Positions 1 to 64,000 of a DNA stretch of 64,000 bases are shown in pieces. The notes beneath the pieces are model-generated. The model worked only from the letters and a program-made list of their open reading frames with translations, ran no database searches and had not been told where the DNA came from. Position numbers and translations under genes: made by a program. This stretch comes from Planctomycetota bacterium (GTDB taxonomy: Bacteria > Planctomycetota > UBA1135 > GCA-002686595): contig JAKLKU010000007.1 of assembly GCA_023150475.1 (NCBI GenBank), positions 246,110 through 310,109 on the forward strand. Direction: 5' to 3'. Positions within the stretch are counted from its first letter, which is position 1. The number at the start of each line of letters is the position of its first letter.

Positions 1-8
1 CGCTCGCG

Positions 9-2405
9 GTGTTGGTCGCGCTGCATTGGCCGGCGCGCGGCCCGCGCGTGGGGGACGCCGAGCGTGGGTCGGAGGCGTCGAGCGCGGTCGCGACGGGCGG
101 CGCCGCGGCAGGCGACGAACTCGGCGCCGACACGACTCCCGCGTCCGTCGCGGGCGCGCTCGAAGTGCTTGCGTTGCGCGCGGCGGACCGCACGCCGATC
201 GAAGAGCTCGCGCTCGCGTTGCGGTTGCTCGACGACGACACGTTCGAGCCGCGGCTCGCGTACACCGATCGCCAAGGGCTCGTGCGCTTCGACGACGTGC
301 CCGCCGGCGACGTGGTCGTCGAAAGTGCGGTCGGCGGCGAGCTCCACGCGCTCGTGCGTTCGAAGAAGTGCGGCCGGCGCACGCTGCTCGTCGCGCGCGG
401 CGTCGACGTGCGCGGTCGAGTGCTCTCGCCCACCGGCCTGCCTCTCGCGGGCGCGACGCTCGTGCTCGCGCGCGAGACGGAGCTCGACGACCTGCGTCAC
501 GCGTGGCCGGTCGCGATCAGCGACCCGTTCGGCCGTTTCGCGCTTCCGGACGTCGCGCCCGGCGCGAGGCGGCTCGTCGCACGCCATCCGCGGTTCGCGC
601 CGAGCGCGGCGTATGCGCTCACGAGCGAGCCGGGCTGCGCGCGCGAGCTCGACGTCGTGCTCGGAGGGCCCGCGGCGGAACTGCGCGGTCGTGTGCTCGA
701 CGAGTTCGGCAAGTTGCTGCCGGCCGTGCGCGTGACGGTCGGTCCGCTCGAGCCCTCGGGCGCGCGAGAGAGCGACTCGAGCACGAACGGGGAACGGCCG
801 GTCACCGCGCTCGCGACGCACACCGACGAACGCGGCGAGTTCGTCCTGCGCGGCTTGCCGATCGGCGCGAGCTGGATCGAAGCGCGCGCGGAAGGGTTCG
901 TCGCGGCGTGCGCGCAACGCACGCTCGCGCCGGGTGCGAACGAGCGGCTCGAGCTCGTGCTTCCGCGCGGCGCGCGGCTCGCCGGCGGCGCACGGCTCTC
1001 GCACGGCGCTCCCGCGCGGCACGCGAACGTCCGCGCCAGCGTCGCGGGTGGCGACGAACGCATCACGCGCGCGGCGCTCGACGGCTCGTTCGTGCTCGAC
1101 TCGCTTCCGCCAGGCGTCGTGCACGTCGTGATCGACTGGCAAGGCGAGCAGTGGGCGGAGACGGAGCTCGAGCTCGGCCGCGAGGGTGCTCGTTTCGACG
1201 CAACGCTGGAACCGGTGCGGGCGCTCGCCGGCAGCGTCGTCGATGCACGCGGCGAGCCGCTCGCCGATGCGACGGTGTGGCTCGCGCTCACGAGCGGCGG
1301 CGATCACCCTCGGGCGCGCATCGCGCGCACGGCCGCCGACGGCCGCTTCCGTTTCGCCGGCCTCGTCGAGCGCGACCACGAACTGCGTGTCTTCGCCGAC
1401 GCGGAGCAACTCTGCGAGCTCGCGCGACGCGAGCGCGTGCGACCTGGCGCGGACGCGCTCGCCATCGTCGTCGACGCAAAGCGGCTGCCCACCGCGAGGA
1501 TCGTCGGCCGCGTGCTCGGACCGGACGCTCGTGGCCTTGCCGGCGCAGAGGTGCGCGCTCGACGTGCAGGGCTCGAGCTCGTGCCCTGCGAGACCGACGA
1601 GGACGGCGCGTTCGAACTCGGGCCGCTCGCTCCAGGCGCGTGGTGGTTGTGCGTCGAGCCTCCGAAGGTTTCGCGAATCGGACTCGCCGATGGCGCGTCC
1701 GTCGCGGACGCGCAGCATGATCGATCGAGCGCCGAACTCGCGCCGCGCGCGTTCGCGATCGCCGAGCTCGCTCCCGGCGAGGTGCGCGACACCGGTGACC
1801 TCGCGCTCGAACGCGGCGCGCGTCTTCGCGTGCGCTGCGGGCCCGAGCCCCAGCACGAGTGCGGGCCCGAGCCCCAGCACGAGTGCGGCCCCGAGCCCCA
1901 GCACGAGTGCGGCCCCGAGCTCGAGCTCGAGTCCGGACTCGACGTGCCGCGCGCAGCCGACGCGGCCCTCGGCGCTCCCGTGATCGTCGCGCGTTCGTTC
2001 GATGGTCTCTTCGTCGAATGGCTCGACTTCGAGGGCGGCGTCGCGCGTTCGCGGCCGTTGCCGCCCGGGCGTTGGCGGGTCGCGCTCGAGGCGGGCGCGG
2101 GCCTCGCGCTCCAAGCGCAAGAGGTCGAGCTCGGCGAGGCCGACGTGGAGCTCGCGTTCGAGCTGCTTCGCGGTCGCGAGGTCGCGCTGCGGTTCGACGA
2201 CGACGTTCACGAGGTGCTCGTCGGCGCGGCAGGCGGCCGGGTGCTGCTCGAACGTGAGCTCGGCGTGTCGCGCGAGCTCGAACTGGTGCTCGCGCCGGAG
2301 CGCTACCGCCTCGAGCTCCGCGCCTCGGACGGCCGGACGCGTTCGCTGGACTTCGAAATCACTCGCAGCTCGCCACGCCGCGTGTTCGACGTGAAGATGG
2401 AGTGA
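9..2405 (+). CDS. Carboxypeptidase-regulatory-like (CnaB/transthyretin-like) repeat protein, possibly 5'-truncated by the window edge
   Basis: Multiple repeats of 'G.V.D..G.PLA.A.V.L.....TDADGRFRF..L' type (e.g. LAGSVVDARGEPLADATVWLALTSGG...TAADGRFRFAGL); stop abuts the next gene. Confidence 0.75.
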   Translation: MLVALHWPARGPRVGDAERGSEASSAVATGGAAAGDELGADTTPASVAGALEVLALRAADRTPIEELALALRLLDDDTFEPRLAYTDRQGLVRFDDVPAGDVVVESAVGGELHALVRSKKCGRRTLLVARGVDVRGRVLSPTGLPLAGATLVLARETELDDLRHAWPVAISDPFGRFALPDVAPGARRLVARHPRFAPSAAYALTSEPGCARELDVVLGGPAAELRGRVLDEFGKLLPAVRVTVGPLEPSGARESDSSTNGERPVTALATHTDERGEFVLRGLPIGASWIEARAEGFVAACAQRTLAPGANERLELVLPRGARLAGGARLSHGAPARHANVRASVAGGDERITRAALDGSFVLDSLPPGVVHVVIDWQGEQWAETELELGREGARFDATLEPVRALAGSVVDARGEPLADATVWLALTSGGDHPRARIARTAADGRFRFAGLVERDHELRVFADAEQLCELARRERVRPGADALAIVVDAKRLPTARIVGRVLGPDARGLAGAEVRARRAGLELVPCETDEDGAFELGPLAPGAWWLCVEPPKVSRIGLADGASVADAQHDRSSAELAPRAFAIAELAPGEVRDTGDLALERGARLRVRCGPEPQHECGPEPQHECGPEPQHECGPELELESGLDVPRAADAALGAPVIVARSFDGLFVEWLDFEGGVARSRPLPPGRWRVALEAGAGLALQAQEVELGEADVELAFELLRGREVALRFDDDVHEVLVGAAGGRVLLERELGVSRELELVLAPERYRLELRASDGRTRSLDFEITRSSPRRVFDVKME
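1836..1931 (+). repeat. In-frame minisatellite, 4 x 24 bp (TGCGGGCCCGAGCCCCAGCACGAG), encoding CGPEPQHE repeats; last copy degenerate
   Basis: Direct reading: copies at 1836, 1860, 1884, 1908. Confidence 0.95.
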
Positions 2406-3670
2406 GCCCGAAACGAGGCTCGCTCCCGATGACGTCGCGTTCGATCCGTTGGTCCGTCGCGCTCGGCGCGTGCGCCGTCGCAGCGTGGGCACTCGTCGCG
2501 ATGCTCCGCCACGCACCGCCGGCGGCCGCCACGCGTGCGGGGACGGCGACCGCCGAAGCGCGTGTCGCCGCCCCCGAGCTCGCGCTCCCCGATGCTGCGA
2601 CGGTCGAGCGCTCGCCGCGCGCCGTCGCTGCCGAGCCCGTGGCGCCGGACGCCGTCGTTCCCGCCGAAGTGGCACCACAGCTCGGCGAGCTGCGCGGTCG
2701 TGTGCTGCTCGACGCGACGTTCTCCGACGCCCAGACGCTCGTCACGTTGACTTGGCACGGTTCGTTGCCGGCGCCGGAGTCTGCTCCGGACGGCGCGAAG
2801 GCCACGTCGCGAACGCAGCGTGCTCCGGGTCAGTCGACCGTGACCCACGAACGACTCTCGGCGCAGGGCGAGAGCGACGACTCGGAAGTGACGCATGCCG
2901 TCGGTCCGCATGTCGGCAGCGCGTTCGACTTCGAGTTCGGGGGGCTCGTGCCGGGCGAGTACGAGCTCGGCCTCGTGAGCGTGCCGAGCTCGCACGCCGC
3001 CACCGGCGCGGCGATGCTGGGCGTCGGGCCCGGGCGTTTCTTCTCGCTCGACGAGGTGCTCGTCACCGCGGGCGAGCCGACGCGCGACCCGCGGCTCGAT
3101 CCGCTCGATCTGCGCGGCAAGATCGTGCGAGCCCGGTACGTGGTCGTCGACGGCTACGGCGTGCCACGCGCGTCGGCGGAGTGCCGTGCGATCGCCAGCG
3201 CGACGTCGCAGTCGTACGCGACGAGCGACGAACACGGCAACGTCGAGTTCGTGCTCGCGGCGAACGTCGAAACGATCGAGATCGAGATCGAGCGTCACAC
3301 GACCTGCATCGTGCGCACGCCGCTCGCGTTCGGACGCAGCGTCGTCGTCGTGCCCGATCGGCCGACGCACGTCTTGCACGTCGATCCGGACTCGCTGCCG
3401 CAGTCGGGCGAGCTCTCGATCTTCGTGCGCGAGGCGGAAGAACTCTCCGGCTCGAGTTCGCTCGGCCGTGGCGCGACGTGGAGCCGTTTCGATGCCGCCG
3501 GCGACGCCGTCGTCGCGCCGCGTAGGCTCGGGCCGCACGAGCTCGAGTGGCGCCTGAAGCGTCCCGACGATACGTCGAAGTCGCTCGTCGACCCCGTGCA
3601 ACGGCTCGAAGTGCGCGCTCCCGGCGAAGCGGTCGTGGTCGAGCTCGTCGTGCCCGCGGAGCTGCGTTGA
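2402..3670 (+). CDS. Hypothetical exported/anchored protein, paralogue of the next gene
   Basis: N-terminal hydrophobic segment; shares DPLDLR...ARYV.VD..GVP...A...S.ELGNVE.V.AA....E......C.V.TP....RSVVVVP.RPT.VL.IDP with 3674..4909. Confidence 0.7.
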   Translation: MSPKRGSLPMTSRSIRWSVALGACAVAAWALVAMLRHAPPAAATRAGTATAEARVAAPELALPDAATVERSPRAVAAEPVAPDAVVPAEVAPQLGELRGRVLLDATFSDAQTLVTLTWHGSLPAPESAPDGAKATSRTQRAPGQSTVTHERLSAQGESDDSEVTHAVGPHVGSAFDFEFGGLVPGEYELGLVSVPSSHAATGAAMLGVGPGRFFSLDEVLVTAGEPTRDPRLDPLDLRGKIVRARYVVVDGYGVPRASAECRAIASATSQSYATSDEHGNVEFVLAANVETIEIEIERHTTCIVRTPLAFGRSVVVVPDRPTHVLHVDPDSLPQSGELSIFVREAEELSGSSSLGRGATWSRFDAAGDAVVAPRRLGPHELEWRLKRPDDTSKSLVDPVQRLEVRAPGEAVVVELVVPAELR

Positions 3671-3673
3671 GCC

Positions 3674-4909
3674 GTGCGACTCTCGCGCCGGCCTGCAGCG
3701 TGGCTCGTGCTGGTCGTGGCGGGCGTCGTGCTCGCGATGTGGCTCGTGCGCGGCTTTCGCGCAGCGTCGGAGGCGACGACGATCGGCGCGCCGCGAGCCA
3801 CGCGCGCGACGGGCGCGACGGGCTCGACACGCGAGCTCGTGGACCTCGCCGAGCCTGACGATGCACGCGCACGCGCGCCCGCGGAACCGGGCGCGAGCGA
3901 ACCGGCGCCGGCCGCACCGTCGGCCACATCGCCGACCGCGGACTCGGGCGACGAAGCGCTGGGTGGGCTCGAAGGCACGCTGTGGCTTGCGCCGGAGCTC
4001 GCGACGCACGAGTGGCGCATCCGCGTCGAACGCGTGCCGAAGTCGGCGCTCGCTCGCACGTCCAGCGAATGCACGTTCACACGGACCGCGTGCCTCGAGT
4101 TCGCGTTCGCCGACCTCGTCCCCGGCTGGTACACGGCGCGTGTCGAACTCGTGCGCCGCTTGCCGCCGCGGTCGCCGCCCGAAGTCAATGGCAACGGCAA
4201 CGGCAACGGCGCAGGCGACCGCGAAGGCGAAGTCGACGCCGAAGGCACGGGGCTCGCGGAACTGCTGCACGTCGACTACGGCCTCGAAGTCGTCGGCGGC
4301 GAATCGACGCGCTCGCCGGAGTGGGACCCGCTTGATCTGCGCGACGCCTATCGTTTGGCGCGCTACGTCTTGGTCGACGAAGTCGGAGTGCCTTGGCGGG
4401 GCGCCGTGGTGAGGTCGAGCACAGACGCCGAAAGCGAATTCACGAGCGTCAGCGACGAGCTCGGCAACGTCGAGATCGTGGTCGCCGCGGCCGCGACGCA
4501 GGTCGAACTGACGCTGCGCGGCGCCGACGCATGCGCCGTCGAGACGCCGTTCACGAGCGCGCGTTCGGTGGTCGTCGTGCCGCGGCGGCCGACGTACGTG
4601 CTCGAGATCGATCCGACTCTGGTGCCGTCGGACCGTTGGCTCGGACTGTCCGTCCAAGCGGTGCGAGTCGACGGGAGCGAGTCCTCCGTCCGAACCGATC
4701 GCGCGTACGTCGAGTTCGAACCCGGGAGCGGCACGGTCCGCCTGCAGCCGACCCGGCTCGGTGCGCACGAGCTCCAGTGGCTGGTGAAGCGCCAAGGCCG
4801 CGGGACGGTCTTCATCGACTCACCGACCCGCTTGGACGTGCAACCGCGCGCCGAACCCGTGCATGTACGCCTCGACTTGCCGGAAGCCGTGCTCGCGGCG
4901 CTGCGCTGA
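3674..4909 (+). CDS. Hypothetical exported/anchored protein, tandem paralogue of 2402..3670
   Basis: GTG start 3 bp after the previous stop; N-terminal TM; homologous C-terminal half to 2402..3670; NGNGNGNG low-complexity insert at ~4186-4212. Confidence 0.7.
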   Translation: MRLSRRPAAWLVLVVAGVVLAMWLVRGFRAASEATTIGAPRATRATGATGSTRELVDLAEPDDARARAPAEPGASEPAPAAPSATSPTADSGDEALGGLEGTLWLAPELATHEWRIRVERVPKSALARTSSECTFTRTACLEFAFADLVPGWYTARVELVRRLPPRSPPEVNGNGNGNGAGDREGEVDAEGTGLAELLHVDYGLEVVGGESTRSPEWDPLDLRDAYRLARYVLVDEVGVPWRGAVVRSSTDAESEFTSVSDELGNVEIVVAAAATQVELTLRGADACAVETPFTSARSVVVVPRRPTYVLEIDPTLVPSDRWLGLSVQAVRVDGSESSVRTDRAYVEFEPGSGTVRLQPTRLGAHELQWLVKRQGRGTVFIDSPTRLDVQPRAEPVHVRLDLPEAVLAALR

Positions 4910-4940
4910 CGCGAGCCCGCGAAATCCTGGATTGGAGCTC

Positions 4941-4960
4941 TTGACAGCGCGTCATTGTCA
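4941..4960 (+). promoter_or_regulatory. Putative -35 (TTGACA) overlapped by inverted repeat TGACA-N9-TGTCA; candidate autoregulatory operator for the ArsR gene
   Basis: TTGACA at 4941-4946; TGACA 4942-4946 / TGTCA 4956-4960; local AT-rich stretch 18 bp upstream of the GTG start. Confidence 0.45.
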
Positions 4961-4977
4961 TTTCACTCTATAGCTAA

Positions 4978-5358
4978 GTGATTCGAGCCCGCCTGTCCCC
5001 CGACCCCGACCGACTCAGCGCGACCTTCGCCGCGCTGGCCGACCCGACGCGTCGCGCGATCCTCGCGCGGCTCGCCCGCGGCGAATCGTCGGTCACCGAG
5101 CTCGCGCAACCGTTCGACCTCAGCCTGCCGGCGATCTCGAAGCACCTCGCGGTGCTCGAACGCTCCGGTCTGGTCGAGCGGCGGCGCGAAGCACGTTGGC
5201 GCTACTGCAAGCTCGATCCCGAGCCGCTGAAAGACGCGTCGGCGTGGATCGAGGAGTACCGCAGGTTCTGGGAGCAGAGCTTCGATCGGCTCGACGCGTA
5301 CTTGAAGGAGCTCCAGAAAGGACCTCGCGATGCCGACCCGCCTCGACCCGCCCCCTGA
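4978..5358 (+). CDS. ArsR-family winged-helix transcriptional regulator
   Basis: ALADPTRRAILARLARGESSVTELAQPFDLSLPAISKHLAVLERSGLVERRREAR..Y matches the ArsR/SmtB HTH signature. Confidence 0.93.
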   Translation: MIRARLSPDPDRLSATFAALADPTRRAILARLARGESSVTELAQPFDLSLPAISKHLAVLERSGLVERRREARWRYCKLDPEPLKDASAWIEEYRRFWEQSFDRLDAYLKELQKGPRDADPPRPAP

Positions 5359-6793
5359 CTTCGCTCGCGAGTTCGTCTTCTCGCGCACGTTCGACGCGCC
5401 GCGGGCCGCCGTGTTCGCCGCGTGGACCGATCCGGCGATCCTCGCCTTGTGGTGGGGGCCGAAGGGCTTCACCAGTCCACGCTGCGAGCTCGACGCGCGC
5501 ATCGGCGGCGCGATCCACGTCGACATGCGCGGTCCGGACGGAATCGTGCATCCGATGGCGGGCGAAGTGCGCGAGCTCGTCGAGCCCGAACGCTTCGTCT
5601 TCACTGCGGGTTCGCTCGACGAGCACGGCGAGCGGCTCTTCCAAGTCCGCAATGCGATTCACTTCGCCGAACACGGCGGTCGGACGATCGTCACGGTGCG
5701 CGCGCGCTTCGAGTGGATCACGCCGGGCATGGAGTCGTCGCTCGGCGGCATGGATCCGGGCTGGAACGAATCGCTGGATCGTATGGTCGCCGTCGTGCTC
5801 GCGCGCGCCGCGGACATCCGGCGCGGCTCGACCGACGGCAACGAAGCGACCTCGGAACTCGGGATCGAGCTCTCGCGCGTGTTCGACGCGCCGGTCGAAC
5901 TCGTGTGGGACGTGTGGACGCGCGCGGAGCACATCGCGCGTTGGTGGGGCCCGAGCGGTTTCTCGACGACGATCGAGCAGTTCGACTTTCGGCCCGGCGG
6001 TCGGTTCAAGCACACGATGCACGGCCCCGACGGCACCGACTATCCGAACCTGAGCGTGTTCCGCGCGATCGTCCCGTACGAGCGCATCGACTACACGCAC
6101 TCCGGAGGCGAGGAAGACGGGCCGGGCGCGAGTTTCCAAGGCTCGTGGCGGTTCCAGGCGCTCGCCGGCGGCCGCACCAAGGTCACGATCTCGCTGACGT
6201 TCCCGACCCGCGAACGGCGCGACTTCGTGATCCGCGAGTTCGGCGCGATCGCGGGCGGCAAGCAGACGCTCGCGCGGTTCGACGAACACGTCGCCAGCGT
6301 GCGTGCGGCGGACGAGCTCGTGATCGAGCGCACGTTCGACGCGCCGCGCGAAATCGTGTTCGCTGCGTGGACCGAGCTCGAACGCTTGAAGTCGTGGTGG
6401 GGGCCGAAGGGCTTCGAGTGGCTCGGCGGCACGCTCGATCTGCGGCCCGGCGGACGGTTCCACTACGGCATGCGCGCTCCGGGTGGCGGCGAGATGTGGG
6501 GCAAGTTCGTGTGGCGCGAGATCGTGCGGCCCGAACGGCTGGTGTACATCGTTTCGTTCTCCGACGCGGCGGGCGGGACGACGCGCCATCCGCTCGCGCC
6601 GACGTGGCCGCTCGAAATGCTCAACACGTTGCTCTTCGTCGAACACGGCGCACGGACGAAGCTCGTGCTGCACGGATTGCCGCTCGGCGCGAACGACGCC
6701 GAGCGCGAAACGTTCCGCAAGGCGCACGAAGGCGTGCGCGGTGGGTTCAAGGGCACGCTCGACCAACTCGAAGCGTTCTTGGCCGGCAAGTGA
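5330..6793 (+). CDS. Three-domain SRPBCC/AHSA1 (activator of Hsp90 ATPase-like) protein
   Basis: Three tandem copies of 'RTFDAPRE.VFAAWT....L..WWGPKGF....DLRPGGRF...M.GPDG'; overlaps the arsR 3' end by 29 bp. Confidence 0.9.
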   Translation: MPTRLDPPPDFAREFVFSRTFDAPRAAVFAAWTDPAILALWWGPKGFTSPRCELDARIGGAIHVDMRGPDGIVHPMAGEVRELVEPERFVFTAGSLDEHGERLFQVRNAIHFAEHGGRTIVTVRARFEWITPGMESSLGGMDPGWNESLDRMVAVVLARAADIRRGSTDGNEATSELGIELSRVFDAPVELVWDVWTRAEHIARWWGPSGFSTTIEQFDFRPGGRFKHTMHGPDGTDYPNLSVFRAIVPYERIDYTHSGGEEDGPGASFQGSWRFQALAGGRTKVTISLTFPTRERRDFVIREFGAIAGGKQTLARFDEHVASVRAADELVIERTFDAPREIVFAAWTELERLKSWWGPKGFEWLGGTLDLRPGGRFHYGMRAPGGGEMWGKFVWREIVRPERLVYIVSFSDAAGGTTRHPLAPTWPLEMLNTLLFVEHGARTKLVLHGLPLGANDAERETFRKAHEGVRGGFKGTLDQLEAFLAGK

Positions 6794-6807
6794 AGGAGTC
6801 GCTGCAC

Positions 6808-7182
6808 ATGGAATCGAACTCGAAGGCCTTCTCGTGGTCCGGGCGGGCGCTCTCGTGGTTGCTCGCGGCGTTCCTCTTCGTCAGCGCCTCGATGAAGTTC
6901 GTGCGACCGCCCGGCTTCGAGGAGGGCATCGCACACATCGGCTGGGCGGCGTCGAAGGCCACCGGGATCGGCGTGCTCGAGTTCGCCTGCACGGTGCTCT
7001 ACGTGATCCCGCGCACGGCGGTGCTCGGCGCGATCCTCCTGACCGGGTATCTCGGCGGCGCGACGGCGACGCACGTGCGCGTCGACGACGACGTGCTCGT
7101 CCAGCCGTTGCTCGGCGTGATCGCGTGGCTCGGGCTCTGGCTGCGCGATCCGCGCTTGAGGAACGTCTTGCCGCTGTCGTGA
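6808..7182 (+). CDS. DoxX-like family small membrane protein
   Basis: Four hydrophobic segments; RALSWLLAAFLFVSASMKF...GVLEFACTVLYVIPRTAVLGAILLTGYLGGATATHVR typical of the DoxX-like family next to AHSA1 genes. Confidence 0.85.
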   Translation: MESNSKAFSWSGRALSWLLAAFLFVSASMKFVRPPGFEEGIAHIGWAASKATGIGVLEFACTVLYVIPRTAVLGAILLTGYLGGATATHVRVDDDVLVQPLLGVIAWLGLWLRDPRLRNVLPLS

Positions 7183-7260
7183 ACCGAGCGCGGCGCGAAC
7201 ACGTCGCGCTCGGCGAGCCGTGTGGTGCCGCGAGCGCCGCGCGTTCCGCAGAGCGCGCGA

Positions 7261-8046
7261 TCAGCGCGCGCGGCCGAAGTCGTCCTCGAGCCGGACGATG
7301 TCGTCCTCGCCGAAGTACGTGCCGCTCTGGATCTCCACGAACGTGAGGATCTCGTCGCCGACGTTCTCGATGCGGTGCGCGGCGCCGATCGGGATGTCGA
7401 TCGTCTCGCCGCGGGAGAGCACGACGTCGCGGCCGTCCAGCGTGACCTTGGCCTCGCCGCGCACGACGATCCAGTGCTCCGCGCGCCGCGTGTGCTTCTG
7501 ATAGGAGAGGCGCTTCTTCGGCAGCACGTCGATGCGCTTCACCTTGAACGCCGGGTGGTCGGCGAGCACCCAGTACTCACCCCACGGCCGGCGATCGTGG
7601 ACTTGGTCGACGCGCCGTTTCGCTTCGCGCGCGAGGAGCTCGGTGTAGACCGCGCGGTACGCCGCGGCGGCGTGCGAGGACTGCGGCGCGACGGTCGCGG
7701 CGAGCGGCACGCGCGACGGACCTTCGTGGCTCGCGACGAACAGCGCGCGGGGCGCGAGCCGATCGGCGAGCTCGAACTCCTCCGCGCTCGGGTTCGGCGA
7801 GAGCGTCACGACGACCGGCGCCGTGGCGACGATCGCGAGCGGCAGGGCGCGCGGTTCGGCGAGCACGTGCACGAGGTCGAAGTCGCTCGCCCGGGCGAAC
7901 GCGTCGGCCATCGTGACGGACGCGCGCGCGTCGTCGCCGGCCTCGCTCAGGCGCACTTCGATGCCGCCGTGGCCGAGTTCGCGCACCAAGAGCCGTGCGA
8001 TGTCCGCGAACGGACCGCGCGCGGGAGCGACGAGGAGCAGTTTCAT
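7261..8046 (-). CDS. Phosphomannose isomerase type II-like cupin with N-terminal GT-B-like domain
   Basis: C-terminus RPWGEYWVLAD...VKRIDVLPKKRLSYQKHTRRAEHWIVVRGEAKVTLDG...GETIDIPIGAAHRIENVG matches mannose-6-P isomerase type II cupins; N-terminus resembles a GT-B Rossmann half. Confidence 0.8.
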   Translation of the reverse strand: MKLLLVAPARGPFADIARLLVRELGHGGIEVRLSEAGDDARASVTMADAFARASDFDLVHVLAEPRALPLAIVATAPVVVTLSPNPSAEEFELADRLAPRALFVASHEGPSRVPLAATVAPQSSHAAAAYRAVYTELLAREAKRRVDQVHDRRPWGEYWVLADHPAFKVKRIDVLPKKRLSYQKHTRRAEHWIVVRGEAKVTLDGRDVVLSRGETIDIPIGAAHRIENVGDEILTFVEIQSGTYFGEDDIVRLEDDFGRAR

Positions 8047-8121
8047 CGGTCGAAGGAGTCTAGGCGCGCCTCGCGACGCGGCAAGGCGCCTCTCTTCGGA
8101 CGGCGACGCCCTCGGACTCGA

Positions 8122-9321
8122 CTAGGTGCGGCGCAGCGCCGCGGTCGGCGTCATCCGGCAAGCGCGCAGCGCCGGCCAGAGCCCGCCGATCATGCCGAGC
8201 AACACCGAGAAGAAGATCGCCGCGCCGACCACCACCGGCGTCACGCGGAAGGCGAACGCCACTTCGGTGAACGTCTGGCCGTTCATCGTGCCGGTCTCGA
8301 TGCCGTTGATCGGCAAGACGAGCACGCAACCGACGAGTCCGCCCATCACGCAGAGCAGCAGCGTCTCCAGCATGAACGCGACGAAGATCGGCAACGGCCG
8401 GAAGCCCGTCGCGAGCAGGATGCCGATCTCGTTCGTGCGCGACGCGATCGCCGACAGCATCGTGTTGATCGCCGTGAACGCCGCGCCGACGCCCATGATC
8501 ACGGCGAGCGCCATGCCGAGGCCGAGCAGGATGCCGCCGAGCATCTGCGTCTGCGATTCGAGGAACGCACGCTCGGTCAGCACCTTCGCCGGCGCTTCGG
8601 TGTCGTTCGCGAGCCGCCCGGCGAGGCTCGCCGGATCCGGGCCGCCTTCCGCGTTGACGTCGCCGATCAGCGTGCCGGGCTTCACTTTGGCGATCACGCG
8701 GTTCGGGCCGTACGCGTCGAGGACGGCGAGCGCCCGCTCGAGGTCCGCCCAGATCTCGCTGACGAACGGTCCGTCGTGGTCGAACACGCCGACGACGCGG
8801 AACGGCGTCGTGTTGATCACCATCACGTCGCCGACATGGCAGTCCTGGATGCGCTCGACGAGCTTCTTGCCGACGATGATCTCGTCGGCGCCCGGCGTGA
8901 AATTCCGGCCTTCGATGATGCGCAACTCGTCGCCGCGGATCGTGAACGTCGCTTGCTGCACGCCGCGGAACGCGACGTTGACTTCGCCGCCGTCCGGACG
9001 TCTGCGCAGCACGCCGGAGTAGCTCTCCATCGACGCGAGCGGCCCGTGCTCGGGCGTTTGCTCGATCTCGGGCAGCGACTTCATCAGTTTCATGCCGCGT
9101 TCGCGCTGGAACTGACTGTCGGTCTCGCCGGTCGCGCCGGGCCGCAGGAAGACGATCACGTCCTCGCGGCCTTGCGACGTGAACATCGTCGTGAAGCCCT
9201 GCTGCAGCGCGAGCACGCCAGCGAAGATCGCCACGGTCACGCCGATGCCGAACACCGAGAGGAACGTCGCCGCCTTGCGGACGAAGAGGCTGCGCACCGT
9301 GTAGTTGAGCGGGATGAACAT
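8122..9321 (-). CDS. ABC transporter permease (FtsX/MacB type)
   Basis: N-terminal TM, periplasmic domain, C-terminal 3 TM block ending in PALRACRMTPTAALRRT. Confidence 0.88.
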   Translation of the reverse strand: MFIPLNYTVRSLFVRKAATFLSVFGIGVTVAIFAGVLALQQGFTTMFTSQGREDVIVFLRPGATGETDSQFQRERGMKLMKSLPEIEQTPEHGPLASMESYSGVLRRRPDGGEVNVAFRGVQQATFTIRGDELRIIEGRNFTPGADEIIVGKKLVERIQDCHVGDVMVINTTPFRVVGVFDHDGPFVSEIWADLERALAVLDAYGPNRVIAKVKPGTLIGDVNAEGGPDPASLAGRLANDTEAPAKVLTERAFLESQTQMLGGILLGLGMALAVIMGVGAAFTAINTMLSAIASRTNEIGILLATGFRPLPIFVAFMLETLLLCVMGGLVGCVLVLPINGIETGTMNGQTFTEVAFAFRVTPVVVGAAIFFSVLLGMIGGLWPALRACRMTPTAALRRT

Positions 9322-9324
9322 GGC

Positions 9325-10488
9325 TCAGTGCTCCGCGCGCAGCGCTTCGATCGGTTTCATGCGGCTTGCCCGCCAGGCCGGCACGATGCCGGCGGCGAGG
9401 CCGAGCAGGACGATCAACACCGCCGCGAAGATCAGCGTCTCGTCCGCGACGATGAACACGGGGAACATCGCGGCGATCGCCGCCGCGATGCCGGGTTTCA
9501 GCGCGAGCGTCAGTCCGATGCCGGCCGCTCCGCCGATCACGCAGAGCAAGAGCGATTGCGTGACGAGCACGCGGAACGCCGTGACGTCGTCGAAGCCGAG
9601 CGCCTTGTAGATGCCGATGTCCCGCACCTGTTCACGTCCGGCCATCAACATCGTGTTGACGCAGCCGAGCAAGAGCGCGACGAACACCGCGGTGCCGATC
9701 CAGCCGAGCAGCATCGGGATGTCGCCCATCATCGAGATGAACATGCGCTGGAACTCCGACTCCGGCGCACACCGCACCGACATCGGGCCGTTCTCGAACA
9801 TCGCGGTCACTTCGCCCATGATCCGTTCGACGTTCGCGCCGGGCTCGCAGCGGAAGACGAAGACTCCGACGCCGGGATCCTGGCCCGAAGTACGCAGAGT
9901 CTCCTCGAAGAACTTCCACTGGAACATCATCGTGCGTTCGTCGAAGTTCGCCGCCGACGACGTGTAGACGCCGCAGACTTCGAATTCCCACGCGCCGCCG
10001 TCGGGATGGGGGAAGAGCGCGCCGACCAACGGGATCTTGTCGCCGACCTTCCAAGCGAAGTTCGGGTCGTCCGCGAGCTTGCGGCCGATGATGCACCCGT
10101 TGCGCGTCGACAGGAAACGCTGCTTCGCTTCCTCGTCGAGCTGGCACTCCGGATACATGTCGAACAAGTGCTCGGGGTCGACCGCGAACTGCGCGAAGAA
10201 GTTCCTCGGGTTCTGGTAGTAGCCGCCGAACCACTGCCACTTGCCGATCACGTCGACGCCGTCGACTTGCTCGATGCGCTGCTGGTACGAGACCGGCATG
10301 TCGACGAACAAGCTGATCGAACTCATCACGATCAACCGCGTCGCGCTCGCCGCTTCGATGCCGGCGTCGAGCGTCGTGACGATCGAACGGAGGAGGCAGA
10401 GCAGCAGGATCGCGATGCAGACCGACGCGCTCGTGAGGATCGAGCGGATCGGGTGGGCGATCAGATTGCGCCAGGCGAGTTTGAGCAT
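9325..10488 (-). CDS. ABC transporter permease (FtsX/MacB type)
   Basis: LKLAWRNLIAHPIRSILT... and C-terminal PAWRASRMKPIEALR. Confidence 0.9.
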   Translation of the reverse strand: MLKLAWRNLIAHPIRSILTSASVCIAILLLCLLRSIVTTLDAGIEAASATRLIVMSSISLFVDMPVSYQQRIEQVDGVDVIGKWQWFGGYYQNPRNFFAQFAVDPEHLFDMYPECQLDEEAKQRFLSTRNGCIIGRKLADDPNFAWKVGDKIPLVGALFPHPDGGAWEFEVCGVYTSSAANFDERTMMFQWKFFEETLRTSGQDPGVGVFVFRCEPGANVERIMGEVTAMFENGPMSVRCAPESEFQRMFISMMGDIPMLLGWIGTAVFVALLLGCVNTMLMAGREQVRDIGIYKALGFDDVTAFRVLVTQSLLLCVIGGAAGIGLTLALKPGIAAAIAAMFPVFIVADETLIFAAVLIVLLGLAAGIVPAWRASRMKPIEALRAEH

Positions 10489-10495
10489 CGCCGCC

Positions 10496-11203
10496 TCACT
10501 TCGCCGCCGCGGGCGCGTTGTGTTCGATGCGGCCGAGTTCGCCCTTCTCGAGGTGGACGATCGATTGCGCGCGATCCGCCGCGTGCGGGTCGTGCGTGAC
10601 CATCAGGATCGTCTTCTTGAACTCCTGGTTGAGACGCACGAGCAGGTCGAGCACCTGCTCCGCCGACTTGCGGTCGAGGTCGCCGGTCGGTTCGTCCGCG
10701 AGCAGCACCTTCGGATCGGTGGCGAGCGCGCGCGCGATCGCGACACGCTGCTCCTGACCGCCCGAGAGCTGCTTCGGGCGGTGGTTCATGCGGTCCTTCA
10801 GCCCGACGAGCTCGAGCGCGTACTCGGCGTGTTTCTTGCGCTCCGCGCGCGAAAGGCCGGTCAACGAGAGCGGGAGCTCGACGTTCTCGCGCGCGCTCAG
10901 CACCGGGATCAAGTTGAAGCCCTGGAACACGAAGCCGACGTTGTCCGCGCGCCAACGCGCGAGCTCGGCGCCGTCGAGGTCCGAGAGATTGGCGCCTGCG
11001 ACGAACAGATCGCCGCTGTCGGGGTGATCGAGTCCTCCGACGAGGTTCAGCAGCGTCGTCTTGCCCGAACCCGAAGGCCCCATCAGCGCGTAGAAGCGCC
11101 CTTCGTCCATCTCGAGGTTCAGACCGTTCAAGACCTTCAGCGTCTCGCCGCCGCGCGAGTAGCTCTTGGTCACGTTCTTCACGCGGATCATCGCGTTCGT
11201 CAT
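10496..11203 (-). CDS. ABC transporter ATP-binding protein (LolD/MacB type)
   Basis: Walker [13 protein letters not shown], signature LSGGQEQRVAIARAL, Walker B VLLADEPTGDLD. Confidence 0.96.
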   Translation of the reverse strand: MTNAMIRVKNVTKSYSRGGETLKVLNGLNLEMDEGRFYALMGPSGSGKTTLLNLVGGLDHPDSGDLFVAGANLSDLDGAELARWRADNVGFVFQGFNLIPVLSARENVELPLSLTGLSRAERKKHAEYALELVGLKDRMNHRPKQLSGGQEQRVAIARALATDPKVLLADEPTGDLDRKSAEQVLDLLVRLNQEFKKTILMVTHDPHAADRAQSIVHLEKGELGRIEHNAPAAAK

Positions 11204-11279
11204 CGGTCACGCTCTCGTTGGGTTGACGTCGATTCGAGGGAGATACGTCCGTGTCGAGGCCCGCACGCGTCGCGTGACG

Positions 11280-12701
11280 TCACTGGCCTTCGACGAGGAC
11301 GCGCTGGCCATCCGCCAAGGTGTTCTTCGGTGCCGCGACGACGCGGTCCCCGTCGTTCAATCCGGTTTTCACGAGCACACGACCCGCGCGCTCGTCGCCG
11401 AGTTCGACCGCCGCGAAGCGCAACACGTCGCGTTCGAGCACGAACACCCCGCGTCGGCCGTCGATCGTGATCACGCTGTCCGCGGGGATGAGGATCGACT
11501 CGGGCGCGGGAGCGGTGTCGCTCTGCGGCGTCGCCTTGGGCGAGAAGACGACGCGCACGCCCATCTCGGGCCGCAGACGTTCGTCGGGCGCGACGAAGCC
11601 GATGCGGACTTCGACGGTCGCCTTCTGGCGGTTCGCCGTCGGCCAGATGCGTTGCACGACGCCTTCGTAGCGGTGGTCGGGATAGGCGTCGAGGTAGATC
11701 GCGGCGCTCGCGCCGACGACCGCGGATGAGAGGTTGGTCTCCGCGAGCTCGACTTGCGCTTCGAGCGACGCCCAATCGACCATCGTCGCCACCGATCCGC
11801 GTGAGTTGCCGCCTTGGGAGTTCGGACTGACGACTTCGCCGACTTCGGCGTCCTTCAGCACGACGATGCCGTCGAACGGCGCGCGCACCGCGGTCTTGTC
11901 GAACGTCGCTTTCGCTTGGTCGCGTTCGGCGGCGATCACCGGCAGACGAGCTTCGGCTTCGCGCACCGCGGCTTCCGACGCCGTGACCGCGGCTTCGCCT
12001 TGGAGCGAAGCGGCTTGGTTCGCGGCGAGCCCGGAACGAGCGGCGGCGACGGTCGCGTTCGCGCGCTCGAGCTCAGCGTTCGCGTCGTCGAGCTGTTGCA
12101 CGGTCCAGACCTTGTCGGCGACGAGCTTCGCGGCGCGCTCCGCCTTCACTTTCGCGAGCTTCTCGCCCGCGAGCGCTTCGGCGAGCAGCGCTTCCGCCTG
12201 CGCGACGTTCGCGGAGAGCCGCGCGAGGTCGGCGCGTTGGGCTTCGAGTCGCGTGCGCGCGCCGTCGACCAGGGCCTGCTGCGCGAGGAGGTCCGCTTCC
12301 GCGCGCCGCAACGCGGCCGCGTACTCGTCGGAGTAGAGCCGCGCGATCACTTGGCCTTCCTTCACGACCGAACCTTCGGCGACGTTCATCTCGACGATGC
12401 GGCCGGGCGTGTCGGCGGAGAGCGCTGCGCGGCGAGCGGCGACGATGTAACCGTTCGCGGCGGTGCCGGACACCGCGCTCGCGGCGAGCGGCGACGTCTT
12501 CTGCACGACGAACGAGCGCACGGACTCGAGCCGGAGGCGGTCGACGCGGCGCAGCAGCGGCTCGCGGAAGAGCCACACCAGCACGGCGACGACGACCACG
12601 AACAGCGTCCAGCCGATCGGGAAACGCGTCTTGCGGCCGCGCGGGGCCGAGCCGGAACGATCGATCTTCAGTCGGTGGAGGTCGGCGGCCTGTTCGCTCA
12701 T
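11280..12701 (-). CDS. HlyD/RND-type efflux periplasmic adaptor
   Basis: Single TM then lipoyl/coiled-coil/beta-barrel pattern (GRIVEMNVAEGSVVKEGQVIARL...TAVRAPFDGIVVLKDAEVGEVV); in operon with ABC genes. Confidence 0.9.
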   Translation of the reverse strand: MSEQAADLHRLKIDRSGSAPRGRKTRFPIGWTLFVVVVAVLVWLFREPLLRRVDRLRLESVRSFVVQKTSPLAASAVSGTAANGYIVAARRAALSADTPGRIVEMNVAEGSVVKEGQVIARLYSDEYAAALRRAEADLLAQQALVDGARTRLEAQRADLARLSANVAQAEALLAEALAGEKLAKVKAERAAKLVADKVWTVQQLDDANAELERANATVAAARSGLAANQAASLQGEAAVTASEAAVREAEARLPVIAAERDQAKATFDKTAVRAPFDGIVVLKDAEVGEVVSPNSQGGNSRGSVATMVDWASLEAQVELAETNLSSAVVGASAAIYLDAYPDHRYEGVVQRIWPTANRQKATVEVRIGFVAPDERLRPEMGVRVVFSPKATPQSDTAPAPESILIPADSVITIDGRRGVFVLERDVLRFAAVELGDERAGRVLVKTGLNDGDRVVAAPKNTLADGQRVLVEGQ

Positions 12702-13014
12702 GCGCGTGCTCTGCGCGCGCGGCACACCGACCGGCGGAACGCGGTGGGGGGAGGCGGGGGCCGCGCGAAGAGCGCGCTAGGGTAGCGGCGTCCCGCGGCG
12801 CTCGAAAGCGTAAGGGTCCGCCCTCGCCGCCACGGACGCATCGCACCGGCATTCCTGTCGAGCGAAGTTCGCCGGTGCACGCGCGCCGTCGTGCGCTCGC
12901 CAACCGGAGCGTCACGACCGGCGCGCGGCGCAGCGGCCGGACGTCGGACGTGGGCGCGCGCCGCCGAGTTCGGCGACAGGCGCGCCGAGTTTGCGGCCGG
13001 CGCGCCGGTTCACG

Positions 13015-14544
13015 TCACGGCAGACGCCGCTCGAGGAGCCAGTTCACGGCGAGGTCGACGCTTTCTTCCGGCAGGCGCCACCAGCCCGGTCCGTCGACGC
13101 GTTGGAGCGCGACGGCGTTCGACGACTTGCGCAGCGTCGCGGAGGCACGTTCGAGTTGCTCGGGCGAATCGACTTCGTCGGCCGAGCCGGCGACGATCAG
13201 AGTCGGCGTGTGGCGGCCCGGCGTGAACTTGACGTCGGCCGAGCCGAGCGTCGCGAACGCAGCGATGCGTTCGCCGCGTTGGGCGAGGAGCGCGCCGAGC
13301 TGGCTCGCGCCGGCGCCGTGCCCGAGGAAGTAGACGCGCTTCCCGTCGATCGGGAAGTCGTCGGCGAGCTCGTTGTAGAGCGCGTCGAAACGTCGTTCGT
13401 TGAGCGCATCCGCCGAGATGCCGATCGACGCGACCACGAAGCCCTTCTCTTCGGCCAGCGCGCGCAGCCGCGGCGCGGAGAGGTCGAGCAGCGTGCACTC
13501 GTCCGAACCGAACGTGCCCATCGCGAACACGACGGGCAATGGCTCGCCCTTCTTGACGGCGCTCGGCGCGAAGACACGGGCCGCGAGCGGCTGACCGCCG
13601 ACCTTCGCGGGGACCAGGCGCCAGAGGTCGCCCGGCCGCAGCTTGTACGGATCGATGCCGTTCGCGAGCGCGGCCATCTCGCGCTCCAACTCGGCCTCGT
13701 GCGCGACGGGATCGAGCGTGAAGCGCGCGGCCGAATCGGGATCCGGACGATCGGTGAGCAACGCGTTGCGCGCGTTGAGCGTCGTCAGCGCGCTCGAGAG
13801 CGACGTGTTCGTGCGGGCGGCGACCTGCTCCGCGAGTTTCGCGAGTTTCGCGGCGTTCTCCTCGCGCACACGATCGAGCGATTGGGGCACGATCCAGGCG
13901 ACGCCTGCGGGCGCCGGTGCCGCGCCGTCGGCGCGCGCGACGAGTTCGAGCGTCCACACGCCGGCGAGCGTCGGTTTGCCCGGCTCGTCCTTCGCCGCGG
14001 CGGGGAACTCGACTTCCGCGCGCACCGCGAGCTTCTCGGCGGGATCGACCCGGAACGACGAGCTTTCGAGTTGCACGCCCGACGGCGACGTCGCGCGCAC
14101 GACGAGCTCGAGCGACTGCGGGCCTTCCCAACCGACCGGGAACGACGACTCGACGACGAGCTTCTGCGCCGCGCCGCCTTGGACGACGACGACCGGGTTC
14201 GGAGTCACTTTCAACGAACGTGCGACCGTCTCCGCCGCGGGCTCGGGGGTCGCGCGCAGCGACCGCGTCAACTCGGCGAGCTTCGCGAGGTCCGCGGGAC
14301 CGCGCCCGAGCCACCAACGGCGCAGCGCCGCGTCGAGCGTCCGTTGCAGCGTGGCGTGCTTCGCGCCGTCCGCGTTCGGAGTCTGCGTCGCGAGCGCCGC
14401 GTCGAGCGACTTCACCGCCCGCCAGACCTCGAAGCGCGTCTCCGCGGGCTTCGGCGGCTCCTTGCGAGGCGCGACCGGACGATCCTGCGCGGCGAGCGCC
14501 AACGGAGCGAAGCAAGCAAGCGTGAACCAAGCGACCAACTTCAC
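13015..14544 (-). CDS. Secreted alpha/beta-hydrolase (dienelactone hydrolase/esterase-like)
   Basis: GTG start with signal-like MKLVAWFTLACFAPLALAAQ; nucleophile-elbow-like FLGHGAGAS and late GSADEVD..EQ; start overlaps the photolyase stop (GTGA). Confidence 0.7.
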   Translation of the reverse strand: MKLVAWFTLACFAPLALAAQDRPVAPRKEPPKPAETRFEVWRAVKSLDAALATQTPNADGAKHATLQRTLDAALRRWWLGRGPADLAKLAELTRSLRATPEPAAETVARSLKVTPNPVVVVQGGAAQKLVVESSFPVGWEGPQSLELVVRATSPSGVQLESSSFRVDPAEKLAVRAEVEFPAAAKDEPGKPTLAGVWTLELVARADGAAPAPAGVAWIVPQSLDRVREENAAKLAKLAEQVAARTNTSLSSALTTLNARNALLTDRPDPDSAARFTLDPVAHEAELEREMAALANGIDPYKLRPGDLWRLVPAKVGGQPLAARVFAPSAVKKGEPLPVVFAMGTFGSDECTLLDLSAPRLRALAEEKGFVVASIGISADALNERRFDALYNELADDFPIDGKRVYFLGHGAGASQLGALLAQRGERIAAFATLGSADVKFTPGRHTPTLIVAGSADEVDSPEQLERASATLRKSSNAVALQRVDGPGWWRLPEESVDLAVNWLLERRLP

Positions 14545-16055
14545 AGGAGCCTCCCTTGCACGGCCCGCACGCGGCGGGGTTCGAACTTCTCGACGTACTC
14601 TTCGACGCGCAGTTTGCGTCGCGTGTTCTCGCTCGACATGTAGCGGATGCAACCGAAGATCGGCCTCACCGGCGCCCACGGTCGATCGAAACGACCGAAG
14701 CACCACGCGATACCGGAATACGAATTCGGATCGCGTCCGTCGAGGGCCCAGCGGTTGTTCAGGTGGACGAGCCTCTCGAACGCTTCTTCCGGCGAAGGCG
14801 ACCACTCGAGCACTTTCTTGCCCCACAGCATGCGCAAGTAGTTGTGCATGCGGCCGGTCGCGAGCAGCTCGCCTTGCGCCGCGTTCCACAGACGGTCGTG
14901 GGTCTCGCCTCGCTCGAGCTCGTCACGCGAGTAGACGTGCTCGCGCCGATCGCGCGCGTGTTCGGCGAGCGAGCGGCGCGCCCACTCCGGCAGCGTCGCG
15001 TAGTCGTCGTAGCGCGGCTCGTGGCGGCAGAAGACGTGGCCGAGCTCGCGCCACGTCACCAACTCGTCGAGGAAGGCCTCGACGTGCGCGGGCAGGTTCC
15101 ACCAACCTTCCTTCTTGCCGCTCGCGCTCTTCGCGACTTGCTCCGGCGTGAACTCTTGTCTCGTCGCGATTGCGCGGTACACGTCGTGCGCGCCGAGGTG
15201 GCCCCAATGCAGCCATGGAGAAAGTCCGCTCGCCGCGCTCGCGGCGACGTCGTTGCGTTTCTCCGCGTAGTCGACGAGCCTGCGTTCGAGGAACGCCTTC
15301 AGAGCGCGTTCGGCCACTGGCGTGCCGCCTTCGAGGTCGACGACGCCGACCGTGTGGTCGATCGGGAGCTTCGCGAGCTCGCGAGGCTCGCCCGCGAGCA
15401 ACGCATCGTTCGCGGGCGTCCAACGCTTCGTGATCTCGCTCGGGAGCTTCGTGAGCGGTTTCAATGCGACTCGCGCGAGCGGATCCGCCTTCGGCAGCGC
15501 GGCGAGATGCGGCGCGAGCGTCTTCTGCAGGTGCCTGCGGAACGCGTAAGCCGTGGGGAACGTCGCGTTCGTCGCCGCGAGCGGCAGGAGCCCGTTCGAG
15601 TCGACCGCTTCGAGCGCGACGTCGAGCCGCTCGGCCGCGCGGGCGACCATCCGCGGCAGGAAGAAGCACGGGTAGTCGTCGGTGACCACCGCCGCCGCGC
15701 GTTTCGCGAGCGCCAAGAGCAGCCCCTTGCCCTCGCCGCGCTCGCGCTCGACGAACGGCAGGTACGCGACCGAGTGCTTGGCGAACGCGTCGCGGTTCGC
15801 GCGCATGCCTTGCAGCACGAAGGCGTGGTGTCTAGCGCTCGCCCACTGATAGTCGCAACGCAGCGCTTCGAGCACGACGAGCGGCTTTTCGAGCTCGCGT
15901 GCGAGTTCGACCGCGCGCTCGAGCCCGAAGTTCGAGCGCGCACGCCGCGCCGCGACCATCCAATAGAGGACGAAGTCGCGCTCGGGGCGGAGCGGTGCGT
16001 CGTTCTTCGGGAGGCGCCTCGCCGCGGGGACGCGCGAGGTCGGTTGGACGGACAT
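14541..16055 (-). CDS. Class II CPD photolyase (deoxyribodipyrimidine photo-lyase)
   Basis: SPWLHWGHLGAHDVYRAI, GWWNLPAHVEAFLDELVTWRELGHVFC, MHNYLRMLWGKKVLEWSPSPEEAFERLVHLNNRWALDGRDPNSYSGIAWCFGRFDRPW..RPIFGCIRYM are class II photolyase motifs. Confidence 0.95.
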   Translation of the reverse strand: MSVQPTSRVPAARRLPKNDAPLRPERDFVLYWMVAARRARSNFGLERAVELARELEKPLVVLEALRCDYQWASARHHAFVLQGMRANRDAFAKHSVAYLPFVERERGEGKGLLLALAKRAAAVVTDDYPCFFLPRMVARAAERLDVALEAVDSNGLLPLAATNATFPTAYAFRRHLQKTLAPHLAALPKADPLARVALKPLTKLPSEITKRWTPANDALLAGEPRELAKLPIDHTVGVVDLEGGTPVAERALKAFLERRLVDYAEKRNDVAASAASGLSPWLHWGHLGAHDVYRAIATRQEFTPEQVAKSASGKKEGWWNLPAHVEAFLDELVTWRELGHVFCRHEPRYDDYATLPEWARRSLAEHARDRREHVYSRDELERGETHDRLWNAAQGELLATGRMHNYLRMLWGKKVLEWSPSPEEAFERLVHLNNRWALDGRDPNSYSGIAWCFGRFDRPWAPVRPIFGCIRYMSSENTRRKLRVEEYVEKFEPRRVRAVQGRLL

Positions 16056-16099
16056 GCGTGGGGGAGCCGGGCGCCTTCGCGCGCAAAGGGGTGCAGATG

Positions 16100-16807
16100 C
16101 TAGCCCCTGCTACGGCCCGCCGCCCTCGAAAGTGAGCGCGCGCGCGCCAAGACGCGGTCGAGCATCGCGGGCGTCAGGCGGCCGGTGCGCGTCACCTGCT
16201 GGCTCGGATGGTAGGAGCCCAACAAGACGGGCCATTCCGGGCCGGCGGCGAACTCCGCGGCGTGCCCGAAGCGCGGCCGCGGCCTGGAAAGAGTTGCGCC
16301 TCGTTCGGCGAGCACGGTGAGCACTTCGTTCCAGGCGAACGCGCCGAGCGCGAGGATGACGCGCGTCGAGCGGCAGAGCTCGAACTCGCGGACGAGGAAC
16401 GGCCGGCACGCGAGCGCCTCGTCCGGGCTCGGCCGATTGCCGGGCGGCGCGCAGCGGACCGCATTGGTGATCCGCGCGCCGACGAGCTCGAGGCCGTCCT
16501 TGCGGTGCAGCGACTCCGGCGCGCTCGCGAAACCGGCGCGGTGCAGCGCCGAGTAGAGGAACGGTCCCGCCCCGTCGCCCGTGAACGGCCGGCCGGTGCG
16601 ATTCGCACCGTGCGCGCCGGGCGCGAGGCCGACGATCAGGAGCTCGGGCGCGTGATCGCCGAAGCTCGGCACGGGTTTGCCCCAGTACTCGTGTTCGCGA
16701 AACGCGGCCTTCTTCTCGCGCGCGACTCGGCGGCACCAGGCGACGAGCCGCTCACAGCGCTCGCAGGCGATCACGTCGCGGTCGAGTGCTTGCAGTCCTC
16801 GCTTCAT
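16100..16807 (-). CDS. Type-5 uracil-DNA glycosylase (UDGb)
   Basis: CERC N-terminal cysteines; YWGKPVPSFGDHAPELLIVGLAPGAHGANRTGRPFTGDGAG; GSYHPSQQVTRTGRL. Confidence 0.92.
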   Translation of the reverse strand: MKRGLQALDRDVIACERCERLVAWCRRVAREKKAAFREHEYWGKPVPSFGDHAPELLIVGLAPGAHGANRTGRPFTGDGAGPFLYSALHRAGFASAPESLHRKDGLELVGARITNAVRCAPPGNRPSPDEALACRPFLVREFELCRSTRVILALGAFAWNEVLTVLAERGATLSRPRPRFGHAAEFAAGPEWPVLLGSYHPSQQVTRTGRLTPAMLDRVLARARSLSRAAGRSRG

Positions 16808-16874
16808 CGGCCGCGAGGATAGTCGTCCGACGTAGGTCTGCCTCTCGGCGTCCGGACGATTCGTGCGGTGCGCG

Positions 16875-18593
16875 TCAGCTCGTCGACGTGCGGAACTTGG
16901 TCCAGTCGATGCCGAGCTTGCGCATGCGCGAGCGGAGCGTGTGCGGGTTGATGCCGAGCAGGCTCGCGGCGCCGTAGGGGCCTTCGATGCGGCCGCGGGT
17001 CTTCGCGAGCGCGTTCTCGATGTGGCGGATCATCGCCGCGTCGAGCGACGCTTCGGCCGCGGCGTTCGCGGCTGCGTCGTGAGGATGAGCGCCCGTGCCG
17101 CCGTTCGTGGCGCCAGTCATCGAGGCGAACGCGCCGCTCGAACCCGCCGGCGCGCCTCGCACGGCGAAGGCACTCGCCGCTCCGCCAGCCTGCGTCTCGC
17201 CGACGTCGAGCGCGCCGAGCGGCGCAGCCGAAAGCGTCTCGACGTGCGCCGCGCGCGGCAGACTGCCGAGCGCCGCCGCGAGCGCGAGATGCCGTCCGTC
17301 GCCGAGGATCGCGGCGCGTTCGATCACGCTCGCGAGCTCGCGCACGTTGCCCGGCCACTCGTACTCGACCAGCACGCGCAGTTCTTCCGGCGTCGGCGTC
17401 AACGCGACGCCGTAGAGCCGCAGCCCCGCGCGGCTCGCGAAGTGCGCCGCGAGCGCCGGGATGTCCGCCGCGCGCTCGCGCAGCGGCGGCAAACGGATCG
17501 GGAAGACGTTGATGCGGTACCAGAGGTCCTGACGGAACGTGCCGTCGCCGACCAACGTCTCCATGTCGCGGTGCGTCGCGGCGACGAGCCGCACGTCGAC
17601 GTGCAGCGGCTCTTGGCCGCCGACGCGCTCGAACGACCCGTCTTGCAGCACGCGCAGGAGCCGGACTTGCGCCGCCGCGGGCAGTTCGCCGAGTTCGTCG
17701 AGGAAGAGCGTGCCACCGTCCGCGCGCTCGAACCAACCGCGGCGCGTGTTGACCGCGCCGGTGAAGCTGCCGCGCTCGTGGCCGAAGAGCTCCGAATCGA
17801 CGAGCTCCGGCGGGATCGCGCCGCAATTGACGCGCAGAAAAGGACCCTTCGCGCGCCGCGAACGCGAGTGGATGTTGCGCGCGACGACTTCCTTGCCCGA
17901 ACCGGTTTCGCCGAGGATCAGGACCGGCGCGTCGGTGCGCGCGACTTGTTCGACGCGCTCCATCACTTCGCGCAAGCCGGTCGATGCGCCGACGACCGAC
18001 TCGCTGATGTCCTCGCGCTGCAGGCGCGAGAGCAACGCGCGGTTGTCGGCTTCCGCCGCTTCGCGCAAGCGTGCGAGCTCGTGCGCGCGCACGTCGTTCG
18101 CGAGCGCGACCGACAGCGGTTCGCGCAACGCGTCGGCCCACGCGGCGGCGTTCACCAACGCGTCGCTCGCGCTTTCGAGCAGCAGCACGCCCGCGGGCTT
18201 GCCATCGTCGGCGAGCGGCGCGGCGAGCGGCGCGGCGAGCAGCGCGACTCGGCGGCCCGTCGGTTCGAGGATGCGCCGCAAGCCGTCGGTCTCGTTCGTC
18301 TTGAACGCGCGCACCGCGCCTTGACGGAACCACTCGCGCAGGCGGTCGAGATCGGGCGGCGCGAGCTCGGTGCGCGGCGCGCCGGATTCGTGCTCGCCGC
18401 CGGCGAAGTGCGCGGCCGCCGTTTCGATGCGCGCCGACGCCAGATCGATGCGGCGCACGCAGAGTCCGGAGAGCCCGAGCTCGCGTTCGAGGCGTGCGAA
18501 GAGCCGCGCCGCCGTCGGCGCGAGATCGGCGTGGCGGCCGACTTCTTTCCAGACGTCGAGCAGGAACGAGAGCGGCGCGTCGGTCGGGGGCAT
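16875..18593 (-). CDS. Sigma-54 interaction-domain transcriptional activator (GAF-AAA+-Fis HTH)
   Basis: Walker A LGETGSGKEVVARNIH; sigma54 contact loop GSFTGA; GGTLFLDELGELP; YEWPGNVRELASVIERA; C-terminal Fis-like HTH. Confidence 0.94.
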   Translation of the reverse strand: MPPTDAPLSFLLDVWKEVGRHADLAPTAARLFARLERELGLSGLCVRRIDLASARIETAAAHFAGGEHESGAPRTELAPPDLDRLREWFRQGAVRAFKTNETDGLRRILEPTGRRVALLAAPLAAPLADDGKPAGVLLLESASDALVNAAAWADALREPLSVALANDVRAHELARLREAAEADNRALLSRLQREDISESVVGASTGLREVMERVEQVARTDAPVLILGETGSGKEVVARNIHSRSRRAKGPFLRVNCGAIPPELVDSELFGHERGSFTGAVNTRRGWFERADGGTLFLDELGELPAAAQVRLLRVLQDGSFERVGGQEPLHVDVRLVAATHRDMETLVGDGTFRQDLWYRINVFPIRLPPLRERAADIPALAAHFASRAGLRLYGVALTPTPEELRVLVEYEWPGNVRELASVIERAAILGDGRHLALAAALGSLPRAAHVETLSAAPLGALDVGETQAGGAASAFAVRGAPAGSSGAFASMTGATNGGTGAHPHDAAANAAAEASLDAAMIRHIENALAKTRGRIEGPYGAASLLGINPHTLRSRMRKLGIDWTKFRTSTS

Positions 18594-18758
18594 GCGGGAG
18601 TCCGTCGGTGCGGTTGCGGCGGGGGACTCGCGGCCGCAAAGCACGAATCATGCCCGAACGCGCGACGCGGGCGTAGGGCTCCGGCCAGGGCCCGCGCGGG
18701 CTGCGCACCGTGGCGGAGCTCGTGGCCCGTCACGGCCGGGCCAGGAAACTTCGCGGGG

Positions 18759-18779
18759 CGCCCCGTGCGAACCGGGGCG
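18759..18779. promoter_or_regulatory. Perfect 7-bp dyad CGCCCCG-N7-CGGGGCG; candidate enhancer (UAS) for the neighbouring sigma-54 activator
   Basis: Direct reading; lies ~70 bp upstream of a -24/-12-like element, between the divergent EBP and sulfate genes. Confidence 0.4.
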
Positions 18780-18829
18780 GACGCGCGGGAAACGCGGTGG
18801 GGCGCGTGGGTGAGCGCCGGGACGCAGTC

Positions 18830-18843
18830 GGCATGTCCGTTGC
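18830..18843 (+). promoter_or_regulatory. Putative sigma-54 (-24/-12) promoter GGCATGTCCGTTGC
   Basis: GG-N10-GC spacing with GGCA...TTGC cores; ~50 bp upstream of the sulfate-binding protein ATG and divergent from a sigma-54 activator. Confidence 0.45.
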
Positions 18844-18895
18844 CTTCACGGCGCCGAACCGCACGAACCGCATTCCTTTCCAACCCACGCTCCAC

Positions 18896-19963
18896 ATGAA
18901 TCCGCAATCGCTCCGTCTCGTTCGCCGCGCGCTGCTCGCGTTCGGCGCGTCGTCCGTCGTCCTGCTCGCCGCGCTGCCGTCGCGTGCGGCGCAGCCCACC
19001 GCAGCGCGGCCCGCCAAAGAGGTCCAGCTGCTCAACGTCTCCTACGACCCGACGCGCGAGTTCTACCAGGACTACAACGCGCTCTTCGCGAAGCACTGGA
19101 AGGCGAAGACCGGCGACGACGTCGTCGTGCAGCAGTCGCACGGCGGCTCCGGCAAACAAGCGCGTTCGGTGATCGACGGGCTCGAAGCGGACATCGTCAC
19201 GCTCGCGCTCGCCTACGACATCGACGCGATCGCCGACAAAGCGAAGCTCTTGCCCGTCGAGTGGCAGAAGCGCCTGCCGCAGAACAGCGCGCCGTACACG
19301 TCGACGATCGTCTTCCTGGTCCGCAAGGGCAACCCGAAGGGGATCAAGGACTGGGGCGATCTCGTCAAGGAAGGCGTCGAAGTGATCACGCCGAACCCGA
19401 AGACCTCCGGCGGCGCGCGTTGGAACTACCTCGCGGCGTGGGGCTGGGCCTTGAAGCAGCACGCGGGCGACGAAGCCAAGGCGCGCGGGTTCGTCAAGGA
19501 GCTCTTCCAGCACGTGCCGGTGCTCGATTCCGGCGCGCGCGGCGCGACGATGACGTTCGCGCAGCGCGGGCTCGGCGACGTCTTCCTCGCGTGGGAGAAC
19601 GAGGCTTATCTGGCGCTCACGGAATTCGGCGCGGACAAGCTCGAGATCGTCGTCCCGTCGCTCTCCATCCTCGCGGAACCGCCGGTGACCGTCGTCGACA
19701 AGGTCGCCGAGCGCCACGGTACGCGCGAGGTCGCCCAGGCCTACCTCGAGTTCCTCTACACGAAGGAAGCACAGGAACTGATCGCGAAGCACCACTACCG
19801 CCCGCGCGACGTCGAAGTCGCCAAGGCGCACGCGAAGGAGTTCGCGAACGTCGCGCTCTTCTCGATCGACGAAGTCTTCGGCGGCTGGCGCAAGGCGCAG
19901 AAGACGCACTTCGACGACGGCGGCGTGTTCGACCAGATCTACACGCAGGCGGCCGCCAAGTGA
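18896..19963 (+). CDS. sbp: Sulfate ABC transporter substrate-binding protein
   Basis: [24 protein letters not shown]...[35 protein letters not shown]...[20 protein letters not shown]. Confidence 0.95.
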
Positions 19964-20002
19964 GCTGCTGAGCGACGTCGCGAACGGAAGAGCACACACC
20001 CC

Positions 20003-20848
20003 ATGGCACGTCTTGGATCGGTCCGCAATCGCCGAGCACGCGTCTTGCCCGGCTTCGGGCTGACGCTGGGCTTCACGCTGACGTACCTCGGGTTGATCGT
20101 GCTCTTGCCGTTCGCGGCGCTCGTGTGGAAGACCGCCGACCTTTCCTGGGGGGAGTTCCTCGCCAAGGTCACCGACCCGCGCGTCGTCGCGTCGTACCGA
20201 CTGTCGTTCGGCACGGCGCTCGTCGCCGGGTTGGTGAACGTGGTGTTCGGGCTGGTGGTCGCGTGGGTGCTCGTGCGTTACCGCTTTCCGGGCCGGCGAC
20301 TGATCGACGCGATCGTCGACTTGCCGTTCGCGCTGCCGACCGCGGTCTCGGGCATCGCGCTGACGACGCTCTACGCGAAGACCGGCTGGTTCGGCTCGGT
20401 GCTCGACCGTTTCGGCATCCAAGGCGCGTTCAGTCCGTTCGGCATCACCGTCGCGCTCGCGTTCGTCGGCTTCCCGTTCGTCGTGCGCACGGTGCAGCCC
20501 GCGCTCGAGGACCTCGAAGCCGAGCTCGAGGACGCCGCCGCCTCGCTCGGTGCGACGCGTTTGCAGATCTTCCTGCGCGTGCTCCTGCCGAGCGTCTTAC
20601 CCGCGCTGCTCACCGGCTTCGCGTTGTCGTTCGCACGCGCGCTCGGCGAGTACGGTTCGATCGTCTTCATCGCGGGCAACCAACCGATGAAGACCGAGAT
20701 CACGCCGCTCCTGATCATCGTCAAGCTCGAGCAGTACGACTACGCCGGCGCGACGGCGATCGCCGTGTCGTTGCTCGCGGCGTCGTTCGTGTTGCTCTTC
20801 GCGATCAACCTGCTCCAGGCCTGGAGCCAACGCCACCATGCCGCCTGA
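20003..20848 (+). CDS. cysT: Sulfate ABC transporter permease CysT
   Basis: VLPGFGLTLGFTLTYLGLIVLLPFAAL...DLPFALPTAVSGIALTTLY; order sbp-cysT-cysW-cysA. Confidence 0.95.
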   Translation: MARLGSVRNRRARVLPGFGLTLGFTLTYLGLIVLLPFAALVWKTADLSWGEFLAKVTDPRVVASYRLSFGTALVAGLVNVVFGLVVAWVLVRYRFPGRRLIDAIVDLPFALPTAVSGIALTTLYAKTGWFGSVLDRFGIQGAFSPFGITVALAFVGFPFVVRTVQPALEDLEAELEDAAASLGATRLQIFLRVLLPSVLPALLTGFALSFARALGEYGSIVFIAGNQPMKTEITPLLIIVKLEQYDYAGATAIAVSLLAASFVLLFAINLLQAWSQRHHAA

Positions 20849-21752
20849 CGCCGTCGTCTCTCGCGACTTGCTCGCGCTCCAACGAGCGGCCTACGCTTCG
20901 GCGCGCACCGAGAAGCCGTGGGTCCGCCGCACTTTGATCGGGCTCGCGTTGACGTTCGTCGCGTTGCTGGTGCTCGCGCCGCTCGCGATCGTGTTCCTCT
21001 TCGCGTTCGAGAAGGGCCGCGACGTCTACTTCGCGGCGCTGACGGATCCGGTCGCGTGGTCGGCGATCCGGCTGACGCTGTTCACGGCGGCCGTGTGCGT
21101 GCCGATCAACACGGCGTTCGGCGTCGCCGCCGCGTGGGCGATCACCAAATTCGACTTCCGCGGCAAGAGCCTGCTGATCACGCTGATCGACTTGCCGTTC
21201 GCGGTCTCGCCGGTGATCGCGGGGCTGATCTTCGTGCTGCTCTTCGGCCTGCAAGGCTGGCTCGGGCCGTGGCTCGTCGAGCACGGCGTCAAAGTGATCT
21301 TCGCGCCCGCCGGGATCGTGCTCGCGACGATGTTCGTCACGTTCCCGTTCGTCGCGCGCGAACTCGTGCCGCTGATGCAGGCGCAAGGCGCGGAGGAGGA
21401 GCAAGCGGCCATGATGCTCGGCGCGTCGGGCTGGAAGACGTTCTGGCGCGTCACGCTCCCGAACGTCAAGTGGGGCCTGCTCTACGGCGTGATCCTCTGC
21501 AACGCGCGAGCGATGGGCGAGTTCGGCGCCGTGTCGGTGGTTTCCGGCCACGTGCGCGGGTTGACCAACACGATGACCCTGCACGTCGAGATCCTCTACA
21601 ACGAGTACGACACGGCGGGAGCGTTCGCGGTCGCGTCGTTGCTCACGTTGCTCGCGCTGGTGACGCTCGTGCTGAAGTCCTTGATCGAGAGCCGGCACCT
21701 GAAACCGCTGAAGGCCAAGCTCGCGCGCGAAGCGCGCGGAGACGACGCATGA
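20838..21752 (+). CDS. cysW: Sulfate ABC transporter permease CysW
   Basis: [24 protein letters not shown]...[24 protein letters not shown]; overlaps cysT end. Confidence 0.95.
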
Positions 21753-22816
21753 AGATCTCGGTCCGCAACGTCACGAAGACCTTCGGCAACTATCGCGCGC
21801 TCGACGACGTGTCGCTCGAAGTGCCCGACGGAGAGCTCGTCGCGCTGCTCGGGCCGTCGGGCTCGGGCAAGACGACGCTCCTGCGCATCATCGCGGGCCT
21901 CGAGCTCCCCGAGCACGGCAACGTCTTCTTCGACGACGACGACGCGGCACGGCGCAAGCCCGGCGAACGGCGCGTCGGCTTCGTGTTCCAGCACTACGCG
22001 CTCTTCCGGCACATGTCGGTCTTCGAGAACGTCGCGTTCGGACTGCGCGTTCGTCCGCGGAGCACCCGCCCCGCCGAGCCCGAGATCCGCCGCCGCGTCC
22101 ACGACCTCCTGGGGATGGTCCAACTCGACGGTTTCGCCGAACGTTTCCCGAGCCAACTTTCGGGCGGCCAGCGCCAACGCGTCGCGCTCGCCCGTGCGCT
22201 CGCCGTCGAGCCGCGCGTGCTCCTGCTCGACGAACCGTTCGGTGCGCTCGACGCGAAGGTGCGCGAGGAGCTGCGACAGTGGCTGCGCCGTCTGCACGAC
22301 GAGATCGGCGTCACCAGTCTCTTCGTCACGCACGACCAAGAAGAAGCGCTCGACGTCGCCGACCGGGTCGTCGTGATGGACCACGGCAAGATCGAGCAGG
22401 TGGGCAGCCCCGAGGAGGTCTTCCACAGTCCGGCGAACGAGTTCGTGCTCGGCTTCCTCGGTCAGGTCAACCGACTCGAAGTGCGCGCGCTGCGCGGCGA
22501 GCCCATGTTCGCGCCGCGGCCGTATCCCGATCTCGGCGCGACGGCGCCTCAGGCTCGGATCTTCGCGCGGCCGCACCAAGTCGGGCTCGCGAAGACCCAG
22601 CCCGACGGTCCGGCGTTCCCGGCGAAGGTCGTGCGCGTCCACGCCGCCGGCCCGATCGTGCGCGTCGAGCTCGCGAGCGAGTTCGGCGAGATCCGCGCCG
22701 AGATCTCGCACGACCGACTGCGCGAACTCGAGCTCCGCGACGGCGTGCGCGTGTGGGTCGGGCTGCTCGAGTACCGCGTCTATCCGCACGACGGGGCGGC
22801 GGAACGACTCGGCTAG
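21749..22816 (+). CDS. cysA: Sulfate ABC transporter ATP-binding protein CysA
   Basis: [58 protein letters not shown] overlap with cysW. Confidence 0.96.
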
Positions 22817-22850
22817 TCGCCGGTCGCTGCGCCGGCACGCCGAAAAGAGC

Positions 22851-22885
22851 GCCGGCCGGCTCCGCGCGCTGCGGAACCGGCCGGC
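22851..22885 (-). terminator. Strong hairpin GCCGGCCGG..TCCGC-gcgct-GCGGA..CCGGCCGGC followed (minus strand) by CTCTTTT; intrinsic terminator for hppA, possibly bidirectional with cysA
   Basis: Direct reading of palindrome between convergent genes; T-tract on the minus strand just after the stem. Confidence 0.75.
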
Positions 22886-22906
22886 TCGAAGGTCACGGCT
22901 GAGCGC

Positions 22907-25294
22907 TCAGCTCTTGATGCGCATGCCGTAGAAGCTCTTGTGGACGAAGAAGCACGCGATCAGGAAGAACGCGGCCGACAGGCCGAGCACCAGGTTCGCG
23001 TTGTCTTCCTTCAGCATGACCGCGAGTTCGACCGCGAGCAGACCGAAGAGCGTCGTGAACTTGATCACGGGGTTCATCGCGACCGAGCTCGTGTCCTTGA
23101 ACGGGTCGCCGACCGTGTCGCCGACGACGGCCGCCGCGTGGAGCGGCGTGCCTTTCGCGCGGAGCTCGGTTTCGACGACCTTCTTCGCGTTGTCCCAAGC
23201 ACCGCCGGCGTTCGCCATGAAGAGCGCTTGGAACAGACCGAACAGCGCGATCGCGATCAGGTAGCCGACGAAGAAGTACGGCTCGAAGAACGCGAAGGCG
23301 AGCGTCGCGAAGAACACGGTCAAGAAGATGTTGAACATGCCCTTCTGCGCGTACTGCGTGCAGATCTCGACGACCTTCTTCGAGTCGGCGACCGAGGCCT
23401 TCTCCGCGCCGTCGAGGCGGATGTTCTTCTTGATGAACTCGACCGCGCGGTAGGCGCCGGTCGCGACCGCCTGGGTCGACGCGCCGGTGAACCAGTAGAT
23501 CACCGAGCCGCCGAGGATCAGGCCGAGCAGGAACGGCGGGTGCAGCAGCGAGAGCTTCGCGATCGCGGCTTGGTCGGTCAGACCGTGCGTCAGCGCCATG
23601 ATCGTCGCGAAGATCATCGTCGTCGCGCCCACGACCGCGGTGCCGATCAGCACGGGCTTGGCCGTCGCCTTGAACGTGTTGCCGGCGCCGTCGTTCTCCT
23701 CGAGGTAGTCCTTCGCCTTCTCGAAGTTCGGAGCGAAGCCGAAGTCCTTCTGGATCTCCTGCTTGACGTTCGGCACGGACTCGATGAGCGAGAGCTCGTA
23801 CACCGACTGCGCGTTGTCCGTCACCGGACCATACGAGTCGACCGCGATCGTCACCGGGCCCATGCCGAGGAAGCCGAACGCGACGAGACCGAACGCGAAG
23901 ATCGCTTCGGCCTTCATGAACTCGGCGAGGCCCATCTGGCTCACCCAGTACGCCGCGCCCATCAGGATCGCGATGACGACGCCCATCCAGTACGCGCTGA
24001 AGTTGCCGGCGGTGAAACCGGCGAGCACGTTGAGCGACGCACCGCCTTCCTTCGACGCTTCGACGCACTCGCGCACGTGGCCCGACTTGGTCGAAGTGAA
24101 GACCTTGATCATCTCCGGGATGATCGCGCCGGCGAGCGTGCCGCACGTGATGATCGTGGAGAGCTTCCACCAGAGCGAACCGTCGCCGAGGTCGCCGATC
24201 AGGACCTTCGACGCGCCGTAGGTGATCGCGATCGAGACGAACGAGGTCAGCCAGACCAGGAAGGTCAGCGGCGCCTCGAAGTCCATGTGGTCGGAGTTCT
24301 TGTACTTCGCGCCCGACAGGACCTCGTTCAGCATGTAGGAAATGCCCGAAGCGAGCACCATCAGGATGCGCATCACGAAGAGCCAGACGATCAATTGCGC
24401 CTGGACCGCTTCCTGGGGCACGGCGAGCAGGATGAACGAGATCAGCGCGACGCCGGTGACGCCGTAGGTCTCGAAGCCGTCGGCCGTCGGACCGACCGAG
24501 TCGCCCGCGTTGTCGCCCGTGCAGTCGGCGATCACGCCCGGGTTGCGCGCGTCGTCTTCCTTGATGTTGAAGACGATCTTCATCAGGTCGGAGCCGATGT
24601 CCGCGATCTTCGTGAAGATGCCGCCCGCGATACGCAGCGCGCTCGCGCCGAGCGACTCACCGATCGCGAAACCGATGAAGCACGGGTAGGCGAGGTCGGC
24701 CGGGATGAAGAGCAGCACGACCAGCATCAGGAGCAGCTCGATCGAGATCAGCAACATGCCGATCGACATGCCGGCCTTGAGCGGGATCTGGTAGACGGGG
24801 TAGGGCTTGCCCTTGAGCGCCGCGAACGCCGTGCGCGAGTTCGCGAACGTGTTCACGCGGATGCCGAACCATGCGACGAACACGCTGCCGAGGATGCCGA
24901 CGACCGAGAAGAAGAGGATCGTCGCGACCGTCCCGAGCGGTTTGTGCAACAGCACCGAGAAGTAGAGGAACACCACCACGCCGATGAAGGCGAAGAGGAT
25001 CCCGATGAACTTCATCTGGGTGCCGAGGTACGTCTTGCAGGTCTCGAAGATCAGCTCCGAGATCTCACGCATCGCCCGGTGGACGGGCATGTTGCGGAGC
25101 TGCTGGTAGATGACCAGACCGAAGATCAGACCGAGGACGCAGACGCCGATGCCGTAGAGGAGCAGCGACTTTCCGTCGGTGCCCATCATGGTGACCTTCG
25201 AGAGGTCCGGCATGACGAGGTCGATTTCGCTCTTGTGCGCAGGTGCCGCCTGCGTCATCGCAGCGCCGGCCTGAACGAGGGGTTCGAGGAGCAT
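22907..25294 (-). CDS. hppA: Membrane-bound ion-translocating pyrophosphatase
   Basis: DDARNPGVIADCTGDNAGDSVGPTADGFETYG, ENDGAGNTFKATAKPVLIG, GDTVGDPFKDTSSVAMNPVIKF; ~16 TM segments. Confidence 0.96.
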   Translation of the reverse strand: MLLEPLVQAGAAMTQAAPAHKSEIDLVMPDLSKVTMMGTDGKSLLLYGIGVCVLGLIFGLVIYQQLRNMPVHRAMREISELIFETCKTYLGTQMKFIGILFAFIGVVVFLYFSVLLHKPLGTVATILFFSVVGILGSVFVAWFGIRVNTFANSRTAFAALKGKPYPVYQIPLKAGMSIGMLLISIELLLMLVVLLFIPADLAYPCFIGFAIGESLGASALRIAGGIFTKIADIGSDLMKIVFNIKEDDARNPGVIADCTGDNAGDSVGPTADGFETYGVTGVALISFILLAVPQEAVQAQLIVWLFVMRILMVLASGISYMLNEVLSGAKYKNSDHMDFEAPLTFLVWLTSFVSIAITYGASKVLIGDLGDGSLWWKLSTIITCGTLAGAIIPEMIKVFTSTKSGHVRECVEASKEGGASLNVLAGFTAGNFSAYWMGVVIAILMGAAYWVSQMGLAEFMKAEAIFAFGLVAFGFLGMGPVTIAVDSYGPVTDNAQSVYELSLIESVPNVKQEIQKDFGFAPNFEKAKDYLEENDGAGNTFKATAKPVLIGTAVVGATTMIFATIMALTHGLTDQAAIAKLSLLHPPFLLGLILGGSVIYWFTGASTQAVATGAYRAVEFIKKNIRLDGAEKASVADSKKVVEICTQYAQKGMFNIFLTVFFATLAFAFFEPYFFVGYLIAIALFGLFQALFMANAGGAWDNAKKVVETELRAKGTPLHAAAVVGDTVGDPFKDTSSVAMNPVIKFTTLFGLLAVELAVMLKEDNANLVLGLSAAFFLIACFFVHKSFYGMRIKS

Positions 25295-25582
25295 GTGGGG
25301 ACTTTGGTAGGGGACCCAAAAATGAGGCGGGTTTATACCTGCGGGCCGGCGAAAAGGGAAGTCGCACGGGCCCCCCGAAGGCCTCGTTCAGGCCTGTCGG
25401 AGCGGCGGCGGCGCCGTGCCGGACCACGGGTTCGCGGCTGCCCGGCCGCGGAGCTCACGACCCTCTCGATGCGCGGCGTCCGGCGCGCCGCGTCGTGACC
25501 GGGCGCCCGCGAGCCGTGGCCCGCAACGCTGCGTCCGTCGAGGCCCGGAGCCCGAGTCCCGGGACGTCGCAAATCCGCGAGG

Positions 25583-26197
25583 TCAGGCGCTCGGCGTGCG
25601 CCGCTTGATCCACGCGCGCGCGACGATGATCAAGACGAGCGCGATCACGACGAACGCGAGCACGAGGTGCAGCTCGCGCACGGTCTCCTTGAAGCGGTCG
25701 GTCTGCTCCCCGAAGAACTTGCCGAGCCAGATCGACGCCGGCACGGACAGCAGGACTCCGAGCGAATCGAGCAAGAGGAACCGCGGGTAGCTCATCCCGA
25801 ACGCACCGGCGATGAAGTAGCCCGGGATGCGCAGGCCCGCGAAGAAGCGGAACGCGAACGTCGCCCAGTTCCCGTGGTCCTTGAACTTCTGTTCGATCTT
25901 CGCGAAACGCTCGGGGTGCAGGATCTTCGACACCCAACGCACGCGCAGCGCCGCCATGCCGTACTTGCGGCCGAGCCAGAACGGGATCGAGTCGCCGATC
26001 AGGATCGCGGCGGAGCAGACGAGCGTGATCTTCCAGAACTCGACGTGCCCTTTGTAGAGCAGCAGTCCGGAGCCGATCAGCGTCACTTCCTCCGGCAGCG
26101 GCAGGCCGACGCCGCAGAGCAAGAGCACGACGAACGGCGCTTCGTAGTTGTAGCGCTCGATGAAGCCGCCGACCCAATCCGCCAGACCGCCGATCAT
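25583..26197 (-). CDS. DedA-family (VTT domain) membrane protein
   Basis: CGVGLPLPEEVTLIGSGLLLYKG...IGDSIPFWLGRKYG...RFFAGLRIPGYFIAGAFGMSYPRFLLLDSLG. Confidence 0.92.
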   Translation of the reverse strand: MIGGLADWVGGFIERYNYEAPFVVLLLCGVGLPLPEEVTLIGSGLLLYKGHVEFWKITLVCSAAILIGDSIPFWLGRKYGMAALRVRWVSKILHPERFAKIEQKFKDHGNWATFAFRFFAGLRIPGYFIAGAFGMSYPRFLLLDSLGVLLSVPASIWLGKFFGEQTDRFKETVRELHLVLAFVVIALVLIIVARAWIKRRTPSA

Positions 26198-26322
26198 GGG
26201 GAGCGCGAAATCGTAGTGTCCGCCGGCGCGTCCGTCTGCGCCCAAGCGCCTGCACGATCGAGCGCCCGAGCCCGGTCACGTTGCGGCCCGTTCAGCTTCG
26301 GGTCTGATCCGCGCTAGGCCGT

Positions 26323-26901
26323 TCAGCGAGCCGCTCGCTCCCGCACGGTGTGCGCGAGCTCGGCCGCGAGCGGGTGGCCGAGCCGCGCGGCGCGCTCGAA
26401 ATCGTCCGCCGCGAGACGTTCGACTTCCACCCGCGGCGTGGCGCCGAACCGCGCGGGGTCGTGGTCCCACGCGTCGAGCCGCAGCAACCCCGCGAACAGC
26501 GCGAGCTCGGCGGGCTGCCGCGCACTCGCCTCGCCGCGTGCGAGCACGGCGAGCGCGGCGTCGAACCATGCTCCGCGGCGCGCAGCGTCGGGCTCGCGCT
26601 CGGGAGCCGCGCGGTCGAACGCCAGGTGCGCCGCATAGGTGTTCCACCCCATCGTGGCGCCAGGATCGATCCAGAGCGCGGTCTCGGCCCGGGCGTACGC
26701 GAGCTCGACGTCGCCGGCGCGCAAGGCGAGGTCGAAACGCACCCACTCGAGCTCGGCCGCGAAGGTCGCGACCGGACCGAGCAACGCGACGAGCAGCGAA
26801 CCTTCCGGCTTGCGCGTCTGCATCACGCTCGCGACGTACAGCGCGAGCGCGAGCCCGAGTCCCGCGAACCACACGACGCGTGAACGAAGATGGCGGGTCA
26901 T
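26323..26901 (-). CDS. Hypothetical membrane-anchored protein (TPR-like)
   Basis: N-terminal TM (VVWFAGLGLALALYVASVM) and helical repeats; ATGA overlap with upstream ABC permease gene. Confidence 0.6.
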   Translation of the reverse strand: MTRHLRSRVVWFAGLGLALALYVASVMQTRKPEGSLLVALLGPVATFAAELEWVRFDLALRAGDVELAYARAETALWIDPGATMGWNTYAAHLAFDRAAPEREPDAARRGAWFDAALAVLARGEASARQPAELALFAGLLRLDAWDHDPARFGATPRVEVERLAADDFERAARLGHPLAAELAHTVRERAAR

Positions 26902-27986
26902 GGCTGGCGGGTCCACGGCCGCCGCGCGCCGAGCTCGAGGCCGAACACGACGAGCAGACCCGCACCGACGACGTTCGCGAGCACCGGCGCCGTCGGCACC
27001 AGGCCCGCGCCGACGTGAGCGAGCGCGCCGAACAGGTCGGACGCGGGAACCAGCGGCTCGACGCGCAGCGCGAACCAAGCCGCGAGCCACACGCCGAACG
27101 CCAGGCCGAAGGCGCTCGCCGAAGACACCCAGGCGCCGAAGCCCAGCGCGAGCGCGTCGGCGGCGCACAGCGCGAGCCACGCGCGCGACGCGATCCAGAG
27201 CGACGCGGCGCGATCGCTCTCGACCGGCTGGGTGAGCAGCAGTCCGCCGGGATCGGCGACGACGATCGCTCCCGGCGCGAGGCGTTCGAGCACGAACGCC
27301 ACCGGTTGCGCGTTCGCGCCGGACTCGCCGTCCGTCGCGGCGCGGGCTTCGACGTCCGCCGGCGGCAGTTCGAGTCCGAGCGTCGTGCGCAGGCCGATCG
27401 TCGCCGCGGTCGCCGTCGCGAGCTCGCCGCGTTTCGCGATCCAGCGCACTTCCGCCGCGCGTCCGCCGCCGGCGAGCGCGAGTTCGAGCCGCGCGCGTCC
27501 GCTCACGGGCGCGTCGTCGAGCGTCCACTCGACCCGCGCATGCGTCTCCACCAACGCGACCGGTGGCAGCTCGACCATGCGCAGCACACGTTCGGTCGGA
27601 CGCGCGTCGCCGACCGCGAACTCGATCGCGAGGCACCCGCACGCCGCGAGCACGAAGAGCGCGAGCGCGTCGCCGAGCCACGTCGCGGCGAGCCACCGCC
27701 GTCGCGCGAGCGGCAGCGCCGCGATCCAGTCGAACTCGTGCTCGCGCCACGCTGCGTGCGCGCGCGCCGCGCGCACCAACGCGATCGACCCGACGCAGCC
27801 GAGCCACGCGAGCCACAGCGCGCGGCGTTCGAGTCCACGCAGCACCGGTGCGTCGCCGCTCGGCAAGCCGGTCGCGCCGCTCCAGTCGAGGCCGCAGCCG
27901 AGCAACACGACGAACCCGAGCGCGATCCACACGCCGGACCCGAGCGCCCGCCTCGTCGCGAAACCGACCAGCCGCGCGAAGTTCAT
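26898..27986 (-). CDS. ABC-2-like multi-TM permease component
   Basis: Multiple hydrophobic segments; start overlaps stop of the ABC ATPase (ATGA). Confidence 0.7.
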   Translation of the reverse strand: MNFARLVGFATRRALGSGVWIALGFVVLLGCGLDWSGATGLPSGDAPVLRGLERRALWLAWLGCVGSIALVRAARAHAAWREHEFDWIAALPLARRRWLAATWLGDALALFVLAACGCLAIEFAVGDARPTERVLRMVELPPVALVETHARVEWTLDDAPVSGRARLELALAGGGRAAEVRWIAKRGELATATAATIGLRTTLGLELPPADVEARAATDGESGANAQPVAFVLERLAPGAIVVADPGGLLLTQPVESDRAASLWIASRAWLALCAADALALGFGAWVSSASAFGLAFGVWLAAWFALRVEPLVPASDLFGALAHVGAGLVPTAPVLANVVGAGLLVVFGLELGARRPWTRQP

Positions 27987-28897
27987 CGCCGGTCCGTCGG
28001 CGGCGCGCCGCGGAAGTTCCGGTAGAGCTCGACCAAGTTGCGCGGCGACGCGAAGCGCCCGAGCACGCGGCCGCCGCGGGCGCGCACGTCCGCTTCGAGC
28101 GCGGCGAGCGCCGCCGCGTCGAGGCCCGCGACTTCGAAGTCGACCGCGCCGCCGTCGGGCGCGAGGTCGCGCGGCGTGCCGGACAACGCGACGCGGCCGT
28201 CGACGAGCACGAGCAGTCGATCGCAGTGCGCTTGGATGTCGGTCAAGAGGTGCGACGCGACGACGAGCGACGCTCCGCGCGCCTTCGCTTCGTCGAGCAG
28301 GTCGGCGAGCACCGCGAAGCCCGGTGCGTCGAGTCCGGCGGTCGGCTCGTCGAGCAACACGAGCGCAGGCTCGTGGACCAGCGCCGCGGCGAGCCCGAAT
28401 CGCCGCGCCATGCCGCGCGAGAACTTGCCGAGCGGGACCGTGGCGGCCGAAGCGAGGCCGACGCGCTCGAGCATGCGCTCGACCCGCGCGTCGAGCTCCG
28501 CGCGCGGCACGCCGTAGAGCGCGGCCGTGAACCGGAGCGCCGCTCTGGCGCGCATGTCGCGCGGATGCGGCAGCTCTTCCGCGAGCCAGCCGATGCGCCG
28601 GCGCGTCGCGGCCTCCGCCGGAGTCGCGCCGAGCACCAGGACACGGCCGCTCTGCGGCGACTCGACGCCCGCGAGCAACCGCAACAGCGTGCTCTTGCCC
28701 GAACCGTTCGGCCCGACGAGCCCGAGGCTCGCGCCGCGCGGCAAGTCGCAGTCGATGCCGTGCAGCACTTCCTTGCGGCTGAGCCCGAGGCGGAACGGAT
28801 ACGACTGCCGCACGGCGTGGAGGTGGAGCGCGAGCTCGCGTTCCGCCGAGTGCAGGTGCGCGTGCGGCGACGCTTGTCCGTGAGTCGAGCCGTGCAT
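27983..28897 (-). CDS. ABC transporter ATP-binding protein (ABC-2 exporter type)
   Basis: LVGPNGSGKSTLLRLLAG, FSRGMARRFGLAAALVHEPALVLLDEPTAGLD. Confidence 0.94.
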   Translation of the reverse strand: MHGSTHGQASPHAHLHSAERELALHLHAVRQSYPFRLGLSRKEVLHGIDCDLPRGASLGLVGPNGSGKSTLLRLLAGVESPQSGRVLVLGATPAEAATRRRIGWLAEELPHPRDMRARAALRFTAALYGVPRAELDARVERMLERVGLASAATVPLGKFSRGMARRFGLAAALVHEPALVLLDEPTAGLDAPGFAVLADLLDEAKARGASLVVASHLLTDIQAHCDRLLVLVDGRVALSGTPRDLAPDGGAVDFEVAGLDAAALAALEADVRARGGRVLGRFASPRNLVELYRNFRGAPPTDRR

Positions 28898-28972
28898 GGC
28901 GGACAGTGTGCGCCAGGTTCGCGCGTCCGATCAATTCCGAGCTCCGGTTCGCGAAGCTACGATGCCCGCGTC

Positions 28973-29404
28973 ATGCTCGGCTTCTTCTTCAAGCGGCGTC
29001 TGCTCGAGCCGGTGCCGCTCGTGCTCTACGCGCGACGCGGGTCGCCGGCGGCGCTCGACATGCGGGAAGAGATCGAGCGTGCGCGGCTCGGCTGGCCCTA
29101 CAGCCTGACCGAGATCGACGTGACGCGCGATCCGGAGCTCTTCGCGCGATTCGGCGCGAAGTTGCCGGTGCTCTGGATCGGCGGCAAGAAGGCCTTCGAG
29201 GGCCGGATGAGCGCGGGCGACTTCGTGCGCGCGTTCGAGGAGCTCGCGCCGCGGTGGTGGCGCGCGCGTTCGCTCGAACGGGACATGGCGCGCAGCCGCG
29301 GGGCTCGAGGCGCCGGCGCACAGGGCCTCGGCACACAGGAACTGGGCGCACAGGAACTGGGCGCACACGACCCCGGCGCACAAGACGTGGGAGATCGAGG
29401 ATGA
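28973..29404 (+). CDS. Glutaredoxin/thioredoxin-fold protein lacking the CxxC motif, with pentapeptide-repeat tail
   Basis: PLVLYARRGSPAALDMREEIERA...YSLTEIDVTRDPELFARFGAKLPVLWIGGKKAFEG; tail GAQGL-GTQEL-GAQEL-GAHDP-GAQDV. Confidence 0.75.
   Translation: MLGFFFKRRLLEPVPLVLYARRGSPAALDMREEIERARLGWPYSLTEIDVTRDPELFARFGAKLPVLWIGGKKAFEGRMSAGDFVRAFEELAPRWWRARSLERDMARSRGARGAGAQGLGTQELGAQELGAHDPGAQDVGDRG
29315..29389 (+). repeat. In-frame minisatellite, 5 x 15 bp (GGCGCACAGGAACTG-like)
   Basis: Copies at 29315, 29330, 29345, 29360, 29375. Confidence 0.9.
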
Positions 29405-30276
29405 ACGCCCGGCTATTCGTGCTCTCCGGCGCCGATCTCGGCCGGTCGTTCGCGCTCGCCGACGGCGCCGTGCTGGGCCGCAGCCCCGAATGCGCGGTGC
29501 CGCTGCGCGATGCGTCGATCAGCCGGATGCACGCGAAGGTCGTCGCTCGCGGCGAGAGCCTGTGGCTCGTCGACCAAGGTTCGCGCAACGGGCTCTGGTC
29601 GAAGACCGAGCGCGTGAAGGAGCTCGAACTCGCCGACCTTTCCGAGTTCAAGGTCGGCGACGTGCTCGTGCGCGTACGGCTCGAACTCGCGGCTGCCGTG
29701 CACGAAGCCGACGTCGACTTCGACGTCGCGCCGCGCGTGCGTCCGACTTCGACGGCCCCGAAGCCCGTGCCGCCGGCTGCCGCGCGCGCCGAACTCGAGC
29801 TCGAAGAGATCGTCCTCGAGGAAGCGCCGGAGCCGGCGCGACCCGCCGTGTCGCCGGCGCCCGCCGCGTCGCGGCCCGCCGAACCGACTGGGGCGACCGG
29901 CGCGCGCCCGCCGACCGCGCCGCGACTCGAACCCGAGTCGAGACCGGATCCGGCGAGCACGTCGTTCCGTGCGCTCGGCGCGACCAAGGTCGCACCCGCG
30001 CTCGAGAACCGCGGGCAACGCGTGCTCCAGTACCACAAGGTCGACGCGCGAGGCAGCGCGCTCTCCGCCGACCTCGAGCAGCGGCCCGTCTGGGTCAAGC
30101 TCCTGTTGGTCGTGCTCGCGATGGCGCTGTGCGCGGCGATCAGTTGGCTCGCGTTCCGCGGCACGACCTTCCTGCGCGAGCGCGCGTCGCCCGATGGCGA
30201 TGCGCCCGCTGGCACTGCGCCCGCTGGCGCCGGCGAGTCGTCCGGCACCACTCCGGCGGCGGGCTCGGGGCGCTGA
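29401..30276 (+). CDS. FHA-domain protein with C-terminal TM
   Basis: VLGRSPECAVPLRDASISRMHAKVVARGESLWLVDQGSRNGLW; hydrophobic LLLVVLAMALCAAISWLAF; ATGA coupled to upstream gene. Confidence 0.92.
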   Translation: MNARLFVLSGADLGRSFALADGAVLGRSPECAVPLRDASISRMHAKVVARGESLWLVDQGSRNGLWSKTERVKELELADLSEFKVGDVLVRVRLELAAAVHEADVDFDVAPRVRPTSTAPKPVPPAAARAELELEEIVLEEAPEPARPAVSPAPAASRPAEPTGATGARPPTAPRLEPESRPDPASTSFRALGATKVAPALENRGQRVLQYHKVDARGSALSADLEQRPVWVKLLLVVLAMALCAAISWLAFRGTTFLRERASPDGDAPAGTAPAGAGESSGTTPAAGSGR

Positions 30277-30490
30277 GCACGCGAGTCGCGGGCTCCACGC
30301 GCTCCCTGTGTTCGTCGCAGGCGAACGCAACGGGCGAATCCCGCGCACCAGGGAAGGCTCCGCCTCGTCGAGGCCGCGGCGACTCGCATCCACCGCCACT
30401 CGACCCCTGCCCGACGGCGCGACACACGTTAGGCTCGAAGCGGCTTCCGTGCGCCTGGTCGAGGCGTGCACGAGCCGACAGGAGCTTCCG

Positions 30491-31855
30491 ATGCGTTTCG
30501 ATTCGCTGACGCCGTTCGTCTCGCTTCTCGCGTGTGCCGTGCTCGTCCAGAGCGCGAGCGCGCAACAAGTGCAGTGGGCCGGCAATGGGCACTACTACGA
30601 GTACGTGCCCGGCACCTGGGATTGGCCCGCGGCCAAGGCACACGCCGAGTCGTTGACGTTCCAGAACGTCAAAGGACACCTCGTCACGTTCAGCGGCAAG
30701 CTCGAGAACGATTGGGTGCACGCGACGTTCGTCGCTGCGCTGCCGAACCAGCACGTGTGGATCGGGCTCTATCAGGATTTCTCGTCGCCGAACTTCTCCG
30801 AGCCCGCGGGAGGTTGGACCTGGGTGAACGGCGAGACGTGGCCGGTGTCGCAGTGGCTGGGAGGCGAGCCGAACAACGCGAACCTCGTCGAGCACTACGG
30901 TGAGTACCTCTACAACAAGTTCTGGAACGACATCGATTCTCCGACCGGCCTCAACAACGGACTGATCGTCGAATACGACCTGCCGCTCGCGCCGAAGCAG
31001 AACCCGGCGAACGGTCACTACTACGCGGCGGTTCCGGCGACGATCGACTGGTACGCAGCGAACGATCTCGCGACCGCGATGACGTACAACGGTTGGCCCG
31101 GGCACCTGGTGACGATCGCGGACCAAGCGGAAGAGGATTGGATCTACTCGCAGCTCCCCGTGCCGACGAACAAGTTCTGGTTCGGCCTGACGCAGTTCCC
31201 GGGCCTGCCGAGTTTCGTCGAGCCGAAAGGCGGTTTCGCGTGGCTCACCGGCGAGCCGCTGACGTTCACGCACTGGGCGAGCGGCCAACCCGACGACGGC
31301 TACGGCAACGAGCACTTCGCGACGTTCCAGTTCAACGCGCAAGTCTGGTGGGACGTGCCGTTCGACTGGAGCTCGCTCGGTTTCGTCGTCGAGTTCGAGC
31401 CCGTCAAACAAGCGACGTACTGCGTGGGCAAGCTCAACTCCGCCGGTTGCGTGCCGACGATCGGCGTCTACGGCAGCGCGCGTGCGTCGGCGAGCTCGGA
31501 CTTCGTCGTCGAAGTGACGAACCTGCGCAACCAAGAGTTCTCGATGCTCTTCTACGGCTCCGGCGGTCCGAACTCGAAGCCGTTCAAGGGCGGCACGTTG
31601 TGCTTGAAGGCGCCGGTGCGCCGCACGTTCTATCAATCGACGAACGGCAGTCAGGTCGGCGCGATCGACTGCAGCGGCGTCTATCGTCTCGACGTGAACG
31701 CGTTCGCCGCGGGTGCGCTCGGCGGCAAACCCTCGCCGCTCCTGCGCGTGCCGGGCACGACCGTGTACGCGCAACTCTGGGCCGTCGACGGCGGCTACAT
31801 GCCGCCCGGCAACGTGCAGCTCTCCGACGCGGTGTTCTGGACCGTCTATCCGTGA
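30491..31855 (+). CDS. Secreted protein with two C-type-lectin domains and a C-terminal YC/GC/LC/CSG module
   Basis: Signal peptide; two NGHYY..VP...DW.AA......GHLVT......W repeats with WIG/FWFGL...W..GEP motifs; C-terminal TYCVGKLNSAGCVPTIG...GGTLCLKAPVRR...DCSG. Confidence 0.88.
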   Translation: MRFDSLTPFVSLLACAVLVQSASAQQVQWAGNGHYYEYVPGTWDWPAAKAHAESLTFQNVKGHLVTFSGKLENDWVHATFVAALPNQHVWIGLYQDFSSPNFSEPAGGWTWVNGETWPVSQWLGGEPNNANLVEHYGEYLYNKFWNDIDSPTGLNNGLIVEYDLPLAPKQNPANGHYYAAVPATIDWYAANDLATAMTYNGWPGHLVTIADQAEEDWIYSQLPVPTNKFWFGLTQFPGLPSFVEPKGGFAWLTGEPLTFTHWASGQPDDGYGNEHFATFQFNAQVWWDVPFDWSSLGFVVEFEPVKQATYCVGKLNSAGCVPTIGVYGSARASASSDFVVEVTNLRNQEFSMLFYGSGGPNSKPFKGGTLCLKAPVRRTFYQSTNGSQVGAIDCSGVYRLDVNAFAAGALGGKPSPLLRVPGTTVYAQLWAVDGGYMPPGNVQLSDAVFWTVYP

Positions 31856-31856
31856 G

Positions 31857-32999
31857 TCACGATCCGTGACTCGCGTCCGCGGCGCGCCCGTCTCGCGCCG
31901 CGCACGCTTCGACGAGCCCGCGCCACCAGAGTTCGGCCGCGTGGTCCCACGTGAAGCGCTCGGCGCGTGTGCGCGCCGCGGCGAGTCGCGCCGGGTCGCA
32001 CGCGAGCGCGGCGCGCAACGCGGCGGCGCAGTCCGCGGGATCGTCGGGCGCGAAACTCGGCGTCTCCGTTCCGGCGACTTCGACGAGCGCCGGGATGCGG
32101 GCGATCGCGAGCGGCGCGCTGGCGCGTTGCGCTTCGAGCGCGGGGATGCCGAAGCCTTCGAGTTTCGACGGCAACACGATCGCACCCGCCGTGGCGTAGA
32201 GCCGCGCGAGCTCGCGCTCGTCGAACGCGCCCGTGAAACGCACGCGATGCGCGACGCCGAGCTCGCGCGCGAGTTCGGCGAGCCGGCGATCCTCGTCTCG
32301 TTTCGGCGCGCCGGCGGCGACGAAATCCGGGAGCCGCGGATCGAGCGCGAGCGCCCGCAACACGAGCTCGAGGTTCTTGCGAGGCTCGACGTGGCCGACG
32401 TGCACGAGCGGCGCGCCGGGTCGAGCCTCGCGCGCGAGCGGCACGAAGTGATCGGCGGCGTTCGGCACCACGCACACGCGCTCGGGGCCGAGCTCGAAAC
32501 GCGCGCAGAGCTCCGTGCGCACGCTTTCGCTGACGGTGAACACGCGCCGCGCCTCGCGCACGGCCCTGGCGACGATTCGCGCGCCGACCATGCGTCGAGC
32601 GAACGAAAGCTCGACGTTGCCGGCGCCCGCGTGCCGCAGGTCGTGCAGAGTCAACGTGTAGGGGACCGAGAGCCCGCGCGGCGCGGGCAGATGCGCCGTG
32701 TGCACCAAGCCGAACGGCCGGCCGAGAGTTTGCGCTGCGGCACACGCGCGTCGCAGCGCGGCGCTTTCGAGTGCGGCGCGCACGAGCGCGGGTTTCGCCG
32801 GCACGTCGCAAGGCACGAGTTCGAGGTCGTCGCCGGGCTCGAACGGCAGTCCCGCGCGGCCGACGAGCAGCGCGACGCCGCCGCCTGCGCGCCGCGCGAG
32901 CCGCGCGAGCCGCGGCAGGAGTTCCGCGTTGTGCCGCCTGACGCCGCCCATCGGCTGCGAGAGCACCACACCCGAGATCAGGACGCGCGGCGCACTCAT
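31857..32999 (-). CDS. GT4-family glycosyltransferase
   Basis: VLISGVVLSQPMGGVRRHNAELL...VHVGHVEPRKNLELVLRAL...PSKLEGFGIPALEAQRA. Confidence 0.92.
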   Translation of the reverse strand: MSAPRVLISGVVLSQPMGGVRRHNAELLPRLARLARRAGGGVALLVGRAGLPFEPGDDLELVPCDVPAKPALVRAALESAALRRACAAAQTLGRPFGLVHTAHLPAPRGLSVPYTLTLHDLRHAGAGNVELSFARRMVGARIVARAVREARRVFTVSESVRTELCARFELGPERVCVVPNAADHFVPLAREARPGAPLVHVGHVEPRKNLELVLRALALDPRLPDFVAAGAPKRDEDRRLAELARELGVAHRVRFTGAFDERELARLYATAGAIVLPSKLEGFGIPALEAQRASAPLAIARIPALVEVAGTETPSFAPDDPADCAAALRAALACDPARLAAARTRAERFTWDHAAELWWRGLVEACAARDGRAADASHGS

Positions 33000-34048
33000 G
33001 CGAGCCCCCGCCACAGCCGCGCGAGGCTCGCAGCGCAGCGCTCCCAGCCGAATTCCGCCGCACGCGCGACTCGCGCGGCGCGCGCCTCGGCCGTCGTGCT
33101 CGCGGAGGCGTTGGCGAACACGCTCGCGAACGCCTGCGCCGTCGCTGCTCCGTCGTCGGCCGCGCACGCGATGCCGCACGCGCCGGCGAGTTCGGCCGCC
33201 GCGCCGCCCGCCGCGACGACCACCGGTGATCCGCACGCGAGCGCCTCGAGCACCGGGAAGCCGAAGCCTTCCGAGCGCGACAGCACGGCGGTGCAGGCCG
33301 CAAGGCGATAGAGCGCCGCGAGCTCGCGATCGTCGACGTTGCCCGCGAGCACGACGTCGACTCCGAGCTCGCGCGCGAGTTCGGCGTCGCGCACGAACGT
33401 CTCGCTGCGCGCGCCGGTGACGACGACGGCGACGCGCGGCGTCGCGCGGCTCGCGCCGAGCTCCGCGAGCGCGCGAAGCGTCGCGTCGAGCCGTTTCTTC
33501 GGCCGCGTCGCGCCGGGCGCGAGCACGAACGGTCGCCCAGCGAGCACGAGACGCCGCGCGAGTTCGTCCTCGACGTCGGACTCGTGCTCCGGCGTGAACG
33601 GCGAGCCGACGCCCCACGGCACGACGTGGACCCTCTGCGCGCCGAGCACGAGCTCGGCCGCGAGGTCACGCGCGACGGTCTCGGTCGCCGTCACCACGGC
33701 GCGCGCGACGAGCCCGCCGAGCTGCACCCACGCGCGGTGGCCGAGATCCGCGTTCTCCGTCTCGCCGTGCCGCCACGGCAGTTCGTGCACCGTCTGCACG
33801 CGCGGGATCCGCGCGGCGAGCGGCAGCGCGCTGACGAACGAGTGCAATCCGACGCAGCCGCGGGCTTCGGCGCGCCGCGCGAGCTCGCCGTGCCGCCACG
33901 CGCGCAGTTCCTCGCCGTCGTGCGGCACCAGGCGGACGACTTCGAGTTCGCCGGAGCGTTCGAGCGCGTCGAGCGCACCGCGTACGGCGCGCACGATGCC
34001 GAACGGATGCGGCCGCGCGAGCGGCGATGCGTCGAAGGCGATGCGCAT
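32996..34048 (-). CDS. GT4-family glycosyltransferase
   Basis: MRIAFDASPLARPHPFGIVRAVRGAL...LAPGATRPKKRLDATLRAL...LSRSEGFGFPVLEALACGSPVV; ATGA coupled to next gene. Confidence 0.92.
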   Translation of the reverse strand: MRIAFDASPLARPHPFGIVRAVRGALDALERSGELEVVRLVPHDGEELRAWRHGELARRAEARGCVGLHSFVSALPLAARIPRVQTVHELPWRHGETENADLGHRAWVQLGGLVARAVVTATETVARDLAAELVLGAQRVHVVPWGVGSPFTPEHESDVEDELARRLVLAGRPFVLAPGATRPKKRLDATLRALAELGASRATPRVAVVVTGARSETFVRDAELARELGVDVVLAGNVDDRELAALYRLAACTAVLSRSEGFGFPVLEALACGSPVVVAAGGAAAELAGACGIACAADDGAATAQAFASVFANASASTTAEARAARVARAAEFGWERCAASLARLWRGLA

Positions 34049-34088
34049 GGGCGTGGCGCGCGGTAGCGTAGCGCCGACTCGTGATCCC

Positions 34089-35345
34089 GTGACCGCGCGA
34101 GACCTCCACGCCCCGCTGCACGACCTCACCGTCGGCTTCCTGATCGACCGTTGGGAGCCGGAACGCGGCGGCGCCGAGCGCTCGCTCGCCGGGTTCGCCG
34201 CGTGGCTCGCGCAACGCGGCACGCGCGTGCTCGCGTTCGCGCGCACCGCGAGCTCCACTGCGCCGGGCGAGTTCGCGCGCGTCCGTGCGGGCGGGCTCAC
34301 GCGCTCGGGCCGCGAACGGCGGCTTGCCGAGCGCCTGGTCCGCGCCGCCGATGAAGCCGGGTGCGACGTGACGATCGGGATCCGGCATTTGTCGCGCGTC
34401 GACGTCTATTGGCCGCACGGTGGAGCGTGGTTGCCGTCGCTCGCGGCGCGCGCCGCGGCGCGCGGTGAGCCGTGTGTCGACGCGCGCGAGCTCGTGCGCG
34501 GCCGTTTCGCGACGTTCCGCGACTTCGAACGCGAGCTCTGTCGCGGCGGCGCACGGTTCATCGTGTGCGTGTCGCGGCTCGTGGAGGACGAGTTCGCAGC
34601 CGAGTATCCCGGAGCCCGCGAGCGTTTGGTGCGCATCGAGAACGGCGTCGATCTCGAGCGTTTCTCGCCGCAACGGCGCGCGACGCTCGGCATGGCGCTG
34701 CGCGCCGAGCTCGGACTCGGGCCCCGGCTCGGGCTCGAGCGCGCGCTCGGACTTGGACTCGGCGAAGCGGACGTCCTCTCTCTCGCGGACTCGTCGCGCG
34801 AGCCGTTGCTCGCGTTCGTGGCGCGCGAGCCCGAGCTCAAGGGTCTCGAGACGGCGCTCCACGCGCTCGCGCGGCTCGCGACGCGTCCGTGGCGGCTCGT
34901 CGTCGCCGGGCCGAAGTCGTGCGGGCGTTGGCAGCGGCTCGCGCGCGAACTCGGGCTCGATTCACGCATCGTATGGCGGCGCGATGTCGACGCCGCGGCG
35001 CTGCTCTGCGCCGCAGACCTGTGCCTTGCGCCGACGTTCCGCGACACGAGCGGCCTCGTGATCCTCGAAGCGCTCGCGAGCGGCACGCCGGTGATCACGA
35101 CGGCGAACGCAGGCGCGGCGGACGTGCTCACGGCGCCCGAACACGGCGTCGTGCTCCCTCGCGCGGGCGACCCCGGGGCGCTCGCCGCGGCGTTGGCGGC
35201 TCGGCTCGACGCGCCGGCGCCGCCGCGCGAGCGTGTGCGCGAAGCCGTGGCGGGGCGCGACGCGGCGCGCACGTTCGAACGACTCGGCGAGCTCGTGCAG
35301 CGTGCGGCGACCGCAGCTCGCGAACGACGCGGAGCGGCCGATTGA
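34089..35345 (+). CDS. GT4-family glycosyltransferase
   Basis: TVGFLIDRWEPERGGAERSLAGFAAWLAQRG...CVSRLVEDEF...PTFRDTSGLVILEALASGTPVITT. Confidence 0.92.
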   Translation: MTARDLHAPLHDLTVGFLIDRWEPERGGAERSLAGFAAWLAQRGTRVLAFARTASSTAPGEFARVRAGGLTRSGRERRLAERLVRAADEAGCDVTIGIRHLSRVDVYWPHGGAWLPSLAARAAARGEPCVDARELVRGRFATFRDFERELCRGGARFIVCVSRLVEDEFAAEYPGARERLVRIENGVDLERFSPQRRATLGMALRAELGLGPRLGLERALGLGLGEADVLSLADSSREPLLAFVAREPELKGLETALHALARLATRPWRLVVAGPKSCGRWQRLARELGLDSRIVWRRDVDAAALLCAADLCLAPTFRDTSGLVILEALASGTPVITTANAGAADVLTAPEHGVVLPRAGDPGALAAALAARLDAPAPPRERVREAVAGRDAARTFERLGELVQRAATAARERRGAAD

Positions 35346-36937
35346 GCGGCGACGAGCGACTCTTGCGCGGGCTCTGGCGCGCCGCAGCGGTGCTCGCGGC
35401 GCTCGCGCTCGCCGTCGGCGTGTTCGCGCGCGCCGCGGACGACGCGCTCGCCGACGAAGCGTTCGCGCTGCTGCGTTATCGCACGCATCTCGCGGCGGAC
35501 GGCGTGTTCGGCTGGGAGCCCGACGAGGCGCCGAGTTTCGGCTGCCTTTCGCTCGCGCAGTTCTCGTGGGTGTCCGCGCTCGTCGTCTTCGTCCGGCATC
35601 CGACGTTCGCGCCGTGGCTCGCTTCGGTCGTGTGCGGCGTCGTCGGCGTGCTCGTGTGCGTCGCGCTCGCCCGCGGCGCGGCGCGCAGCGCCCGCGATCC
35701 GAAGCTCGCGTTCGACGCGTTCGTCGCCGTGCCGCTCGGTCTCGCGGCGCCCGCGCTCGCTCTCGGCATGGCCAACGGCCTCGAGACCACGCTGACCTTC
35801 GCGGCGACCGCGAGCCTCGTCTGGGTCTGGACCCAGAGCGAGCGCGTCGACGTCCTGCGCGGCGGCGGATTGCTCGGCGCGTTCGGCGCCGTGGCGTTCG
35901 CGGTGCGTCCGGATCTCGGGCTCTTCGGCCTCGGCGTGCCGCTCGCGCGCGGGTGTTTCGCGCGCGGTGCGGAGCGCGCGCAAGCGTGGGTCGCGTTCGG
36001 CGTCGGCGCCGTCCTCGTCGCCGCCATCGCGGGCGCGTGCGCGTTCGCGACCGGTTCGCCTGTGCCGCTCGGGTTCTTCGTCGAACGCGTGTCGCGCGAC
36101 GTGCTCGAGCCGTGGCGCGAGCTCGGCCGCTTCCTGCTCGTCGCGTCTCCGCTGCTCGTCGCGCTCGCGGTCGAGCTCGTGTTGCGCCACGGCGCACCGC
36201 GCGTCGCCGGTCGAGCGCTCGAACACGCGTTCGCGCTCGCGACGCTCGCCTTCCTCGGCCACGCGACGCTCGGCGCGCTCGACGGCGAACTCGCGCACGG
36301 CCGTTTCCTGCTCGCCGCGCTGCCGCCGCTCGTGTTCCTCGGTGCGCGTGCGGCGGTCGGCCTCGCGCGTTGGACGGAGTGGCGCGGAACGCGTGCGCCG
36401 CGTGGCGCGTTGCTGGTGCTCGCCTGCGGCGCGGTGCTCGCACCCGCACCTGCGCTCTTCGCGCACGTCGGTCTCGCTCGCGAACGCTTCGCCGACGGCT
36501 CGTTCGCGCGTTTCGGACCGGTCGCGAGCCCGTCGCACGTCGCGCGCTGGCCGGGGCTCGTCGAACTTTCCGTGCTCGCACCGCCGACGCACGACGCCGA
36601 ACGTCCGCGGCCCGTGGTCGCGTGCGCTCCGGCTGGAGTGGTCGGCGCGGCGCTCGAGCTCGCGCGCGTGATCGACGTGTCCGGTCTGCACGACCGCGAG
36701 TTCGCGCGCCACGGTTTCGACGCGGAGCGACTGCTCGCCGAGCGCCTGCCCGATTGGCTCTGGCTCCCCGCGCCCGAAACGGCGACGTGGTCACGCGAGC
36801 TCCGCGCGTCGCCGCGGCTCTCTCGCGACTACGAGCTCGTCGAACTCGGCCCCGTCGACGTCGCGTGGCGCCGCGCGAGCCCCTACGCGCTCGAACTGGC
36901 GGAGATCGCCTCGGCTCTCACCGCCGCGCGGCGCTGA
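35342..36937 (+). CDS. Multi-TM glycosyltransferase-like membrane protein (GT39/ArnT-like)
   Basis: TTG start overlapping previous stop (TTGA); ~10 hydrophobic segments, DDALADEAFALLRYR luminal motif. Confidence 0.7.
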   Translation: MSGDERLLRGLWRAAAVLAALALAVGVFARAADDALADEAFALLRYRTHLAADGVFGWEPDEAPSFGCLSLAQFSWVSALVVFVRHPTFAPWLASVVCGVVGVLVCVALARGAARSARDPKLAFDAFVAVPLGLAAPALALGMANGLETTLTFAATASLVWVWTQSERVDVLRGGGLLGAFGAVAFAVRPDLGLFGLGVPLARGCFARGAERAQAWVAFGVGAVLVAAIAGACAFATGSPVPLGFFVERVSRDVLEPWRELGRFLLVASPLLVALAVELVLRHGAPRVAGRALEHAFALATLAFLGHATLGALDGELAHGRFLLAALPPLVFLGARAAVGLARWTEWRGTRAPRGALLVLACGAVLAPAPALFAHVGLARERFADGSFARFGPVASPSHVARWPGLVELSVLAPPTHDAERPRPVVACAPAGVVGAALELARVIDVSGLHDREFARHGFDAERLLAERLPDWLWLPAPETATWSRELRASPRLSRDYELVELGPVDVAWRRASPYALELAEIASALTAARR

Positions 36938-36976
36938 CCCGCCGGTGCGGAGCGAGAGGCCCGTCCGAGACGTCGC

Positions 36977-37438
36977 TCAGCGCAGCGACAGGAGCCACGC
37001 GATCAAGTCCGCGCGCTCGAGCTCGGTCATCGGCAGCACCGCCATCTGGTTCGCCGGGTTCTCGAACTTCGGATCGGCGAGATACGTCGCGAGCCAGAGC
37101 TGCAAGCGCCGCTCGGGATCGGTCTCGGCGAGCAGCGGGTCGAGCTTCGCGCGCTTCGTCTCGCGATGCTCCGGGCGCGTGCGTTCGAGCTCCGCGACGA
37201 TCTCCTCGAGCCGCGCGGAGCGATCGATGGCCTTCTTCACGGCGTCGGGCATCGCGGGGCCGAGGTTCGCGCCGCGGTCGCCGACCTTGTGGCAGATCAC
37301 GCAGCGTTGGCGCGCGAACTTCAAGCCGTTCTCCGCGCGGCCGACGACGACCTGCGCCGGATCGGGCGGCGCACTCTCGCCGCAGCCGGTGACGAGGCCG
37401 CAGCAGGCGAAGGCGAAGTGCAGGGCGAGTCGGCGCAT
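36977..37438 (-). CDS. Monohaem cytochrome c lipoprotein
   Basis: Lipobox LVTGC; CVICH haem motif; distal Met region NQMAVLPMTELERADLIAWLLSL. Confidence 0.88.
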   Translation of the reverse strand: MRRLALHFAFACCGLVTGCGESAPPDPAQVVVGRAENGLKFARQRCVICHKVGDRGANLGPAMPDAVKKAIDRSARLEEIVAELERTRPEHRETKRAKLDPLLAETDPERRLQLWLATYLADPKFENPANQMAVLPMTELERADLIAWLLSLR

Positions 37439-37557
37439 CGAAAGCGCGGCAGTCTAGCGACGAACGAGCTTCGGCAAGGAGTGCGTCGCACCGAACGACT
37501 TCGCGGCTTTGCGGCTCCGCGCCTTCGCGGCGCTAGACTGTGCACGAACGAATCGTC

Positions 37558-39555
37558 ATGCCGCTCCACTCGTCGACGTGTCCGCTCGATTGCCCCGATG
37601 CGTGCGGTGTGCTCGTCGAAACCGACGAACGCGGTCGATTCGTGCGCCTCAAGGGCAACCCCGCGCACGGTTGGTCGCGCGGCGTGCTGTGCGCGAAGAC
37701 TGCACTCTACGGCGAAGTGATCACGAGCCCCGCGCGGCTCACGACGCCGCTCGTGCGCGACGCGGCGGGCGAGCTCGTGCCCGCGACGTGGGACGAAGCC
37801 GTCCGGCGCATCGCGACTCGCGTGCGCGGCGTGCCCGGCGAACGCATCCTCGCGGCGTGGTACGCGGGCAACATGGGGCTCGTCGCGAAGAAGTTCCCCT
37901 TGCGCGCGATGCACGCGCTCGGCGCGGCGATCGTCGACGGCGGCCTGTGCGACAACACGGCGACCGCCGGTTACGAGAACGTGCTCGGCGCCGTGATCGG
38001 ACCGGATCTCGATGACGTGCTCGACGCGGACCTCGTCGTGCTCTGGGGCTCCGACGTCGCGCGCACGGTGCAGCACCTGCAGCCCAAGCTGCAGAAGCTG
38101 GCGAAGGCCGGCGTGCCGATCGTCGCGATCGACGTGTATCGCACCGAGACGATCCAAGCGCTCGAGAAGTGGGGCGGCGAAGGCCTGATCATCCGACCGG
38201 GCAGCGACGCGGCGCTCGCGCTCGAGCTCGCGCGCCTCGCGTTCGAGCGCGGACGAGCCGATCGTGCCTTCCTCGAACGCGAATGCGTCGGCGCCGACGA
38301 GTTCGAAGCGCACGTCTTCGCGTCGACCGACCTCGAGCGTGCGGCGCGAGCGACCGGACTCGCTCCTGAGCGCATCGTCGAGCTCGCGCGGCTCTTCTTC
38401 GACGCGCGCCGGCCGCTCGTCAAGACCGGCGTCGGTTGGACGCGCCGGCGCCACGGCGGCATGTCGATGCGTGCGGTCTGTTCGCTCGCGGCGGTGCTCG
38501 GCATCGCGGAGCGCGTGCACTACGAGAGCTTCGCGACGTTCAGCCTCGCCGAGACCGCGCTCGAGAAGCCCGAGCTGCGTCCCGCCGGCTCGCCGCCGCG
38601 GAGCGTGCGACACGTCGCGCTCGGTGCAGCGCTCGAGAGCCGCGCGTACGACGTGCTCTTCGTCTGGGGCCACAATCCCGCCGTGACGTGCCCCGATGCG
38701 TCGCGCGTGCGCCGCGAGCTCGAGAAGGACGAGCTCTTCGTCGTCGTGCACGAGCAGTTCCTGACCGAAACCGCCGAACGCGCGGACGTCGTGTTGCCCG
38801 CGACGACCTTCGTCGAAGCGACCGACGTGTATCGCAGCTACGGCCATCGTTACCTGCAGTACTCGCGTCGCTCGTGCGCCGCGCCCGGCGAAGCGCGGAG
38901 CAACGTGCACGCGTTCGCGGCGATCGCGCGCGAACTCGGACTGCCGCGCGAGACGTGGGACGTCACGGAAGAAGGGCTCTGCGAGGAACTCTTCGCCGCG
39001 TCGCGCCACCGTCTGTCGCCCGAGCAAGTCGAACGCCTGCGCCGCGGCGAGCCGGTCAAGGTCACGCCGCCGTCGCGCGCCGACCTCGGTGGGTGGGGCA
39101 CGCCGAGCGGGAAGATCGAGCTCGCGAGCGACGCGGCGGTCCGGCTCGGCGAACCGCGCTGCGCGACGTACGTCGAGGATCGCACCGAGCGCGAGCACGG
39201 CGCGTTCTGGCTCGTCGCCGCGCCGTCGCGCTACACGCACAATTCGACCTACAGCCACAGTCCGCGCCACGTCGCGCTCAATGGGCCGCCGAAGGTGTTC
39301 GTGAATCCCGAGGACGCGGCGGCGCGCGGGCTCGCCGACGGCGCGCGGGTGCGGTTGCACAACCGTCGTGGCGCGCTGACGTTGACGGTCGCGATCACGA
39401 CCGACATGCCGCGAGGGCTCGTGCGCGTCGACGGGCTGCCGCGCGCGGCCGACGTGCCGGAGAAGGTCGGCATCAACGCGCTCGTCGCGCCCGACGTTTC
39501 CGATCTCGGCGACGGCAACGTGCTCTACAGCACGCGGGTCGATCTCGGCGCCTGA
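37558..39555 (+). CDS. Molybdopterin-dependent oxidoreductase (Mo-bisMGD, 4Fe-4S)
   Basis: STCPLDCPDACGVLVET...LKGNPAHGWSRGVLCAK; WGHNPAVTCPDA; C-terminal RVRLHNRRGALTLTVAIT. Confidence 0.95.
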   Translation: MPLHSSTCPLDCPDACGVLVETDERGRFVRLKGNPAHGWSRGVLCAKTALYGEVITSPARLTTPLVRDAAGELVPATWDEAVRRIATRVRGVPGERILAAWYAGNMGLVAKKFPLRAMHALGAAIVDGGLCDNTATAGYENVLGAVIGPDLDDVLDADLVVLWGSDVARTVQHLQPKLQKLAKAGVPIVAIDVYRTETIQALEKWGGEGLIIRPGSDAALALELARLAFERGRADRAFLERECVGADEFEAHVFASTDLERAARATGLAPERIVELARLFFDARRPLVKTGVGWTRRRHGGMSMRAVCSLAAVLGIAERVHYESFATFSLAETALEKPELRPAGSPPRSVRHVALGAALESRAYDVLFVWGHNPAVTCPDASRVRRELEKDELFVVVHEQFLTETAERADVVLPATTFVEATDVYRSYGHRYLQYSRRSCAAPGEARSNVHAFAAIARELGLPRETWDVTEEGLCEELFAASRHRLSPEQVERLRRGEPVKVTPPSRADLGGWGTPSGKIELASDAAVRLGEPRCATYVEDRTEREHGAFWLVAAPSRYTHNSTYSHSPRHVALNGPPKVFVNPEDAAARGLADGARVRLHNRRGALTLTVAITTDMPRGLVRVDGLPRAADVPEKVGINALVAPDVSDLGDGNVLYSTRVDLGA

Positions 39556-39697
39556 GTGCGCGCTCCGGCGCTCGTCCGCCTGCAGTGGCCGCGCAGATCG
39601 GACCCGGGCTTCGCCGAGCGCTCGATCCGGTGCTCCTCGACGCGTGCCCGTCGTCGTCGAAGTGGTCTCCGCTCTTGTCGCCGACTACCGTACGCGC

Positions 39698-40549
39698 ATG
39701 GATCTCGGACTTCGTGACGCCGTCGTCTTGATCACCGGCGCGTCGGGCGGCATCGGCCGCGCGCTCGCCGACGAATTCGCCGCGGAAGACGCGCGGCTCG
39801 TGCTCACCGGGCGCACGCGTTTCGACGAGCTCGTCGCGCTCGTCGCAACGAAGCCTTGGAAGGACCGCGCGGTGTGCGTGCGCGCCGACGCGGCGCAACC
39901 CGCCGAGATCGAGGCCGCGTTCTCCGCCGGAGTCGAGCGTTTCGGTCGGGTCGACGTCGCCGTCGCCAACGCCGGGTTCTGGCCGCGCGAGAACCTGCTC
40001 TTGCACCAAGCGAGCGAAGCACGCATCCGCGGCGCTCTCGACGCGAACTTGTTCAGCGCGGTGTTCACGGCGCGGGCGTTCATGGCAACGCTCGCGCGCA
40101 CCGGCCCGCGCGAGGACGGACGCGGCGCGTCGCTGTGCCTCGTCGGTTCGACGGCCGGGCGTTTCGGCGAGCGGCACCACTGCGAGTACGCGGTCGCGAA
40201 GGCGGGGCTCCACGGGTTGCTCGTGACGCTGAAGAACGAGATCGTGCTCGTCGACCGCTATGCGCGCGTCAACATGGTCGAACCCGGTTGGACGGTGACG
40301 CACATGGTGCGGCCGGAGCTCGAGACGCCCGGCGTGATCGCTCGGGTGACGCGCACGATGCCGCTGCGCCAACTCGCGCGCGCCGTCGACATCGCCCGTT
40401 CGATCGTGCTGCTCTCGTCGCCGACCGCGTCCCGCCACACGACGGGCCAGACCCTGACGCTCGCGGGCGGCATGGAAGGCCGCGCGCTGTGGGAAGCCGC
40501 CGACGTGGACGAATCGGCGGTGCGCGCGCGGCTCGTCGATCCTCGCTAG
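39698..40549 (+). CDS. SDR-family oxidoreductase
   Basis: LITGASGGIGRALADEFA (TGxxxGIG), VANAG, S...Y/K active-site region (GSTAGRFGERHHCEYAVAKAG). Confidence 0.93.
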   Translation: MDLGLRDAVVLITGASGGIGRALADEFAAEDARLVLTGRTRFDELVALVATKPWKDRAVCVRADAAQPAEIEAAFSAGVERFGRVDVAVANAGFWPRENLLLHQASEARIRGALDANLFSAVFTARAFMATLARTGPREDGRGASLCLVGSTAGRFGERHHCEYAVAKAGLHGLLVTLKNEIVLVDRYARVNMVEPGWTVTHMVRPELETPGVIARVTRTMPLRQLARAVDIARSIVLLSSPTASRHTTGQTLTLAGGMEGRALWEAADVDESAVRARLVDPR

Positions 40550-40832
40550 CGAACAGTGAACGGGCCAAGCGACGAAGGAAGCGCTTGAATTCCGTGTGTT
40601 GAGTTCGTCTTGAGCTCATGGGTCTTTCGTCGAAATCGCGAAATGCCGCCAGAGCATTCGTCATCCGCGTCCTCACTCGGGCGACGCAAGCTCATCACTG
40701 GATCAACGCGCCGTCGTCACGTGTGCATCACGAAGACCAGCCGTGCGTTGCGAACTCATCCATTCTCGAGCAATCCAGAGATTGCAGGACGAATCTCAAT
40801 TCGCGCGTTCGTCGATGGCCGCGTCGGTTGTG

Positions 40833-41336
40833 CTACCGATAGTAGTGGCTGCGAACACTCGCCTGCCACTTCTGGAACACTGCTGCCAAGGCCTTCTTCG
40901 CTGAGGCTGACATGGTCGGATCCGGCATTCGGTGTATGAACACGTCAGTAACGCCGGGGTCGAATACCCCGCCCGTGATTCCATCCTCGGCGAACACGAG
41001 GAGCGGTAATTGGAGGCCAAACAGAATCCCAGCTTCAAGCTGGTTCCATGGAGTTGGGAAGGGAACCGCACGCGTCACCGGCTTTTCCGACGGGGTTCCG
41101 CGCTTTGCGATCCCGGTCTGCAATTGGATCTGCTCGAAGCCGAGGATCACACCCCCGGAGCAGTGCTTCGCCAGGAGGAAGACCTCTCGAAGGGGTAGAT
41201 CCGTCGGGTAATCGGACCGGCCGAGCGCACGGGGCTCGAGGTTCGCACGGTCGAGTTCGCGCAGAATCATCTTTCGCGAAGCGTCCTGTGCAGCGTTCAG
41301 ACTTGTGGGACAAGACACGAACACAGGGATCTTCAC
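40833..41336 (-). CDS. Small TIR/NDT-like Rossmannoid protein (conserved hypothetical)
   Basis: GTG start with GAAGGAA upstream; KIPVFVSCPTSLN...CSGGVILGFEQ...FPTPWNQLEAGILFGLQLPLLVFAEDGITGGVFD; W-x2-L-E arrangement recalls TIR/NDT folds; lower GC. Confidence 0.7.
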   Translation of the reverse strand: MKIPVFVSCPTSLNAAQDASRKMILRELDRANLEPRALGRSDYPTDLPLREVFLLAKHCSGGVILGFEQIQLQTGIAKRGTPSEKPVTRAVPFPTPWNQLEAGILFGLQLPLLVFAEDGITGGVFDPGVTDVFIHRMPDPTMSASAKKALAAVFQKWQASVRSHYYR

Positions 41337-41344
41337 ATTGGTTC

Positions 41345-41649
41345 CTTCAAGAGTTTGAAGCGGGCGGAGATCCGCGTTGCAGTGCGAACGATCGACGCTC
41401 CGCCTCACGGAAGAGTATGCGCTGGCCGTCCACATGCCAAGTGGGAACTACGTGGTACGGGCGGACCGCGGGGAGCGCGCCGTCGGACGGGGCGCGAGGT
41501 CACTGGAGCCGAACGGACATGCCGGTGACGAACGCCTCGCGCGACGAACTGCCTTCAAGCACTTCTTCGTCGCTGCAGTTCAGGTCGAATGACTCGACTC
41601 GCGCGTCGTCCAGCTTCGCCGAGGCCCAATCGCCCGGGTTTGGCATCGG
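41345..41649 (-). pseudogene. Possible interrupted small ORF upstream of the TIR-like gene (one in-frame TGA at 41500-41502)
   Basis: MPNPGDWASAKLDDARVESFDLNCSDEEVLEGSSSREAFVTGMSVRLQ*PRAPSDGALPAVRPYHVVPTWHVDGQRILFREAERRSFALQRGSPPASNS*, ending just before the 41336 GTG start. Confidence 0.3.
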
Positions 41650-41705
41650 CACGCGTTCGAGCCCCGACCGCGTGCTCGTATGGGCACTCCCCGCCCCCGA
41701 CCTTG

Positions 41706-42830
41706 TCAGGCCTCCAGCCGAGCGCCGCACGCGATTGCGTACGCGCTCCAGGTCGCGCGACTGCAGCGGAGCCAGGTCCACTCGGCGGCGTGGGTGCGGC
41801 CGCGCGCGGCGAGAGCGCGGGCGAACTCGGGGTCCGACAGCACCGACTTCGCCGCCGCATGCAGCGCGTCGACGTCTTCCGGGTCGGGCAGGAGTGCGCC
41901 GTCGCCGCACACTTCGGGCAGCGTCGTCGCCGAGCTCGCGATCGTCGGGGCGCCGAGCAGCATCGCCTCGAGCGGCGGCAGGCCGAAGCCTTCCGACAGG
42001 CTCGCGAAGAAGAAGAGCTCGCACTGCGCCATCAGCCGCGCGAGCTCCGCGTCGTCGACGAACTCGCGCACCTCGATCCGTTCTCTCGCCGGCGAAGCCT
42101 CGACCGCGCGCAAGAACGCCTCCGTGCGCCAGCCATGCGGGCCGACGACGAGCCAACGGTGCGGGAACCCGTCGCGCACGAGCCTCTCGAACGCCGCGAG
42201 CATGCGCAGGTGGTTCTTGCGCGGGTCGATGCGGCTCGCGGTCAGCACGAAACGTCCACTTGCCGGCGCGAAGCCTTCCGGCGGAACGTGGCGCAGCACG
42301 TGATCGCAGCCGAGCGGCGTGACCGCGATGCGCTCGCGCGCGACACCGAACGCACGCTCGACTTCACGCGCGACGAACTGCGTCGGCACGAAGAGCAGCG
42401 ACGAACGTTCGACGAGCGCACGCGCGGCGCGGCTCATGCGCTCCGCGGTCTCCGGCTCGACGAAACGCCCGTCGCGTTCGAGGTAGATCGTGTCGAAGAT
42501 CGTCGCGACTTCGCGCGCGCGGCGCACCGGGAGCACGTTCGGCTGCGTGTGGTGCCACACGTCGACGCCGCCGAGCGAGTCGTCGGCGCCGCGACCGCTC
42601 GCACGCAGCAACGTCGGCAGGAGTTTCGCGGGCAAACGCCGCCGCACGAGCCTCGCGCGGCCGTAGCCGAGCTCGTCGGTCGAGAAGCGGCTCTGCGCGA
42701 GCGTCGAACCGAACAACGCGACGTCTCGATCGTGCCCGAGCTCGACGAACGAACGCACGAGTTCGCGCGCGTAACGCCCGATGCCCTCGCGATTCTGCAG
42801 TCCGGGCCGGAAGTCGAGGCCGACGCGCAT
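41706..42830 (-). CDS. GT4-family glycosyltransferase
   Basis: MRVGLDFRPGLQNREGIGRYARELV...TASRIDPRKNHLRMLAAFERL...FASLSEGFGLPPLEAMLLGAPTIAS. Confidence 0.93.
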   Translation of the reverse strand: MRVGLDFRPGLQNREGIGRYARELVRSFVELGHDRDVALFGSTLAQSRFSTDELGYGRARLVRRRLPAKLLPTLLRASGRGADDSLGGVDVWHHTQPNVLPVRRAREVATIFDTIYLERDGRFVEPETAERMSRAARALVERSSLLFVPTQFVAREVERAFGVARERIAVTPLGCDHVLRHVPPEGFAPASGRFVLTASRIDPRKNHLRMLAAFERLVRDGFPHRWLVVGPHGWRTEAFLRAVEASPARERIEVREFVDDAELARLMAQCELFFFASLSEGFGLPPLEAMLLGAPTIASSATTLPEVCGDGALLPDPEDVDALHAAAKSVLSDPEFARALAARGRTHAAEWTWLRCSRATWSAYAIACGARLEA

Positions 42831-42894
42831 GGGCCGAGGATTCTACGGACGCGCGGCGCGCGCCGTCTTGTGCCGAGCGACGACGCCGCGTGAA

Positions 42895-45747
42895 ATGCGA
42901 GGTGGGATGGGTGAGGAGGGAGCCGCAACGCCGGGGATCGACGAGCTCGTGATCCGCGCGCTCGATGCGCTGGAGCGCGGCGCGCACGACGAAGTCGAGG
43001 CGCTGTGCACGGCGCATCCCGAGCACGCGTCGACGTTGCGGCGACGCATCGCGTTGCTCGGTGGGCTCGGCGTGCTCGGTGGGCTCGGCGTGCTCGGTGC
43101 GCCGGCGAAGCCGGTCGCGAGCGACGGCCACGAACGGCTCGGCGAGTTCGAGCTCCTCGAGCAGCTCGGCGCCGGCGGCATGGGCGTCGTCTACCGCGCG
43201 CGCCAAGAGAGGCTGCAGCGCGACGTCGCGCTCAAGATCGTGCGGCCGGAGTTCCTCTACTTCCCCGAGACGCGCGAGCGATTTCGCCGCGAAGTCGAGA
43301 CCGTCGCGCGTTTGCAGCACCCGGGCATCGTGCCGGTCTATTCGGTCGGTGAAGAACGCGGCGTGCCGTTCTTCACGATGGAGTTCGTGTCCGGTGCGTC
43401 GCTCGAGAAGGTCCTCGCGCGCGTGCGCGGCCGCGAGCCCGCGAAGTTGACGGGCGCCGATCTCGCGCCTGCGCCGGAACGTTCGGGTTGGCTCTTCGCC
43501 GGTTCGTGGGAGGATGCGTGCCTGCGGATCGTGCGGCAAGTCGCGGAGGCGCTCGAGCACGCGCACGAACGTGGCGTGATCCACCGCGACTTGAAGCCGT
43601 CGAACGTGATGTTGTCCGCCGGCGCGGCGAGCCGCGTGCTCCTGCTCGACTTCGGTCTCTCGAGCCTCGCCGGTTCCGGCAAGTTGACGCGCACCGGCGC
43701 GCAACTCGGCACGCTCGACTACATGTCGCCGGAGCAAGTGCGCGGCGACGCTGCGGCGATCGGGCCGGCGTCGGACGTCTATTCGCTCGGCGCGACGCTG
43801 TACGAGCTCCTGACGCTCGCAAAACCGTTCGAAGCGACTTCGCTGTCCGCTGCAGCCGTCGCGATCGAGCGCGGCGAGCTCGTCGCGCCGCGTGCGCGGA
43901 ATCCCGCGCTGTCGTGGGAGGCCGAGACGATCGTGCTGACCGCGATGGATCGTGATCCTTCCCGGCGTTATCCGTCCGCCGCCGCGTTCGCACGAGATCT
44001 CGAGAACGCGCTCGCGAAACGACCGCTCGACGCGAAGCGCATGTCGCCGTGGCTCGTGGTGCGGCGTTGGATCGAGCGCAATCCGATGCGCGCGATCGCG
44101 GCCGGACTGCTCGCGCTGGTCGCGCTCGGCGGTCCGTCGCTCTGGGCGTGGCAACAGCAGCGCGCGGCCCGCGAGGTCGCCGCGGAACGCGACGTCGCGC
44201 AAGCGAACCTCGATCGCGCGCTCGCCGCCGTCGACGCGATGCTCGTCGAAGTCGCGTCCGAGCGTCTGCAGGACGTGCCGCAAGTGCAGACCGTGCGCCG
44301 CGCGCTGCTCGAACGTGCGCGCAGCTTCTACGACGAGTTCCTGGCCGTTTCAGGCGACGATCCGCGGATCGCACGCGGGCAAGGCGACGTGCATCGCAAG
44401 CTCGCGGGCGTGTTGCACGGCCTGGGCGAATTCGAACGCGCCGCGGCCGTCGCGCGCACCGCGGTCGAATTCGGTGAACGCGAGCTCGCCGCCGCAGTGG
44501 GCGCCGAAAGGGTGGAGGGCGACGTCGTGGCCGCCGACCGCGCGCGCATCGCGATCGCCGAAGCGCGCAGCGTGCACTCGAAAGCGCTGTGGAAGCTCGG
44601 GTTGCCCGATGACGCGGAACGCGAGGTCCGCGCGGCGCTGGACGAGCTCGATCGTCTGGTCGCGCGCGGCGTCGGCGGCGACGAACTCCGGCTGACGGCG
44701 GTCGACACGCGTTGCGATTTCGCGTTCGTGTTGCGCACGCTCGATCGACGCGACGACGCGGCGCGGGAGATCTCGCGCGCCGAGCAGGACGGCCTCGCGT
44801 TGATGGCGGCACACGCGACGGACCCGCGTTTCGCGACGACCGTCGCGGAAGTGCTGCGCGAGCGAGCGTTCCTGGCCGTGTTCGCCCGAGACCACGAAGC
44901 GGCGCGTGAGCTCCACGAACGTGAAGTCGCCCTGCTCGAGCCGGTGCGCGCCGCGCATCCCGACGACACGGACGTCGAGCATTCGCTCGCGATCGCCGTC
45001 GCGAACCTCGGGCGCGCGACGCTCGATCTCGGCGACGCGCGCACGGCTCTCCCGGTGCTCGAGCGCGCCGTCACGTTGCTCTCGAACTTCGTCGTCGCGT
45101 ATCCGCTCGACACGACCGCTCGTGCGACGCTCGCCGGCTGCATGATCAACCTGGGCATCGTCGAAGGCGCAAGCGGAGACGTCCGCGCGACCCTCGCTCG
45201 GTTCCAGGCGGCGCGCGAGCAACTCGCGCGTGCGGCGAGCGACCGGCCCGACAATTTCGACCCGCTGATCCAACTCGCGCAGCTCGAGTTCAACGTCGCG
45301 ATGGCGCACGCGCGGCTCGGCGAACTCGACCGCACCGCCGAGACGCTCGACGCGGCCTACGCGACGATCGGCACGGTGCGCCGCGCGTTCCCGGCGAACG
45401 TCGAGTACGCCGGCATCGAGCGCAGCATCGTGCAACGTTCCGTGCAGGCCGCGGTCGCATTGGAGCGCGGCGCGCAGGCGATCGAGTACGCCGGCCGTTT
45501 CGTCCCGAGCGACGATCCCGCGTCGCTCTTCGAGCACGCGCGCTTGTACGCGTCGTGCGTACCGCTCGCCGCGCCAAGCGAGGACTCCGTGCGCGCCGCG
45601 TTGCTCGACAGGACGTTCGCCGCACTCGACCGCGCGCTCGCCGCCGGCTTCGCGGACGCAGACGCGCTCGCGACGCCGACGTGGGAGCCGCTGTCCGCGG
45701 ACGCGCGCCTCACCGCGGCGCGCGAACGGCTCGGTGCCCGGAAGTAG
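42895..45747 (+). CDS. Receptor-type Ser/Thr protein kinase (kinase-TM-TPR)
   Basis: LGAGGMGVVYRARQERLQRDVALKIV, HRDLKPSNVML, DFGLSS, MSPEQVRGD; TM AIAAGLLALVALGGPSLWAW; C-terminal helical repeats. Confidence 0.94.
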   Translation: MRGGMGEEGAATPGIDELVIRALDALERGAHDEVEALCTAHPEHASTLRRRIALLGGLGVLGGLGVLGAPAKPVASDGHERLGEFELLEQLGAGGMGVVYRARQERLQRDVALKIVRPEFLYFPETRERFRREVETVARLQHPGIVPVYSVGEERGVPFFTMEFVSGASLEKVLARVRGREPAKLTGADLAPAPERSGWLFAGSWEDACLRIVRQVAEALEHAHERGVIHRDLKPSNVMLSAGAASRVLLLDFGLSSLAGSGKLTRTGAQLGTLDYMSPEQVRGDAAAIGPASDVYSLGATLYELLTLAKPFEATSLSAAAVAIERGELVAPRARNPALSWEAETIVLTAMDRDPSRRYPSAAAFARDLENALAKRPLDAKRMSPWLVVRRWIERNPMRAIAAGLLALVALGGPSLWAWQQQRAAREVAAERDVAQANLDRALAAVDAMLVEVASERLQDVPQVQTVRRALLERARSFYDEFLAVSGDDPRIARGQGDVHRKLAGVLHGLGEFERAAAVARTAVEFGERELAAAVGAERVEGDVVAADRARIAIAEARSVHSKALWKLGLPDDAEREVRAALDELDRLVARGVGGDELRLTAVDTRCDFAFVLRTLDRRDDAAREISRAEQDGLALMAAHATDPRFATTVAEVLRERAFLAVFARDHEAARELHEREVALLEPVRAAHPDDTDVEHSLAIAVANLGRATLDLGDARTALPVLERAVTLLSNFVVAYPLDTTARATLAGCMINLGIVEGASGDVRATLARFQAAREQLARAASDRPDNFDPLIQLAQLEFNVAMAHARLGELDRTAETLDAAYATIGTVRRAFPANVEYAGIERSIVQRSVQAAVALERGAQAIEYAGRFVPSDDPASLFEHARLYASCVPLAAPSEDSVRAALLDRTFAALDRALAAGFADADALATPTWEPLSADARLTAARERLGARK
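43060..43095 (+). repeat. 18-bp tandem duplication (GGTGGGCTCGGCGTGCTC x2) encoding GGLGVLGGLGVL
   Basis: Direct reading. Confidence 0.85.
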
Positions 45748-45812
45748 CCACGCCGAATCTGTGCGGAGCTGGCGATCCGCGATAGTGTCTTGCGCTTCGC
45801 ACGGAGGGAGAC

Positions 45813-47471
45813 GTGCTGTTCGTCAGCTTTCAAGATCGTGGTCACGACAAGGAGAATGCGCGCGCCTTCGCCGAAGGGCTGCGCGCGCTCGGCATCGACG
45901 TTTGGTGCTCGGCGATTCCAGGCACCATTCCGAAAGGGCAAACGAGCAATGCGGCTGTCGTTCGTGCGCTCGAGCGGTCAACTTGCTTCGTGTTGGTGAC
46001 GTCGGGGTCGATCGACTCGAACTGGGTCCTCGGCGAAATCGATACTGCACTCGAACGGGCGGACGAAGATGCCACGTACTCGATCGTGCCTGTGCTGCTA
46101 CCCGGCGCTCGGTCGCGCGACTTGCCGGTGGCGCTGCGGACGCTCGAGCGTCTAACCACCAGCGTCGAGCCGCGACGCGCGAACGCGGAAGCGTTTCGCG
46201 AGTGGGCGCGGAGTCTCGGCTTCCCGGTCGTCGAACCGCCACGTGACGCCCCTGCCAACGCGCGAACGCAGCCGGCACACGCAACGCCACCGGCGGGCGC
46301 AACGCGGGAGCCCGTGGTCGACGCACCTCTCGAAGCACACGAGCGCACGGCGGCGACGAGAGACTCCGACAACCAACGGCGAATGGAGCCCGAGCCGTTC
46401 TTCGTGCGGCCGGGGGCACTGCTGTCGCTGCTCGCCGTGACGCTCGTGCTCACGGGCGGGTACTACATGTTCCGGCGTTTCGATGTCGTCGGTCCACTCG
46501 AACGACCCAAGCTTGGAACCGACGGTTCAGGTGTCGCCGCCGCGGCGTCGCCGCGTACATGGCCCGCGGTGCGCGAGAGGCTGACGCTCGACCCGCGTTT
46601 CGTGGGCGTCGAGTTGCCCGATCAAGTCGGCCTGCTTCCGCTCGGTCAGAACGGCCGTACGAGGCTCGAGGAGTTCGCAGTCGAAGGCACGGGTGCCGTG
46701 CCCAGCGAAGCGACTCGCGACGCCGAAGGAGTGCTGCCGATCACGGACGAGGACGCGATCGTGCTCGTGCTCGTCCCGCCCGGCTCATTCCAGATGGGCT
46801 CGCCGCCAGGAGTCAGAAACGGCGATGGACGTCCCCAACATCTGGTCACGTTCTCCCAGCCGTTCTTCATCGCGCGCACCGAACTCACGAACGCTCAACT
46901 GCGAGCCGTGCCTGTCGGGCGGAATTCGAGCGACGCACGGCTCCCGGCGGCCGGTGTTTCGTGGCACGACTTCGTAGGTCATGGTTCCACATTCGGCTTG
47001 CGGTTGCCGACCGAGTCCGAGTGGGAGTATGCGTGTCGAGCAGGGACGACGACGGAGTACAGCTTCGGCAATGATGCTGCGGGGCTCGCGACGCACGGTT
47101 GGTACTTCATCAACTCGGGGACGCAACCGCTGGACGAGCAGACCGAGTGGAAGTTTGGGAACCTGGACGAGTGGGGGTGCCGAGCCCATCCAGTCGGAGA
47201 TGCGACGAAGTTGGCAAATCCGTGGGGCTTGCACGACATGCACGGGAACGTGTGGGAGTGGTGCGCGGACAGCTGGCACTGGAACTATGAAGGGGCGCCG
47301 AATGACGGCAGTCAGCGGTTGGATCAGGAGTCTCCAGATCGCGTGGTGCGCGGCGGGGCGTTCGATACTCCCGCCGGACACCTGCGGTCGGCGTCCCGGC
47401 GCAGATCTAACGCGGCGGAGCCATCGCGCAGTGTCGGAGCGCGCTACGCCCGGTCTGTCGCCACGAATTGA
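45813..47471 (+). CDS. TIR domain - TM - formylglycine-generating-enzyme-like (FGE/C-lectin fold) receptor-like protein
   Basis: GTG start with GGAGGGAG RBS; LFVSFQDRGHDKENARAFAEGLRALGIDVW...CFVLVTSGSIDSNWVLGEIDTAL (TIR); TM ALLSLLAVTLVLTGGYYMF; PPGSFQMGSPPG...ISWHDF-like, LPTESEWEYACRAGTTTEYSFGND, NPWGLHDMHGNVWEWCADSW, RVVRGGAFD (FGE-sulfatase). Confidence 0.9.
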   Translation: MLFVSFQDRGHDKENARAFAEGLRALGIDVWCSAIPGTIPKGQTSNAAVVRALERSTCFVLVTSGSIDSNWVLGEIDTALERADEDATYSIVPVLLPGARSRDLPVALRTLERLTTSVEPRRANAEAFREWARSLGFPVVEPPRDAPANARTQPAHATPPAGATREPVVDAPLEAHERTAATRDSDNQRRMEPEPFFVRPGALLSLLAVTLVLTGGYYMFRRFDVVGPLERPKLGTDGSGVAAAASPRTWPAVRERLTLDPRFVGVELPDQVGLLPLGQNGRTRLEEFAVEGTGAVPSEATRDAEGVLPITDEDAIVLVLVPPGSFQMGSPPGVRNGDGRPQHLVTFSQPFFIARTELTNAQLRAVPVGRNSSDARLPAAGVSWHDFVGHGSTFGLRLPTESEWEYACRAGTTTEYSFGNDAAGLATHGWYFINSGTQPLDEQTEWKFGNLDEWGCRAHPVGDATKLANPWGLHDMHGNVWEWCADSWHWNYEGAPNDGSQRLDQESPDRVVRGGAFDTPAGHLRSASRRRSNAAEPSRSVGARYARSVATN

Positions 47472-47654
47472 CTTCACCACATTACTCGGAGTGCGTCCGT
47501 GCGGGCTGTGGGCCGGATGGAGTGTGTTGACGAAGGAGACGCGTGCAGTGGTGCCTTGGTCATGCGCACGACTGCGACGACGGTGGCGTCCAGTGTGACG
47601 AGCGAAGCGAGGCCACCAAGGACGGAAGGTCATCGGTGCCCTGCGTCAAGCGGC

Positions 47655-49004
47655 TCAGGCGAGGGCGTGCAGCGCCGACGAGAGCGCGGCTGCCAGCGCG
47701 AAGCCCAGTGGGCCGCCGAGCCAGAGCCACGCGCGACGATCGAGGAAGCGCACGCCGTTCGCGTGGAGCACGAGGGCGCTGCCGAGCGTCACCAGCGACT
47801 CGGTCAGGAAGGTCGTGCAGCCCGCGCCCGTGATGCCGAAGCGCGGCACGGCGACGAAGTTCGCCAAGACGTTGAAGGCGAGCGCGACGCCGGCGATCGC
47901 GAAGCGTCCGCGGTTCGCGCCCGACGCGACGACGCACGTGACGAAGAACGAGCCGGCGTAGATCGCGACCACGGCGCCGAGCAGCCAACGGAAGCTCGCG
48001 CTCGCCGCGCCGGTGCCGTCGTGGAAGAGCTCGAGCAGCTCGTAGGTCCACGGCCAGAGCAGTCCTGCGCACGCGCCGGCCGCCGCGAACACCTTGGGTC
48101 CGAGCCCGGCGATCGCTGCGCCGAGCCGTCCTTCCGCGTGGCAGCGCGCGAGCCACGGCAACGCCGCGAGCGACGTGTACTGCGCGATCATGATCAAGAG
48201 CGAGAGGAACCGAACGGCGACGTTGTAGTGCCCGAGCTCCGCTTCGCCGACGTAGACGCGCACGAAGACGTTGTCGATCCAGAAGTAGAGCTGCGAGCAC
48301 AACGCGGCGAGCCCGAGCGGCAGCGCGGCGCGGAAGAACTGCGGCGACGGCTCGACGCTTTCGGGCTTCGGCGGCAGCGCGCGGCGCGACGCGAAGTAGA
48401 GGAGCACGTTGGCGATCGTGCTGCCCGCCGCGACGCCGAGCACGTAGAGCGCGGGCTCGCGCACCTCGGCGAACCGCAGGCCGATCACGAACGTCAGGCT
48501 GAGCGCGCTCGCCGTCGAACGCATCAACACCGGCACGCGCCACGAGATGCGGTTCTTGAAGACCACCGAGCCGAGCTCGAGCGCGTGCGTCACGGGGTAG
48601 AACGACGCGACGAGGATCCACACGGCGCCCGGCTCGCGTTCGAGGAACGCCCAGCCGCCGACGAGGACCACGCCGACGAGTCCGGAGAGCACGCGCACGC
48701 GCCGGCCCGACGCCAACACCGCGTGAATCGCCGCGGGGTCGTTCGCGGTGCGCTGCACGGCGACTTGTCCCGACCCGAGGTCGGCGAAGGAATCGAGCCA
48801 CGCGAAGACGGCGAGATAGAACGTGAACCGACCGAACGCGTCGGGCGCGAGCCAGTTCGCGAGCAACGCGAGCGTCGCGAGCGTGCAACTCGCGCTGAAG
48901 ACTCGGCCGAGCACCTGCAACGCCGTGCCGCGCCACACGCGGCGCGGCGGCGAGGCGGACCCGGAGTCTTCGGCGGGCGTAGGCGCGATCACGCGGCACG
49001 CCAT
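47655..49004 (-). CDS. Polysaccharide flippase (Wzx/MATE-like)
   Basis: ~12-14 hydrophobic segments; LAPDAFGRFTFYLAVFAWLDSFADLGSGQVAVQR; YVGEAELGHYNVAVRFLSLL. Confidence 0.88.
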   Translation of the reverse strand: MACRVIAPTPAEDSGSASPPRRVWRGTALQVLGRVFSASCTLATLALLANWLAPDAFGRFTFYLAVFAWLDSFADLGSGQVAVQRTANDPAAIHAVLASGRRVRVLSGLVGVVLVGGWAFLEREPGAVWILVASFYPVTHALELGSVVFKNRISWRVPVLMRSTASALSLTFVIGLRFAEVREPALYVLGVAAGSTIANVLLYFASRRALPPKPESVEPSPQFFRAALPLGLAALCSQLYFWIDNVFVRVYVGEAELGHYNVAVRFLSLLIMIAQYTSLAALPWLARCHAEGRLGAAIAGLGPKVFAAAGACAGLLWPWTYELLELFHDGTGAASASFRWLLGAVVAIYAGSFFVTCVVASGANRGRFAIAGVALAFNVLANFVAVPRFGITGAGCTTFLTESLVTLGSALVLHANGVRFLDRRAWLWLGGPLGFALAAALSSALHALA

Positions 49005-49202
49005 GGAAGCAGCACGCCGCAGTGCTGGAAAGTCCGGACGTGTGCGGCATCGCGCGAAGGGCTGCGCGGAATCACTCGAATGGGAGTTCCAAGATTGGAT
49101 TCAGTCGGAACTTTCATCCGGCCGAGATGCAGTTTCGTGTGGGACGCCGGATAGCATCGCCGGCGCTCGCTGACTTTCGGAAACCAAGGCAGGGGACCCA
49201 GC

Positions 49203-50909
49203 ATGAAAGTTCTGGCAGTGGCAGGCTGCTTCGTAGCCATCGGTCTGTGCGGCGCAGCGCGCGCGCAATCGACTCTCTACACGTTCCTCGGCGACAAAGC
49301 CGACGACGAATTCGGATGGTGCATCGACGCCGCGGGAGACGTCGATGCGGATGGTTGGGACGACGTCGTCGTCGGAGCGCGTTACGCCGATTCGAACGGC
49401 GCGAACGCCGGCCTCGTGCGTGTCTTCAGCGGCCGCACCGGCGCGATCCTCTACAACTGGAAGGGCGCGAAAGCGTACGACCACCTCGGCACCGCTTGCG
49501 CCGGCATCGGCGACATCAACGGTGACGGCAACGCCGACATCCTCGTCGGCATCGACGGCACGGACGCGAATGGTTCGTCGAGCGGCTCCGCGGTCGTCTA
49601 CTCGGGCAAGACGGGCGCCGTGCTCCAGACGATCAACGGGCTCTCCGCGAACGACATCTTCGGCACGGCCGTCGATGGCGTCGGCGACGTCAACGGCGAC
49701 GGCAAGGGCGATTACGTGATCGGCGCGCCGTGGGACGACAATGCGAACGGCGTCGATTGCGGCGCCGCGATGGTCGTCTCGGGCGCGAACGGCAGCGTGC
49801 TCTTCACGTTGCTCGGCGACGCGTCGAGCGACTACTTCGGCACGTCGGTCGCCGGCGTCGGTGACGTCAACAAGGACGGGCGTCCGGACGTGGCCGTCGG
49901 CGCGCCCTACGGCGACGGACCGACTGGTTCCGCGTCGGGTTACGTGCGCGTCTACTCCGGCCTGAACGGTTCGGTGCTCTACACGCTGCGCGGCGACAGC
50001 GCCGGCGACAACCTCGGCGGTTCGGTCGGCGCGGCCGGCGACGTCAACGCCGATGGTTGGGCCGACGTCATCGCCGGTGCGATGTACGACGATCCGAACG
50101 GCACGTCGTCGGGCAGCGCGATCGTGTTCTCCGGCAAGACCGGCGCGCAGCTCTTCAAGTTCGTCGGCGACGCGGCGACCGATCTCTTCGGCAGCTCGGT
50201 CGGCGGCGCGGGCGACTTCGACAACGACGGGTTCGCCGACTTGCTCGTCGGTGCGACGTGGGACGACAACAGCGGCACCAACGCCGGCTCGTTGCGCGTG
50301 TTCTCCGGCTTCGATGGCCAAGCGCTCTTCACGTTGAACGGCGCCGCGTCGGGCGATCAGTTCGGCTACAAGGTCGCGGCGGTCGGCGACGTCAACAACG
50401 ACGGCGTGATCGACTTCGCGGGTTCGAGCTACCTCGCTGCGCAGAACGGTGCAGCGTCCGGGTTCGTGCGCGTGTGGTCGCCGTTGCCGCAACCGGTCGT
50501 GACGTACTGCACGAGCAAGCAGAACTCGCTCGGTTGCACGCCGACGATCAGCTCGACCGGCTCGCCGAAGGTCAGCGGCACCGCGGCCTTCACCGTGCGC
50601 GCGGCGAACGAGATCGGCGGACTGCAAGGTTCGCTGTTCTACGGCTTCGTGCCGCAGATGAAGCCGTTCCAAGGCGGCTGGCTCTGCGTCGAACAGCCGC
50701 TGATGCGCACGACCGTGATGACGGCGAGCGGGACGAGCGGCGCGTGCAACGGCTCGTTCTCGTTCGACTTCAACAACTGGATCCGCAACGGCGGCGACCC
50801 GTCGCTCGCGGCCGGTCGGTTCGTGTGCGTGCAGTTCTGGTCTCGCGATCCGAACGCGCCGAGCACGTCGAACACGACCAACGCGCTGCGCTTCGTGATC
50901 AACCCGTAG
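49203..50909 (+). CDS. Secreted FG-GAP (integrin-alpha-like) repeat protein with C-terminal YC/GC/LC/C module
   Basis: Signal peptide; ~7 repeats of GD...D.FG..V.GAGDVN.DG.AD...GA..DD..G..SG....SG; C-terminal TYCTSKQNSLGCTPTI. Confidence 0.92.
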   Translation: MKVLAVAGCFVAIGLCGAARAQSTLYTFLGDKADDEFGWCIDAAGDVDADGWDDVVVGARYADSNGANAGLVRVFSGRTGAILYNWKGAKAYDHLGTACAGIGDINGDGNADILVGIDGTDANGSSSGSAVVYSGKTGAVLQTINGLSANDIFGTAVDGVGDVNGDGKGDYVIGAPWDDNANGVDCGAAMVVSGANGSVLFTLLGDASSDYFGTSVAGVGDVNKDGRPDVAVGAPYGDGPTGSASGYVRVYSGLNGSVLYTLRGDSAGDNLGGSVGAAGDVNADGWADVIAGAMYDDPNGTSSGSAIVFSGKTGAQLFKFVGDAATDLFGSSVGGAGDFDNDGFADLLVGATWDDNSGTNAGSLRVFSGFDGQALFTLNGAASGDQFGYKVAAVGDVNNDGVIDFAGSSYLAAQNGAASGFVRVWSPLPQPVVTYCTSKQNSLGCTPTISSTGSPKVSGTAAFTVRAANEIGGLQGSLFYGFVPQMKPFQGGWLCVEQPLMRTTVMTASGTSGACNGSFSFDFNNWIRNGGDPSLAAGRFVCVQFWSRDPNAPSTSNTTNALRFVINP

Positions 50910-50931
50910 AGCGGAAGGACCGCGCACTCGG

Positions 50932-50961
50932 GGCCCGCTCGCCGACGACGGCGCGCGGGCC
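50932..50961 (+). terminator. Hairpin GGCCCGC...GCCG/CGGC...GCGGGCC downstream of the FG-GAP gene; no U-tract
   Basis: 7-bp outer and 4-bp inner stem. Confidence 0.4.
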
Positions 50962-51195
50962 TCGCTCGTTCGTGGGCGTCCGCGAGAACCTTCCCGAAGC
51001 GGCCTGACTCGGCGCGGGGATCGGCGCGGAGCGCGGGCGGACGCCCGCCGCCTGCGCGAGGACCCGCGACGCGAGTGCACCGTCGGTCGCTCCCGCTGCG
51101 CGGCCCGCGGAGCCTTGGTCTCGACGAATTCCCGGAACCTCGGCCCGTTTCGCGTCGTCCGAGCGACTTCGCAGGCACCGGAAGGAGGGATCCCC

Positions 51196-52578
51196 ATGTC
51201 GTTCCGTCGCCGCCCGTCGCTCGTCGCTCCCGTGTTCGCTCTCGCCGCCGCTGGAGCGTTGCTCGCTCCGCGCTCCTCACGCGCGTTCACGTTGACCGGT
51301 TGGTCGCTCGGCCTCGATGCTCGCGAGGTCGGCGTCTTCGACAACTTCACCGACCCGAGCGCGAACGACAACGTCGCGCAGCACCCGAACTGGCCCGGCA
51401 CGAGCGGCGTCGAGCTCGCGTGTTGGAAGGCCGTCACCGAATGGCAGAGCGAGCTCTTCGGCGACGGCTCGGGCGATCCGTTCCAACCGGACGGCGTCGG
51501 CTCCGGTGGTGCGAACTTCGATCCGGCGTGGTGCGGCGCCGTCACTTCGGTCGGCGGCGTCGACGACAACGTGATCTCCGAGCTCAACGGCACCGGCGGA
51601 GGCGTGTTCGCGTTCACCGAGTTCGGCTCGAACGGTTGGCGCATCCGGCTGTATCGCGACGTCACGTGGGACGACGGTCCCGGCGCGCCGATCCCTGGAG
51701 CCGTCGACGTCCAAGGCGTCGTGACGCACGAGTACGGCCACGCGCTCGGGCTCGGCCACTCGACCGTGACCGGCGCGACGATGGGGCCCGTGATCTCCGG
51801 CGACGGCACGAGCGTGCGTTCGATCGAGGTCGACGACCGCGCCGGCGTGCAAGCGATCTACGGAGCGCGGAGCGCGGCGAAACCGCACGTCGCGTCGGTC
51901 GCGATCGTCGGCAACGAGCTAGTGCTCTCGGGCACGGGCTTCGTGCCGGGCAGCGACGTCTGGCTGACGAGTGCGTCGCTCGCTCCGTTGCCCGCTCCCG
52001 CGATCGTCGGCAACTTGACGCCGTTCCCGGACGGGACGCTGCACGTGCCGCTCGCGGGCAACGTCGGGGCCCTGCTGGTGCGTGTGCCCGGTGCCTCGGG
52101 CGCCGCGCTCTCGAATTCGTATCCGGTCGCGGACGCTCCCGGCGCAGCGTTCGCGTACTGCACGGCCAAGCCGAACTCGCTCGGTTGCACGTCGACGCCG
52201 CTCTTGAGCGGGAACCTGAGCGCGAGTTTGCCGAGCGGCGCGCTCGTGACGTGCGCTTCCCTGCTCAACCAGAAGTTCGGGCTCGTGTTCTACGGCACGA
52301 GCGGTCCACATTCGGCCGCGTTCGGCGGCGGCACGTTGTGCGTGCATCCGCCGATCCGTCGGCTGTCGGTGCAGTCGACCGGCGGCAGCACTCCGCCGAC
52401 CAGCGATTGTTCGGGAGCGTTGCAGTACGACCTGAACGCATGGATCGCGAGCGGCGCCGATCCGGCGCTCGTCGCCGGCGCCGTGCTCTGGCTCCAAGGT
52501 TGGAGCCGCGATCCAGGCTTCGCGCCGCCCGACAACGTCGGCCTCACCGCCGGCCTCCGCGCGACGATCGGGCCGTGA
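51196..52578 (+). CDS. Secreted matrixin-type zinc metalloprotease with C-terminal YC/GC/LC/CSG module
   Basis: AAGGAGG RBS; signal peptide; VVTHEYGHALGLGHS (HExxHxxGxxH); C-terminal AYCTAKPNSLGCTSTP. Confidence 0.92.
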   Translation: MSFRRRPSLVAPVFALAAAGALLAPRSSRAFTLTGWSLGLDAREVGVFDNFTDPSANDNVAQHPNWPGTSGVELACWKAVTEWQSELFGDGSGDPFQPDGVGSGGANFDPAWCGAVTSVGGVDDNVISELNGTGGGVFAFTEFGSNGWRIRLYRDVTWDDGPGAPIPGAVDVQGVVTHEYGHALGLGHSTVTGATMGPVISGDGTSVRSIEVDDRAGVQAIYGARSAAKPHVASVAIVGNELVLSGTGFVPGSDVWLTSASLAPLPAPAIVGNLTPFPDGTLHVPLAGNVGALLVRVPGASGAALSNSYPVADAPGAAFAYCTAKPNSLGCTSTPLLSGNLSASLPSGALVTCASLLNQKFGLVFYGTSGPHSAAFGGGTLCVHPPIRRLSVQSTGGSTPPTSDCSGALQYDLNAWIASGADPALVAGAVLWLQGWSRDPGFAPPDNVGLTAGLRATIGP

Positions 52579-52581
52579 GCG

Positions 52582-53226
52582 CTACTCGCCGGAGTCCATC
52601 GCGGAGATGAACGCGTCGGCTTCGGCGATCGACGCTTCCATGTCCTTGACGAGCTCCTGGACCTTGCCGTCGATCTCACCGACTTGCGTCGACAAGGACG
52701 CGATCGCCTGCGCGTTGAGGTTGTGCTTCAGGAAGAGCACGCGGTCGTTGAACGCGGTCAGGACCGGCTGCATCTTCGCTTCGGCCTTCTTCATCGCCGC
52801 CATCAGGTCCGTGTAGCGCGTCTTCGTGTCGGCCAGCATCTTCTGGCTCTGCGCCTTGAGGTCCGGCGAGTTCATCTGCTCGATCTCGGCCTTCCACTCG
52901 ACGAAGAGATCGTTTGCGACCCGCTCGATCGATTCGATGCGGTCGGTGACCTCTTCGACTTGCTCGGACGCGTCTTCGTACTCGCCCTTCAGCGTCTCGT
53001 ACTGTTCCTCGAGCGCTCCGCCTTCGAACTGGGTGACGCTCTTGAACGCGTCCAAGGCGCTCTGGAACTGCTCCTTCGCTTCCTTCTGCGCGTCGCGCCC
53101 TTCTTCGACGCGGTCGACGAGGATGTCGCGTTTCTCGACGCCGAACTTCTCCATCACGCCGTAGTAGGCGCTCTGGCAACCGACGAGCAGGACGACGCAC
53201 ACGCTGGCGAGTTGAAGGGTACGCAT
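52582..53226 (-). CDS. DUF2959-family lipoprotein
   Basis: Lipobox LLVGCQSAYYGVMEKFGVEKRDILVDRV; coiled-coil body. Confidence 0.88.
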   Translation of the reverse strand: MRTLQLASVCVVLLVGCQSAYYGVMEKFGVEKRDILVDRVEEGRDAQKEAKEQFQSALDAFKSVTQFEGGALEEQYETLKGEYEDASEQVEEVTDRIESIERVANDLFVEWKAEIEQMNSPDLKAQSQKMLADTKTRYTDLMAAMKKAEAKMQPVLTAFNDRVLFLKHNLNAQAIASLSTQVGEIDGKVQELVKDMEASIAEADAFISAMDSGE

Positions 53227-53323
53227 GGCGACTCACAGGCTAGCGACCGGCACCGGTGCGCGCTGGACACGGAATGGTTAGCGTGTCGACGCGCAGCCGG
53301 CGTGCCGCGTTCCTACTTCGCAC

Positions 53324-54466
53324 ATGGGCTTCAATCGTTGGCTTGCCACGCTGGGCTGGGTGTTGCTCGTCGGCGCACTGTTTCTCGGCAGCGGTCGGAC
53401 TCGGGATGCCGAGACGTTGCGAGATGCGCAAGTGATGGCGGGCGTGCTGCCCGCGGCGGTCGCCCTGTTCGCCTTCGGATTCCGTGCCGAAGCACGACTC
53501 TTCCTTGGGTACCCGGAGCTGCTCGCGCCGTTCGGGTGGTACCTCGGCGTCTGCGTCGGTTGGTTGCTCGCGGTCGGCGCTCCGTTGGGCGTCGCGGGCC
53601 TTGGTCTCGACGCGCTGAGCACCGAGTTCGGCGGTGCGCCGGGGCCCGCGGGTGCCGAGCCGACCTCGGCGGTGCTGGGCGGGCTCTTGAGCGCAGGTTT
53701 CCTCCTGGTCGTCGGTTGGCTCGCCGCCACCGTCCTGTTCGAAGCTTGGTGCGCCGAACTCGTGGTCGGAGTGATCGGTGGACGACCGCCGGACCTCGAG
53801 GCGAGCCTGCGGGCCGCGTGCATCAAGTCGTGGCGTGTCGTCGGCGTCGAAGCGCTCGCGCGGATTCCTGGGGTCGTGCTGCTCGCGCTCGCCGTGCCAC
53901 TCGCGCGTCGTCTGCTGCCGAACCCACCGAGCCCGCTGATGCTGCTCGTGACCGTCGGGCTCCTGGTCCTGCCGTTCGTCGTGGCGTGGAGCATCTGCAG
54001 CTCGAACTGGCTCGTCGCCGTCGTCGGCGCGCCGCGTGGATTGCCGCTGCTCGCCGCGACGCAGGACGGTCTCCGCGTCGTGCGCCGCACGTGGTGGCGC
54101 GTCGCGGCGCATGCGTTGATCGTCGGCGCGCTCGTCGTCACGGCGAGCGAACGCGCTCCGGAGCCGACGGGTACCCCGCAACGCGTCGAGACCGCCCTCT
54201 TCCGTTCGAGCGGGCTCTCCACTTCCGTCTCGATTTCGTCCCCGATCGCCGGGGAACGGACGAGAGAACGCCGGTGGGCGCTCGACACGAGTTTCACCGG
54301 TGGCGTGCCGACGAGCTCGCGGTGGCTCGCGCGCGACGACGGCGAGGGCCTCGGTCTCGGCAGCATGCCGACCGCCGTCGTGTCCGTCGTGGTGTTCGCG
54401 CTGTCGCTCGCGCTGCGGCTCTTCGTGGCTCGCGCCGTTGCCGAGCACCGGCGCCCCGAGCCGTGA
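53324..54466 (+). CDS. Hypothetical multi-TM membrane protein
   Basis: Several hydrophobic segments (WLATLGWVLLVGALFLGS, VMAGVLPAAVALFAFGF, LMLLVTVGLLVLPFVVAWS). Confidence 0.65.
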   Translation: MGFNRWLATLGWVLLVGALFLGSGRTRDAETLRDAQVMAGVLPAAVALFAFGFRAEARLFLGYPELLAPFGWYLGVCVGWLLAVGAPLGVAGLGLDALSTEFGGAPGPAGAEPTSAVLGGLLSAGFLLVVGWLAATVLFEAWCAELVVGVIGGRPPDLEASLRAACIKSWRVVGVEALARIPGVVLLALAVPLARRLLPNPPSPLMLLVTVGLLVLPFVVAWSICSSNWLVAVVGAPRGLPLLAATQDGLRVVRRTWWRVAAHALIVGALVVTASERAPEPTGTPQRVETALFRSSGLSTSVSISSPIAGERTRERRWALDTSFTGGVPTSSRWLARDDGEGLGLGSMPTAVVSVVVFALSLALRLFVARAVAEHRRPEP

Positions 54467-54537
54467 GGCGGCACACCGAGCCGTGAGGCGGCGCCCGGAG
54501 CCGTGGGGCGGCACACGGAGCCGTGAGGCGGCGCGCA
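54458..54537. repeat. 4 x 20 bp tandem repeat (GAGCCGTGAGGCGGCACACC) spanning the stop codon of 53324..54466
   Basis: Units start at 54458, 54478, 54498, 54518. Confidence 0.93.
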
Positions 54538-54568
54538 GCGTGCCCGCGGGCGCGTTGCGCAGCGAGGG

Positions 54569-55594
54569 TCAGACGCTCGCGAGCGCCGAGCGCATCCGCG
54601 CCGTGACGGCGGTCACGAACTCCGAGCACTTGAGGCGGCCGCCGATGTCCGCGGTCTTCTCGCCGGAGCTCACGGCGTCGAGCACGGAGCTCTTCAGCGC
54701 CTTCGCCGCGTCGACTTCGCCGACGTGACGCAGGAGCGACGAGAACGCGAACAGCGCCGCGAACGGATTGCAGAGATCCTTGCCCGCGATGTCGGGCGCG
54801 GTGCCGCCCGCCGGATCGAACATCGCGAGCGTGATCGCGCCGTCGTCGTCGAACGAGTAGTTGGAGCTGTCGCCGAGCCCGACCGAGCCGATCAGGCCGC
54901 ACGCCATGTCCGACAGGAAGTCGCCGTACTCGTTCGGGCAGACGATCACTTGGTACTTCTCGGGCTTCATGATCAGGTTCGCGAGCAACGAATCGAAGAG
55001 CTCGCGCCGATAGGGGATGCCCGGGTAGTCCTCGGCGACGTGGCCCGCGACTTCCTCGAAGAGCCCGTCGGTCTGCGCTTGGATGGTGTACTTCGACGTC
55101 GAGACGACGCCGCCGTGGCGCAGCATCGCGAGCTTGAACGCGAAGCGCGACGCGTGGCGCGCCGGCGTGCGTTCGATCACGCGCAGGCTGACCGCCGTGT
55201 CGGGTCCGATGCGCCGGCCGGCGTCTTCGTACGTGCCGCCGGTGCCGATGCGGACGACGTCGATGTCGAGCTTCTGCGTGAAGTTCGTGCGGATGCCGGG
55301 GATCGAGCACACCGGCCGGTGGATGACCGAGAATTCGCAGCGGTCGCGCAGGATCGCGTTCGGCGACTCGTTCTTGGTCGCGGTCGGGTACTTGAGCGCA
55401 ACCTTGTGCAGCCGCATCAAGGCTTCGGCTTCGTCGTAGAGCGGGAGCCCGCGCTGCGTACGGTGCTCGAGCGACAGGTCGACCGGCACGAACTCGATCC
55501 GGCAGGGCAGGATCTCGGCGATCGCGTGGACGCTCTGCGAGAGCTCGGGCGAGATGCCGTCACCGAGCAGTTCGACGACCTTGTACGTCTTCAT
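54569..55594 (-). CDS. Isocitrate/isopropylmalate dehydrogenase family protein (NAD-type IDH-like)
   Basis: VVELLGDGISPEL; NESPNAILRDRCEFSVIHRPV; NEYGDFLSDMACGLIGSVGLGDSSNYS; ALFEP-equivalent GGTAPDIAGKDLCNP. Confidence 0.9.
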   Translation of the reverse strand: MKTYKVVELLGDGISPELSQSVHAIAEILPCRIEFVPVDLSLEHRTQRGLPLYDEAEALMRLHKVALKYPTATKNESPNAILRDRCEFSVIHRPVCSIPGIRTNFTQKLDIDVVRIGTGGTYEDAGRRIGPDTAVSLRVIERTPARHASRFAFKLAMLRHGGVVSTSKYTIQAQTDGLFEEVAGHVAEDYPGIPYRRELFDSLLANLIMKPEKYQVIVCPNEYGDFLSDMACGLIGSVGLGDSSNYSFDDDGAITLAMFDPAGGTAPDIAGKDLCNPFAALFAFSSLLRHVGEVDAAKALKSSVLDAVSSGEKTADIGGRLKCSEFVTAVTARMRSALASV

Positions 55595-55750
55595 GGTGGT
55601 TTGCGGGTGCGCGTTCTCCACGGCGTTGGGCCGACGAGGATACCCGCTTCGGCGCGTCGCTCGGAATTCGCGCCGACGTGGTGCGCTCCTCGCGTGCGGG
55701 AGTGGGTTCCGTCGTGCCGCACGGTGCACACGGTCCGGCATCTTGGAAGA

Positions 55751-57688
55751 ATGGCGCGCCAGGAGCCGCCCGTGACTCAGCGCGCCAAGCCTGCCTTCCT
55801 CGAACCGCGGTGGATCGCCGGCGCGCTGCCGGCGCTCGCGCTCTCGCTCTCGACCCACGTCGCGGCGCAGGATCCCGCGCCGGAAGCACCGCAACCGTTC
55901 ATCGGCGCGTGGTGCAATCTGCTCGACAATCACTCGTTCGGCGAAGTTTCGGACGCCGAGGGCGAGCTCGCAGCGCGCATCCCGTGGTGGAAGGTCGTGT
56001 CGGGCGAGCCGCGGATCGTCGAGTGGCACGCGGATCCCACGCATCCGTGGGGCGTGCTCGAGACGCCGAAAGGGGCCGTCGTGCGGCAACCGGTCGCGGC
56101 CTACGCGGCTGCCCTGCGCGAGTCGCTCCTTCCATCCGCACTCGAGAGCGCCACGTTCGACGTCAAGGGGCGGCTCGAAGGCCCAGGTGTCGTCACGTTG
56201 ATCGACGGCAGCGGGGGGCGAGCGCGTGTCCCCGTCCGCGCGACCGACACGGGGGAGTTCGAGATCGAACTCGCCGAGTTCGAAGCAGCGCTTGGACGAG
56301 CCGCGGTGCCGCGCTTCGAGATCGAACTGTCGAACGACGACAGCGATGTGCCCGCGCGCTGGTCGCTCGTGCTCGCGCGGACGCCGCTGATCGAGTACGC
56401 GGGCGAATTGCGACGCGTCTTGCACGACGAGCTCGACTGGATCTTCTCCCTATGGCTCGAACGGTGCCTCGATCGCGAAGGGCCGCGCGAGACGTCGTTC
56501 ACCTGTCGCATGCTCGACGTCGTCACCGGCGCGACGCTGGTCACCGTCGAAGCGGTCGGTCAGCCGCAGCCGCTCTACGAGTTGATGCTCGACGCGTGGG
56601 CCGTCGACCACGATCCGCAGTGGGGCGCGGCGCTCGAGCGTTACGTAGAAGAGTTGCTGTCGATCGGCGTGCATCCGGTGACCGGCATCCCGCGCCAGTG
56701 GGACTGCGTGCGCGACGTGCCGCTCGACCGCAACGCGCTCGAGATCGGCAAGGCGTTCCACTTCCTGATCGACCTCGCGGAGAAGGGGCCCGAGCGTTTC
56801 CGCGAACGTGCGCTCGCCGCGTCGAAGAAGCTCGGCGAGACGGTGCTCGCGAAAGGCGTCTTGCCCGACGGCTCGATCGCGCCGATCTACGTGCCCGAGG
56901 ACGCGTCGCCGCGCACCGATGCCGCGCCGCTGCGGCGCCTCGACGTCGCGGCGGAGCTCGCGCGGCTCGCGAAGCTCACCGGCGAGCGTCGTTTCACGGA
57001 AGCGGCCGAACGCGCGCTCGCCGAGTTCGAGTTCACCAACCACTGGCCGGGCACGTGGGATCGCATCGATCCGGGCTTCGACGACAGCTTCGGTCACTAC
57101 GGCGCGCGCGCCGTGACGATGCTCGAAGCGTTTCCCGACGACCCGGTGTTCCGGCGCGTCGTCGCGAGCGGTTGGCAGGTCTACGGACCGCTCTGGCGCG
57201 ACGCGATTCGGTTCGGCGGCTCGATGGCGGCCGACCAAGTGCGCTGTTGGGACCTGCTCGAGCGTTACACGCGCCTCGAGCCGAGCGCGCGCGACGAGTT
57301 CCGCCGCACGCTGATCGGCGCCGTCAGCGCGCACTTCAAGGGTGAGCAGTACGGCAACGGCGCGTGGGGCGACGTCACGTACTTCGATTTCGATCCGAAG
57401 GTCGGACTTTCGGTCGGCGACTTGCCCGGCGCGCCGGCGAATCTGCTCTGGGGGCTCGGCATCGCGAACCGACGGGAGCTCGCGCTCGGCGATCCGGAGC
57501 TCGGCAGCGCCGCGGGGATCGGCGGCTCGATCGAAGCCATGTTCACCGCCGTCTTCCTGTCGACGCGCGAAGCGTACAAGCGTCCGTTCGGCTACCTCTC
57601 GACCCAGCGCGAGCGCAGCGGCGCGAATCCCGGCGCCGGCGAGTTGCGGGTCGCGCGCGGCTTGATCGAGATGTTCGCGACGCTCTGA
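55751..57688 (+). CDS. Secreted hypothetical, probable (alpha/alpha)6-toroid glycosidase-like protein
   Basis: Signal-like N-terminus; helical repeat pattern (LDVAAELARLAKLTGERRFTEAAERALAEF..., DSFGHYGARAVTM). Confidence 0.6.
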   Translation: MARQEPPVTQRAKPAFLEPRWIAGALPALALSLSTHVAAQDPAPEAPQPFIGAWCNLLDNHSFGEVSDAEGELAARIPWWKVVSGEPRIVEWHADPTHPWGVLETPKGAVVRQPVAAYAAALRESLLPSALESATFDVKGRLEGPGVVTLIDGSGGRARVPVRATDTGEFEIELAEFEAALGRAAVPRFEIELSNDDSDVPARWSLVLARTPLIEYAGELRRVLHDELDWIFSLWLERCLDREGPRETSFTCRMLDVVTGATLVTVEAVGQPQPLYELMLDAWAVDHDPQWGAALERYVEELLSIGVHPVTGIPRQWDCVRDVPLDRNALEIGKAFHFLIDLAEKGPERFRERALAASKKLGETVLAKGVLPDGSIAPIYVPEDASPRTDAAPLRRLDVAAELARLAKLTGERRFTEAAERALAEFEFTNHWPGTWDRIDPGFDDSFGHYGARAVTMLEAFPDDPVFRRVVASGWQVYGPLWRDAIRFGGSMAADQVRCWDLLERYTRLEPSARDEFRRTLIGAVSAHFKGEQYGNGAWGDVTYFDFDPKVGLSVGDLPGAPANLLWGLGIANRRELALGDPELGSAAGIGGSIEAMFTAVFLSTREAYKRPFGYLSTQRERSGANPGAGELRVARGLIEMFATL

Positions 57689-57743
57689 AGGCGTCCGCAC
57701 CGAGAACGTATCCGCCGGCCGGCGCGCGGATAGCATCGGAAGC

Positions 57744-60695
57744 GTGAAGGCTCGCAACCTGCTCGTCGCTTGCTTGGTCTGCGCCGTGTTCGCCGTGTGC
57801 GTGTTGGTCGTGCGTCCGACGCGCGACGGCACCGTTTCGATTGCGGACCAAGAGCAGCGTGCCGCGGAACTCGCGCGTGCGCGGCCCGCCGGCAAACCGC
57901 AGTCACATGCAGTCGGCGTCGAAACGCCGCCGAGCGACGACGGAGCGAACGGCGAGCTCCACGCCGCGGCTTCGCAGGGGAACGAACGCGCCGAGCGCTC
58001 CGGTGTCGCTCACCTCGTCACGGGCCGCGTCGTGATCCCACCCGGGACGCCGGCGGACGAACACGTGCGGCTCTTCGTGCGCGTCTTCGAGCGCGAACAC
58101 GAGGGCGAGTGGGCCGAATTGGGCGCGGACGGGCGCTTCGCAATCGAGATGGGCCCGGGCGAAGAAGGCGCCGAGATCGGCCTCTTCGCGCGCTATCTGT
58201 TCCTGACCGAACGCATCGCCGTCACCGACACCGCGCACGAAGTCGTGATCGAGCCCGAGCTCGGCGCGTGCATCGAGGGGCGCATTCGCGTGCCGGCCGG
58301 TTACGAAGCGCTCTTCCACGAGTTCGAGGTCTCGCTATCGCCGCGCTCGCCGGTCGGCACGCACACGAATTGGCGCGAGAACTGCGAACCACCTCGAACC
58401 GAGAGCGACGGTTCGTTCGTCATCGAAGGAGCGGTCGCCGGCTGGTCGCAGCACGTCCACGCGACCTCGCGCGATGCACGGGACAGCGAAAGCGAGCTCT
58501 TCACTCCGCGCCCCGGCGAGACGCTGCACGTCGAATGGGACTGGAAGGTCGGCGCGACGCTCGCCGGGCGCGTCGTCGACGAGTCGGGCGCGCCGGTGCA
58601 GGATGCGATCGTCCGTTGCGGCTCGTGGCGCCCGCAAGCGAGAACCGATGCCTTCGGGAAGTTCGAACTGCGCGGACTGCCGCCCGACGACTTCCAATTC
58701 TCGATCGGCGTTCCGGGGTTCGTACCGTTCAGCGAGCTCTGCTCCGCGATCGGTGAAGCCCAGCGCCGCGAAGGAACGGAGTGGGTCCTGTCGCGCGGTC
58801 ACACCGTGCACATCCTCGCGCGCCATCCCGACGGCACGCCGGCGCATGCGCCACAGTTCGAGCTCGGTCGCGGCGAACTGTCGTGGCGGATCGGAGCGAC
58901 GGGCTTGGCGGAGCTCGCAATCGAGCGGCCGGCCGAAGGAGAGCTCCTGCTCACCGGTTTGCCGGAGATTCCCTTCGAGTTCACGGTGCGCGCGCCGGCG
59001 CAGGAAGTCGATGCGCTCGTGCCGACGTGCGCGTTCACTGGGAGCATCGATCCATCGCGCGAGCGCGAGGTGGTCGTCGTGCTGCAACCGGAGCGTCGCA
59101 CGCTTCGAGGCCACGTGCGCTTCGCGAGCGGAGAACCCGCGCCCGATGCGTCGGTCGTGGCGACCGCATTGGACGTCGAACTCGCCGCCGACCCGCAGTC
59201 GGACATCGTTGCCGCGAGCACCGACCGGCCGGACGGGGAGTTCGAACTCCGACTCCCGCGAGCGGGGCGTTGGCTCGTGCAGGCGACCGACGAGACGACG
59301 TGGTCGCCGCGGGTCGTCGTCGATTCACGCACCATGAACGCACCGCTCGAGCTGGTGCTCGCTCCGCAGGGTCGCATCACCGGTCGCGTCGTGACGCCCG
59401 ATGGCGCGCCGGTCGAAGACGCGTGGATCCAAGGCGTTCACGACACGGTGCCCTCGCAGGCCGATGGGACGTTCGACGTGATCGCGACACCGGGGATCGT
59501 CGAGTTGTACGCGACGCGCGACGGCTGCGCCGCTTCGGAGCCCGTGCGACTCGACGTGGCGCCAAGCGCGGACGTAGCAGGGGTCGAGCTCCGGCTGCGA
59601 CGAGGTGGCACGGTGGTCGGTCGGTTGGCGAGCGCGGCGTGGCGCGAGCTCGACGACGTGCGCATCACTGCATGGACTCTCGCGCCCGCTGGTCCCGGCG
59701 AAAGCCGCGAAACGACCATCGCGGACGACGGCGCGTTTCGATTCGACGCACTGCTGCCCGGCATGTGGGCCTTCGAAGTCATCGTGCAGGGCGAGCGCGA
59801 GCAGCCGGAGGGCGTCGTGCGCGAGTTCCGACCGTTCGCGCGCGTCGACGTGCGCGACGGCGCGCACCACGAGCTGGTGCTCGGCGCCGACGGAATCCGC
59901 GTGATCGGCCGCGTGCTGCGTGGCGGCCGACCGGTGAGCGGGCTCGCGCTCGAGGCCTTCGCGCAGGACGACGGTTCGGGCGATGGGCTCGAGCTCGAGA
60001 GCGACGCCGACGGGCGTTTCGAGTTCGTCGCGCCGCGCGCCGGCGAGTACGTCGTCGCGCACGATCGCGAGGACGACGGCGGCGAGTCCTACTGCACCGT
60101 GCAGGTGCCGCACGCCGTGCGGCACGAGTTCGTGTTCGAGCTCGGGACGGCGCGCATCGTCGGGCGCTTGGTCGCGGACGAGCCGCTCGCGCTCGCGGGT
60201 ACGCCGGTCGAAGCGCTCCGCGCAGAGCACGGCGACGCGATCCGCACGGTCGCGGACGCGGCGGGCCGCTTCGAGCTCAGCGGGTTGGGACCCGGAACTC
60301 ACCGGGTCGTGGTCGGCGCGCTCGAGTTCGATGCGCACGATGTCGACCCCGAGTCGCCGCGCGTCGCGCGCGCCGTCGCGCACGTGGTGCTCGGCGCAGA
60401 CGTCGAGAGCGCGGAGCTCGAGGTCCCCGTGCGTCGGGCCGCGAGCGTCTACGGTGCAGCCTGGTCGCTCGCGCGCCGCGGCAACGTGCGGCTCGCGATC
60501 GTCGACCCGACGAGTGGGCTCGTGCTCGGTGGTCCGCGTGACCTCGGAGCGAGCGGCGTGTTCCGTTGCGCCGGCGTGCCGCAGGGCCGCGTGCGCCTCG
60601 AGTTCCGCGACGCGGACACGGGCGCAGCGCTCGCCGTGCGCGAGCTCGACGTCGACGCGAGCCCGTTCGGCCCGCTCGAAGTCCAGCTCGACTAA
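57744..60695 (+). CDS. Large carboxypeptidase-regulatory-like repeat protein
   Basis: N-terminal TM; repeats such as AGRVVDESGAPVQDAIVRC...RTDAFGKFELRGLPP and TGRVVTPDGAPVEDAWIQG. Confidence 0.85.
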   Translation: MKARNLLVACLVCAVFAVCVLVVRPTRDGTVSIADQEQRAAELARARPAGKPQSHAVGVETPPSDDGANGELHAAASQGNERAERSGVAHLVTGRVVIPPGTPADEHVRLFVRVFEREHEGEWAELGADGRFAIEMGPGEEGAEIGLFARYLFLTERIAVTDTAHEVVIEPELGACIEGRIRVPAGYEALFHEFEVSLSPRSPVGTHTNWRENCEPPRTESDGSFVIEGAVAGWSQHVHATSRDARDSESELFTPRPGETLHVEWDWKVGATLAGRVVDESGAPVQDAIVRCGSWRPQARTDAFGKFELRGLPPDDFQFSIGVPGFVPFSELCSAIGEAQRREGTEWVLSRGHTVHILARHPDGTPAHAPQFELGRGELSWRIGATGLAELAIERPAEGELLLTGLPEIPFEFTVRAPAQEVDALVPTCAFTGSIDPSREREVVVVLQPERRTLRGHVRFASGEPAPDASVVATALDVELAADPQSDIVAASTDRPDGEFELRLPRAGRWLVQATDETTWSPRVVVDSRTMNAPLELVLAPQGRITGRVVTPDGAPVEDAWIQGVHDTVPSQADGTFDVIATPGIVELYATRDGCAASEPVRLDVAPSADVAGVELRLRRGGTVVGRLASAAWRELDDVRITAWTLAPAGPGESRETTIADDGAFRFDALLPGMWAFEVIVQGEREQPEGVVREFRPFARVDVRDGAHHELVLGADGIRVIGRVLRGGRPVSGLALEAFAQDDGSGDGLELESDADGRFEFVAPRAGEYVVAHDREDDGGESYCTVQVPHAVRHEFVFELGTARIVGRLVADEPLALAGTPVEALRAEHGDAIRTVADAAGRFELSGLGPGTHRVVVGALEFDAHDVDPESPRVARAVAHVVLGADVESAELEVPVRRAASVYGAAWSLARRGNVRLAIVDPTSGLVLGGPRDLGASGVFRCAGVPQGRVRLEFRDADTGAALAVRELDVDASPFGPLEVQLD

Positions 60696-61759
60696 CTCGC
60701 GAGCGCCGACAGCGGCTGCGACGCGAGCTCGAGCGCGCGACCGGCGAGTCGGTCGAGCGGCAGGATCTCTTCGACGCCGCCGTGTTCGATCGCGACTTTC
60801 GGCATGCCGAAGACGACGCACGACGCTTCGTCCTGCGCGAGCGTCCGCGCGCCCGCCTGACGCATGCGCGCCATGCCGCGAGCGCCGTCGTCGCCCATGC
60901 CGGTCATGATCACGGCGACGGCGCGCGGGCCGAGCGCCTGCGCGCACGAATCGAACATCACGTCGACCGAAGGCTTGTGGTGGTTGACCGGCGGTTCGTC
61001 GACGATGCGCACGACGCAGCCGGCGCCGTCCTTGACCACTTTCATGTGGAACGCGCCCGGCGCGATCAGCACGCGCCCCGGCAGACACCGGTCGCCGTCC
61101 TGCGCTTCCTTCACGCGCACTTGGCAGAGATCGTTCAGGCGGTTCGCGAACGCCTGCGTGAACTTCTCGGGCATGTGCTGCACGACGACGACGGCGGGGG
61201 ACTCGGCGGGGAACGCGCCGAGGAAGTCCTTCAGCGCCTCGGTGCCGCCGGTCGACGCGCCGACGCAGATCACGCGTTCGGTGGCGCCGATGCGCATCGC
61301 GTGCGTCGGAGCGATCGGCGCGGGAGCCTTGCGCGGTTTCGAGAGGCCCGCGATGCGGGCGCCCGCCGCGGCCTTGACCTTCGAGATCATCTCCGCGCGC
61401 AACTGCGGCAGGAGCTCGCGGACGTCGCTCTGAGGCTTCGTGATGTAGTCGACGGCGCCCAGTTCGAGAGCGCGCAGCGTCTCGGCGCAGCCCGCTTCCG
61501 TCAGGGACGAGCACATCACCACCGGCATCGGGCGACCTTTCATGACCTTCTCCAGGAAGGTCAGGCCGTCCATCCGCGGCATCTCGACGTCCAGCGTCAT
61601 GACGTCGGGCTTGAGCTGCATGATCTTGTCGCGCGCGATGTACGGGTCGGACGCCGTGTCGACCACCTGGATACCGGGATCCGTCGAGAGGATCTGCGTC
61701 AGCACCTGACGTACCAGCGCCGAGTCGTCGACGATCAGCACTCGAATCGGTTGAGCCAT
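60692..61759 (-). CDS. cheB: Chemotaxis protein-glutamate methylesterase CheB
   Basis: REC domain VLIVDDSALVRQVL...DVMTLDVEMPRMDGLTFLEKVM; catalytic CVGASTGGTEAL, VVQHMPEKFTQAFANRL, GMGDDGARGM. Confidence 0.97.
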   Translation of the reverse strand: MAQPIRVLIVDDSALVRQVLTQILSTDPGIQVVDTASDPYIARDKIMQLKPDVMTLDVEMPRMDGLTFLEKVMKGRPMPVVMCSSLTEAGCAETLRALELGAVDYITKPQSDVRELLPQLRAEMISKVKAAAGARIAGLSKPRKAPAPIAPTHAMRIGATERVICVGASTGGTEALKDFLGAFPAESPAVVVVQHMPEKFTQAFANRLNDLCQVRVKEAQDGDRCLPGRVLIAPGAFHMKVVKDGAGCVVRIVDEPPVNHHKPSVDVMFDSCAQALGPRAVAVIMTGMGDDGARGMARMRQAGARTLAQDEASCVVFGMPKVAIEHGGVEEILPLDRLAGRALELASQPLSALAS

Positions 61760-61769
61760 CGGCTTGCTC

Positions 61770-62327
61770 CTAGAAGAGCGTCACGTCGCCGAACTTGGGC
61801 GGTTCGGCCGGCACGCTCAGGTGCTGCCTCGCGACGCGTTCGACCATTCCGGACCTGGCGAGCCGTTTCACGCGCGCTTTCCCGTCGCACGTGGAGAAGA
61901 CGACGATCCGCGGCTGATAGCCGCCGACGTCTTCCGCGAGGATCTTGAAGCCTTCGTCCTGCAGGAAGCCGCGCGCGAACTTCACGTTGCGCTGCGGCAC
62001 TCCGTCGTCGGATTCGCGCATCCCGAGCACGTGCGCGCCGCCGAAGACCTTCGCGACCATGCGGCGACGGTCGGCGCCGAGCATCATCAGCTTGCCGATC
62101 AGATCGTCGATCGCGTAGACGCCGAAGCGGGTCGGGTCCTCGTCGGCGGCGTGGCTGCCTTCGGGAAGGAGGAAGTGGTTCATCCCTCCGATGCACTGCT
62201 TCGGATCGAAGAGGCAGACCGCGATGCACGACCCGAGCAGGGTGCGCACTTCGGTGGGGTGTGCGGCTGCGTGGACGTCGCCCACGTAGATCGTCACCCG
62301 GTCCTTGCCGTTGGTCGCGTCGTTCAT
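61770..62327 (-). CDS. cheD: Chemoreceptor glutamine deamidase CheD
   Basis: TLLGSCIAVCLFDPKQCIGGMNHFLLPEG; FGGAHVL. Confidence 0.95.
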   Translation of the reverse strand: MNDATNGKDRVTIYVGDVHAAAHPTEVRTLLGSCIAVCLFDPKQCIGGMNHFLLPEGSHAADEDPTRFGVYAIDDLIGKLMMLGADRRRMVAKVFGGAHVLGMRESDDGVPQRNVKFARGFLQDEGFKILAEDVGGYQPRIVVFSTCDGKARVKRLARSGMVERVARQHLSVPAEPPKFGDVTLF

Positions 62328-62701
62328 GACGTGCGGCGTGCGAGGACGACGCGCACGGCGTCGCACAGTTTCGTGGGCTGGAAGGGCTTGCACAGCCAGC
62401 CGGTTGCGCCGGCCAGCCGTCCTTGTTCCTTGAACGAGGGGTCGTTGACCGTCGTCAGGACGAGGATCGGGATCTTCGGGATTCGCGGGTTCCCGCGAGC
62501 GGTGCGAACGAACGTGAGCCCGTCCATCTCCGGCATGTTGACGTCGGTGATCACCAGGTCGGGGATCTGGTGCTCGAGCGACTCGATCGCTTCGGCGCCG
62601 TTGGACGCTTCCCAGACCTCGTAGCCGGCGGAAGTCAACGTCATGTTGACCATGCGCCGCACCGTGGTCGAGTCGTCGACGATCAGGATGCGTGAGTTCA
62701 T
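62324..62701 (-). CDS. cheY: CheY-like response regulator
   Basis: ILIVDDSTTVRRMVNMTL...PDLVITDVNMPEMDGLTFV...LTTV...KPFQP. Confidence 0.95.
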   Translation of the reverse strand: MNSRILIVDDSTTVRRMVNMTLTSAGYEVWEASNGAEAIESLEHQIPDLVITDVNMPEMDGLTFVRTARGNPRIPKIPILVLTTVNDPSFKEQGRLAGATGWLCKPFQPTKLCDAVRVVLARRTS

Positions 62702-63415
62702 GGATTCTTGCTCGCGGGGCGACCCGGAAGCGGCGAGTTCGGCAGCGCGCCTGCCCGTTTGCGGTAGATCGTGTTCCCTTCGCGCTCGAGGAACGACGTG
62801 TGGCCGAGCAGGCTCTCGGAGTGGCCCAGGATGAAGTAGCCGTCGTCGATCAAGTGGCGGCACAAGCGTTCGACGATCATGCGTTGAGTGGCCGAATCGA
62901 AGTAGATCAGCGCGTTGCGGCAGATCACCAGATGGAAGTCCTTCGGCACGGACCACGAGGGCGCGATGAAGTTGAGTTGCTGGAACGTGACCAGCTTGCG
63001 CAATTCGGGTCGTACTCGGACCTGATTCGCGCGCTGACCGGTACCGCGCAGGAAATAGCGCTCGAGCGTCGCGCGGGGGATGTCCTCGGTCGTGTCCAAG
63101 CCGTAGATCCCGGAGCGCGCGCGATCGAGCACCGAACTGTTGATGTCCGTCGCGAGGATCTGCACGTCCCAGGCCGACGCCGTGGCGCCGATCGTGTCGA
63201 GCACGGTCATCGCCAACGTGTAGGGTTCTTCGCCGGTCGAACACGCCGCGCTCCAGATGCGGAGCTTGCGCGAACCCGAGCTCCGCGCTTGCTCGATGCG
63301 CTCCGGGAGCCAGATCTGCCGGAGGAAGTCGAAATGATGCGGTTCGCGGAAGAACGCCGTCTTGTTGGTGGTGACGGCGTTCGCGAACAGCTCGATTTCG
63401 GTTCCGTTGTCCTTG
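62698..63415 (-). pseudogene. cheR: CheR chemotaxis methyltransferase, 5'-truncated by IS insertion
   Basis: FANAVTTNKTAFFREPHHFDFL...WSAACSTGEEPYTLAM...ILATDINSSVLDRARSGIY...DFHLVICRNALIYFD; N-terminal helical domain missing; homology ends at the IS boundary. Confidence 0.85.
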
Positions 63416-63484
63416 TGACCCGCCCCCGTCAAACGCTCCCAGTCGGAATGTTAGGACTTGGGAACCCACGACGAGGAGACAGGC

Positions 63485-63766
63485 ATGGGCCGGAAGAAGA
63501 AGCACAGCGACGAAGAGATCATCCGCAAGCTGCGTGAGGCGGAGGTGGCGCTAGCGCAGGGGCGGACGACGAAGGACGTGTGCCGGCAGCTCGAGGTGAC
63601 GGAGCAGACCTACTACCGCTGGCGCAAGGAGTTCGGCGGCCTGAAGGTCGACCAAGCGAAGCGGCTGCGGGACCTCGAGCGCGAAAACGGCCGGCTGAAG
63701 AAGATGGTCGCAGAGCAAGCGCTCGACATCGCGATCCTGAAGGAAGCCGCGTCGGGAAACTATTGA
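63485..63766 (+). CDS. IS3-family transposase OrfA
   Basis: MGRKKKHSDEEIIRKLREAEVALAQGRTTKDVCRQLEVTEQTYYRWRKEFGGLKVDQAKRLRDLERENGRLKKMVAEQALDIAILKEAASGN. Confidence 0.97.
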   Translation: MGRKKKHSDEEIIRKLREAEVALAQGRTTKDVCRQLEVTEQTYYRWRKEFGGLKVDQAKRLRDLERENGRLKKMVAEQALDIAILKEAASGNY

Positions 63767-64000
63767 GCCCGCAGCGTCGGCGGCTGGCGGTCGAGCACAT
63801 CCAGTCCGAGCTCGGCGTCTCACAGAGACGCGCATGCACGGTGCTGGGACAAGTGCGCTCGACGCAACGCCGAGAGCTGCGGGTGACGGACTTCGAGAAG
63901 CGGCTGGAGGCGCGAGTGATCGAACTCGCGAGCCTCTACGGCCGTTACGGCTATCGGCGCATCACGGCGCTGCTGCGACGAGAAGGCTGGAACGTGAATC
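63763..64000 (+). CDS. IS3-family transposase OrfB, partial (runs off window)
   Basis: SPQRRRLAVEHIQSELGVSQRRACTVLGQVRSTQRR...LASLYGRYGYRRITALLRREGWNVN in -1 frame relative to OrfA. Confidence 0.93.
   Translation, partial: MSPQRRRLAVEHIQSELGVSQRRACTVLGQVRSTQRRELRVTDFEKRLEARVIELASLYGRYGYRRITALLRREGWNVN

What the first reader, a model, noticed from the sequence alone, without database searches (positions are those of the whole stretch)
42895..47471. Adjacent pair of one-TM signalling receptors: kinase-TM-TPR followed by TIR-TM-FGE
The two co-oriented genes (about 65 bp apart) share the same topology: N-terminal cytosolic signalling domain, single TM, C-terminal extracytoplasmic repeat/lectin-like domain. 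Kinase, TIR and FGE modules recur in bacterial conflict systems with multidomain sensors, so this may be a two-component envelope-sensing or defence unit set inside a glycan locus.
Basis: inference. Interest (0 to 1): 0.72.

Follow-up and report, generated by a model that had tools for sequence, protein, structure and literature searches.

The report
Membrane TIR sensor beside receptor kinase
A planctomycete carries, side by side in a sugar-polymer gene cluster, an ordinary receptor kinase and a recently acquired membrane protein that joins an immune-type TIR enzyme domain to a lectin-like sensor; the second is a membrane-anchored variant of known bacterial defence-type proteins, but nothing shows that the two genes work as a pair.

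Summary
Gene 1 is a catalytically intact kinase-TM-(weak)TPR protein. Gene 2 is TIR-TM-FGE-fold, with the TIR catalytic glutamate kept and both FGE active-site cysteines lost.

In other genera of the family a GT4 gene and a flippase gene are neighbours; here the two genes sit between them as a 4.8 kb insertion. Three congeners lack both genes there.

The 'unit' idea fails the half of its own test that could be run. The kinase has host-like codon usage (z -0.6), the TIR gene foreign usage (z -6.0). TIR-FGE proteins of a related genus have no kinase neighbour, no kinase ortholog was found, and the adjacency was seen nowhere else.

The TIR-FGE protein fits published TIR/STAND-FGS conflict proteins: an inactive lectin-like FGE sensor with a TIR effector. 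Its special feature is a membrane helix, giving a one-pass, TLR-like layout; four related TIR-FGE proteins lack it. A second foreign gene nearby belongs to an undescribed family found beside ThsB-type TIR genes. No reverse transcriptase was found, so diversification is unlikely.

Verdict: new variant of a known kind; moderate interest.

The parts
42895..45747 (+). P0001, Hanks-type Ser/Thr kinase, one TM, TPR-like C-terminal region (950 aa; the ATG at 42907 is an equally good start)
43147..43974 (+). protein kinase domain (residues 85-360), catalytic motifs intact
44092..44148 (+). single hydrophobic TM segment of the kinase (residues 400-418)
44155..45744 (+). C-terminal helical-repeat region, TPR-like (best Pfam hit just under cut-off)
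45803..45807 (+). GGAGG ribosome-binding site 5 bases before the GTG start of the TIR-FGE gene
   Evidence: sequence
45813..47471 (+). P0002, TIR-TM-link-FGE protein (552 aa), foreign codon usage
45819..46160 (+). TIR domain (residues 3-116); E75 of the W-V-L-G-E motif aligns with a Glu of flax L6 TIR and of metazoan TIR-STING
46398..46478 (+). TM helix (residues 196-222)
46533..46742 (+). conserved pre-FGE 'link' segment (residues 241-310), shared with kinase-FGE and other TIR-FGE proteins
46764..47453 (+). FGE/C-type-lectin-fold domain (residues 318-547) lacking both FGE active-site cysteines
41706..42830 (-). GT4 glycosyltransferase, conserved in 76 of 81 family genomes; left border of the inserted pair
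47655..49004 (-). polysaccharide flippase (Polysacc_synt); right border; adjacent to GT4 in other genera and to the SDR gene in three congeners
40836..41336 (-). second foreign insert: 167-aa protein of an undescribed family with an invariant W...E, found beside ThsB_TIR genes elsewhere

Best explanation
The notable element is the TIR-TM-FGE protein, not the pair. It is most likely a membrane-anchored sensor-effector of the TIR/FGS conflict class. Shown from sequence: an FGE/C-type-lectin-fold domain without the enzyme's cysteines, one TM helix, a TIR domain that keeps the catalytic glutamate, foreign codon usage, and insertion in a glycan locus. Inferred: the FGE fold faces outside the cytoplasm and binds a ligand (an invader's or an envelope glycan/protein); binding clusters the cytosolic TIR domains; they then cleave or cyclise NAD+, stopping the infected or damaged cell or making a signal. 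The kinase next to it is an independent receptor kinase of the large planctomycete STK-TPR family. It may be co-transcribed and might even phosphorylate its neighbour, but no result shows that they form one system.
For: TIR_2 and FGE over Pfam cut-offs. E75 is invariant in the four TIR-FGE proteins aligned and aligns with a Glu of L6 and TIR-STING. The position of the second FGE cysteine is C in 19 of 22 relatives but L524 here, and no cysteine follows residue 484. The model gives a confident CLec/FGE domain, best PDB match PvdO, then FGEs and the DGR variable protein TvpA. Related TIR-link-FGE (G007, G104) and TIR-nSTAND1-link-FGE (G296) exist, the last in a cluster with a macro protein and another TIR-FGE. 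Published analyses describe FGS domains as invader sensors fused to TIR, kinase and STAND modules (PMC8195603, PMC10907252). The FGE domain of P0002 falls outside the kinase-FGE clade (support 99/96). Codon usage z: TIR-FGE -6.0, kinase -0.6. The pair splits the conserved flippase-GT4 neighbours and is absent from three congeners.
Against: No activity or phage phenotype is known. The TIR part of the model is low-confidence. The positive-inside rule does not settle the orientation of P0002: positive charges just after the helix (RR, R, K) are not fewer than before it. Four related TIR-FGE proteins have no TM, so the FGE module can also work in the cytoplasm. PADLOC gives only weak hits to TIR models. 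The two genes lie together in a single inserted interval, which leaves some room for joint acquisition.
Confidence: 0.6

Rival explanations
1. One reading: kinase-TM-TPR and TIR-TM-FGE form one two-gene envelope-sensing or defence unit, the kinase phosphorylating the linker of the TIR protein.
For: Same strand, 65 bp apart, no terminator-like site between; both in one inserted interval between GT4 and flippase; the linker (about residues 135-196) is disordered in the model and holds several Ser/Thr. A kinase as immediate neighbour has roughly a 1-2% chance for a random gene, given about 42 kinases in a 5.9 Mb genome (estimate).
Against: Not conserved anywhere sampled; different codon-usage histories; the genome holds about ten FGE genes, so one kinase neighbour among them is not very surprising.
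Confidence: 0.17
2. The TIR-FGE protein is a signalling or scaffold receptor for the host's own envelope or capsule glycan, its TIR acting as a protein-interaction module rather than an NADase.
For: It sits between a GT4 and a flippase; the FGE fold is lectin-like, and kinase-TM-FGE proteins, presumably housekeeping receptors, are abundant in the phylum.
Against: The gene is foreign in codon usage and private to this species within the genus sampled; the catalytic Glu is kept; relatives with the same TIR-link-FGE layout are not in this glycan locus.
Confidence: 0.18
3. A chance assembly: the TIR-FGE gene landed beside a kinase and has no current role.
For: Single occurrence, foreign codon usage.
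Against: Intact 552-aa frame with ribosome-binding site, catalytic Glu and FGE core motifs conserved.
Confidence: 0.05

Closest known systems
STAND NTPase-FGS and TIR/EAD-FGS conflict proteins (Kaur et al. 2021, PMC8195603)
   Same: TIR effector at the N-terminus, FGE/FGS lectin-like sensor at the C-terminus; a TIR-nSTAND1-FGE relative with the same link segment exists in the phylum
   Different: No NTPase between; a TM helix instead, so the sensor is probably outside the cytoplasm; no EAD adaptor seen
DGR-diversified CLec antigen sensors (Dore et al. 2024, PMC10907252)
   Same: CLec/FGE-fold sensor with TIR, kinase or STAND modules; some are predicted periplasmic
   Different: No reverse transcriptase found in the genome (91% complete), so no sign of targeted diversification
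Planctomycete kinase-TM-FGE receptors
   Same: Same order of TM, link and FGE; 37 of 38 have a TM between kinase and FGE
   Different: TIR in place of kinase; the FGE domain is from another branch of the tree
Toll-like receptors
   Same: One-pass layout with cytosolic TIR and extracytoplasmic sensor (inferred)
   Different: Opposite domain order, lectin-like FGE fold instead of leucine-rich repeats, no evidence of common descent of the whole receptor
Thoeris (ThsB TIR)
   Same: TIR fold; the nearby second insert belongs to a family found beside ThsB_TIR genes
   Different: No ThsA seen; weak profile match only

Membership tests
TIR/STAND-FGS conflict proteins | N-terminal effector (TIR) fused to C-terminal FGS/FGE domain | tested here: met
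TIR/STAND-FGS conflict proteins | central STAND/NACHT-type NTPase | tested here: not met
   no NTPase hit in P0002; a relative in G296 has nSTAND1
TIR/STAND-FGS conflict proteins | patchy, horizontally moved distribution | tested here: met
   foreign codon usage and absence in congeners
DGR variable protein | reverse transcriptase with template/variable repeats | tested here: not met
   no RVT_1 hit in own genome, 91% complete
Formylglycine-generating enzyme | two copper-binding active-site cysteines | tested here: not met
   no cysteine after residue 484; L524 where 19 of 22 relatives have C
NAD-cleaving TIR domain | conserved catalytic glutamate | tested here: met
   E75 aligned with L6 and TIR-STING
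NAD-cleaving TIR domain | NADase or cyclase activity | not testable with these tools
   needs biochemistry
Hanks-type receptor kinase | intact catalytic motifs plus one TM | tested here: met
Two-gene kinase/TIR-FGE unit | the two genes conserved as neighbours | tested here: not met
Two-gene kinase/TIR-FGE unit | co-transcription | not testable with these tools
   65 bp gap, no terminator-like site
Thoeris | ThsA partner gene next to a ThsB TIR | tested here: not met
   no SIR2/SLOG or other ThsA-like domain in the neighbouring genes scanned

The most novel reading that the evidence does not exclude
A bacterial, one-pass, Toll-like receptor: an extracytoplasmic lectin-like (inactive FGE-fold) sensor that fires a cytosolic NAD-cleaving TIR across the membrane, tuned by phosphorylation from the adjacent receptor kinase, so that invaders are sensed at the envelope before genome entry.
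Probability: 0.12. Interest if true: 0.8.

Novelty: new variant of a known kind. Interest (0 to 1): 0.42.

Why it matters
FGS/FGE lectin-like domains have been proposed as invader sensors in bacterial conflict systems, and according to PMC10907252 CLec sensors attached to STAND proteins have not been characterised experimentally. A compact TIR-TM-FGE protein without an NTPase or reverse transcriptase is a simple case in which that proposal could be tested, and it raises the question whether bacteria run TIR responses from an outward-facing sensor as animals do.

Tried and rejected
DGR reading: no RVT_1 match in the genome. Active FGE: cysteines absent. Kinase swapped for TIR in a kinase-FGE ancestor: the FGE tree puts P0002 outside the kinase-FGE clade. 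A single four-gene 7.1 kb island, suggested at first by three congeners: rejected, because GT4 is a family-wide gene whose neighbour is the flippase, so there are two separate inserts. Structure of the 40836-41336 protein: pLDDT 44, uninformative. Homologs of that protein in viral contigs: none; its degenerate alignment could not be scanned. Direct or inverted repeats, tRNA or terminators marking the insert borders: none convincing. A literature search for 'TIR domain' with 'FGE-sulfatase' returned nothing. TIR-FGE fusions on plasmids: only FGE-part matches.

Full report
What is there. The window comes from a 5.94 Mb draft genome of a planctomycete (own contig C77), 91% complete. Gene 2 (45813-47471, +) encodes 552 residues: TIR_2, a disordered linker, one TM helix, a conserved 'link' segment and an FGE-sulfatase domain. 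The gap is 65 bp, with a good ribosome-binding site before the GTG of gene 2 and no terminator-like site.

What the domains can do. The TIR domain keeps the glutamate that is catalytic in NAD-cleaving TIRs (E75; aligned to L6 and TIR-STING; invariant in the four TIR-FGE proteins aligned; that this Glu is catalytic is established knowledge of the TIR family). The FGE-fold domain is modelled with high confidence; its best PDB match is PvdO, followed by true FGEs and the Treponema variable protein TvpA. It has lost both cysteines that make FGE an enzyme, so it is most likely a binding domain. The kinase is an active-type kinase, one of about 42 in this genome.

Where it sits. In three congeners an SDR gene is followed directly by the convergent flippase gene. 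At first this suggests a 7.1 kb island in our genome. The wider family corrects that: GT4 is present in 76 of 81 genomes and lies beside the flippase in seven of the nine non-congeneric neighbourhoods read (G067, G069, G104, G007, G014, G081, G004; positions), in five of them with the SDR gene or the molybdopterin-type oxidoreductase gene of window 37540-39555 close by. The window keeps the SDR-GT4-flippase order, so GT4 is ancestral here and the congeners lost it from the site. The pair fills the space between GT4 and flippase; a separate insert (40836-41336) lies between SDR and GT4.

Is the pair a unit? The evidence says probably not. Codon usage relative to 21 window genes gives z = -0.6 for the kinase and 0.1 for GT4, but -6.0 for TIR-FGE and -8.8 for the small insert: kinase and TIR-FGE probably arrived at different times or from different donors. 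TIR-link-FGE proteins of G007 and G104 have no kinase next to them. The TPR half of the kinase finds no ortholog in 81 family genomes (best full-length match 28%). Kinase and TIR genes co-occur in 0 of 66 FGE loci, 0 of 29 STK-TPR loci and 2 of 33 TIR loci.

What the TIR-FGE protein is. The link-FGE module is shared by many planctomycete kinase-TM-FGE proteins, by TIR-FGE proteins and by a TIR-nSTAND1-FGE protein in G296 that lies in a cluster with a macro-domain protein, a radical-SAM-like protein (by eye) and a second TIR-FGE protein. A tree of the FGE domains groups most kinase-FGE proteins with 99/96 support and leaves P0002 and the other TIR-FGE proteins outside; their order is unresolved. 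Kaur et al. 2021 (PMC8195603) describe FGS domains as invader sensors coupled to TIR, kinase and STAND modules, and Dore et al. 2024 (PMC10907252) describe CLec antigen sensors, some predicted periplasmic. P0002 fits this class by its ends but has a TM helix where the class has an NTPase; the four TIR-FGE relatives tested have no TM, whereas 37 of 38 kinase-FGE proteins do. It is a membrane-anchored variant.

How it most likely works. Shown: domains, catalytic Glu, loss of FGE cysteines, TM helix, foreign codon usage. Inferred: the FGE domain outside, ligand binding, TIR clustering and NAD+ cleavage. The charge pattern around the helix does not settle orientation, and TM-free relatives show that the module can also work inside the cell.

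A second hint of conflict genes. The small insert 40836-41336 belongs to a family without Pfam, NCBIfam or PADLOC hits, found in 6 of 294 phylum genomes and, at 58-67% identity, in a Magnetospira and a Methanothrix MAG. In G123 it follows a ThsB_TIR gene and a SLATT-like DUF4231 gene; in G144 it precedes a ThsB_TIR gene and a caspase gene. Its invariant W...E and alternating strand/helix pattern suggest, but do not show, a TIR-like fold.

Limits. Genomes are drafts; in the phylum search with the TIR-FGE alignment only three candidates per genome were scored, so TIR-FGE counts are lower bounds; neighbour checks used mostly 1.5 kb flanks; TM calls are hydropathy-based; the claim of foreign origin rests on codon usage and synteny.

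Noticed in passing
window 40836-41336 (-): 167-aa protein of an undescribed, widely transferred family (bacteria and archaea) that occurs next to ThsB_TIR, SLATT-like and caspase genes in other planctomycetes; foreign codon usage (z -8.8).
   Followed up: partly
L140 (G296 C44), 4534-12103: Cluster with TIR-nSTAND1-FGE, a TIR-like/macro protein, a radical-SAM-like protein and a second TIR-FGE protein; looks like a conflict island.
   Followed up: partly
L172, 46-2983: In a Magnetospira MAG the homolog of the 40836-41336 gene lies between urease gamma- and alpha-like genes (by eye), where urease beta would be expected.
   Followed up: no
L180, 1114-7179: A viral contig (IMG/VR) carries eight FGE-fold domains in tandem over 6 kb.
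   Followed up: no
L043: A kinase-FGE protein without TM lies on the strand opposite a GAF-cyclase-TIR protein in another genus of the family.
   Followed up: no
window 43055-43107: 18-bp tandem repeat (3 copies) in the kinase gene encoding a GGLGVL repeat near the N-terminus; reads as hydrophobic but is Gly-rich.
   Followed up: no
G001-G003 against window 39644-49004: The congeners have lost the family-wide GT4 from the flippase locus and carry only a 46-48% identical GT4 elsewhere.
   Followed up: partly
window 63458-63766: Short ORF resembling an IS3-type transposase subunit near the window's end (by eye, not searched).
   Followed up: no
phage record NC_008562.1, 41775-42416: Microcystis phage LMM01 gene annotated 'kinase' matches the FGE domain of P0002.
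   Followed up: no

What the first reader, a model, noticed from the sequence alone, without database searches (positions are those of the whole stretch)
45813..47471. TIR - transmembrane - FGE/C-lectin-fold receptor-like protein
A cytoplasmic TIR domain with a W-V-x2-E motif (SNWVLGEIDTAL), where the catalytic Glu of NADase TIRs is expected, is followed by one TM and an extracytoplasmic FGE-sulfatase (C-lectin fold) domain. The FGE C-terminus (LRSASRRRSNAAEPSRSVGARYARS) lacks the paired active-site cysteines of true formylglycine-generating enzymes, so it looks like a ligand-binding rather than catalytic domain. The layout is an external sensor coupled to an internal TIR effector, like a Toll-type receptor.
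Basis: partly seen in the sequence, partly recalled or inferred. Interest (0 to 1): 0.8.

Follow-up and report, generated by a model that had tools for sequence, protein, structure and literature searches.

The report
TIR–membrane–FGE sensor protein on an island
A planctomycete bacterium carries, in a small genome-specific gene block, a membrane protein whose inner half is a predicted TIR immune enzyme and whose predicted outer half is a non-catalytic FGE (C-type-lectin-fold) domain shared with a local family of receptor kinases, so it looks like an outside sensor wired to an immune-type output, though this is untested.

Summary
ORF 45813-47471 encodes one 552-aa protein: TIR (Pfam TIR_2, E 3e-11; fold search hits TIRs), WxxxE motif (W71/E75; E75 invariant in our TIR set), one hydrophobic helix (about 201-219), and an FGE domain (E 3e-40) lacking the CxxxxC active site that a true FGE in the same genome keeps. 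New: (1) the linker+FGE half matches the ectodomain of a large planctomycete family of PknB kinase-TM-linker-FGE proteins, so this is a receptor with a swapped output domain; (2) only two other proteins of this TIR-linker-FGE layout appear in 154 genomes of the class, and both lack the TM; (3) the gene lies in a 7.1-kb four-gene block (200-aa orphan, glycosyltransferase, Ser/Thr kinase, TIR-TM-FGE) absent from the same site in three congeners; (4) TIR-FGE also occurs in a cyanobacterium and, with TM, in an acidobacterium; TIR and kinase fusions to C-type-lectin-fold sensors are published for cyanobacteria. Best reading: an extracytoplasmic sensor whose clustering activates a TIR NADase, probably for defence. 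Topology is inferred, activity untested. A new variant of a known kind, not a Toll receptor.

The parts
45813..47471 (+). TIR-TM-linker-FGE gene, 552 aa, GTG start
   Evidence: GGAGGGA ribosome-binding site at 45803-45809
45819..46160 (+). TIR domain (residues 3-116)
   Evidence: Pfam TIR_2 E 3e-11; Foldseek top hits mainly TIR domains
46035..46037 (+). Codon of E75, the Glu of the WxxxE motif (W71-E75), position of the catalytic Glu of NADase TIRs
   Evidence: invariant among aligned TIRs
46413..46469 (+). Predicted single transmembrane helix, residues about 201-219 (AlphaFold helix 200-225)
   Evidence: hydropathy maximum 1.89 at 196-214
46545..46760 (+). Conserved linker module (residues about 245-316), shared with kinase-TM-FGE proteins and the other TIR-FGE proteins
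46764..47453 (+). FGE-sulfatase / C-type-lectin-fold domain (residues 318-547), no CxxxxC
   Evidence: Pfam E 3e-40; PvdO, FGE and TvpA as structural neighbours; cysteines absent
47358..47435 (+). Most variable loop region (residues about 516-541), at the place of the active-site loop of true FGEs
   Evidence: column entropy over 49 sequences
42898..45747 (+). PknB-type Ser/Thr kinase with TPR-like C-terminal part, 65 bp upstream on the same strand; same accessory block
   Evidence: Pfam Pkinase E 3e-42; best match of its C-terminal part in congeners only 30% identity
41706..42830 (-). GT4 glycosyltransferase of the same block (also scores with Pfam GT4-conflict)
   Evidence: Pfam PF00534 E 1e-24, PF20706 E 3e-14
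40833..41435 (-). 200-aa protein of the same block, no family; sequence pattern resembles TIR / nucleoside-deoxyribosyltransferase-like domains (inference by eye)
   Evidence: no family; homologues in only 2 other genomes of the class
40550..47654 (.). 7.1-kb accessory block between the SDR gene and the flippase gene, absent from this site in three congeners
   Evidence: 59-88 nt between the aligned ends of the two flanking genes in G001, G002, G003

Best explanation
The protein is a single-pass membrane sensor with TIR inside and FGE outside. The FGE (C-type-lectin-fold) domain, held near the membrane by the conserved linker module, binds a ligand in the envelope (a phage component, a competitor's product or damaged envelope material). 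Binding clusters the protein and brings the cytoplasmic TIR domains together so that E75 can cleave NAD+, either depleting it (abortive response) or making an ADP-ribose-type signal. The adjacent kinase may tune or share the pathway. Shown: domains, intact WxxxE motif, TM-like helix, loss of the FGE cysteines, homology of linker+FGE with kinase ectodomains, accessory block. Inferred: membrane orientation, ligand binding, TIR catalysis, defence role.
For: TIR_2 and FGE hits; TIR fold; E75 invariant; TM-like helix. The linker+FGE half is shared with kinase-TM-linker-FGE proteins whose TM lies 26-32 aa after the kinase and whose flanking charges (K+R 4.1 before, 2.5 after) put FGE outside. No CxxxxC, with a true FGE in the same genome as control. 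Most variable region at the active-site loop. Accessory 7.1-kb block and low GC3, sporadic distribution. TIR and kinase fusions to C-type-lectin-fold domains are published as likely sensors (PMC7517822; PMC10907252); the related DUF4062 domain is an antiphage NADase (PMC13174449) and is also fused TM-FGE in G096.
Against: The two nearest TIR-linker-FGE proteins lack the TM. The TM is modest and its flanking charges are not decisive. TIR model confidence is moderate. No PADLOC system matches well; best hit E 0.0014 to a TIR-SAVED model. No recognised defence genes beside it other than a kinase, which is a common gene type in this genome (44 copies). No experiment.
Confidence: 0.45

Rival explanations
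1. Kinase co-receptor: the TIR is a protein-interaction (scaffold) domain without needed enzymatic activity, and the protein works with the adjacent PknB kinase in envelope signalling, its FGE domain serving as ligand-binding subunit.
For: Kinase directly upstream here (65 bp) and in G004, part of the same accessory block; kinases of this lineage normally carry this FGE ectodomain themselves, and the neighbouring kinase does not.
Against: The G007/G096 pair has only weak kinase-like ORFs several kilobases away; E75 and the WxxxE motif are intact.
Confidence: 0.2
2. Cytoplasmic sensor: the hydrophobic helix is only an anchor or is not inserted with the FGE part outside, and FGE senses something in the cytoplasm, as in the TM-less relatives and in cyanobacterial TIR-FGE and kinase-FGE proteins.
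For: TM absent in G007 and G096 relatives and in the cyanobacterial L198; no TM in most cyanobacterial kinase-FGE proteins; published cyanobacterial variable proteins are mostly cytosolic.
Against: Helix present; with a single N-in TM the C-terminal half must be outside; kinase relatives in this class have the TM before the same linker.
Confidence: 0.15
3. Non-defence envelope or self-recognition sensor using NAD+-derived signalling for housekeeping regulation, the block being ordinary accessory content linked to the glycosyltransferase and neighbouring polysaccharide genes.
For: Glycosyltransferase inside the block and a flippase-type gene next to it.
Against: The flippase is conserved without the block in congeners; TIR NADases known from the literature act largely in immunity or cell death.
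Confidence: 0.13
4. The FGE half is an active enzyme (formylglycine-generating or PvdO-like oxidation) and the TIR regulates it.
For: PvdO is the best structural and sequence hit.
Against: No CxxxxC; scores far below the curated cut-offs of PvdO, EgtB and SenA; the active-site loop is the most variable stretch.
Confidence: 0.05

Closest known systems
PknB kinase-TM-linker-FGE proteins of the same planctomycete class
   Same: Same linker module and FGE domain, same position of a TM before the linker, same absence of FGE cysteines
   Different: Cytoplasmic domain is a Ser/Thr kinase, not TIR
TIR-FGE / TIR-C-type-lectin-fold proteins of cyanobacteria, including DGR variable proteins (PMC7517822, PMC10907252; L198 here)
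   Same: TIR domain fused to an FGE-type C-type-lectin-fold domain, proposed sensor function
   Different: L198 has no TM and the published ones are mostly cytosolic; many are diversified by a DGR, which this genome lacks
TIR-TM-FGE protein of a Pyrinomonadaceae acidobacterium (L191)
   Same: Same domain order with one TM
   Different: Different TIR subgroup, no linker module, FGE from another branch of the tree
DUF4062 TIR-like NADases (Swarozyc, PMC13174449)
   Same: TIR-like NADase family; a DUF4062-TM-FGE protein exists in the related genome G096
   Different: The window protein is TIR_2, not DUF4062; Swarozyc is reported to be triggered by phage portal protein inside the cell
Thoeris ThsB / other TIR antiphage proteins
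   Same: TIR domain with catalytic-type Glu
   Different: No ThsA neighbour; weak ThsB similarity (PADLOC E 0.0053); FGE sensor and TM not part of Thoeris
Animal Toll / Toll-like receptors
   Same: Layout: extracytoplasmic sensor, one TM, cytoplasmic TIR
   Different: LRR ectodomain and N-terminus outside in Toll (general knowledge); here TIR is N-terminal and the sensor is an FGE domain; no homology beyond the TIR

Membership tests
TIR domain (Pfam TIR_2, PF13676) | Profile match above the curated cut-off | tested here: met
   44.3 bits against 28
TIR domain (Pfam TIR_2, PF13676) | TIR fold | tested here: met
   Foldseek top hits mainly TIR domains; model confidence moderate
NADase TIR | Catalytic-type Glu in WxxxE position | tested here: met
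   W71/E75, invariant in aligned TIRs
NADase TIR | NAD+ cleavage | not testable with these tools
   needs an enzyme assay
Formylglycine-generating enzyme | FGE fold | tested here: met
   Pfam E 3e-40; structural hits PvdO and FGE
Formylglycine-generating enzyme | Active-site cysteine pair CxxxxC | tested here: not met
   absent; present in L004 of the same genome
PknB-TM-linker-FGE receptor family (ectodomain) | Linker module joined to FGE, TM before the linker | tested here: met
PknB-TM-linker-FGE receptor family (ectodomain) | N-terminal kinase domain | tested here: not met
   TIR instead of kinase
DGR variable protein | Reverse transcriptase / template repeat in the genome | tested here: not met
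   no RVT_1 match in the genome, which is about 91% complete; template repeat not sought
Toll-like receptor | LRR ectodomain and C-terminal TIR | tested here: not met
   no LRR match; TIR is N-terminal
Single-pass receptor with FGE outside | One TM between TIR and FGE | tested here: met
Single-pass receptor with FGE outside | N-terminus inside, FGE outside | tested here: inconclusive
   flanking charges not decisive here; supported by analogy with kinase relatives
Thoeris | ThsB match and ThsA neighbour | tested here: not met
   weak ThsB hit only; no ThsA-like gene in the block

The most novel reading that the evidence does not exclude
A bacterial surface receptor with an enzymatic TIR output, made by swapping the kinase of a planctomycete receptor family for a TIR NADase and carried in an accessory defence-type block: an independent bacterial counterpart of the Toll layout that senses phage or competitors before entry.
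Probability: 0.25. Interest if true: 0.8.

Novelty: new variant of a known kind. Interest (0 to 1): 0.5.

Why it matters
The antiphage TIR systems described in the papers consulted act on signals inside the cell. A TIR joined through a membrane helix to an ectodomain shared with receptor kinases would let a bacterium trigger an immune-type response from its surface, and suggests that one sensor scaffold is re-used with kinase, TIR, TIR-nSTAND1 and DUF4062 outputs. It offers a compact one-protein test of transmembrane activation of a TIR enzyme.

Tried and rejected
DGR diversification: no RVT_1 in the genome. True FGE enzyme: cysteines absent. Misassembled fusion: same GC3 over both halves, same domain pair in two relatives and TIR-TM-FGE in another phylum. 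Conserved kinase-TIR operon: a kinase directly upstream in the window and in G004, but not in the G007/G096 pair, so left open. One or several origins of the TIR swap: a quick FGE tree separates the window protein from the G007/G096 pair, but an AU test does not reject one clade (p 0.778; the second test of that call did not finish), and the TIR tree is unresolved. A viral-contig scan with the whole protein found many FGE proteins, none with TIR. Plasmid and phage searches found no record covering 80% of the query. Literature searches for TIR with FGE-sulfatase, and for planctomycete kinase-FGE proteins, returned nothing. No tRNA at the block; repeats found there look like chance matches in GC-rich DNA. 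One search served no purpose. A first attempt to hand in this report was malformed and not accepted.

Full report
Observation. The ORF at 45813-47471 (+) is a 552-codon gene with a GTG start and a good ribosome-binding site. Pfam finds TIR_2 at residues 3-116 (E 3e-11) and FGE-sulfatase at 318-547 (E 3e-40). Hydropathy gives one segment with its maximum (1.89) at 196-214, and AlphaFold a helix at 200-225. The full-length model is confident for the FGE domain, whose nearest solved structures include PvdO, FGE/SUMF1 and the Treponema variable protein TvpA. The TIR-only model (mean pLDDT 66.8) retrieves mainly TIR domains: SPARTA TIR-APAZ, SARM1, L7, TLR1. The WxxxE motif is W71-E75, and E75 is invariant among the TIRs aligned. 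The FGE domain has no CxxxxC; of 163 FGE domains examined two have it, one of them (L004) in this same genome, which serves as an internal control.

Where the sensor half comes from. Searching 41 relatives with the protein returns mostly long FGE proteins, many matching residues from about 245 onward. Many of these are PknB-type kinases with a TM 26-32 aa after the kinase domain, then a conserved linker module and FGE. Over 51 TM-bearing kinase-FGE proteins K+R averages 4.1 in the 15 residues before the TM and 2.5 after, as expected for kinase inside and FGE outside. The linker is strongly conserved (W250, Q271-x-G-L-x-P-x-G, L285-x-E-F), while the most variable stretches include residues about 519-540, the place of the active-site loop of true FGEs. 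The window protein therefore has the ectodomain of this receptor family with TIR in place of the kinase. The lineage is Planctomycetota: contig G031:C4 of the same order agrees in length and match position with a named Planctomycetota contig, JACQFD010000003.1.

Rarity and relatives. A model of TIR+linker has full-length matches in three of 154 genomes of the class, all three being the sequences it was built from: this one, G007 and G096, the latter two from one other genus (at most 14 candidates were scored per genome). Those two proteins lack the stretch of about 110 aa that holds the TM here. Other combinations seen: TIR-nSTAND1-TM-linker-FGE in G004 and DUF4062-TM-FGE in G096; TIR-FGE without TM in an Oculatellaceae cyanobacterium and TIR-TM-FGE in a Pyrinomonadaceae acidobacterium. 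Kinase, caspase-like and TIR N-termini on C-type-lectin-fold variable proteins are published for cyanobacteria (PMC7517822), and such domains are proposed as antigen sensors of conflict systems in multicellular bacteria (PMC10907252). DUF4062 is reported as an antiphage TIR-like NADase (PMC13174449). Whether the TIR swap in this class happened once or more often is unresolved.

Genomic setting. In all three congeners held, the genes for the SDR (39644 here) and the flippase (47655 here) are neighbours with 59-88 nt between their aligned ends. Here 7.1 kb with four genes lies between them: a 200-aa protein of no known family, a GT4 glycosyltransferase, a PknB-TPR kinase and the TIR-TM-FGE gene. 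GC3 of the TIR-FGE gene (0.75) and of the 200-aa gene (0.69) is below that of the other genes around (0.86-0.94). A gain here and a loss in the congeners are both possible; the sporadic distribution and GC3 favour a gain. No tRNA was found and no recombinase is among the four genes. The C-terminal part of the kinase has only about 30% identity to its best match in congeners, against 77-87% for the flanking genes. A kinase also lies directly upstream of the TIR-nSTAND1-FGE gene of G004, but the G007/G096 pair has only weak kinase-like ORFs several kilobases away. The genome has 44 kinase matches, so one neighbour alone is weak evidence.

Mechanism. Most likely the FGE domain binds a ligand outside the cytoplasmic membrane, clustering brings the TIR domains together, and E75 cleaves NAD+. 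Everything after the domain anatomy is inferred. Rivals are a kinase co-receptor with a scaffold TIR, a cytoplasmic sensor, a non-defence envelope sensor, and an active FGE-type enzyme, the last being least likely.

Verdict. Observation confirmed, interpretation partly supported. This is a new variant of a known kind: TIR and kinase fusions to C-type-lectin-fold sensors are published, but here a TIR sits on a transmembrane scaffold shared with a kinase receptor family, in an accessory gene block. The Toll comparison is one of layout only.

Noticed in passing
window 40833-41435 (-): 200-aa protein with no Pfam, PADLOC, NCBIfam or PDB match; homologues in 2 of 154 genomes of the class (35% and 28% identity). 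Its pattern (VFVS...; PWNQLEAGILFG) looks TIR / nucleoside-deoxyribosyltransferase-like by eye, so the block may hold two such domains. GC3 0.69.
   Followed up: partly
L076:1872-4955 (G004): TIR-nSTAND1-TM-linker-FGE protein (1028 aa) directly downstream of a kinase gene.
   Followed up: partly
L107:848-2395 - (G096): DUF4062-TM-FGE protein (Pfam PF13271 E 1.5e-11) with a possible TIR ORF starting divergently beside it: same layout with a different TIR-like NADase family.
   Followed up: partly
L191:3161-4684 and 4688-5830: Acidobacterial TIR-TM-FGE gene followed at once by a second FGE gene on the same strand.
   Followed up: no
L083:231-2066 (+) and 2093-4030 (-) (G076): Kinase-FGE gene convergent with a GAF-nucleotide cyclase-TIR gene.
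   Followed up: no
L004 (G000:C40:12679-13455): A likely true FGE with CxxxxC in the same genome; 13 FGE domains in all.
   Followed up: partly
linker module, window 46545-46760: Short, strongly conserved module (QxGLxPLGxDPxSxLxEF-type) before FGE in kinase and TIR proteins of this class; no Pfam match there; function unknown.
   Followed up: partly
Microcystis phages such as LMM01 (NC_008562.1:41775-42416): Phage genes annotated as kinase or hypothetical carry an FGE domain 37% identical to the window's; many viral contigs also carry FGE proteins.
   Followed up: no
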